From positions 1 to 36,236 of IMG/VR virus record IMGVR_UViG_3300034198_001469: a stretch of 36,236 nt of DNA. One strand, written 5' to 3'. The translations under genes and the position numbers were made by a program. Of this stretch, positions 1-36,236 are shown one piece after another. The stretch's first letter is position 1. Every line of letters begins with the position of its first letter. Origin of the DNA: a virus. The notes beneath the pieces are model-generated. The model saw only the letters and a program-made list of their open reading frames with translations, was not told the DNA's origin and made no database searches.

Positions 1-441
1 GCACGACAGATCCTCAGACATCGTAGCTTCAGCTTTCAAGAATTCAGTCAGCGATATGCTGATCCTACTAAAGACCTGTCGTTTGTATTGCGAGAAGCAC
101 GACTCCAAGATACAAAAAATAGACAGAACAGTATCTCCACAGATGATACGGAATTACAAGCATGGTGGGATGCCAAACAAAAGTTCATCGTTGAACATAG
201 TCGTATAATCTACGAAGAAGCGATTGAACGTGGTATTGCTAAAGAACAGGCCCGTGCAGTGTTACCAGAAGGGTTAATTGAAAGCCGATTATATATGAAC
301 GGTACGTTACGCAGTTGGATTCATTTCATTGAATTGCGTAGTGCAAATGGTACCCAAAAAGAGCATCAGGAAGTTGCTATTGCATGTGCTCAAGTAATTG
401 CTAAAATATTTCCATTAGCCACTGAGCTAGTAGCCAATTAA
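1..441 (+). CDS. thyX: Flavin-dependent thymidylate synthase ThyX (5' truncated)
   Basis: ThyX makes dTMP from dUMP using methylene-tetrahydrofolate and FADH2, supplying thymidylate for phage DNA synthesis. The frame is open from base 1 to the TAA at 439-441, so the gene begins outside the window and about 146 C-terminal codons are visible. The signature RHRSFSFQEFSQRYA, which fits the ThyX motif RHRX7S, is encoded at about 16-60. The C-terminal half carries the family segment ESRLYMNGTLRSWIHFIELR followed by QKEHQEVA, which contributes arginines to nucleotide and flavin binding. A methionine-type start at 88 (TTG) would cut off the catalytic motif and is rejected. It is the only rightward gene here. 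Its last 41 bp overlap the 3' end of the converging glycosyltransferase-like gene. The family call is firm from the motifs; activity is inferred. Confidence 0.95.
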   Translation, partial: ARQILRHRSFSFQEFSQRYADPTKDLSFVLREARLQDTKNRQNSISTDDTELQAWWDAKQKFIVEHSRIIYEEAIERGIAKEQARAVLPEGLIESRLYMNGTLRSWIHFIELRSANGTQKEHQEVAIACAQVIAKIFPLATELVAN

Positions 442-1066
442 AGTCATTGATCCTAGCTATTTCCACAGGATCAATTCCATAGATTTCTCCATATTCTCTT
501 CCAGCAATAGCTCCACTTAATGCCTGTTCAGCATACGCACCGTGAGCAATACTACACCATATATCTAATCGTTCAGATGCTTCGGCATTGTTAATAATTG
601 CCAGCTTACAGCATTCTCTAAAAGCACTCCGCCAAGTATTAAATTCATTAGTATTAAATGCTGTAATATTACTAACTTCATTCATTGCATTAAATTTACT
701 ACTAATATTCATAGTCATATCTATAGTGTCTGTGCGCATATCTATAGTTAATTTTTTTGGCAATAATTTTACACCGCCATAGCCATATTCAAGCCCATTC
801 ATTGGATTACGACTGCGCCACACATGGACTGCATCTAAATCCCATTCCGGAACAATATAATCAAATTTAAAAGTATCTAGTATAATGGCATCAGCATCTA
901 CTACCCAAAACATTTTAGTAAATGATTTCTTAGCCGCGGCAATATGAGCTTGGTGAATTCCCTCAACTCCATTAACACGTTTTGCCAATGGAAATCTTTC
1001 TTTTAACCTAGCAAAATTTTCATCTGCCGTTGGTTCGTTATAGCTGATAAAAATTATATCATACAC
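401..1066 (-). CDS. Glycosyltransferase-like protein (DAD motif), short paralogue
   Basis: A 221-residue protein starting YDIIFISYNEP, with hydrophobic strands followed by VVDADAII (D57-A58-D59). This resembles the metal and nucleotide-sugar binding DxD of GT-A glycosyltransferases. It is clearly related to the next gene upstream (1059-1952): shared FISY/FLSY-(N/D)EP, AKRV(N/H)GV(E/K)G, DADxI, NGLxYGxGG(V/L)KL and the W-R-(S/A)-(A/G)-FRE block. It is shorter, lacking about 70 C-terminal residues. The start is GTG at 1066, overlapping the upstream stop by 8 bp (GTGTATGA); the nearest AAGGA lies 12 nt away, so reinitiation after the upstream gene is likely. The 3' end runs 41 bp into thyX on the other strand. 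Acceptor and sugar are unknown; the fold call is by motif only. Confidence 0.7.
   Translation of the reverse strand: MYDIIFISYNEPTADENFARLKERFPLAKRVNGVEGIHQAHIAAAKKSFTKMFWVVDADAIILDTFKFDYIVPEWDLDAVHVWRSRNPMNGLEYGYGGVKLLPKKLTIDMRTDTIDMTMNISSKFNAMNEVSNITAFNTNEFNTWRSAFRECCKLAIINNAEASERLDIWCSIAHGAYAEQALSGAIAGREYGEIYGIDPVEIARINDFNWLLAQWLMEIF
446..475. repeat. Perfect 9-bp inverted repeat just after thyX
   Basis: ATTGATCCT at 446-454 and AGGATCAAT at 467-475 are exact reverse complements around a 12-nt loop, starting 5 nt after the thyX stop. It also lies inside the 3' coding part of the opposing gene. The arms are AT-rich and no T-run follows on the plus strand, so it is at best a weak intrinsic terminator or an mRNA 3'-end stabiliser for thyX. 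The repeat is certain; its role is a guess. Confidence 0.5.
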
Positions 1067-1952
1067 GTTTGCGAATTATCCTTGGTGTATTTTGATAAAC
1101 TGTTTTGAAGAATTTACTTCCAGCTGAATCTAAATTAGCTATTTCTAACTTACATTTATCACGCAATTCTTTTCCTAAAAAGTTTATATATTGAGTCATC
1201 GCTTCAGGTTCAGCTAGTTCGTGTGTAGTATTCCACAGTTCAGTTAGATAATCGAAATCACGAACATTTGCATAATCCCAATCAGTACACATAGTTCTGT
1301 AGCACCCTTCTCGAGCACCTAGTATTGACCAAATTCCGTTTTCTACATCTGCTCCTACACTAGACCAAATTAACAATCTATGATAGTTCTGCCACCAAAT
1401 TTCTTTAAGATCAGTTGCCTGTTCTCCTTGATTTAGCGACATCTTAACGCCTTCTCGAAAACCTGCTCTCCATGCTTGGAATGGCGTTTCATTCGTAAAA
1501 CTTTCAGAATAATTTTCATTGAATTGATAATATCGATCATCAAAACAAAATTCTACTCGACCTTTGGCATCAGTGGGATCTGAGTTTTCATGAGTTTTCA
1601 TTTCGTTAACAAACTTACGTGTCCATAACTTTAAACCACCGTTTCCATACATAAGTCCATTAACGTGAACACGGCCGCACCAACTAAACACGTTTTCACT
1701 AGTTAGACCTAATGCATCTAAATCTATTTCAACTTCTAAGAATTTTGGATCAACAATGTTGTCTGCATCTACAGTAACAAAGTATTCAGTTTCGCTTAGT
1801 GCGGCGCAGGCTTTATGGGCGGCATCACTGCCTTTGACTCCATGTACACGTTTTGCCCAAGGCACTTTATTACATAAGTCTGCGTAATTTTTTTCAGCGT
1901 TTGGTTCATCGTAGCTGAGAAAAATAATATCTTGTTCTATAATTTTAATCAT
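1059..1952 (-). CDS. Glycosyltransferase-like protein (DAD motif), long paralogue
   Basis: A 297-residue protein with the same architecture as the 221-residue neighbour. It has an N-terminal IIFLSYDEPNAEKNY strand-turn, an AKRVHGVKG segment, and VTVDADNIV (D62-A63-D64) as probable DxD. An NGLMYGNGGLKLW loop and a W-R-AGFREGVKMSL helix follow. About 70 extra C-terminal residues, ending in RIIRKRV, are absent from the paralogue. ATG at 1952 overlaps the upstream stop by 8 bp and has only a weak GGA 10 nt upstream, which suggests coupled translation. Known GT-A enzymes use the DxD aspartates to hold Mn2+ and the sugar diphosphate. Whether this protein modifies phage DNA, virion proteins or host surface glycans cannot be told. 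Confidence 0.72.
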   Translation of the reverse strand: MIKIIEQDIIFLSYDEPNAEKNYADLCNKVPWAKRVHGVKGSDAAHKACAALSETEYFVTVDADNIVDPKFLEVEIDLDALGLTSENVFSWCGRVHVNGLMYGNGGLKLWTRKFVNEMKTHENSDPTDAKGRVEFCFDDRYYQFNENYSESFTNETPFQAWRAGFREGVKMSLNQGEQATDLKEIWWQNYHRLLIWSSVGADVENGIWSILGAREGCYRTMCTDWDYANVRDFDYLTELWNTTHELAEPEAMTQYINFLGKELRDKCKLEIANLDSAGSKFFKTVYQNTPRIIRKRV

Positions 1953-2535
1953 TTATTTTTAATCCGTAACTTTGGAAATATATTTTTGATGCAATGGAAA
2001 TTTTACTTATGTCTTGTTCTAACCCAGTATTAAATTCTTTAGTAATAGAATTAAAATTAATTAGATCTAAACTATTAATTACAATAGTCCTAATCAAAAA
2101 ATCAAAATCATTTGCTAACATAACAAAAAATACTAGAGGATCAGACTGTTTATCTTTAAGTCGATTTTTAGCTGAATCTGATAGAGAAAATATCCATTGA
2201 TTGTTAGGCTTGTCCCATGTAACAGTTAGCTCAGTTGACTTAGTCGGTGCATCTTCAATCCACTCAAATACGTTATTTTTAAATGCGTATCCTTGATCGG
2301 TCTTTGGTGTTAGTGCTAAGATAGTTTTATTATCATTAGTACGGATATATCCTACTTGCCAATCATGGAATTTTTCTCGGCCATACAGAAATCTATCATG
2401 CTCTTCTAATGTAACTTCGATTCTATTTTTGTGTACTTCACTAATTTCGTTTCCTACACTTAAAATTTCACCAGTCTTTTTGTCGTAATGGAGATAGAAA
2501 CGAGGAGGAATAAATTTAGGTAATTTACGTGCCAT
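1945..2535 (-). CDS. Conserved phage protein of unknown function (196 aa)
   Basis: I do not recognise a domain. The protein is soluble-looking, with no signal peptide or membrane helix. The N-terminus MARKLPKFIPPRFYLHYDKK is basic and proline-rich; next comes a beta-rich half with several W and Y residues (WQVGYIRT, NNVFEWIEDAP, VTWDKPNNQWIFSL), then a more helical half from about residue 130. The pattern of a short peptide strand reporting 'GEILSVGNEIS' suggests a small beta-sandwich, but this is only impression. ATG at 2535 overlaps the upstream gene by 11 bp and has AGAGG 7 nt before it. Its place between two glycosyltransferase-like pairs suggests a related task. Confidence 0.75.
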   Translation of the reverse strand: MARKLPKFIPPRFYLHYDKKTGEILSVGNEISEVHKNRIEVTLEEHDRFLYGREKFHDWQVGYIRTNDNKTILALTPKTDQGYAFKNNVFEWIEDAPTKSTELTVTWDKPNNQWIFSLSDSAKNRLKDKQSDPLVFFVMLANDFDFLIRTIVINSLDLINFNSITKEFNTGLEQDISKISIASKIYFQSYGLKIND

Positions 2536-3364
2536 TAGCTAACCTCTCTAATTTAGATAAGATTTTTTTAGTAGCAAAATTCTTTTCTACATAATGAAAT
2601 ACTGCGCCTTGCCGGATATTACCTACTACTAGTTCTCCCTTAGCATTTAATACCCACGGAACAGTATCTTGCCAACTTATAGGAATAGGTAACCACCCCT
2701 GAATAGGGGTTTTCATATGTGTAAATTCTAATGGACTATGTACGTCTAATACATCGTAGTGTCCGGTAATTTCAATTGCGATCGCTACTGCTAAATCCAT
2801 ACTTAACCAATTTTGGTATTCAACTGGGGCATATAAATTGTAACACCATTCCCAGTTGTTACAAACAAATTCAAGAACTTTGTAAAACTCATGGGCAGTT
2901 GGCCTCTTTTTAAAATAATGTAAAGCACAATAAGGATTAGGTAAACTATTTGCTATAAATGTTTTTCTATGATATGTATCTTGTATGGTTTCTAATTTAT
3001 AATTGAGTATGCGATTACAAAATTTAATATCAAAATTACTACAATAATCCCACCATGCTGTAATATCTTCTAAGACTAGCATGTCACTATCAAGTACTAT
3101 TGTTTCCTCATAGGGGCTAGCATGATATAATTTCCAACGATGGTTTGCTTTAAACGGACTATCACTACCGTCATCGAACCAAGGTATTGGAATTATCTGA
3201 TCAAATGCTTTTTTATATTTTTTAGGTACATCACTGTTAGTAACCAACGAGATGCTAGTAATTTCCTTTTGACTATACTTGATACTCAAGGCTAATGCGT
3301 AGGCCTGTTTGACATAATCAACATCATCAGTATTTTGAGCAAAAACTAAAAACCCTTTAGACAC
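2525..3364 (-). CDS. Glycosyltransferase-like protein (DSD motif), GT8-like
   Basis: Probable nucleotide-sugar-dependent glycosyltransferase of 279 residues. VLDSDMLV (D92-S93-D94) fits the metal-binding DxD of GT-A folds, and FLVFAQN at the N-terminus forms the first strand of the nucleotide fold. I chose GTG at 3364 rather than the longer ATG at 3376. GGAGG lies 5 nt before the GTG, the overlap with the upstream gene becomes 8 bp as at other junctions here, and the resulting start SKGFLVFAQN aligns directly with TNGVVLFAQN of the upstream paralogue. Shared features with that paralogue include the D-(V/I)-DY-(V/I)-K segment, FDQII, the D-S-D site and the late NW-x(3)-NLY block. Substrate unknown. 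Confidence 0.75.
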   Translation of the reverse strand: MSKGFLVFAQNTDDVDYVKQAYALALSIKYSQKEITSISLVTNSDVPKKYKKAFDQIIPIPWFDDGSDSPFKANHRWKLYHASPYEETIVLDSDMLVLEDITAWWDYCSNFDIKFCNRILNYKLETIQDTYHRKTFIANSLPNPYCALHYFKKRPTAHEFYKVLEFVCNNWEWCYNLYAPVEYQNWLSMDLAVAIAIEITGHYDVLDVHSPLEFTHMKTPIQGWLPIPISWQDTVPWVLNAKGELVVGNIRQGAVFHYVEKNFATKKILSKLERLANGT

Positions 3365-4205
3365 CGTAACCTCCATCAATATATCTACTTAGACTTATTT
3401 TATTCATGACATGTACATCGATTCCTTGAGTCTTTACTAGAGTATATTCACCCGGGTGGTTTTGTTTTTCAATTAGAAATTGCATTATGTTGTCGTCTGC
3501 TTTGACTAGTATATCTTTATCGATAGCGTAGGTCATTGTTCCCGGAAGTTCTACTGCAAATTCTCCGTTAGTTTTTCCATTCATAATATGTATAGCGATA
3601 CTAAAAGCAAAGTCATTTCTAAATGCTGGACTTTCTATGTTATAGAGATTTCTAAAATATAACCAATTATTTTTAATGTAGGCTACTAGATCAAAAAAAC
3701 TTTTCATTATGTCGTTTTTCTTAAACACAAATGCAGTAGCCCAGTAAAACGGTATACTGTACTGATTAATTCTTTTAAATTCAGTTCCGGTACGCCAGTC
3801 GGCTAGGTCAAAACTGTTACGATATATTTGAAAATCATAATCATTTAAAAATGCATTATTAAGTACATTAGAATTTATAATATAATCACTATCAACTACG
3901 AGTGTTCTGTCATAAGGACTAAGATCAAAGATTGAGCTACGAGATTGATTATGCCAATCTAACTTCTTTGATGCTAAAGTACCGTCATGGAAATATTTTT
4001 TTTGCGGAGTTGATTCTGCCTTAATTTCAATTATCTGATCAAAATTATGCTCGGGAAAATTATCCAACAGCCATTTCTTATTATCTGTAATTAGACTAAC
4101 TGGCAATTCAAGATTTTTTTTAATCTTGTTAGATGCGTATACGGCTAGTTTAATATAATCTATCGTAGTGTTATTTTGCGCGAATAGTACTACACCATTG
4201 GTCAT
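3357..4205 (-). CDS. Glycosyltransferase-like protein (DSD motif), paralogue
   Basis: A 282-residue protein related to the next gene downstream. The N-terminal strand is GVVLFAQNNTTIDYIKLA, followed by LPVSLITDN and FDQIIEI. TLVVDSDYII gives D105-S106-D107 as the probable metal and sugar-nucleotide site. The later KNNWLYFRNLYNIE and DFAFSIAIHIM blocks match the paralogue's CNNWEWCYNLYAPVE and DLAVAIAIEI. ATG at 4205 overlaps the TGA of the upstream gene as ATGA; no clear ribosome binding site is seen, so translation is probably coupled. No membrane segment is visible. The GT-A assignment rests on the motif and strand order, and the natural acceptor is unknown. Confidence 0.72.
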   Translation of the reverse strand: MTNGVVLFAQNNTTIDYIKLAVYASNKIKKNLELPVSLITDNKKWLLDNFPEHNFDQIIEIKAESTPQKKYFHDGTLASKKLDWHNQSRSSIFDLSPYDRTLVVDSDYIINSNVLNNAFLNDYDFQIYRNSFDLADWRTGTEFKRINQYSIPFYWATAFVFKKNDIMKSFFDLVAYIKNNWLYFRNLYNIESPAFRNDFAFSIAIHIMNGKTNGEFAVELPGTMTYAIDKDILVKADDNIMQFLIEKQNHPGEYTLVKTQGIDVHVMNKISLSRYIDGGYGV

Positions 4206-4552
4206 AGATTTACTATATCTGAAATTTTTCTTTTGCTTTTAATATCGGCATACTTAACAGCATATTCATTTGTTGATTCAAAATATTTTAACATAATGTC
4301 ATCAAAGAATTGTTGAACATCGTTAATTATAACTGGAAGATTATTAGCATCTACAAATGCTACATCTTCTTTATAACCTAAATCTAATACTGTTTTAGTA
4401 AAATTAATTAGTTCAGGGGTAATTTTAAAAGTAGCGCCGCTTATGTAGTATACTAGTTTTTGATTATATTCTTCTAATATTATTCTGCGCTGATTTGACA
4501 ATGTTGACATATAATTGACAACAGCAAATGCTTTTTCGATTCTCTCGTCCAT
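4202..4552 (-). CDS. Conserved hypothetical protein (116 aa), first gene of the glycosyltransferase block
   Basis: A small acidic protein that is mostly alpha-helical by inspection (MDERIEKAFAVVNYMSTLSNQ, then FFDDIMLKYFESTNEYAVKY). It has a short beta stretch around KLVYYISGATFKI and no catalytic motif that I recognise. It is first in a six-gene overlapping set running to position 401. Its start is well marked: GGAG 7 nt before the ATG at 4552, directly after the sigma70-like promoter at 4574-4602, giving a predicted leader of only about 15 nt. The ATGA overlap with the next gene ties it to the glycosyltransferases, so a helper or regulatory role is possible but unproven. Confidence 0.75.
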   Translation of the reverse strand: MDERIEKAFAVVNYMSTLSNQRRIILEEYNQKLVYYISGATFKITPELINFTKTVLDLGYKEDVAFVDANNLPVIINDVQQFFDDIMLKYFESTNEYAVKYADIKSKRKISDIVNL

Positions 4553-4564
4553 AGATAAACTCCG

Positions 4565-4584
4565 TAGTGTATAATATTACACTA
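4565..4584. repeat. 7-bp inverted repeat overlapping the -10 box (possible operator)
   Basis: TAGTGTA (4565-4571) and TACACTA (4578-4584) are exact reverse complements around a 6-bp AT-only centre. The dyad covers part of the -10 hexamer at 4574-4579 and reaches the predicted transcription start near 4567. A repressor bound here would block the promoter, but the arms are short and AT-rich and chance cannot be excluded. Confidence 0.4.
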
Positions 4585-4602
4585 TTGTAGTTAGCTTGTC
4601 AA
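4574..4602 (-). promoter_or_regulatory. Sigma70-like promoter for the 4552-401 gene block
   Basis: Reading leftward, TTGACA (4602-4597) is separated by exactly 17 bp from TAATAT (4579-4574). This is a perfect -35 and a 5/6 match to TATAAT at the ideal spacing. Transcription would start near 4567, about 15 nt before the ATG at 4552. The -35 starts 12 bp after the stop codon of the upstream fibre gene. No nATAAATA late motif is present in this gap, in contrast to other gaps in the window. Confidence 0.7.
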
Positions 4603-4614
4603 GAGTTTAGGGGA

Positions 4615-5541
4615 TTAAGGTCCTGATTGGGACACAGCTGGATACGGTATAGAAACGCTAGAGCCAGACGGGCGATAACCTTGAACTGTACTGAGCAACG
4701 TTCCAGTAATGTTTTCATCGATACCGTACGGGCCATAATTTCCAAAACCGGTGTTATATATAGTAGTGTTAGAAGTAGTAGCCAAGTCTTGGAATTGTAT
4801 GCTAAGATAAATTACATTGCCGCCGGCATTGACTGCCGCATATATATCGTATTGATTTGGACTATATGTAGCCTGCTCAGTTAGCTTAGTAAATATTGTT
4901 TGGAATCCAGTATTTAAATTATCGTAACCTATAGATGTAGTTGTAGTACCAGTATTGTTACCGCTATTTGTAGTACCGTTGTATCTCCATGTAATCGTTC
5001 CCATGTTAGTTAACATAGTTTGCCATGAAGTATTTTTTAAGTTTGGAGAATCTGGACTATGGCTCGCTGAAAATTGTATATATCCGCCAGCATTAAAATA
5101 TCCTCTTGCATGAGCCGCAGTATCAAATGTTAGTGAAACAGTATGTGTTATAGTGCCGTTCCATGCTGAATTTCTTGATGATGAAGCATAGGTTTCAAAA
5201 GTTGCTTGGCCGCTAGGCGGAGTAACTAGTTTATTTGCACTAATAGTATTAGCATACGCAAGATACGCCGCACGATCGGCTTCTGTAATCTTTACACTTG
5301 TAGTGGGATAAGTTAGATTAGAAGTTTCATCTAAACCAGTTTGATGTGTTCTTGCCGCAATTAAATCTGAATATAAATTTTGCCATTGTCCGGCTGAAAT
5401 CTTTTGATTTACAGAAGACTGACTACTTAATACTGTTTGAGCATAACCTGTTGTGCCAGATGGCGCACCAAGTATTGGAGATATAATTGATTGTATAGTA
5501 TTGTAATCTGATGATAATACCTTATTACCCTGACCAGCCAT
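4615..5541 (-). CDS. Virion structural protein, MAGQG family, copy 2
   Basis: A 308-residue probable tail or fibre-associated protein. It is a tandem duplicate of the next gene upstream (5558-6436). Shared blocks include the MAGQG start, DYN-x-IQS, (Q/N)TVLSSQ, SVNQKI, QWQNLY-x-DLI, YPTTS, RAAY, PPSGQAT, WNGTITHTV, FNAGGYI, SWQTML, KLTEQ, and the C-terminal VQGYRPSGS...SGP. The N-terminal ~130 residues look helical and the rest is T/S/N-rich beta. Compared with its twin it has about 15 extra residues before the DEN(I/V)TGTL block, around NTGFGNYGPYGI. The ribosome binding site is AAGG 6 nt before the ATG. It is the last gene of the structural block. The family is common in marine T4-like phages as I recall it, but a precise position in the particle is not known to me. 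Confidence 0.8.
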   Translation of the reverse strand: MAGQGNKVLSSDYNTIQSIISPILGAPSGTTGYAQTVLSSQSSVNQKISAGQWQNLYSDLIAARTHQTGLDETSNLTYPTTSVKITEADRAAYLAYANTISANKLVTPPSGQATFETYASSSRNSAWNGTITHTVSLTFDTAAHARGYFNAGGYIQFSASHSPDSPNLKNTSWQTMLTNMGTITWRYNGTTNSGNNTGTTTTSIGYDNLNTGFQTIFTKLTEQATYSPNQYDIYAAVNAGGNVIYLSIQFQDLATTSNTTIYNTGFGNYGPYGIDENITGTLLSTVQGYRPSGSSVSIPYPAVSQSGP

Positions 5542-5557
5542 TTTTAACCTTTATTAA

Positions 5558-6436
5558 TTAAGGTCCCGATGAAGAGACACTTGGAGTACTTATAGAGACA
5601 TTCGATCCGCTTGGACGATATCCCTGAACTAAACTAATCAAGGTTCCAGTTACATTTTCATCTACACCACCGCCAGATAAATCAGCAAATTGTATGCTGA
5701 ATGTAATTATAGAGCCAGTGGCATCTGTATTAACAAACACGTTATACTGATTTGAGCTGTATGTAGGCTGTTCAGTTAGCTTAACAAATGCCAATTGTGG
5801 CGTTGTAGTTAAACTAAGATATCCTACGTTACTTGTTGTTACACCATTATTATTACCAGTGTTAGTTGTGCTATTATAAGTCATTCTGATAAAACCCATA
5901 TTTGCCAACATAGTTTGCCAACTGTTATTTTTTAAATTACTCACGTCTGGGGTTTCACTCGCAGATAATTGGATATATCCGCCAGCATTGAAAAATGATC
6001 TTGCAGTATTTCCATCAGTAAACGTTAATACCACGGTATGTGTAATCGTACCGTTCCACTGTTGGGTACGAGTACCTGTAGCATAAGTTTCTAACGTAGC
6101 TTGACCACTTGGCGGTACTGATAATCGATTAGCATCTATAGTGTTAACATACGTCTGATATGCCGCACGATCAATTTCTTTAATAGTTAACGACGTAGTA
6201 GGATAAGTTATGCTGGTACTTTCATTCGCACCAGTTTGGTGTCCACGTGCTCTAATTAAATCATTATACAGATTTTGCCATTGTATAGCAGTGATTTTTT
6301 GATTTACACTAACTTGGCTACTTAGAACTGTTTGGTTATATCCGTAATTACTCGATCCAACACCTAAAACTTGAGAAATTTTAGATTGGATATTATTATA
6401 GTCTAACGCTAGTATTAATGTACCTTGACCTGCCAT
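5558..6436 (-). CDS. Virion structural protein, MAGQG family, copy 1
   Basis: A 292-residue twin of the downstream 308-residue protein, with the same order of blocks (MAGQG, QTVLSSQ, SVNQKIT, QWQNLYNDLI, PPSGQAT, WNGTITHTVVLTF, FNAGGYIQLSAS, SWQTMLANMG, VQGYRPSGS). No signal peptide or membrane segment is seen. A perfect late-type box TATAAATA lies 21 nt upstream of its ATG, and AAGG 7 nt upstream is the likely ribosome binding site. Only 16 bp separate it from the second copy, so both are probably made from one late transcript. The similar beta-rich second halves suggest they form homo- or hetero-oligomers in the tail, which is inference. Confidence 0.8.
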   Translation of the reverse strand: MAGQGTLILALDYNNIQSKISQVLGVGSSNYGYNQTVLSSQVSVNQKITAIQWQNLYNDLIRARGHQTGANESTSITYPTTSLTIKEIDRAAYQTYVNTIDANRLSVPPSGQATLETYATGTRTQQWNGTITHTVVLTFTDGNTARSFFNAGGYIQLSASETPDVSNLKNNSWQTMLANMGFIRMTYNSTTNTGNNNGVTTSNVGYLSLTTTPQLAFVKLTEQPTYSSNQYNVFVNTDATGSIITFSIQFADLSGGGVDENVTGTLISLVQGYRPSGSNVSISTPSVSSSGP

Positions 6437-6457
6437 CCTGTAACCTTTTTCGTGAAT

Positions 6458-6465
6458 TATTTATA
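6458..6465 (-). promoter_or_regulatory. Late-type promoter box TATAAATA
   Basis: Reverse complement reads TATAAATA, a perfect match to the T4 late promoter consensus recognised by sigma-gp55. It overlaps the stop codon of the 497-codon gene and lies 21 nt before the ATG at 6436. Confidence 0.65.
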
Positions 6466-7954
6466 AAACGATGACTTCAATAGTGCCCACTTGTGAGCTA
6501 CCGTCAAAAGATTCTAATGCGATAGCAAATGGGTATAATGTACCTACGCTAACATCATCAATATTGGCTAAAGAAGTACCAACACCGCCATTAGCTGCCA
6601 CTAATTGATCACCTTTAGTAACTGAGCCGGTTACTTTACAAGGCACTCGGCCTTTAAGTGCAATATAAGTGCCACCTTCTAAATCTTTATTCATCATAAA
6701 TGCTGGGTTGGTACTAACTACGCCAATTGCACGTTCGTTCCAACTACATGCTCTAACTTCTGCAGAACCGCCTACAGATACCACTGTACCTGCTTCCAAT
6801 TCAACATCAGTAAGATATTTTTCTGCTAAGTCAGCATAATTAGCTGCCGAAGCTATTCCTGAGAATAAACTTGCTGTTAAGTTACCGCTCGAGTCTCTAG
6901 CGGCAATAGTATTTGCAGTAGCGGTTGTACTAGCTGTTCTATAATATCCGTTTACACTAAGGGCATCAGCTTGTTGTGCGACACCATAATAATAAGTAGC
7001 ATATACATTATTCCATTGTAATCCAGTTGATCCTAAATTACTTGTTAGTGTAACACCCGGTAGTACATCACTACCTACTAGTTGCATAGGATACTTAGTT
7101 ACAGAACTAGCTGTAGTCTGGAATGCTATAGTATTGCTTACTTGGTTAGAAATGGTAGGAACCAATGCGCCCTGATTAAATACTGACAATCTAGCAACCG
7201 GATTACCTACTGTAAATCCAACGTCTGCAAAATTAACTTGATTAGTAAAACTTCCGCTGCCTGATTGTACAAAATTACTAGCACTTAGGCCGCCTAAACG
7301 ATCTGAGTTAGTTGCTGTGCCATAGAATCTATGGCTAGTTGTTGTTTGTCCAGGTGTACCGCTGTTGTTTGTGTAGCAAAGTGTAACACCTTGATGTATA
7401 GTAGTAAATCCAGTAATCGGATTAATTGTATTATCTAAGGTAAAATCGCTGTCTGCACTAATAATAAAGATAACATTACCATTATCAATAGCTTCAATTA
7501 CAGCGTGAGTTGCTTGATTAGTATCAGTTAGACTAACAGATCTCATTTGGGTAGTTGCAGATCCAGCAACTGCCTGTGGTCCAATTAGGGTAAACGTTGT
7601 ACCGTTATAGGCATATAATTGTTGATGTGCGCTATCATACCAGAAATCGCCAGTAGTTAATCCTGTAGGAGCAGTTGTACCGATTTCTGCGCCACCTGTA
7701 GTACGGAATTTATTGCCGTCATAAAATTTTAGTTTACTATTACCGCTATCAAACCAGATTTGACCTGGTAATGGTTTTGGTGGTTGAGTTGAATTAGCAA
7801 AATTTTCTAACAAGTATACGAAATTTTCGTTTTGTACGGCTCCGTATCCTGCATAGTTTTTACCGATCAATTTTAGATCAAGAGTAGCATCAATAGTGCC
7901 GTCAGCAACTACAGTGATCTGCGTTCCGTTATATCTGTTAATGGTGTATGACAT
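6461..7954 (-). CDS. Tail fibre-like protein with shared N-terminal module and peptidase_G2-like C-terminus
   Basis: A 497-residue structural protein. The N-terminus carries LIGKNYAGYG (about 30-38), LLENFA and GQIWFD (64-69), then a second TTGDFWYD...QLYAYNG unit. The same two-part module begins the two upstream fibre genes, suggesting a common attachment point. The middle is a T/S/N/G-rich beta-fibre with a VGNPVARLSVFNQGALVP stretch. The C-terminal ~125 residues (from about 371) start ADLAEKYLTDVELEAGTVV and contain RAIGVVST and ALKGRVPCKVTGSV. This resembles C-terminal domains of phage fibres such as peptidase_G2/IMC, which act as trimerisation chaperones and can cleave themselves; that relation is from memory and tentative. 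It has its own late-type box 25 nt upstream of the ATG. Confidence 0.8.
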   Translation of the reverse strand: MSYTINRYNGTQITVVADGTIDATLDLKLIGKNYAGYGAVQNENFVYLLENFANSTQPPKPLPGQIWFDSGNSKLKFYDGNKFRTTGGAEIGTTAPTGLTTGDFWYDSAHQQLYAYNGTTFTLIGPQAVAGSATTQMRSVSLTDTNQATHAVIEAIDNGNVIFIISADSDFTLDNTINPITGFTTIHQGVTLCYTNNSGTPGQTTTSHRFYGTATNSDRLGGLSASNFVQSGSGSFTNQVNFADVGFTVGNPVARLSVFNQGALVPTISNQVSNTIAFQTTASSVTKYPMQLVGSDVLPGVTLTSNLGSTGLQWNNVYATYYYGVAQQADALSVNGYYRTASTTATANTIAARDSSGNLTASLFSGIASAANYADLAEKYLTDVELEAGTVVSVGGSAEVRACSWNERAIGVVSTNPAFMMNKDLEGGTYIALKGRVPCKVTGSVTKGDQLVAANGGVGTSLANIDDVSVGTLYPFAIALESFDGSSQVGTIEVIVL

Positions 7955-7979
7955 TTCGCCCTTTTCCTTATTTCTAGTG

Positions 7980-7987
7980 TATTTATG
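7980..7987 (-). promoter_or_regulatory. Late-type promoter box CATAAATA
   Basis: Reverse complement reads CATAAATA, 7 of 8 matches to the T4 late consensus. It lies in the 43-bp gap 25 nt before the ATG at 7954; an AGGAAAAGGG purine stretch between them is the likely ribosome binding site. Confidence 0.5.
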
Positions 7988-7997
7988 CTATTTTGGG

Positions 7998-9800
7998 TTA
8001 CAAGTAACTCTGGTAAGTCCAAGTTCCTGTAAGTAGCTGGAATACCCTAATTACCGGTGCTACTGTTCCTGTTCCGCTACCTGGTCCTGTTGCTACAAAT
8101 ATAGTGCCAGCGGTGTTGGCACTAGCACCTATATTTGTAAATGATGGAGATCCCGGAACAACTATTTGATATACGCTGTTAGTAATTAAACTACCTGCAT
8201 TAATTGTCTGTGTTGATCCTAGATCAATACAAAATGCCCTAACAATCGTGTTGTTTTGATGTTCAGCTACTGGAAATAGCTTGGTAATAAAATTACTTGC
8301 AATTTGAGTGTTGGTAAATCCAGTAGTAGTTAAATTAATAGCATGCGGAGCAGATTGAGTACTAATATCAACGTAAGATTTGTTGGCAGCATCTGTTGAA
8401 TTTGATGGCGTTCCTACATTTATTATTGTAGCATTACTTACACTAACACTTCCTGTACCGTTTGGTGCTAGTACAAGATTACTATTAACTTGTGTTGCAC
8501 TAATAGTGTTAGTAGTAACTGTTAAAGTACCAGCAGTTAAACTAGTTAGATTACCAACACTAGTTAAACCTGGGGCACTCGTAATAATACTTCCTAAACT
8601 AGTCGCTGAAAGTACATCAAAACCATTAATTTTGTATGTTTTTCCGCTAGCTAGATTTAAATTTTCTGAACTAGTCCATGCAGGAGTAGCATTAACATAG
8701 GTAAATGTCTTAGTAGTTCCGCCTGGAATTTCAATTCCTGCACCATCTGCTGTACTGTCTGTAGGGCTAGCAGTAGATCCTATTGTAACTAGTTTATCAG
8801 ATATTACAAGATTTGTTGTACTAATTGTTGTCGTTGCCCCTAAAACAGTTAAGTTACCTTGAATGGATACATTTCCCGCTACATCAAGCATAGCTGAGGG
8901 AGTATTAGTAAAAATACCAACCCGTTGGGATGTTGCATTAACAAATACTGCCGGCGAAAGAGTACTTCCTACCAGTGTGCTAATCTGTATATTTTGATTA
9001 CTAGCATTAGACTTGATATTAAACAAACTTGCAGTAACATCAAATTGTGTACTAGCACTTGTGCCTAACACCAAAGGTGACGCACTTTGAATTGACAGTG
9101 TTCCTGAAGATATACTAGAACTTCCTGTTGTTGCTACAAAGTTTGAAGGAGTTTTACTAGAACCATCTGCGGCCACTAATGCATAAGATTTGGTAACCGG
9201 AACATTAAATTGTAATCCAGTAGTTGTAGATGCGTTGAACCCTACACCAATACTTCCTGAAAACCCTGCTATAGCACTTGCAGGTGTAAATGCATCCTTA
9301 CTAAAGATGCCCATAAGTGTCTGCGAAACATATAATAGTGCAATCGTACGTGAAATCTTGTTTGTATCTAATATAGTTTGTACTTGAAAGCCAGTTAGGC
9401 CCTGTGTACTTGTGTATATAGGACCTGCTAAAAGTGTTTGTATACCATCATTGAAATAAAGTTGTTCGTTCTTACTATCAATCCATATATCACCTGTAGT
9501 AATGCCGCTAGGAATTGAATTTGAAACAACTGTACCGCCACTGACCTTAAAACTAGACCCGTCATATACTTTAAGTCTATTTTGTGTAGTGTCGAACCAT
9601 AACTGACCTATGATAGGATGGCTAGGCTGACTGCTGTTAGCAAAATTTTCTAATAGGTGAACAAAGTTATCATTAACATATACACCGTAACTACTGGCAT
9701 TTTTTCCAATTAGTACTAGATCTGTAGAAGTTTGATCAATTGATCCATCTACAATGCTGGTTAATGTTGTTCCGTTAGTACGATTAATAGTATAGCTCAT
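7998..9800 (-). CDS. Tail fibre-like structural protein (600 aa)
   Basis: The N-terminal module matches the neighbours: VLIGKNASSYGVYVNDNF, HLLENFA, GQLWFD (65-70), then TTGDIWIDSKNEQLYFNDG. A long beta-fibre follows, including the phage-typical block NTPSAMLDVAGNVSIQGNLT, with VLGATTTIST and VISDKLVTIGS. This is the repeat style of self-trimerising fibres. The C-terminal ~120 residues contain TTGFTNTQIASNFITKLFPV and IVRAFCIDLGS. The start overlaps the stop of the upstream collar gene by one base (TAATG), so translation is coupled. No enzymatic motif is visible. It probably forms a shaft or receptor-contact part of the tail-fibre assembly; the exact partner is inferred only from gene order and the shared N-terminus. 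Confidence 0.8.
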   Translation of the reverse strand: MSYTINRTNGTTLTSIVDGSIDQTSTDLVLIGKNASSYGVYVNDNFVHLLENFANSSQPSHPIIGQLWFDTTQNRLKVYDGSSFKVSGGTVVSNSIPSGITTGDIWIDSKNEQLYFNDGIQTLLAGPIYTSTQGLTGFQVQTILDTNKISRTIALLYVSQTLMGIFSKDAFTPASAIAGFSGSIGVGFNASTTTGLQFNVPVTKSYALVAADGSSKTPSNFVATTGSSSISSGTLSIQSASPLVLGTSASTQFDVTASLFNIKSNASNQNIQISTLVGSTLSPAVFVNATSQRVGIFTNTPSAMLDVAGNVSIQGNLTVLGATTTISTTNLVISDKLVTIGSTASPTDSTADGAGIEIPGGTTKTFTYVNATPAWTSSENLNLASGKTYKINGFDVLSATSLGSIITSAPGLTSVGNLTSLTAGTLTVTTNTISATQVNSNLVLAPNGTGSVSVSNATIINVGTPSNSTDAANKSYVDISTQSAPHAINLTTTGFTNTQIASNFITKLFPVAEHQNNTIVRAFCIDLGSTQTINAGSLITNSVYQIVVPGSPSFTNIGASANTAGTIFVATGPGSGTGTVAPVIRVFQLLTGTWTYQSYL

Positions 9801-11923
9801 TATATAACACCAGTATAGATTATGTAGTTTATAGTTGCATATGGATTCATAACATTAAGAGCTTGACTAGTTTGACTAGCAATAACACTACCGCTGTTAG
9901 GTAATCCTGAACCAGTGCTTGAACTTGGTAATCCAAGCCCTGGGATTGCGTTTGCATCTGCGGCAGCACCTGATAAGCCGGCGGCGTAGTATTGTGCCGC
10001 GCCGCTACTTAGATTATGTTTATGATCTGGAAGATTTGATGTACTTAGTGTTACCGCTTGACTGCCTGATCCTGATCCTATGGTTGTTGCCGTTACATCA
10101 GTTACTCGACTAGCACTGCCACCTCCCGCACTTACTAGTGTACCTGACCCATCTTTGTATGGAACAGATAAACTGTTATTCATATTATCTTTACCAAGAG
10201 CAAATCTGCCGCGCAAGTCTGGAAGTGCAAAGGTTGCGGCACCTTGTAGCAGTGATTGAGCTTTGTATGTGTACCCTATAATGGAGTATAATGTGGCGTA
10301 GTTTGATATTAGTACTTCGCTGCCATCACAAAATAAGTAGCCGGATGGGGCGGTTGCACCTGCATAAGGTAAAATAGTTCCTACTGGAATAAATGGTACA
10401 TGGTTAAGAAATACCGATTTAGCCATGCTTAACAATCCTGATCCTGATCGATAAACTAATAGCTGATCAGTTTGCAAACTATCAATTGCCGCTGTCTTAC
10501 TTGTAATAATACTTTGATTAATGTTGGTAGTAAATGTAGCAGTACCGTTAGTAGTTTGTCCTGTAAAGCTGATAGCATTACTAGTTACATCTCCTGTAAG
10601 GCTAAACACTGTAGGACTAGACAAGCGTGCCGCGGCACCTGTAATATTTCCACTAAGACTGCCTGTAAATGTTCCGTTAAATGCGCCAACGAAACTTTGT
10701 GCATATACGTTTCTAAATTGTCTGCTTGCCGAACCAATATCATATAATTGATTTGCACTATCTGTTCCGGGTAATATAACTGATGCCGCAACTGGATTGC
10801 CGTTAACATCTAGATAATTTAAATAATTTTGTCCGTATGTAGTAACATCATCACCAAAATTACTCTTAAGAGCAACGCTTAGACCGCCGGTTGTTTTAAT
10901 ACTGCCTGTGCCTAATGCTGAACTATCAGTAGTTCCAGTATCTACTAAGCCGGCACTAGTGGTAATTGTACCTTTGACATCTAGTGCCGATGCAGGACTA
11001 GTATTGTTACTGCCAATGCCGACCTTGCCGGTAGCATCAAGATGCAATACTGTATTAGTTACTCCAGCATTGTTTAATTTAAAATCGATTGGACTGCCAC
11101 TAGTTTTATTATAAAGTATTGCTGTCGATCCATCTGTACCTAAGTTAAAACTAAGATTGCTACCTACACTAACACCGCCGTCACTTCTAACACTAAAAGG
11201 TACACTACTAATACTTACAACATCACCCCTTAAGAAGTTTGATGCAGACACTGCGGTGCCGTTTACTAATAGTGCATCAGCTGATGTAGCTGTTCCGTAG
11301 AATCTTGTAGGGTTACTTGTATTAGTACTGTCAACTGAGCTTAAATTAACACCTTCGTTAATTGTAGTAAATCCGGAAATGGTTGATTTTGGTGTAAAGC
11401 TATCTTTACTGATAATCGATATTCTATAGTTGTTTGAATAAAAACTAATTACACTGTGACTAGCATTATTTGTATCTGTAATTGTTTCAACTTGAGGGCC
11501 AGTTAATGTACCAGCACTAAACTGAGGGCCGACTAATAACCAGTTTGACCCTGAAAACAAATATAACTGACTGTTAGTAGTATCTACCCAAAGATCGCCG
11601 GCGGTGCTTGATGCTACTGCGGGAGCCGAACTTGCTTTTTTAACGCTACCTGCGGCATTCCAATTGCCGGATCCATCAAATACTTTCAAAATATTATTTG
11701 AATTATCGTACCATAATTGACCTTGTACAGGATTAGTAGGAGCACTTGGACTAGCAAAATTTTCCAACATATGGAGCATGTTACTAGCTAGTACTGGAGC
11801 ATATCCAGCATAGTTTTTTCCTACAAACGTAATACTTGTTTGTGTGTTGAGACTTTGATCTGCTACAGTAATAGGTACTTTACTAGGATTAGTAGTTTCA
11901 GTATAGGTGACTTGATAGGTCAT
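9800..11923 (-). CDS. Tail fibre / tail collar domain protein (707 aa), gp12-like
   Basis: Probable short-tail-fibre-like adhesin. Residues 1-130 hold the shared attachment module (FVGKNYAGYAP at 33-43, MLENFA, GQLWYD at 68-73, then AGDLWVDTTNSQLYLFSG). The centre is a beta-fibre rich in G/T/S/N with VGIGSN, ASALDVKG and GSLSGNITG elements. From about residue 510 comes a Phage Tail Collar domain: PVGTILPYAGATAPSGYLFC, ALPDLRGRFALGKD, and near residue 630 NLPDHKHN. The HxH resembles the metal-binding histidine pairs of T4 gp12 and gp37. A GGGAG ribosome binding site lies inside the end of the upstream gene and the gap is only 3 bp. The collar call is strong; equivalence to T4 gp12 is only by domain. 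Confidence 0.88.
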   Translation of the reverse strand: MTYQVTYTETTNPSKVPITVADQSLNTQTSITFVGKNYAGYAPVLASNMLHMLENFASPSAPTNPVQGQLWYDNSNNILKVFDGSGNWNAAGSVKKASSAPAVASSTAGDLWVDTTNSQLYLFSGSNWLLVGPQFSAGTLTGPQVETITDTNNASHSVISFYSNNYRISIISKDSFTPKSTISGFTTINEGVNLSSVDSTNTSNPTRFYGTATSADALLVNGTAVSASNFLRGDVVSISSVPFSVRSDGGVSVGSNLSFNLGTDGSTAILYNKTSGSPIDFKLNNAGVTNTVLHLDATGKVGIGSNNTSPASALDVKGTITTSAGLVDTGTTDSSALGTGSIKTTGGLSVALKSNFGDDVTTYGQNYLNYLDVNGNPVAASVILPGTDSANQLYDIGSASRQFRNVYAQSFVGAFNGTFTGSLSGNITGAAARLSSPTVFSLTGDVTSNAISFTGQTTNGTATFTTNINQSIITSKTAAIDSLQTDQLLVYRSGSGLLSMAKSVFLNHVPFIPVGTILPYAGATAPSGYLFCDGSEVLISNYATLYSIIGYTYKAQSLLQGAATFALPDLRGRFALGKDNMNNSLSVPYKDGSGTLVSAGGGSASRVTDVTATTIGSGSGSQAVTLSTSNLPDHKHNLSSGAAQYYAAGLSGAAADANAIPGLGLPSSSTGSGLPNSGSVIASQTSQALNVMNPYATINYIIYTGVI

Positions 11924-11926
11924 TTA

Positions 11927-12538
11927 TTATACTCCCACTAGGCCAGTAAGTGTTTGAATACGTACTGTATAATCAATTTGAATTAGACGATTTAAACTTT
12001 TTTGCACTGGATGAAAAATTACATGTGTTAGTAATAAGCTATTACCAGTCGAACTATAACTTTGCAAACCTAATTCATCAAATACAAATGCACTTGTGTT
12101 AGTTGCCGCAGTATCAAATGCCTGTTGTCCAGCACTGCTACCATCACCATAGTCTAACAAACATGTAACAAATACATCAGTGTAGTTTGTACCGGTAACG
12201 TGACGTGTCTCGATATAGTTGCGTGTAGGATCAGTGTTTGTGCTAGAATTTTGATTAACTACTTTAAAATACTGTTGATTGTATAAACTAGCATTAGTAC
12301 CTGAACTGTTTGGAGTCAAATATGTAATAATTCCTGTAGGATCCACTGAGGTACCGCCATTACCAAATGCCATCTGTTGAATAAATCCTTGGCCGCTATC
12401 TGCTAAACTCTGTGCTAGAGCATTACTCATATTTTCATAATGAATAGCATTACGTTTGTTTACGTAGATTTCTTTAGTTTCAGGATCCCAGATTTTAATG
12501 TGCCCTTCTATATGGACTCCAGTTTGATCTTTATGCAT
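11927..12538 (-). CDS. Conserved virion structural protein (203 aa)
   Basis: A 203-residue beta-rich protein beginning HKDQTGVHIEGHIKIWDPET, with YVNKRNAIHYENMSNALA, QQMAFGNGGT, DPTGIITYLTPN and a C-terminal LIQIDYTVRIQTLTGLVGV. I recall similar short proteins beside tail-fibre genes in marine T4-like phages, but no enzymatic domain is recognised. It is the first gene after the 55-bp gap carrying a GATAAATA late-type box 20 nt before its ATG, with a weak AGAG ribosome binding site. It is followed 3 bp later by the collar-domain fibre gene, so it is likely a connector or adaptor for the fibres, or a tail-tip part. That role is inferred from position. Confidence 0.75.
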   Translation of the reverse strand: MHKDQTGVHIEGHIKIWDPETKEIYVNKRNAIHYENMSNALAQSLADSGQGFIQQMAFGNGGTSVDPTGIITYLTPNSSGTNASLYNQQYFKVVNQNSSTNTDPTRNYIETRHVTGTNYTDVFVTCLLDYGDGSSAGQQAFDTAATNTSAFVFDELGLQSYSSTGNSLLLTHVIFHPVQKSLNRLIQIDYTVRIQTLTGLVGV

Positions 12539-12558
12539 AGTTAACTCTCTTTATCTTA

Positions 12559-12566
12559 TATTTATC
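12559..12566 (-). promoter_or_regulatory. Late-type promoter box GATAAATA
   Basis: Reverse complement reads GATAAATA, 7 of 8 matches to the T4 late consensus, centred in the 55-bp gap and 20 nt before the ATG at 12538. Confidence 0.5.
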
Positions 12567-12593
12567 AATGTTTATTATGTGCTAGTTTAATCG

Positions 12594-13820
12594 CTATCTT
12601 GCACCAGTAGTTCTACGTGGATAAGTTTGCCCCGTAGTAGGCCTAAATCCATAGTTTTGTTTAGGAAATACAGTTCCGGTACGTATTAGTTGATAGATTG
12701 ATGTGCCGACCATCGGGCCTAATCCTGTTACGCAATCCCATCCACTTGTTCCTGCATATCCGCTTGTAATTACAGTATTATTAGTTCCCACAGTTATATC
12801 AAAAAATGCACTAGGATTAGCATAGGCTAAAGTATTCCATTCAGGACTAGATCTTTTTGTACCGGTTAGTTGCATATATCTAGCTAGTATTCCTGCGAGT
12901 ATCGGACTTGAAAGGCTAGTTCCTCCTGCACCTGAAATCGCTCCGTTTTCATAAAACACATAAACATTCATCGGAGCTGAAATATCAGGCACACCTCGAG
13001 TAGATAGTGCGGTAGGACTACCAACAACTCCGCTAGTAATGGGAGTGTAATATAATCCGTTTTGCCAAGTAGGTCGCGAAAATGTAGTACTAATTCCTCC
13101 ACCCCCTCCCCATGTAGTACCAAATGATGCATCTCGATTGTCATCAGATTCAGTCTTACGAGTGTTATCAAGATTTAATTTTAGTTTAGTTCCACCAACT
13201 GACATTACATAAGGACTTGATGCCGGGTAACAAACCTGAAGAGAGGAGCCGGTTGTTGTAAGAGTCGATCCCCAATCTCCAGATGCTGCCAATACAGCAA
13301 TCTTGGCACTGGCAGCCTGCTGAAAATATGATTCTTCGCTTGTATATTCAGTATTTGCCCAACTAATAGTAATAATATGCATGCCGTCTGCTATAGCTCG
13401 AGTCATCATACTAGCATAACTATTACCAATATAAATTGTAATGTTAGCCTTAGGAGCCATGCATGCAGTACAATAAATGTCTACGGTGTTTTCTCCGCTA
13501 GCTCCCGTGTCAGCAGTGTATGATCCAGTTTGTCCATCTAATAATACTTGCCTAATAGTTGGTGCTGTAAGAGTTGAATCTATTAACCCGGCGGCTTGTA
13601 AGTCTGCAAATGAACTATTAAGGTCAGTTTGATAAAAGCCTCCGCCAAAACTAAAAATTCCAATGTTCACACCGTAGCCGGTAGAACTAGGAATGTTATA
13701 AGCAGTAGCGATCTGTGGAGGTGTCAGATAGTTGCTAGTATAAGAGCCAAGACCCGTCGGTGTTCCACTTACGTCAGAAGTTACATCAACTATTTTTAGA
13801 TTGGCAGGAGTATGACTCAT
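12594..13820 (-). CDS. Sedolisin-family (S53) serine-carboxyl peptidase, no prodomain
   Basis: A 408-residue protease with the full sedolisin active site. E110 and D114 sit in GENTVDIY (Glu-x3-Asp), D182 in ASGDWGS is the oxyanion aspartate, and S302 in GGTSLSSP is the nucleophile. The calcium site is recognisable: FFDIT (D341, I342) and GTSGWDCVTGLG (G360, D362), with one extra residue against the usual G-x-GWD. Other family blocks are the YLTPPQIATAYNIP start and VCYPASSPYVMSVGGT. Secreted sedolisins normally carry a prodomain of roughly 180 residues and a signal peptide; this protein has neither and begins almost at the catalytic domain. About 30 C-terminal residues end in PRRTTGAR, beyond the family core. 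It lies in the tail-fibre operon (TAA, one base, ATG after the repeat fibre gene), so a virion-associated or assembly protease is likely. Substrate unknown. Confidence 0.92.
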   Translation of the reverse strand: MSHTPANLKIVDVTSDVSGTPTGLGSYTSNYLTPPQIATAYNIPSSTGYGVNIGIFSFGGGFYQTDLNSSFADLQAAGLIDSTLTAPTIRQVLLDGQTGSYTADTGASGENTVDIYCTACMAPKANITIYIGNSYASMMTRAIADGMHIITISWANTEYTSEESYFQQAASAKIAVLAASGDWGSTLTTTGSSLQVCYPASSPYVMSVGGTKLKLNLDNTRKTESDDNRDASFGTTWGGGGGISTTFSRPTWQNGLYYTPITSGVVGSPTALSTRGVPDISAPMNVYVFYENGAISGAGGTSLSSPILAGILARYMQLTGTKRSSPEWNTLAYANPSAFFDITVGTNNTVITSGYAGTSGWDCVTGLGPMVGTSIYQLIRTGTVFPKQNYGFRPTTGQTYPRRTTGAR

Positions 13821-13821
13821 A

Positions 13822-15810
13822 TTAGAATTCTAATTTTAAGTATGTTAGCGTTACAGTAATAGCTGTTGAAGATCCGCTATTATTGTAGATTTTTAAATAA
13901 GCATTTGTTGAAACGGTTCCGTCATTATTGTATCCAAACACTGCTGGTGTAAAACTAGTTGTTATTGCCGAGGTTGATATTGATTCAGCAATAACACCGC
14001 TACCCGGTGTTGGATCAGTTGTAATCAATCTACTAGAATCACTGCTTTGCGCACTTGAACTAGAATATAATGTTACCCATGCGCCGGCAGAAGCTTGAAT
14101 ACTATACAATGCATATCCTTTGGCCATAGTCACGGTAGCTGTTACACTAGCCGCATTTGCTAAAGTTGTAGTAGTAGTTGCTACCGTATTTCTGCTGGCA
14201 CCAACAGCACTGATTGTTCCGCTACTAATTGTAATGGTAGAATTGTCTACTTTGACTCCACCCAATACACTATTGCTAGCAGTTGGTAGTGAATACTGAG
14301 TAGCTACTAACTGATTGCTACCATTGAGTGTAATTGTCGTACCGTCAATTTTCACACCACCTAACTGGCTTGCACTTGCTACTGCGAGGCTAATTGTACC
14401 ACTAGAATTTGTAATGCCGCTTGTGGCAACGGCTGGGACTATTACACCGCCAAGTGCTGATGTAGTCGTGGCTGGCAGTGTATAGTTACTTGTATTAATT
14501 GTAACTGTTGCCGTACTTCCTGTACCAGTTGTCGTAACTCCGCTACCGGTAAAGTTTACTGTAGTAATTCCAGCACTTGTGCCCTGTGTAACTCCGCCAG
14601 ATTGCACTGTAACTCCCTGGATACCGCTACCAGCGCCGCCAGTGTTAACTGATGTCATTAGACCAGTGCCGGAATTATAACTAAATGTCAAGCCAGTATT
14701 TGCTCCGCCGGTAAACATTGCGGCTGCTACCGCTCGAATATTACTAGCAATAGCACTAATAGTTCCTGCGTTAACGTTAATTGTTGTACCGTCAGCTATT
14801 ACTTGACCAAGTGTACTGGTAGTTGCTACTGGAAAATTAACTGAAAGTTGATTGCTAACGTTTAACACAACTGACGCATTATCAATCTTTACACCACCTA
14901 GTGTAGTAGTGCTGGCAGCTGGTAATGTATAGTTAACATAGTTAGATGTTATTACTCCACTGCCGTTAATGGTTATAGTTGATCCATCAACTTTTACACC
15001 ACCTAACTGGGTAGTACTTGCAGTAGGTAATGAATACGCACCGTTGGCCGCTGTTATAATCCCATTGTTTATTGAAATTGTTGTGCCGTCAACTTTTATA
15101 CCACCTAGTGTTGAAGTACTAGCTGTTGGTAAAGTATAAGTGTATGGTGCTGTGATTACGCCATTACTAATAGTAACAGTTGAACCGTCAACTTTAACAC
15201 CACCTAAAATTGTTGTAGTTGCTGTTGGAAAACTTGTACTAATTACACCATTGTTAATTGTAATAGTCGTGCCGTCAATCTTTACGCCACCTAATATACT
15301 TGTTGTCGCAGTAGGCAATGAATATCCGCTGGGAGTAGCACTGATTATGCCTCCACTAATTGTAACTGTTGTTCCGTCAACTTTCACACCGCCTAGTACG
15401 CTAGTTGTTGCTGTTGGAAGTGTGTAGGTATACGGTGCAGAAATAACTCCGTTAGTAATTGTAGTTGTTGTCCCATCAACTTTAACTCCGCCTAATACAT
15501 TTGTAGCGGCTGTCGGTAATGTATATTGCTGAGGTGCTCCAATCAATTTAGCATAACTTAAACTAGTAATCCACACTGGATCAGCATATGATCCAGTTGT
15601 CTGCACGTTGTTAATAGCATTTGAAGTAGTCCAAAAAACACTAGTCCCGTCTGTGCTAAGTACCTTACCTGTTTGGCCGGCTGTTAACGGTATTGTAAGT
15701 TGTGAATATAATTCAGTAAAGTTTGAATTAATTTTTATACCTGCGGTACGTAGGGAATCCCCTTGACCATCGTTGGCCACTGTTCCTGTGCTAATTAGTT
15801 GTTGCGTCAT
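13822..15810 (-). CDS. Repetitive tail fibre protein (662 aa)
   Basis: Structural fibre. The N-terminus GTVANDGQGDSLRTAGIKIN plus SNFTELYSQL is a common phage fibre attachment segment. Residues 96-354 contain eight tandem units of about 30-35 residues with consensus Y(T/S)LPTA-T-S-x-LGGVKVDG(T/S)T(V/I)TI(S/N)NGVI; residues 443-536 contain three more. A glycine-rich spacer, about 355-442, separates them (GGAGSGIQGV, GTGSTATVTI). The C-terminal domain (about 537-662) includes MAKGYALYSIQASAGAWVTL, TDPTPGSGVIAE and ends LTYLKLEF. I recall similar ends in other marine phage fibres. GAGG lies 8 nt before the ATG. The repeats likely build a trimeric beta shaft. The next gene downstream is the sedolisin. 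Confidence 0.85.
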   Translation of the reverse strand: MTQQLISTGTVANDGQGDSLRTAGIKINSNFTELYSQLTIPLTAGQTGKVLSTDGTSVFWTTSNAINNVQTTGSYADPVWITSLSYAKLIGAPQQYTLPTAATNVLGGVKVDGTTTTITNGVISAPYTYTLPTATTSVLGGVKVDGTTVTISGGIISATPSGYSLPTATTSILGGVKIDGTTITINNGVISTSFPTATTTILGGVKVDGSTVTISNGVITAPYTYTLPTASTSTLGGIKVDGTTISINNGIITAANGAYSLPTASTTQLGGVKVDGSTITINGSGVITSNYVNYTLPAASTTTLGGVKIDNASVVLNVSNQLSVNFPVATTSTLGQVIADGTTINVNAGTISAIASNIRAVAAAMFTGGANTGLTFSYNSGTGLMTSVNTGGAGSGIQGVTVQSGGVTQGTSAGITTVNFTGSGVTTTGTGSTATVTINTSNYTLPATTTSALGGVIVPAVATSGITNSSGTISLAVASASQLGGVKIDGTTITLNGSNQLVATQYSLPTASNSVLGGVKVDNSTITISSGTISAVGASRNTVATTTTTLANAASVTATVTMAKGYALYSIQASAGAWVTLYSSSSAQSSDSSRLITTDPTPGSGVIAESISTSAITTSFTPAVFGYNNDGTVSTNAYLKIYNNSGSSTAITVTLTYLKLEF
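14203..14484 (-). repeat. Second cluster of LGGVKVDG repeats (3 units)
   Basis: Codons 443-536 of the repeat fibre gene encode three units (SALGGVIVPA, SQLGGVKIDG, SVLGGVKVDN cores) with a period near 95 bp. They are more diverged than the first cluster. Confidence 0.8.
14749..15525 (-). repeat. Tandem LGGVKVDG repeat array (8 units, ~90-105 bp each)
   Basis: Codons 96-354 of the fibre gene. The core LGG(V/I)K(V/I)DG recurs about every 30-35 codons. On the plus strand this shows as CCGTCAACTTT-like blocks near 15475, 15375, 15275, 15186, 15087 and 14985. DNA identity between units is high in the core and low at the edges. Confidence 0.9.
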
Positions 15811-15814
15811 TTCT

Positions 15815-18800
15815 TTATCCTCGATCGAATGTTATATTACCGCTATCTAGCGATGTTGAACTAGTGTCAAATGTTGAAGGACCAGTCGATACTGTACTTA
15901 CCTGTTTAAAGTCCTTATACCAGATACCGGGAACCGCCTTAAGGAAATTAGCTATTTGACTTGTATCATTTTGAATATTAAGTGTGCTGTCCCACGCAAT
16001 TCCTTGACGTTGAACTACTGTGATAACATTATTCACTGCTAGCGGAGTTGTTAGTCTAATTTTTGCACTAGTCCCGTCTACAGCAAAATCAGCATCTAAC
16101 TGTAGGTCTCCTTCGGGACTAGCTGGAGCGATATTGACATTATGAACCATGTAGGGTTTTTTCTTTAATCGAATATTTCCCACAAAGAAAGTCCATTTTC
16201 CAGCTGTAAAATCTGATTGGAAAACTGTTCCGCTTGTGTGCGTTACTGTACACTTGTATGTATAACTACCTAGTGTAATAATAACTCCAGCAAGATATGA
16301 AGTATTTGCAGTCCATACTGAGCTAGTATCATATCCGCCTACGAATACTTCAATGTTGTCACACTGACCATATCCTGTAGGAATACTGGATGTGTATCCA
16401 GAAGAATAATTCCACGTGGTTGCAGTTTTCTTTGGAACAAAATTAATATCATACAGATTAGATACACCATCTGCTACTATCTGTTGTGTAGTAGTAGTTT
16501 CAGAATAAGGTATAGTTTCACTTGCACCAATTTCTTGTACCCACGATCCAATATGATGTATTATGGGAGTTCCGGTACCTAATGTTCCTCTACGTAAATT
16601 TGTTAGAATCCAATGACTCGAAGTTACATCTTGTGTAAGTGCAAAGAATTCAATGCGCTCGCCTCTAATCTCAATAATACCAGGTTTATTATTAGAAGTA
16701 TTAGGAAGGTCAAATTTACTTGCATCTGCAACTACTATCTGTGTATCATTGTAGTATAGTGGATTAACAAGATATGTTTCTTTATAAAGATTTAATCGTT
16801 TAAAATGCACACGATTTAACATATCTTTAAATTGCATATATGAAATGCCAGAATTTAATATATTACTACTATAAGTTATAAAGGTTATCGTATCAGTTCT
16901 AACTAAATTTAACGCCATAGTTATTGAAGTATGGTCATCATTTAGTTTATAATCAACTGCTGGTACAAGTAGTGAACCATTTTTAATTATCCAGACATAT
17001 CCGTCGTTAGCAACATATCTATTAAGTTGTATGATTCCGCCAGTAACTGCTTTGTAATTAAAGAAAGTCACTGTATCAGGTGTTAGTTGCAAACTAGTAG
17101 TAACGTTAATATCTGTACGTTGGATATCTAATACATCATGTCTATAACTACTGATTACTTCAATATTATGGGTATTGTCATAGTTCTGTGTAAATGTAAT
17201 AGTCCCGGTAGTTGAGTCATAAGCATAGGCTTCGTTGCTAGTGACACTAACAATTAATTTTAATCCAGTATAGGTAGTATACGTAGACTGATTAATGCTG
17301 ATTGTAATACCACTTAAATCAACGGTATAATCAGTGCCAATAGATAATAACACACCGTTGGCATAAACTTTTATGTTTTCAAGAGCCACGCTATACGGTA
17401 AGAAAGCAGTCGGATCAATTTTATATGATAATTTGTTATTGGCAATGGTAAAATATGAATTATTAGGCCCTAATAATATTTTTTGATCGACACGAACTAA
17501 CATACTTGTTTCTAATGGCAAACTGGTGCCAATTGGATATTGTAGATTGTAAGAATTTTTTCCTGTACCTACTAAAGTTTCTGTTTTTGTAATAGCAAAT
17601 GTCTGTTGGCTACCGCTGACAATGATATAGTTAATTAAACTATTTTTTGCAGGCGGTGATGAAAAACGTAAACCTATACGATTAGCACTCACATAAGTGT
17701 TATCTGTTTTAAACAATGCTGGAGTTATAGCAGTACCGTTAACGTAGACTAAACTAGTAACCGACGATAGCCACGGCGCTTTGGTGATAAATTCAAGAGT
17801 ATTGCCGTCACCTACAAAATAATCAATATCTAAGATATTACTTCCGTTAAATCCTAAACTGAATATACTAACTGTTGCATTAGATGACGGTGCAGATGTA
17901 AAAATTATTTGTTTATTAGCATAGTCTATACTATAATCTGTTCCGTAAGTGTTAATTGTGCTATTAGTTTTTACAATAATTGCACGAGGACTTGATGGAG
18001 TCTGACTAATTTTAAATTTTGTAGTGGAACCGTTAGCAATAAAATTATCAACTTTAATATTTGCACTTCCAGAATTAGGCTGATCATAAACTTTTATTGC
18101 TACTGCATCAACGACTTGTCCCGGTACTACTTCTTCCGGAGCGGGACTTGATGTAGGTGTAACCATACCATCACCGTCAACTATAATGTCTTCTGCCGCA
18201 ATACCGATCGCACTAGAATAAGACATATTTCCGCCTGATAACGCAGTATCGTAATCGTTTTCCTGTGGTTTAATCGAACCGTCGCTAGTACTTTGACGTA
18301 TAATAAATGTATCACCGTCGTGTGCTGGATAACTGCTAGGAATAGTAATTACAGTAGGGTTAATTCCATCAGCAATAGGAGTTTGCATGACAATAGTACT
18401 ACCAAACGGTAAATCTGTTATAACATTTGCACCACCACCGTCATCTATACTACTGTAACTATCGCTCGCACTACCGTCATCTACTGTAGAGCCTGCGGTC
18501 AATGAGCCTGCTGAACCACCATCTAATGGAACTACAGGCGCCACATAGGTTAAACTATCAATTCTAACTGGGTTATAATTTCCGGTTACAGTTAAGACAC
18601 TACCGGCAGTGATAGCAGTTTTTAAAATTATAGTACTATTTGTTGATATTGTATAGTTTATAGGTGTTGATAGTAAATGTGAAAATACTATAGACTGGCC
18701 GGCTGGTATGTTAGCATATAAAATTTGACTTAGTGTAACTACATTAGTTTGAGTATTAATTGCCTTAACTGTAGTTCCGTAAGAGAATGAACTTGATCCT

Positions 18801-21800
18801 GCAGAGGTCACAACATCACCTAGTTTAATACCAGTAATACTTGTTAGTCCTAATAAGAAAACTCCCGCTAGGTTAACCGTAGATGTTGTTGCAGTTGATG
18901 TTAGTGTTGTTACTACACTAACTGTAGGATATAGATCATTAGACGAATAACTATATTTTAAAGTAGAGCCATCAGATACAAATGTATCAACTTGTTGATG
19001 CACATAGTAGACATTTAATTGTGTGCCAGCTACAGGAATATAGGGCAATGTTAAAGTACGTTGGCCGGCAGTAATTGTTACAATATAATCATTGAAAGTA
19101 GAGTCAAACGTGTCCCATTTATCCGATGCATACGGTAATGCTCCCCAACCTGCCGAAACATCAAATCCTAATCCGTTGACAATGACACCACCATAGTCGA
19201 TACCGGTCATAAGTTGCGTTAGATCATTACCGATTTGTCCGCTTTGTGGGTTGTAATAAAATTGAATTCTATCTGCCGCTGTTAGCAACGACCAGTCTTT
19301 GACGTATGTAACTTTAACAACTGCACCGACTGCTGGAGAAGTAGCGAATGTAACTAATCCCGAGTAGGTAGTATATCCTTTATTAGTTGAAGTTTTTACA
19401 GATAATGTATACAAGTCTCTTAAAACAGTGATATCATTAATTGTGACAGTAGTTTGACCAATTCTTAAATCAGGAGCCCAAGTTAAATTAAACTGTAGTT
19501 GAGTACCTGTTACAGTAAATGTTTCAGTTTGTTGTAATTGTGTAATATAATAAGTTTGCGACACTCGATCAAATTTAATCTTAACTAGCGCAGATCTAAT
19601 AACACCATGTGGCTGATCACTAGCATAACTGTTGCCAATAACAGCTATTGCCCTAGCGGCAGTTCCATCTACACTTGTACCGCCGTCAATAATTACTGTA
19701 GGAGCTGACAAATACCCAGTGCCATGAGTTAATAATACAATTCTATTAACTACGCCATTAGAGAAAAATGCGCGAGCAGTAGCACCTGTGCCTGAATCAC
19801 TAATTATTCTAACTGTTGGTTCTGTAAAATATCCACTGCCTCCACTGACTATTTTTAAATCAGTAACTACAAAGCCAACATTATCAAACCAATTTTTCCA
19901 AGGATATGTGTTTACTATTGCATTATCTGATAAAACTTTTCCACCCCTGATATAAGTTTGTATAGGGGAGAATCTTGAATTTTCATACACTGAAGGAAGG
20001 TCAAAGTCGGTTATTAAAGTTTTAGCAGTATCAACTTTTGAATATGCACTTACATATTCTCTAATTTTAGTTCTATAGGGTTTAACTTCTGCTACATACT
20101 CTTGGAAATTAGCAAGATTATCAGTTTGATAATTAACTGGTTGATTCAATGTTCCAATATTATGAGTCGCTTTGATTAAACTAGTTTTAAAAATCCAATC
20201 TAAATAGGTTTGTTCACTTAGTGCATATCGTACACTAGTAAAGAATAAATCAAGATAGGTCTGTTTTAATTCATCAGTAAGGATATCATCTTTTAGTACA
20301 GTTAATATTATTCTAAGTTCAGTAGTAGCTACAGTATCAAAAGGAACACCGTCAAATGTGCTATCATCATACCCGATACTAGTATTGGCAAACTTATATA
20401 AGTCAGAGCTTAATTTAATTGTTCCTTTCTCTAAACCAACAACCTTATAAGATTGTGTCCAATCTGTTGATGTGGAATTAGCATATTTGTAAAGTAACTG
20501 CCAGCCGTGAGTTGATGAAGTTGCAACATGTACTAGTTGTCCTACTTTAGGAGTTATAGTACTTAATTGTGCAAAAGTTTCAAGATAAAAATCAGATGCT
20601 GTTAATGAACTGTAACCAGTAGCATACCAATCAACTGACGACCAATAATTTCTAACGTCATATGTTTTAGACTTTATTCTAGACCAAACTTTTCCTGTAG
20701 GATCATAACTGTATATAGACCATGTATTCTGATTCTGACTATCACTGTAAACTAATGCCGAGTAGTCTCTAACAATAGAAACAGCAGTGGCACTATAACC
20801 TTCGCCGCTTTTTATTACCACTGATCCTGTAATTTGTCCTAATGAGTTAATTGTCGATCTAACTACTGCTCCTACACCATTACTATCTACTATTTCTATA
20901 TACGGAGCGTACAAGTAACCTGCACCTGCATAATTTATAGTGATGCCGGTAATTTTTCCATCAACAATCACTGGACTTAGATCAGGACGTCTAAATGCAC
21001 CAACACTTATGTAACTCAACTCAGCATCAGTATCTGATGTTACATCATAAAGGCCGCTTGGTAATATCTTTGTACCGTCAGTTAGCGTTACAAAATCAGG
21101 ATATTTGTCATATGAATTTAATGCAGTTAATTTTTTTGTTTCCTGGATTTGATTAGAGGCTAGCACTACATTAACTTTTTCTATTACTTGTTTTAGTGCT
21201 TCAAATCGATTGATAAACATGCTCTGACGAGGACGATTTTCAATGCCGTAGCGCAATTTAGGCGGCTGTGTTAAATCTGGGACTGGGCGATCATTCAAAT
21301 CTTTTCCGCACAAACTGTCAAACCATTTTTGTTCAATCGTTGCCGGTATAGTAGTTGAAATATCATCATTAATAATTTTCCAATGGCTATGAACATTTTG
21401 ATCTGTCTTAGAAGTTTTCCAATATTCAACTGATAGTACTACATCAATTCCTTTTAAGACAGGTTTAACATTAACTAAACTAAATGAATCTAATCCTGTT
21501 AAGGCAAGATATTCGTAACCTTGTCCTCTTGGGTTTCCGATTAACGATGCAGTGTCGGCGGCTGACATATATCGACCGGACACGGACGGAACTATAGTTT
21601 TGTTTTTTACCCAGAAATAATATGTATTTTTAAATGTTTGACTTATCGTGTCAAAGACCTGGCTAATACTATATGAAGTATTTCCGTATAAACTCTTGCC
21701 ACTAATACCTAATGCCAGGCCTTGCTCTGTATCAGCTAGGCTATCCCAAGCAGCCGGTAGGTATGTGGTTGAAACCCATTCATAAATGTCAATGCTCGCA

Positions 21801-24800
21801 CCAGTAGATAATGTATTCCAAAAGCTATTTCTATATACTACATCAGTGTCATTTGCATCAATAAACTTAGCTGTTCTTAAATCCCACCATAATTTTCCTA
21901 CTTGAGATTTTGTCCAAGGCTTGTTTGTATTAACTGTTACTGTAGTATCTCCAATCGAATATACTGCTGGGTCATAGAATGATGTAAATGTTATTTCTTC
22001 AGCGGCGATTCCTGGAATTTTTCCTTGTAGAGGATCAACAACATCTAAGTGTTTAATTAAATCACCAGTTTTTCGATTATATAAAAATGCTCGTTTAACT
22101 TTTGTTGCATCTGGTCTATCGCTTTCAACTCTAGATAATGTCCATGTGTATGCCCCGTTATTTTTATAATAATCATAAACCTGGCCAGATGTGTATGTTT
22201 GATCAAGTGCCAACGGTGCCCCAACGATAACATGATTTGCGCCAACTGCAAACCCAGTTCCATACGCATCGCTAGTTAAATTGGTAGTGGCTAGAGACTC
22301 AGCATAAACCCATTTTGAATTATAATTGTCGTAAATGTCTATCTTGCCGCTGTTAGGATCTTTGGTTGTAAATGCAGTACTGTTTTTATCAAATGTAGTC
22401 GGTACTGTGTTTATATTAGTTTTACCATCAATAGTTTCTCGAGTATCGAGCACGTATGGATTTCCGTAGAGTGTTTGGCTGTTACTAAGTCTAGTTTTAT
22501 GATCATCAAAACTCATTTCTCTGATAGTATCAGCATTAGCACTATAAATCACTAAAGTTTTGTCAGACATGAACGCTAGTGTTTTACCAAAGTTTCCACT
22601 ATTCTGGGGAGCATGATTAACTATTGTTTGATAAGGGCTGTATGAATTATTAGTTAATTTATAAACTATCACAGCTCCCTGATTTACATCAATTCCCTTA
22701 GCGAATGGATCACCCACTGCAAGATATGTACCGTCATTCGACAATGCGATACTAGAGCCGAATGTTAATGTAGTTCCTGTAATAGTAGCAGTAAGTCCCG
22801 ATATGTTATTTGAAATTACTTTAACTACTCCGGTTGATCCACCGGATACTGTATATGCATAGGCAGTTTGTCCATCACCGCTGGTTGTAATCGAATTGCC
22901 TAGTACTTTTCCGTTTTCTGCTAAAGCAGAATTAAAGAACCAACCGTTTACTGAGAATTTTAAAACACCTGACGGGGTGCTATTGGGACTACCACTTAAC
23001 AATAACGTTGTAGAATTAACAACTGTTAATACTGTTTGTCCGCTGGTGAATCCTATTCCGGTAACTATCATGCCTGGCAAAATTCCTGCGGTACTAGTCA
23101 CAACTATAGTTGCTCCGCTACTACCTACTGGATTATATGCAGTACTTGCCTCTTGGACACTGCCATAGACAAATGAATATATTACACCACTACCCGGTGC
23201 ACTGACTAGTATTTCACTAGTAAATGTGCTGTTGTTAAACGGGTTAGAGCCGGCCGCATTAAAAAATTGTATAGTGGATCCAAACAATTCATTTAACTGT
23301 GGATTAGGGCTAATGATAGTATCAACTAGTGTATAGATGTTATTAGTGTCTTTCTTATAAAGACTAATTACCCCTTGTGAAATTAAATTACTAGTTGTGC
23401 CTGACGAAGAAACAGGAATATAAGGAATATTTTCCCAATAACTGTTTGATACGTTGCCGACGGTAGGTGCGTGATTGATTGATACGGCTACTAGAGCTTG
23501 ATAAAAATAATTATGGCCAATTGATACTATATCGCCAATTGCATAGGTATTAGACGAAATATACTCGCCTAGATACTTAGAGTATGCATAACCTACTGTC
23601 GGACTGCCAGTTACAAGCCAAGTACCGTCTGCACTAAACGCTACTGTGCTAGCAACAGTTCCTGGGAGAGGTGTATGTAATACACTAGCAATAAATGGCT
23701 GTTGTACAACTTCTCGTTGGGTCCAAGCAGACACAGGTGACGCTTTATCCCAAACAATAACTTCACCATTAGCTGTTGAGATTCCTAAAATATTTCCGTT
23801 CTTATTAATTGCCACAGTTCGGCCATAGTTCAACAAAGAAGCAGGGCTAGTATTAATTAAGGATGATTTACTATAAACTGGATTATATTTCCAAACTCCC
23901 CATTTACCTGTTCCTATATCGTCAGTCCATAACAATTCGCCGGCAGTTAATCGTAAAGGAATAATAGAATCGATATCATCTATAGAACTAGTACGTTGCG
24001 ATAATAATGCAAAAATTACTATTTCGGTTAATTGAGTAAATGGTGCAGACCAACTTGCAGGTTTAGCTGTTACGGTAAACGAATTTAATGTAACGCTAGT
24101 TATTTGATAAAAACCATTTATATTTGAAGTTTGACTAATACCGATCCAAGATCCTACAGGTAATGTTACACTATTTTGAATTGAAATTGTAAGTACGCTG
24201 ACGTTATCATATGTTACACTAGTAACATGAAAATTTACATCTGTGAATCTATAAACATTCCAGCTGGTGTTCTCAAATGCGCACCATATATAAGATCCGT
24301 TGTTAAACGTAGTAATGTCATACTTAACGATTTCAGACAACTGTCCGAGGCTGATAAACACGTCTGATGACCTAACATATCCAGCACTACGTAAATATGT
24401 CTGGGGCGCAGTTAGTTGTGGCCACAGTGCATTATTGTATCCGGTAGGTTTTAGGTAAACATCAGTCGGTGTCTGACGAATAATATTATCGTAAGCTGTG
24501 GGATTAGGCTGATTTACTAATGAAAATCCTTGAGGATTATTTTTAAATAATGACTCGTCTAAAATAAATTCGATATTGTCAAAAGCACCGCTAGCACCAT
24601 ATTGGCCGAGACGTATTGCCCATTCTTCATAAAATTTTAAACTCTCTTGATTATCAGAACTAAGGACATCAAACAATTTGTTTAAAACATTTTGTGTGCC
24701 TTTTTCTCTAATCATTCCTTGATAAAATTTGAACTCACTTACATCATCTTTGATAATATTATCTAAGTATGAACGCTTTTGATAACCAATTAGGTGTTGA

Positions 24801-27800
24801 GCAACTTGTTGTTGCATTGAATCAAAATTATCACTGTCTAAGCTATAAAAATCTTCAAACTGGCCGGCTTTATAGTTCCAGTTAGGCAACAACTCAGCGG
24901 TAGGAGCCTTAGTTAATTTAATCCACATTGCTGGATTAAATGTTTCAGTTCCTTGCAAAAATTTATCAGCACTGTAGTAAAATTGTTTATACTTAACAAT
25001 ATCACCTAGGTTATAATCTTGCCACGGTTCCCAATCATTTATAATAGCTTCATCAAAAATAAATCCTGGTACATCAAATCCGCCGTACCAATCTATACTA
25101 ACATATCCTGAAATTTTGATGCGCTCTTGGCGATAGCCAGTTGCAGGGGAATAGATAGTGTCACCGAACATAGTTGTATTGTTTAATATTACAACTTGTT
25201 CATTTTGTATTAGATAAAAACTTGCACCGTATATTCCATCATTGGTTCTAGAACTATAACTAACTTCATTATTTTCTCTATAAGAATTAATAAAAGTAGA
25301 CTCTAACGGGGTACCATCTACTTTTACTATTTCATAGTTGTTAAATGGATTAGTAATGTTATCTACAACTGCTAGTGTAGTACTAAACGCAATTTTTGAT
25401 GCACTTGGGCTTAGACTAATAACGCTACTGCCAACAGTGCTAAGGCTATCTAGTTTAACAAAATTGTTAGCATTGAATTGTAATGATGCAGGGACATTCT
25501 TTACTGCCCTGTAGTAAATTCCGTTATATCTTACAATATCGCCGCTGGCGATAGTCAATGACGGCGACCATGTTACCCACTTATCTCGTCCAGAACTCCA
25601 ATTTTGTGTGCTCCAGAACATAAATTCCTTAGCACTAGTTTCCCAGTTAGTCACAGCATTTAGTTTTGCATTATATTCGTCAAATATAAATCCTTGGTCT
25701 TTTAACCATTCACCGTAGCCTAATAAAAAATCTACAACTTCTTGTACCGATGAAAACACAGTGCCGTATGGGACCACTGTAGGTTTAGTTCGATCCCATG
25801 TTTTTCTAAATATAGCGTTCCTGCCGCCTATTACTGGCAAACTAGTTAAAGAAATATAATACACACTATTAAAAGTATTTGTTGTAGTATGTGTAGTTTT
25901 TACGCGATAGTATGTAGCACCATACTTAACTATAGTGCCGGCAGCGTATTGTTGACTTTCAGACCATGCTGTGTAAGTTTCAGATATTCCGCCAACATTA
26001 ACTGCGGCGCCAGATTGTGTATAAGGATAATATTTAAAATATAATTGTGTCTGGCTGTAACCTTTAACTTCGTATCCTGCATTTATTTTGGTTACTATAA
26101 TGCCGCTATAAGCAATTTTTTTAATTGGACTAGAACTGTTTAAAATAATAGAATAATTTTCTTGTGGGACAAATACACTACTAGTTGAAGCATAGGTTTT
26201 AGAATCTAACAATAAATTAAATTTTTCTTTACTAGTAAATGCTCCTATCCTATAACTGAGATTAGCTCCAATGTTAGACAAATCATATTGATACGACGAA
26301 TAAGATTTTAAGTTATCACTTAAAATAAAATTTACAAGATAATTTATAATTCCAGCAGTACGTATGCCTGTAGAATTATTATATGTTGTAAGTAATTTAA
26401 TATCACTAGGTTTAATTCTTAATCCAGTATCACTGTACACTATTTGACCTGCAATATTACGGACTATGCGTGATCTATCTAATAGTAATCCAAATGTTTT
26501 AGCAGGAGTCAACAGCATAGATACTAGTAAGACACTAAATGGATAGTGACTGCTACGACGCCATGCTGACTCTACTGGGCCAACGTCTCCGAATATGTAC
26601 CCTAAACTAGTATCAAGAGTAACAGTGCCCACTGCTAATCCTGCCTGCAGAGGACTAATTAAATTTCCAGAAACATCAACTGGAATATGTTTAATTAAGA
26701 ACGGCTTGGCATATTTAGGAAGTTTTACTGTAGCGATTCCCGGTTGTCTTACAATTCCATCTGTAATATCTTGCCACATTGGAGTATTGTCGCTAGTGTA
26801 AGGAGCAGGACCATATACCTGTGTCCACCAACTAGGTTGAATAGTAAATCCTAACATTTCCCAAGGGCAAATATTAGGGCGATCAGTGTCTAACAAATAT
26901 CTATATATTCCTCTCCAATAGCCTGGTACAGTTGATCCGTCTGGGGCACTATGACCTTGATAATTATAACTAAAGCTATTAGTAATATCGTAACGAATCG
27001 GTTTAGTAAAATCTTGATCTATTAAACTAGACCATTTATAAAAACTAGGTGCCAAGGTTTGATCAAACTCGGTTCTACTAAAGGCATTAGATCGATTGTA
27101 ACTAGGAACTATATCAGCAATGTCGTATATTGTAGGATCATACTGTACTTTAATATTATTAAAGATTCTTTTTTCTAATTCTAAAATAACCTGATCTCTA
27201 TAATCTCCATAGGCAGCAATTTGACTACCGTCATGGCCCTGTATCATTAAAACAGGATTGATTAAGGTTGTATCTAAATAAATTTTAGGTTCGTACTTTG
27301 GCCAAATCCCTAACTTAGTAGGGGTTTCGGGAACAAAACATCCGTCAGTGTTTAGATATTCTCGAGTGGTAATAGTATCGCCATTAGTTAATGACACTGA
27401 ATTGTCTATTACAACAAATCCTTGATCACTAAAAGTATACTGTGTACCATACAATAGTTGTGTATTATTTAGATAAACACCTACTGCTTTATTACTTAAA
27501 CTAGCTAAGGTAAACACATTAGTCAATGGATAGTTTTTAATTCTATAATCAATAACTGTCAAATTAGTTACAATAGTAGCACCGTAGGGAACCATGTCAC
27601 TGAAGTAATATGGACTAGTGTTCGGTTTATTAGCGTTGACTTTCTGTAAAATTAGATCAACAAGAGTTGATGTATCACCATCAATACCTAATGATTCTGC
27701 AACTGAAATAAAATTTCTTTTAAAAATATTATAATCTTCACGATTTTTTTCAATAGCACGAACTATATTATTAGTTTCGGATGTAGTATGATATACTGAC

Positions 27801-30226
27801 AAGCTCATAGGGCCGCTGTGCTGAACAAACTTTGTTCCGTATGCTGTAATGTTTCCTAGGTCTCTTAAATTACTATCTCCCGGATATATTCCAGAGAAGG
27901 TAGTAAGATTATCAACAATTGAACTTACATGATCGATGACTTCGCCAAGCGTAAATGTTCCAATATCTGCGTTTAATGGATTATTTTGCAAGTTTACGGG
28001 AATTTCATAATACCCATTTTTATTAATTGGCTGAGCCGCATAGGCTTTAATAGTTAATATATCAGTTGATGCTAGATCAGATGTTAATTTAATTTTTTTA
28101 TAAATCGTATCATCAACTAACGACCATGTGGCAGGATCAACACGATACCCGTTAATATAAACGCGAACAACAAGATCATTAAGATTTGTTATATCATCAA
28201 AAATATCTAATGGAAAATTATTTTTTAAATTGCTATTTTTATAAATTCGAATAGCCGCTTGTGTATATGATGCTGTGCAGGTCGTCCATCCGTTCTTATA
28301 AACTACATTACCGGCATAGTCTTGACTAACTAAGAATCCGGTGTTGACTCCCACCGTTGTAAGAGCTGTAGTAGTAAGTAATTTATACTGAAAACTATCA
28401 GTTACTAGGGCAAAGTTAAAGACAATATCACCGATATTATTAATATTTTTATAGGTTAAGGCAAATCCTAGACTAGTGTCTGCTGTACCTTTTCCTACTG
28501 TATATCCAAACACCGGTGTACCTTTAAAAGTAGTTCCAGGATAGGTTGCGGTATCACCGAACGATACTTTGTTACTATCAACTATATCAAATAGAGGTGG
28601 TTGATTTACTGAAAGTTTTTGTTGTGCTGTTTTCCAAGTAGTGCCGTTATACCAATACATTTGCCCAGCATTATTTGTACCTTGTTTAACTAATGCCACT
28701 TGATTAAGTACAGGAGTTGCATAAGGTACTAGATGAATTTGATTATAACCTTGTATATTAATAAAGGTAACTTTATAAATGTTATTTTTAACTAATCTAT
28801 CAGTGTCTGCTGTAAATAAAATTAACTGGCCTTGTGTTAACGATATACCATCAACATTGTATCCTGCACTTCCTTCAATTGTTGAAAACACATCTTTAGT
28901 AAATGTATCTACTACGTCAATATCAGATATTGCCTGCGTTCCAAAATTGAATAATTTTAAATCAGCATTAAATTCAATAATAGGTCTTACAGCTCTTGCA
29001 GTTTGATCAAGATTAACTGTCTGGCCAGATAATTTAGCACTAGTAGCTATAACATCTTTATGGAACCAACGATTATATCTCGACCACGGATTATGATCTC
29101 TACTACCGCGATTAACAAGAAGGTAATCTTTAGTCAACGCAAATCCAGTTGCATCACTAAATGGCTGAGCATCAAATGGAGTTGCATCAAAATATACTGC
29201 TTCGGATATCGTATAAGTTGTTACAATTTCTAATATGTTTTTATTAATTAATTTAATAGCATCGCCAACCCCTTCAACATAAAATTCTGCGTCGGCATAT
29301 TCAATTGGGGTAACATTACCGCTAAATGCAACTTTCATTCCGTTGCTTAAAGATGTTCCATCAGGGAGTGTGTATGTTTTTTTACCTAAAACATCTTTCA
29401 CTACATCAATAAATGTATCTGCTGTTATATCAAAAATTTCTATTGCGCCGCCAATATTTTGATCATCGTCGCTTTGATAAAATAACAAACTAGGTGCATC
29501 GACAGGAACTTTAAAAGTAATAGTTCCGGAAACTACACCGTTGGCGCTAACACCTTCCGTATATCTATCGGCTAAATTTGTATTTTTTGCAATTTTAAAA
29601 CTAAAAGGATGTCCGGGACTAGTAATATTAAATTGATAAGTTTGTCCTCTGTATAATCGCAATACCGGATTAGGAGTATCACCGTCTGGTGTGAACACAT
29701 ATTGATTGTCAGCACCTACTGATTGTAGATTAACTGTATATGTGCTAGTAATAGCTAGTTGCTGGCCCGGAATTGTTATTGTTGCCGGGCCATAGGGTAG
29801 CCAGTAATAGTTTTGAAAGTTTACAAACTTATCCCAGTCAATGTGCGGATCCCATGAATAAAATTCTTGAGCGTTTACCCTGGCGTGGTTAAGTGTATTT
29901 CCGCCGAATACACCTAATTGATTAATATAGTCAATATAATCTTTAAAGAAAGTAACATTTCCCAGAGGATCTTGAACTGTAAATCCTGGTTCAAGCTGAT
30001 AGTTTTGACGGGCATCGTCTGCCGCATTAACATATATGTCAGTGCCTAATGCCGCTTTGGCATTTTTTCTGCCTATAAAGCCATTAACTTTTTTTACAGT
30101 GCCTGGTTGTACTAGTTGTTCAATAGTGGCTTGTAAGAATTTCTTATTAGCATCAGTCTTAAAATAGTTGGGTAAGAAATTTACTGCGATAGCAGATGTA
30201 CCGGTAGGTATATTACTGTTAGCCAT
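15815..30226 (-). CDS. Giant mosaic virion (baseplate-associated) protein, 4803 aa
   Basis: One uninterrupted frame encoding about 0.5 MDa. Residues 1-150 (NFLPNYFKTDANKKFLQATI, QLVQPGTVKKVNGFIGRKNA, NYQLEP, DPHIDWDKFVNFQNYYWLP) resemble the large structural protein after gp6 in marine T4-like phages, as I recall it. Residues 170-267 look cupredoxin-like (LYRGQTYQFNITSPGHPFSF). Near 836-882 is SVAESLGIDGDT...SPYYFSDM. Chitin-binding-like (CBM5/12) modules with the W-x(n)-Y-x(2)-G-x-I-V-x-Y pattern lie near 1413, 1550, 1732, 2217 and 4635. An FG-GAP-like beta-propeller spans about 2120-2700. GxGY...APxV repeats lie near 3095, 3455 and 3500. From about 3560 to 4500 are repeated small beta modules (VYVNGTAI, VYANGVLL), then RRGTLGTGTPIIHH near 4550. 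The start overlaps gp6 by 8 bp, with GGAG 6 nt before the ATG. A wedge, sheath-contact or fibre-anchor role is inferred from position. Confidence 0.85.
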   Translation of the reverse strand: MANSNIPTGTSAIAVNFLPNYFKTDANKKFLQATIEQLVQPGTVKKVNGFIGRKNAKAALGTDIYVNAADDARQNYQLEPGFTVQDPLGNVTFFKDYIDYINQLGVFGGNTLNHARVNAQEFYSWDPHIDWDKFVNFQNYYWLPYGPATITIPGQQLAITSTYTVNLQSVGADNQYVFTPDGDTPNPVLRLYRGQTYQFNITSPGHPFSFKIAKNTNLADRYTEGVSANGVVSGTITFKVPVDAPSLLFYQSDDDQNIGGAIEIFDITADTFIDVVKDVLGKKTYTLPDGTSLSNGMKVAFSGNVTPIEYADAEFYVEGVGDAIKLINKNILEIVTTYTISEAVYFDATPFDAQPFSDATGFALTKDYLLVNRGSRDHNPWSRYNRWFHKDVIATSAKLSGQTVNLDQTARAVRPIIEFNADLKLFNFGTQAISDIDVVDTFTKDVFSTIEGSAGYNVDGISLTQGQLILFTADTDRLVKNNIYKVTFINIQGYNQIHLVPYATPVLNQVALVKQGTNNAGQMYWYNGTTWKTAQQKLSVNQPPLFDIVDSNKVSFGDTATYPGTTFKGTPVFGYTVGKGTADTSLGFALTYKNINNIGDIVFNFALVTDSFQYKLLTTTALTTVGVNTGFLVSQDYAGNVVYKNGWTTCTASYTQAAIRIYKNSNLKNNFPLDIFDDITNLNDLVVRVYINGYRVDPATWSLVDDTIYKKIKLTSDLASTDILTIKAYAAQPINKNGYYEIPVNLQNNPLNADIGTFTLGEVIDHVSSIVDNLTTFSGIYPGDSNLRDLGNITAYGTKFVQHSGPMSLSVYHTTSETNNIVRAIEKNREDYNIFKRNFISVAESLGIDGDTSTLVDLILQKVNANKPNTSPYYFSDMVPYGATIVTNLTVIDYRIKNYPLTNVFTLASLSNKAVGVYLNNTQLLYGTQYTFSDQGFVVIDNSVSLTNGDTITTREYLNTDGCFVPETPTKLGIWPKYEPKIYLDTTLINPVLMIQGHDGSQIAAYGDYRDQVILELEKRIFNNIKVQYDPTIYDIADIVPSYNRSNAFSRTEFDQTLAPSFYKWSSLIDQDFTKPIRYDITNSFSYNYQGHSAPDGSTVPGYWRGIYRYLLDTDRPNICPWEMLGFTIQPSWWTQVYGPAPYTSDNTPMWQDITDGIVRQPGIATVKLPKYAKPFLIKHIPVDVSGNLISPLQAGLAVGTVTLDTSLGYIFGDVGPVESAWRRSSHYPFSVLLVSMLLTPAKTFGLLLDRSRIVRNIAGQIVYSDTGLRIKPSDIKLLTTYNNSTGIRTAGIINYLVNFILSDNLKSYSSYQYDLSNIGANLSYRIGAFTSKEKFNLLLDSKTYASTSSVFVPQENYSIILNSSSPIKKIAYSGIIVTKINAGYEVKGYSQTQLYFKYYPYTQSGAAVNVGGISETYTAWSESQQYAAGTIVKYGATYYRVKTTHTTTNTFNSVYYISLTSLPVIGGRNAIFRKTWDRTKPTVVPYGTVFSSVQEVVDFLLGYGEWLKDQGFIFDEYNAKLNAVTNWETSAKEFMFWSTQNWSSGRDKWVTWSPSLTIASGDIVRYNGIYYRAVKNVPASLQFNANNFVKLDSLSTVGSSVISLSPSASKIAFSTTLAVVDNITNPFNNYEIVKVDGTPLESTFINSYRENNEVSYSSRTNDGIYGASFYLIQNEQVVILNNTTMFGDTIYSPATGYRQERIKISGYVSIDWYGGFDVPGFIFDEAIINDWEPWQDYNLGDIVKYKQFYYSADKFLQGTETFNPAMWIKLTKAPTAELLPNWNYKAGQFEDFYSLDSDNFDSMQQQVAQHLIGYQKRSYLDNIIKDDVSEFKFYQGMIREKGTQNVLNKLFDVLSSDNQESLKFYEEWAIRLGQYGASGAFDNIEFILDESLFKNNPQGFSLVNQPNPTAYDNIIRQTPTDVYLKPTGYNNALWPQLTAPQTYLRSAGYVRSSDVFISLGQLSEIVKYDITTFNNGSYIWCAFENTSWNVYRFTDVNFHVTSVTYDNVSVLTISIQNSVTLPVGSWIGISQTSNINGFYQITSVTLNSFTVTAKPASWSAPFTQLTEIVIFALLSQRTSSIDDIDSIIPLRLTAGELLWTDDIGTGKWGVWKYNPVYSKSSLINTSPASLLNYGRTVAINKNGNILGISTANGEVIVWDKASPVSAWTQREVVQQPFIASVLHTPLPGTVASTVAFSADGTWLVTGSPTVGYAYSKYLGEYISSNTYAIGDIVSIGHNYFYQALVAVSINHAPTVGNVSNSYWENIPYIPVSSSGTTSNLISQGVISLYKKDTNNIYTLVDTIISPNPQLNELFGSTIQFFNAAGSNPFNNSTFTSEILVSAPGSGVIYSFVYGSVQEASTAYNPVGSSGATIVVTSTAGILPGMIVTGIGFTSGQTVLTVVNSTTLLLSGSPNSTPSGVLKFSVNGWFFNSALAENGKVLGNSITTSGDGQTAYAYTVSGGSTGVVKVISNNISGLTATITGTTLTFGSSIALSNDGTYLAVGDPFAKGIDVNQGAVIVYKLTNNSYSPYQTIVNHAPQNSGNFGKTLAFMSDKTLVIYSANADTIREMSFDDHKTRLSNSQTLYGNPYVLDTRETIDGKTNINTVPTTFDKNSTAFTTKDPNSGKIDIYDNYNSKWVYAESLATTNLTSDAYGTGFAVGANHVIVGAPLALDQTYTSGQVYDYYKNNGAYTWTLSRVESDRPDATKVKRAFLYNRKTGDLIKHLDVVDPLQGKIPGIAAEEITFTSFYDPAVYSIGDTTVTVNTNKPWTKSQVGKLWWDLRTAKFIDANDTDVVYRNSFWNTLSTGASIDIYEWVSTTYLPAAWDSLADTEQGLALGISGKSLYGNTSYSISQVFDTISQTFKNTYYFWVKNKTIVPSVSGRYMSAADTASLIGNPRGQGYEYLALTGLDSFSLVNVKPVLKGIDVVLSVEYWKTSKTDQNVHSHWKIINDDISTTIPATIEQKWFDSLCGKDLNDRPVPDLTQPPKLRYGIENRPRQSMFINRFEALKQVIEKVNVVLASNQIQETKKLTALNSYDKYPDFVTLTDGTKILPSGLYDVTSDTDAELSYISVGAFRRPDLSPVIVDGKITGITINYAGAGYLYAPYIEIVDSNGVGAVVRSTINSLGQITGSVVIKSGEGYSATAVSIVRDYSALVYSDSQNQNTWSIYSYDPTGKVWSRIKSKTYDVRNYWSSVDWYATGYSSLTASDFYLETFAQLSTITPKVGQLVHVATSSTHGWQLLYKYANSTSTDWTQSYKVVGLEKGTIKLSSDLYKFANTSIGYDDSTFDGVPFDTVATTELRIILTVLKDDILTDELKQTYLDLFFTSVRYALSEQTYLDWIFKTSLIKATHNIGTLNQPVNYQTDNLANFQEYVAEVKPYRTKIREYVSAYSKVDTAKTLITDFDLPSVYENSRFSPIQTYIRGGKVLSDNAIVNTYPWKNWFDNVGFVVTDLKIVSGGSGYFTEPTVRIISDSGTGATARAFFSNGVVNRIVLLTHGTGYLSAPTVIIDGGTSVDGTAARAIAVIGNSYASDQPHGVIRSALVKIKFDRVSQTYYITQLQQTETFTVTGTQLQFNLTWAPDLRIGQTTVTINDITVLRDLYTLSVKTSTNKGYTTYSGLVTFATSPAVGAVVKVTYVKDWSLLTAADRIQFYYNPQSGQIGNDLTQLMTGIDYGGVIVNGLGFDVSAGWGALPYASDKWDTFDSTFNDYIVTITAGQRTLTLPYIPVAGTQLNVYYVHQQVDTFVSDGSTLKYSYSSNDLYPTVSVVTTLTSTATTSTVNLAGVFLLGLTSITGIKLGDVVTSAGSSSFSYGTTVKAINTQTNVVTLSQILYANIPAGQSIVFSHLLSTPINYTISTNSTIILKTAITAGSVLTVTGNYNPVRIDSLTYVAPVVPLDGGSAGSLTAGSTVDDGSASDSYSSIDDGGGANVITDLPFGSTIVMQTPIADGINPTVITIPSSYPAHDGDTFIIRQSTSDGSIKPQENDYDTALSGGNMSYSSAIGIAAEDIIVDGDGMVTPTSSPAPEEVVPGQVVDAVAIKVYDQPNSGSANIKVDNFIANGSTTKFKISQTPSSPRAIIVKTNSTINTYGTDYSIDYANKQIIFTSAPSSNATVSIFSLGFNGSNILDIDYFVGDGNTLEFITKAPWLSSVTSLVYVNGTAITPALFKTDNTYVSANRIGLRFSSPPAKNSLINYIIVSGSQQTFAITKTETLVGTGKNSYNLQYPIGTSLPLETSMLVRVDQKILLGPNNSYFTIANNKLSYKIDPTAFLPYSVALENIKVYANGVLLSIGTDYTVDLSGITISINQSTYTTYTGLKLIVSVTSNEAYAYDSTTGTITFTQNYDNTHNIEVISSYRHDVLDIQRTDINVTTSLQLTPDTVTFFNYKAVTGGIIQLNRYVANDGYVWIIKNGSLLVPAVDYKLNDDHTSITMALNLVRTDTITFITYSSNILNSGISYMQFKDMLNRVHFKRLNLYKETYLVNPLYYNDTQIVVADASKFDLPNTSNNKPGIIEIRGERIEFFALTQDVTSSHWILTNLRRGTLGTGTPIIHHIGSWVQEIGASETIPYSETTTTQQIVADGVSNLYDINFVPKKTATTWNYSSGYTSSIPTGYGQCDNIEVFVGGYDTSSVWTANTSYLAGVIITLGSYTYKCTVTHTSGTVFQSDFTAGKWTFFVGNIRLKKKPYMVHNVNIAPASPEGDLQLDADFAVDGTSAKIRLTTPLAVNNVITVVQRQGIAWDSTLNIQNDTSQIANFLKAVPGIWYKDFKQVSTVSTGPSTFDTSSTSLDSGNITFDRG

Positions 30227-33200
30227 TTAGTGCTCCATAGTTGGCGCTAGTTACATTTTGATTAGATGTTATCGTTGTCAATCCATTTCCTGTTACAGAT
30301 TTAATGTTGCCGCCGGTGATACTTGAAATTATCTCAATATCAGCTACCGTTGCACCATTAATAAAAATTTGATTGCTAGGGCATTGTATTTCAAATAAAC
30401 TACCAAAGTATAAACCTGTTTGCTTAGGAACAATTACAAAGTTTGTAATATCAGGAACTAGTTGATTCATTACGTATGTTGACAATTCTGTGAAATAAAA
30501 GGTATCACCAAAATTCCAATTATCAAGAGCAAAGAATGTATTAATTGCAGTTATTACTCGAGCTTTTATATCGTTATCTGATACTACACTGCTCGAATTC
30601 TTCGTTACTTTAAATGTTGCCTGTACTTCAGTTGAGGCTGTAGATCCAAATAATATTTTATAACTTACCGGATGGTAAACTATTTCATCTGAGATAGATT
30701 TAATTAAATTTAAATTAGGAGAAATCAGATTATACAATTCATCTGAACTTGGTGGTAACGGTTCGCTGACATTCGCACCTACAAGCCATTGTCTAAATGA
30801 AGTGTCATAATTTTTAGTTAAAATATAAATGTCAATAATATTACTAGCACTTGGATCTATTCTAGAATTATAATCTGCACTATGGGTATATTGAAATTTT
30901 AATTTATCGCGCCCTACATATACTTTATAATCAAGACTTGGTGTTAACGTTACTGTAGATAATGCTAGTTGTTTAACAACTCCAGTATCAACAAAATAAA
31001 AATACTGTCCGTCTTTATATGATGTTAAAGTTGACTGAACCGAAGCTTGGGTAGCCGCAATAATAACTGTTCCGGCACTGTTACTTACATATTGATAATC
31101 TTCTTGTCCGTCAGCGAGTGTGTATTTTTTCTGTATAATATATTTTGTCAACGGTGCTGTAGACGGTGCTACAATATTTAAAAATATTTCTGGGTCAACG
31201 ATTGTACCGTCATTAGAATTCTGACCAAAACTAACTAATATTTTTTGATTATCAATATACCCGTCAAGTCCGCTATACTCTTTTGTTACTCTCCAAGGCT
31301 GATCAATAGTAAATGCAGAAGTACTGTCTGGCTGTGTGTTAACGCTGAGTATTTTAATTATATCAGATACTATAGTTCCAGTTGACGAGTCATAAATTGG
31401 ATTAGTACTATCAAAGTAAAAACGTACTTGCTGATCACTTTCAAATATATAACGTAACAATCTTGTTGTCACTGTGTATACTTGGTTGTCTGTCGTGAAT
31501 AGTAATAGCCAGCTCGAGTCCTGCTGTGAATTAGTTTGATCTCCTTGATTACCTAAACTAAACGATGAGATTGTATTTAGGTTTGATTCAAAAATAATTT
31601 GCCAGGTTTGTGTAGTCGCATCATAACGTAGACCGAATGGTTTATTTGCAAATACTAAATCAATCATAGTTGTCACTACAGACGAGCTGATACTAGTAGT
31701 TAATTTAGGAACTAATTTAGCAAGTACCGCGCCGGATGGTATTGGTTGATTTAGTGTAATTGGGCCTAACCCGGAAGGTAGCACTCCAGTATTATTAGCA
31801 GTTCCGTCTCCACTGACGCTGGCTACTTCAGCCCAAATATAGCTAGTTGCTCCTGCACTAGTAGCTGTACCAGTAACTAGTTTGTTTCCATTTAGTGTGT
31901 CAAAATATTTTCCCGATGGCGCCGTAAATTTAATTAATGCGCCAGGTGATAGATATTTTAAATCAGTGTTTGTATAGGTTCCCACTTTATAGGCGGCAGA
32001 GTCGACAACTGCTCCAATATATCCAGTAGATGAAAGACTGTCTGATGTTGTTTTATACCAAGCAATGCTAAGGCTTGAAGTTAAAAAATTTACAAAACTG
32101 TTATAGTAAAAATTAGCGAGATCATAACTACTAAGAATATCAGTAATTTTATTATAGATAACACCCTCAATATCAACTTTAGTAGTATAACTAAATTGTG
32201 TATCAGTAGTATAGGTGTCTTGGTAGATAATTCCGTCGTCAGCAAATAAATTTGTCGATGAATATTTTCCAGTAGGATCGGCTAGATCAAAATAACGGCT
32301 TATACCACTGCTAGCTCGATTAACGCTTTTTACTTTTGCAACTGCTTGTGTAACTGATAGTGGACTAATATTATAGTCTTCTCCAGTTATCATACGGTTT
32401 TGTGTATAATAAGTTTGAGGGGCATTAGTTTTTACAGTAGCATTGTCTTCAGATGCTGTTGCATTATTAACAGTAGACAGTAAACTTAAACTAAGAGTTA
32501 ATGTTTCCGCTGAGCCAGATGCCGAAGTGTAAGGAATACTTATAGACACATTTTTAATATCTGCAGGGTTTACAACATAACTTAACCCATTACTAATTCT
32601 ATAATAAGTTCTAAATGAACCCAATGGCAAAGTTCCAAATGTTCCGTCACTAAATGCTAAACTGACCTGGTCGCCTGCCCTAGTGACTACAGTATAAATG
32701 TCTTTAATATTTTTATTTAAACTATTGTATATAACATTATTACCAGTAGTTGCACTTACTTGTGTCCACAGATTACTTTCAAGACCGTTTTGATCTAACT
32801 GATATAACCAAACATCATTGTTATTAATATTTTGTGTAGCAATATCAATACTTTCATTACTGCTAGGTTGTGTCACTGTAAATTGTCCAGCTTGTAAATT
32901 ACCTTGTGTAAAATTAAAAAAGAATCCTGTACCAGAACTACCTGATCCATGCCCGTCATCTCTATAAACGCAAGCAGGGGCTAGTCCTAGTTTCGGAGCT
33001 TCTTCATAAATGAACGATTGGCCGCTAAATGTAGTACTAGTGATTTCAAAATTCATTGAACGGCCGGCCACTGTTGCTGTGAAAGAAAACACAGGAACAT
33101 TAGTATTAGTTGCATTGAATCTATACTGACTAGTAGGTATTCCATATATTGTAGCAGATGCTATTGGATTGCCAAACTGTTGAGTTTGCGGTAGCCCTGC

Positions 33201-33683
33201 ATTGATAACACGAATAAATTGATCGTACCAATTTGTGTTGCTAGGATCATTCCAAGTTACAACCTGATTAGCAATGTTACGACCATTGCTATCGATAACA
33301 GTTTCAGTAGTCTGTACTGTGGTGAATTTAAGAAGACCTTGTGCGGCAATATTACGCTTGGCATTATAACTAATTAATCTTGCTAAACGTAGTACACTAT
33401 CTCTACGACTAGCTAGTTCTAAAAAGTTTTCACGGGCATTTAAGTCTACACGAAATGCTACGCTTTGCCCAAGAAATGCTATTAAATCGATAAGTGCTAG
33501 ATACTCTGAGCTTTCAATATAATCATTAAAATCTTCTGGATAATTAGTACGCAAATACTGAATCATGGTTCTACGAAGATTTTCAAAGTCGTAACTTTGA
33601 AAGTCTGCATTACGGAAGCTCTGATAGATTTTTTTCCAGTCTTCTGATATTAATAGATTATTTTGTCTATCGGTTGAACTCAT
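30219..33683 (-). CDS. gp6: Baseplate wedge protein gp6 (baseplate J-like), enlarged
   Basis: Gp6 forms the iris of the T4 baseplate that surrounds the hub and changes shape on infection. Family blocks here are the N-terminal YLALIDLIAFLGQSVAFRVD (61-80), NARENFLELASRRDSVLRLA followed by RLISYNAKRN (82-111), and a baseplate-J-like middle (FSDGTFGTLPLGSFRTYYRI at about 335-360, APQTYYTQNRMITGEDYN at about 418-436). The length of 1154 residues is well above the 660 of T4 gp6. The extra sequence is T/S/N-rich and lies mainly after about residue 480. The C-terminal part includes WNFGDTFYFTELSTYVMNQL, close to gp6-type ends. AGGA 6 nt before the ATG is the ribosome binding site, and a late-type box lies 17 nt upstream. 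It follows gp25 as in T4-like marine phages. Confidence 0.9.
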   Translation of the reverse strand: MSSTDRQNNLLISEDWKKIYQSFRNADFQSYDFENLRRTMIQYLRTNYPEDFNDYIESSEYLALIDLIAFLGQSVAFRVDLNARENFLELASRRDSVLRLARLISYNAKRNIAAQGLLKFTTVQTTETVIDSNGRNIANQVVTWNDPSNTNWYDQFIRVINAGLPQTQQFGNPIASATIYGIPTSQYRFNATNTNVPVFSFTATVAGRSMNFEITSTTFSGQSFIYEEAPKLGLAPACVYRDDGHGSGSSGTGFFFNFTQGNLQAGQFTVTQPSSNESIDIATQNINNNDVWLYQLDQNGLESNLWTQVSATTGNNVIYNSLNKNIKDIYTVVTRAGDQVSLAFSDGTFGTLPLGSFRTYYRISNGLSYVVNPADIKNVSISIPYTSASGSAETLTLSLSLLSTVNNATASEDNATVKTNAPQTYYTQNRMITGEDYNISPLSVTQAVAKVKSVNRASSGISRYFDLADPTGKYSSTNLFADDGIIYQDTYTTDTQFSYTTKVDIEGVIYNKITDILSSYDLANFYYNSFVNFLTSSLSIAWYKTTSDSLSSTGYIGAVVDSAAYKVGTYTNTDLKYLSPGALIKFTAPSGKYFDTLNGNKLVTGTATSAGATSYIWAEVASVSGDGTANNTGVLPSGLGPITLNQPIPSGAVLAKLVPKLTTSISSSVVTTMIDLVFANKPFGLRYDATTQTWQIIFESNLNTISSFSLGNQGDQTNSQQDSSWLLLFTTDNQVYTVTTRLLRYIFESDQQVRFYFDSTNPIYDSSTGTIVSDIIKILSVNTQPDSTSAFTIDQPWRVTKEYSGLDGYIDNQKILVSFGQNSNDGTIVDPEIFLNIVAPSTAPLTKYIIQKKYTLADGQEDYQYVSNSAGTVIIAATQASVQSTLTSYKDGQYFYFVDTGVVKQLALSTVTLTPSLDYKVYVGRDKLKFQYTHSADYNSRIDPSASNIIDIYILTKNYDTSFRQWLVGANVSEPLPPSSDELYNLISPNLNLIKSISDEIVYHPVSYKILFGSTASTEVQATFKVTKNSSSVVSDNDIKARVITAINTFFALDNWNFGDTFYFTELSTYVMNQLVPDITNFVIVPKQTGLYFGSLFEIQCPSNQIFINGATVADIEIISSITGGNIKSVTGNGLTTITSNQNVTSANYGALNG

Positions 33684-33700
33684 GATTTATCCTAATATGG

Positions 33701-33708
33701 TATTTATT
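33701..33708 (-). promoter_or_regulatory. Late-type promoter box AATAAATA
   Basis: Reverse complement reads AATAAATA, 7 of 8 matches to the T4 late consensus, in the 49-bp gap between gp25 and gp6 and 17 nt before the gp6 ATG. Confidence 0.45.
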
Positions 33709-33732
33709 TGTTTAGATAATGTGCGTGTTTAA

Positions 33733-34176
33733 TTAAGCAACTAGCAGGCCGTTAGCTTGATCAAAGTTTAATTGTAAACTTTGCTGGATATTATACGGCA
33801 CATACGTTAACGTACATTGTATTTGTATACCCTGATTATAACCAGTTACAACCACTTGTCCAGGCTTTATTCTAGGGTCAGAATTTATAATGCGATTAAC
33901 ATTTTCTAGAATGACATTTTTAACAGATTCTGTAAGAGGTTCAAATAACAAGTCCCAAATAACTGTTCCGTAGAGAGGATTCATTAGACGCTCGCCCTGA
34001 CGTGTATTAAACTGATTTAATAAATCTTGCTTAATTAATTCAAAATCATAGAGATTATAATTTTCAGTTTGAGTGCTTATTGTGCTGAAACCTTTATACA
34101 TTTTTGGTCTAATATTATCAGGTGAATTTACAGCTGGTAATACAATTTTATCATATAGATTAGCATTTGAAGTCAT
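33733..34176 (-). CDS. gp25: Baseplate wedge subunit gp25 (GPW/gp25 family)
   Basis: A 147-residue protein matching the T4 gp25/P2 gpW lysozyme-like fold family, which joins gp6 and gp53 in the inner wedge and nucleates the sheath. The diagnostic segment is TRQGERLMNPLYGTVIWDLL followed by FEPLTE (about 57-82). Next come VKNVILENVNRIINSDPRIK and a beta tail VVVTGYNQGIQIQCTLTYVP. The N-terminal ~35 residues (YKGFSTISTQTENY) are an extension before the core. The family is not catalytic in T4 although the fold resembles lysozymes. AAGGA 8 nt before the ATG lies inside the end of the gp5-like gene; the intergenic gap is 2 bp. Strong call. Confidence 0.95.
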   Translation of the reverse strand: MTSNANLYDKIVLPAVNSPDNIRPKMYKGFSTISTQTENYNLYDFELIKQDLLNQFNTRQGERLMNPLYGTVIWDLLFEPLTESVKNVILENVNRIINSDPRIKPGQVVVTGYNQGIQIQCTLTYVPYNIQQSLQLNFDQANGLLVA

Positions 34177-34178
34177 AA

Positions 34179-35588
34179 TTACTGTCCTTGATTAGGAGGT
34201 GGAATATTTTTAAAAGTATCTATACTAGTAGTATACTTTTTATAGTATGTTGGTTGTGTCACAGTCGGTGCTGCCACTGATTTAGTGTTAGCAGGAGTGA
34301 ACTGGCTGGGATTTAAATTTTCATGTCCTGCCCACGGCTCGGCGGTTGGAATCCTTGCCGCCTTGGTTGCTTTGGCAGCAACTGGACCATTCATGTCAAT
34401 TTTTCCTGCTGTTTCGTAATGATGCGCACTGTTAATATTAGTGTTTCCTGTTGCTGTTAAGTTAGCATTTCCTGCGGCATTTAAATTAATGTTTCCCTTG
34501 GCTGTAAAATTAATATCTCTATCAGCAGTAAAGTTAATATCATTTCCAGTATGCACACTTATACTGTCTGCACAGAAAATATCGATCTTTCCATTACTAG
34601 TTAATTCAACCCAGGCGGTACCTCGAGCATTTGCTATGTAAATTAAATCTTCACTGTTATGTAAAAGTATCTGGTGGCCAGTACGTGTTCTAATTCGGAC
34701 AAGTTCATTGTGTGGAATATTAACATTCCCACCTGTTTCATCTTGTTCAACAGCGGCATAGTCAGGGGGGCCTGAACTGGCTGGCGTTTTTCTTAAATAA
34801 GTCGAATCACCGTCATCCATAACAAATGTTGTGCCGCCCAACCGGCTGACAAATGCATTAGGCACACGGCTTTCAGCTTTGCCGATCGCTCCTCTAGGAG
34901 CATTAGTATTTTTATCAACTGGGCCAGGAGTGGAGATTCCAAACACCATGCTTGGTACTTCTCTTCTTGCACTGCTAGTAGTGATGCCTCGTATATCGTC
35001 GAGTATTAGTCCTTGAGATTGTAATACTGCGGTCAATGGATGTTTAGGTTTAGTGATACTCGATGCCGGGGCGCCGGTATTATTAATATTTTTGTTGTAT
35101 TCTGCTACCGGAACACGACCGGCCCTGCCGGCTGAATCTTGAAAATCTCCACCGTCTACTGTATATTCCGTTGCGGCAATTCCCGGTAACATGAAGTTTG
35201 CATGTTCATCTTGAACACAACCCATCCAGTAACCACGCTTAGTATCACCTTGTATAAAAAATACAACCACAGTGGTTCCTACATCGGGCGGTATCATCCA
35301 CATGCCATAACTTTTTTGTGTGTTATTATAGTCATTAGGATCTTGGCCTGTAAATTGAACGCCGGTTACGCCATAGAAAGGACTCATATAGTGTACAGTC
35401 GTTAACTGTCCTTCTGTACTACCGTCTTGAGTATTTTGAGAAACAGCACCTACTGGTCTTAACACTTCTACTTGAAGATCTCCCATATAACTAGAGTCTA
35501 GGTGACTAACTACCTTGGCAAGAAATGGGCCTGCATCTGGTTTAGTCTGTGACGTGGAACTATGATAAATGTCGTTATTTTCTGCCAT
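34179..35588 (-). CDS. gp5: Baseplate central spike, gp5/VgrG-like, without lysozyme domain
   Basis: The tail-tip spike that pierces the outer membrane. Residues about 20-130 form the OB-fold (GPFLAKVVSHLDSSYMGDLQ, MWMIPPDVGTTVVVFF, GDTKRGYWMGCVQDE). Residues about 185-330 link to the spike and contain LGGTTFVMDDGDS and RIRTRTGHQILLHNSEDLIY, a second VgrG/gp5-type region, but nothing resembling the T4 gp5 lysozyme. About five octad repeats follow at roughly 345-383 (VHTGNDIN, FTADRDIN, FTAKGNIN, LNAAGNAN, LTATGNTN), as in the beta-helical needle. After the needle comes a P/T/A-rich tail of about 85 residues ending NIPPPNQGQ, instead of an ordinary tip. AAGGA lies 6 nt before the ATG; the start overlaps the upstream stop by one base (TAATG). 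Confidence 0.88.
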   Translation of the reverse strand: MAENNDIYHSSTSQTKPDAGPFLAKVVSHLDSSYMGDLQVEVLRPVGAVSQNTQDGSTEGQLTTVHYMSPFYGVTGVQFTGQDPNDYNNTQKSYGMWMIPPDVGTTVVVFFIQGDTKRGYWMGCVQDEHANFMLPGIAATEYTVDGGDFQDSAGRAGRVPVAEYNKNINNTGAPASSITKPKHPLTAVLQSQGLILDDIRGITTSSARREVPSMVFGISTPGPVDKNTNAPRGAIGKAESRVPNAFVSRLGGTTFVMDDGDSTYLRKTPASSGPPDYAAVEQDETGGNVNIPHNELVRIRTRTGHQILLHNSEDLIYIANARGTAWVELTSNGKIDIFCADSISVHTGNDINFTADRDINFTAKGNINLNAAGNANLTATGNTNINSAHHYETAGKIDMNGPVAAKATKAARIPTAEPWAGHENLNPSQFTPANTKSVAAPTVTQPTYYKKYTTSIDTFKNIPPPNQGQ

Positions 35589-36236
35589 TATACGTCCTTA
35601 TCATCTTTTGGATCTTTCTTATCAACGGGTTTAGCACTTGTGCTGTATAGTTGATCTGATGTTGCGTCTGTTTGTTTAGACTCATACAGCGGTCTTCTTA
35701 GACCCTTTAATTCTTGTGTAAACACTCCGCTACTGAATGTGCTATTCACTAGTATTATTTGATACAGTCCACTAAAATGCACTACAGGAGCACCTGCACT
35801 GGTGCCTCCAAAATTATAAAGTCCAGTGTTTTGATTAATGTCTATAGGGCTTCTAAAATTAACTCTAATATCAACTTCACCGTTTTGCCAATTAACTGTT
35901 CCATCACTGTTAAGATTAAAATATTGCGAGGGCTGACTTGTGTAATTTCCAGCACCACTTTGAACAATAAAATATGGATCTCCAATAATCTTCATTCTTA
36001 GTACTTGTAATTCTAGACCTTCTGTTACTGCATCATGGAACGCCTTGGCTGCGCGAGTTGCTTCAGACTCCTGACCGCCACCGCCTATTAAATCAGTGCC
36101 GGTTAATCTTTTTACAAATTTAACAATGCTTGCCATTGTTCCTGGCTCTGGTGCTTTACTAGATCCAGCCATTCCGTTAACTGGTGCTATATCAGCTCGT
36201 GTGCCACCTTGCTTAGAAGCATCCTTAGCATCGATA
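35588..36236 (-). CDS. Baseplate hub-like structural protein (5' part outside the window)
   Basis: The frame stays open from the right edge (36236), adding about 21 codons before the first in-window ATG at 36172. Those upstream codons read IDAKDASKQGGTRADIAPVN, and no ribosome binding site precedes that ATG, so this is the C-terminal portion of a longer protein. The visible part has RMKIIGDPYFIVQSGAGNY, VNFRSPID, and FSGLYQIILVNSTFSSGVFT followed by QELKGLRR. The last segment resembles a pattern in phage hub proteins (gp27/late-control-D type: Y-x-I-x2-V-x3-F-x2-G-x-F-x-Q-x-L). The end is charged and low in complexity (KPVDKKDPKDDKDV). Its place just before the spike supports a hub role, but homology was not tested. 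Confidence 0.6.
   Translation of the reverse strand, partial: IDAKDASKQGGTRADIAPVNGMAGSSKAPEPGTMASIVKFVKRLTGTDLIGGGGQESEATRAAKAFHDAVTEGLELQVLRMKIIGDPYFIVQSGAGNYTSQPSQYFNLNSDGTVNWQNGEVDIRVNFRSPIDINQNTGLYNFGGTSAGAPVVHFSGLYQIILVNSTFSSGVFTQELKGLRRPLYESKQTDATSDQLYSTSAKPVDKKDPKDDKDV

Follow-up and report, generated by a model that had tools for sequence, protein, structure and literature searches.

A prodomain-less sedolisin (S53) peptidase gene paired with a phage tail-fibre gene, and a C-terminal tail resembling that of S8 peptidases at equivalent sites

The window, that is, the whole stretch of 36,236 nucleotides analysed here (positions 1 to 36,236 of IMG/VR virus record IMGVR_UViG_3300034198_001469), contains a phage tail operon in which a peptidase gene follows a fibre gene. 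The open reading frame (ORF) lies at 12594-13820, on the minus strand. A first-pass annotation, made from the letters alone, had placed it correctly between tail genes. The fibre gene upstream (13822-15810) is 1 nt away, and 55 bp separate the ORF from the tail gene downstream (11927-12538). The features of the locus are listed below in the direction of reading.

15815..30226, minus strand: giant tail/baseplate protein of 4803 aa, upstream of the fibre-protease module
13822..15810, minus strand: gene for the 662-aa tail fibre that partners the protease; its variable stalk carries LGGVKVDGTTITI-type repeats
13828..14193, minus strand: beta-sandwich domain conserved at the fibre C-terminus (C-domain), aa 540-661, E 2e-56; proposed socket
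13821..13821, no strand: the one base that separates the fibre stop codon from the protease start; the spacing is 1 nt in most homologous loci
12594..13820, minus strand: gene for the S53 peptidase of 408 aa, which has no prodomain; its stop codon is at 12594-12596
13728..13820, minus strand: N-terminal segment of 31 residues (aa 1-31), in place of the prodomain region of ~140-175 residues in sister proteins
12672..13727, minus strand: S53 catalytic domain, aa 32-383 (kumamolisin alignment, AF2, Foldseek)
13650..13652, minus strand: Ser57, where kumamolisin has Glu32 (alignment)
13491..13493, minus strand: catalytic Glu110, kumamolisin Glu78 (alignment and codon check)
13479..13481, minus strand: catalytic Asp114, kumamolisin Asp82 (alignment and codon check)
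13275..13277, minus strand: oxyanion Asp182, kumamolisin Asp164 (alignment and codon check)
12915..12917, minus strand: nucleophile Ser302, kumamolisin Ser278, in GGTSLSSP (alignment and codon check)
12735..12800, minus strand: calcium-site loop bounded by Asp341 and Asp362, a residue shorter than its kumamolisin counterpart
12597..12671, minus strand: conserved tail, predicted to be disordered, of sequence VFPKQNYGFRPTTGQTYPRRTTGAR (aa 384-408); putative docking peptide
11927..12538, minus strand: conserved tail protein of 203 aa that marks the site

Downstream of the fibre genes, positions 401-4205 hold a run of ORFs, several of them glycosyltransferase-like by eye. Two adjacent paralogues of 308 and 292 aa (4615-6436) match no Pfam family and have relatives in homologous loci.

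The peptidase ORF encodes a complete S53 (kumamolisin/sedolisin) catalytic domain. In a phmmer search of the PDB, kumamolisin is the top match (E 1e-35, residues 32-379), followed by kumamolisin-As, sedolisin and TPP1. The AF2 model (pLDDT 85.7, pTM 0.88) has a subtilisin-like fold of ~350-380 residues that is nearest to the sedolisins, its best Foldseek matches being pro-kumamolisin (1t1e, E 8e-26) and kumamolisin-As (TM 0.83-0.84, target length). The top 17 PDB matches are all S53, and subtilisins rank behind them. Pfam reports only the clan relative S8 (PF00082), and weakly (7e-8). Assignment to the S8 subtilases, with their Asp-His-Ser triad, was rejected because the S53 acids are present and the S53 alignment spans the full catalytic length. 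The Glu/Asp/Asp/Ser set is accompanied by the S53 signature G-T-S-x-x-x-P around the serine; the roles of kumamolisin E78, D164 and S278 have been described (PMC8004986).

Scans of IMG/VR gave 27 loci and then 58, from which 44 distinct phage S53 proteins were aligned, a lower bound on the number that exist. The four active-site residues named in the first-pass annotation were confirmed codon by codon and are invariant in all 44. Its calcium-site residues also stand as a predicted site, with D341 conserved in 44 and D362 in 43 of the 44 proteins. By contrast, the one-residue insertion claimed for the calcium loop does not hold, as the stretch from D341 to D362 is shorter by one residue than that of kumamolisin and prodomain-bearing phage relatives have a loop of equal length. 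No copy is recognisable in any phage of a collection of ~50,700 records, since tblastn returned no match there at E<=1e-5. The nearest GTDB matches are ~30% identical and come from Bacillota (including Sulfobacillus), Thermoplasmata and Enhygromyxa, in a non-exhaustive scan seeded with patterns from the phage alignment. One metagenomic copy (L011/L056, IMGVR 3300020733_000017) is frameshifted, probably through an assembly error, and has a near-identical intact twin (L010/L050). The 345-kb contig of L005 encodes a second protease (L259:4568-6112), a tail-less S8 enzyme of 514 aa; the single C-domain of this contig lies elsewhere. As a sign of a cyanobacterial host, psbA was sought in 10 contigs and was absent from them.

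Prodomains are normally required for the folding of such proteases. In 25 of the 44 distinct phage proteins, ~140-175 residues lie N-terminal of the catalytic domain, and Pro-kuma_activ was matched in every one of these that was submitted to Pfam (E 3e-8 to 2e-15). Only ~30 residues precede the domain in the other 19, the protein of the window included. Thus, the initial description of a phage sedolisin without a prodomain is right for the window, where 31 residues precede the catalytic domain, but this protein belongs to a set of at least 44 distinct phage S53 proteins of which over half have a prodomain. There is no room for one in frame, because the frame stays open just 3 codons past the ORF start, and the DNA upstream of the ATG is occupied by the conserved C-domain of the fibre. 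A separate prodomain-like gene, for which the first-pass annotation had proposed a scan, was not found either, as Pro-kuma_activ (PF09286) had no match at E<=1 either in the window itself or in 10 clade-1 records related to it, the largest of 345 kb. The absence of a signal peptide was borne out by eye, the N-terminus being devoid of a hydrophobic signal segment.

The 19 prodomain-less forms are one group in the maximum-likelihood tree (SH-aLRT 96), so that a single change of state suffices. In all cellular relatives, the in-frame sequence at the N-terminus is long (162 aa or more) and, consequently, loss of the prodomain is by parsimony the likelier direction, its absence being the likelier derived state of one supported clade. 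Position 57 follows the same division, with Glu in 25/25 prodomain-bearing forms and Ser, Ala or Gly in 19/19 prodomain-less forms; Glu is also found there in most cellular relatives. The equivalent Glu32 of kumamolisin, which is the residue altered in 1t1g (sequence comparison with 1gt9), is taken here to be part of the proton relay of that enzyme. As both losses fall on one event, a connection between them is suggestive only. S53 enzymes mostly act at acid pH. Several of the source metagenomes may, we presume, be low-pH freshwater bog lakes, an origin that would suit an acid protease.

The gene that precedes the peptidase is a consistent partner. At each of the 33 stand-alone (non-fused) sedolisin loci examined, the fibre C-domain forms the C-terminus of the closest ORF upstream (E 1e-44 to 3e-58), and the gap is usually 1 nt. 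The stalks of these fibres are unrelated between loci, with window-like starts (MTQQLI..), collagen-like GPTGPTG repeats and others, and their last ~122 residues are one conserved domain. The genome context also varies, some loci being in a window-type tail operon and others elsewhere. Structure modelling predicts the C-domain to be well folded; it has no sequence relative in Pfam or the PDB, and its fold matches are weak and to beta-sandwiches only. Copies with no accompanying protease exist as well (in L231 and L236-L238, and as second copies in two contigs), so the domain has a role of its own. In one of these second copies (L258:1243-2109, G016), and in the matching copy of G014, a C-domain fibre lies directly before the homologue of the 11927 gene with no protease, and the fibre-sedolisin pair sits elsewhere in the same contig. 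The capsid and baseplate proteins of Sinorhizobium phage Phosso are among the nearest isolated relatives. In this phage, the giant virion protein is directly followed by the homologue of the 203-aa gene, with neither fibre nor protease at the orthologous site, so that the pair behaves as an insertable module.

At the other end of the peptidase, the stand-alone phage sedolisins examined finish in a conserved tail, with the consensus ..FPKQNYGFRP..G..YPR.., which is predicted to be disordered in the AF2 model. Under a strict rule, G.(1-4)[YFW]PR within the last 60 aa, the motif was present in 37 of 40 phage sedolisins, in 14 of 30 other proteins encoded downstream of a C-domain and in none of 311 background ORFs of the same loci. 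This rule misses L079, whose tail is the variant YPKQNYAFR..APAYPR, and most of the remaining non-sedolisin cargos have a looser or internal [YF]PR.

These other cargos are, as a rule, S8 subtilases. The C-domain was recognised in at least 460 candidate stretches and in 42 phage records, 40 of them from Synechococcus phages, and where no sedolisin follows it, the next gene is again usually 1 nt away. For instance, the C-domain precedes S8 proteases in S-CREM1, ACG-2014h, S-H38 and many IMG/VR contigs, and the downstream gene is annotated as a peptidase or subtilisin-like protease in S-CREM1, S-H38, S-WAM2 and others. PF00082 was matched in 7 of 9 non-S53 cargos tested (E 6e-18 to 3e-29). The cargos of L207, L209, L212 and L228 have subtilase-like motifs such as GTSCATP and gave no Pfam S8 match where tested. 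The tail of the S8 cargos ends in a similar ..G..[YFW]PR.., or this string precedes an appended domain; about half of them have only the looser or internal form. An I9-type prodomain on the S8 cargos was not confirmed by a profile search of the PDB. No third type of cargo emerged when viral contigs were scanned at the DNA level for the tail pattern; the matches were sedolisins and unrelated ORFs that carry the motif internally. In the viral contigs L134 and L136, the pattern matched the same short ORF, whose product is not phage-like in look.

Tail and C-domain are missing together from proteases that are fused to other domains. In L054 (7971-12212) and L055, a prodomain-less sedolisin is joined to an Ig-like region of ~1000 residues (He_PIG and Big_9 domains) and has neither the C-terminal tail nor a C-domain neighbour; the 76.7-kb record of the Ig-fusion sedolisin contains no fibre C-domain anywhere. 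The Ig-like stalk was also compared with the 4803-aa protein of the window and bears no similarity to it. In S-SCSM1 gp144 (NC_070962.1 189576-193811; L260), a protein of 1411 aa with an N-terminal S8 domain, the YPR tail and the upstream C-domain are likewise both missing. Mass spectrometry identified 45 virion proteins in S-SCSM1 (PMC9602691), and the membership of gp144 in the virion rests on the note 'virion protein' in its record. Thus, tail and C-domain co-occur and are both dispensable under covalent attachment, as would be expected of a docking pair. Moreover, since the Ig fusion is without both prodomain and socket, the catalytic domain of the prodomain-less clade probably folds without either.

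Among known systems, kumamolisin and kumamolisin-As (MEROPS S53; 1t1e, 1t1g, 1gt9, 1sio) share the fold of the window protein, at ~30% identity in the structural alignment, together with the Glu-Asp-Asp-Ser site, the calcium-site Asp residues and the equivalent of Trp129 (W154). By contrast, the window protein has no prodomain or signal peptide, has Ser at the Glu32 position, carries an additional C-terminal tail of 25 residues and is encoded in a phage tail operon. The prodomain-bearing phage S53 proteins (L012-L026, L028, L057-L087 and others) are ~40% identical to it. They have the same C-domain partner, tail and active site, and in many contigs the same tail operon, but differ in having Pro-kuma_activ and Glu at position 57. 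The S8 peptidases of cyanophages (S-CREM1 SCREM1_165, S-H38 gp095, ACG-2014h gp177) have the same clan SB fold, with genes that start 1 nt after a C-domain fibre or overlap its stop, and many end in a [YF]PR tail; unlike the window protein, they have S8 catalytic residues and another N-terminal region of ~75 residues. The S53 proteases of Barrevirus, Homavirus, Terrestrivirus and Sylvanvirus (BFVD) are also viral and share the sedolisin fold, but these proteins of giant viruses, which are not phages, are longer and have no tail-fibre setting. In the nearest isolated jumbo-phage lineage, gp329 of Agrobacterium phage Atu_ph07 and a 1291-aa protein of Phosso are S8 proteases, which differ in family and in being much longer, and neither genome has a fibre C-domain. 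Atu_ph07 gp329 (NC_042013.1 257634-261389; L257; 1251 aa) lies near the tail-fibre gene gp327 and closes a gene cluster with many virion proteins detected by mass spectrometry (PMC6102473). S8 peptidases in cyanophages were already known, with S8/peptidase clusters reported in T4-like cyanophages (Sullivan et al. 2010, PMC3037559), as were S53 proteins in giant viruses. No description of a phage S53 peptidase, or of a tail/socket pairing common to S8 and S53, was found in the open literature, although absence there is not proof.

From these observations, we infer that the window encodes an active S53 peptidase that is borne on the virion, is docked through its tail on the fibre C-domain and cuts protein of the host surface or matrix at adsorption, a reading to which we give a probability of roughly 0.6. 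The protease would be co-translated with the fibre protein encoded just upstream, and its flexible tail would bind the ~122-aa beta domain at the fibre C-terminus, which would put the enzyme at the tip of a fibre or on a baseplate pin. From that position, it could cleave proteins of the host surface or of the surrounding matrix during adsorption. In the branch to which the window belongs, loss of the prodomain would mean that the catalytic domain must fold alone and is born active; such an enzyme may be kept under control by assembly onto the fibre, by a narrow specificity or by being only weakly active at the pH of the cytoplasm. More broadly, the socket would accept clan-SB proteases, S8 in cyanophages and many metaviromes and S53 in Rak2/Atu_ph07-like jumbo phages. 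We put at about even odds the wider proposal that fibre-tip domain and C-terminal peptide form a common socket through which S8 and S53 proteases serve as swappable virion cartridges across fibres and lineages, one S53 branch having become prodomain-independent, born-active and re-tuned by the change from Glu32 to Ser.

The first-pass annotation had already suggested a virion-borne protease, which remains plausible, and had listed fibre trimming during assembly among its possible roles. A maturation protease, made with the fibre, would trim it or another tail protein and then be lost or persist as a by-product. The immediate co-translation across a 1-nt gap would suit such an enzyme, processing domains are frequent at the C-terminus of phage fibres, and the window fibre at 6461-7954 has a weak C-terminal match to a Peptidase_G2/IMC-like autoproteolytic domain (PF11962, E 2e-4, below the Pfam cut-off). 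Nevertheless, the fusions to an Ig-like stalk (L054/L055) and, in S-SCSM1, of S8 within a noted virion protein point to a structural location. In addition, a conserved tail exchangeable between S8 and S53 is unexpected for a transient processing enzyme, and the would-be substrate stalks are unrelated between loci although the enzyme is constant. The two-gene module with the fibre, which other phages use for S8, also speaks for an enzyme docked on the tail rather than a protease acting freely in assembly, and we consider maturation unlikely. Release at lysis, or secretion, of a soluble protease to break down host debris, competing receptors or matrix would fit a stand-alone ORF with an intact active site, and the sedolisins characterised from bacteria and fungi are usually extracellular. 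However, the lack of a signal peptide, the obligatory linkage to the fibre C-domain and the conserved tail make it quite improbable.

Conservation of the active site bears on whether the protein is an enzyme at all. If the S53 fold were retained only as a binding module, a catalytically dead adhesin, the catalytic residues would be expected to drift, and the loss of both prodomain and accessory Glu at position 57, in a family of proteases that normally need prodomains to fold, might be seen as steps in that direction. Instead, Glu/Asp/Asp/Ser, Asp341 (44/44) and Asp362 (43/44) are kept at an identity among the phage homologues of only ~40%, and we regard an adhesin as very unlikely. An unexpressed gene or a misread start, with a prodomain in another frame or a gene in decay, has the frameshifted metagenomic copy in its favour. 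That copy has its intact twin, however, 19 prodomain-less proteins are conserved, and the short open frame before the ATG and the C-domain that fills the upstream DNA leave this explanation hardly credible.

Virion-borne depolymerases are known mostly for sugars and peptidoglycan. If the docked, virion-borne peptidase is real, a widespread site on tail fibres at which proteases can be exchanged would imply that many aquatic phages have to cut surface protein in order to infect. The tail and socket are a small, testable pair, and a sedolisin without a prodomain beside prodomain-bearing kin offers a natural comparison to show the part played by prodomains in the folding, inhibition and pH dependence of these enzymes.
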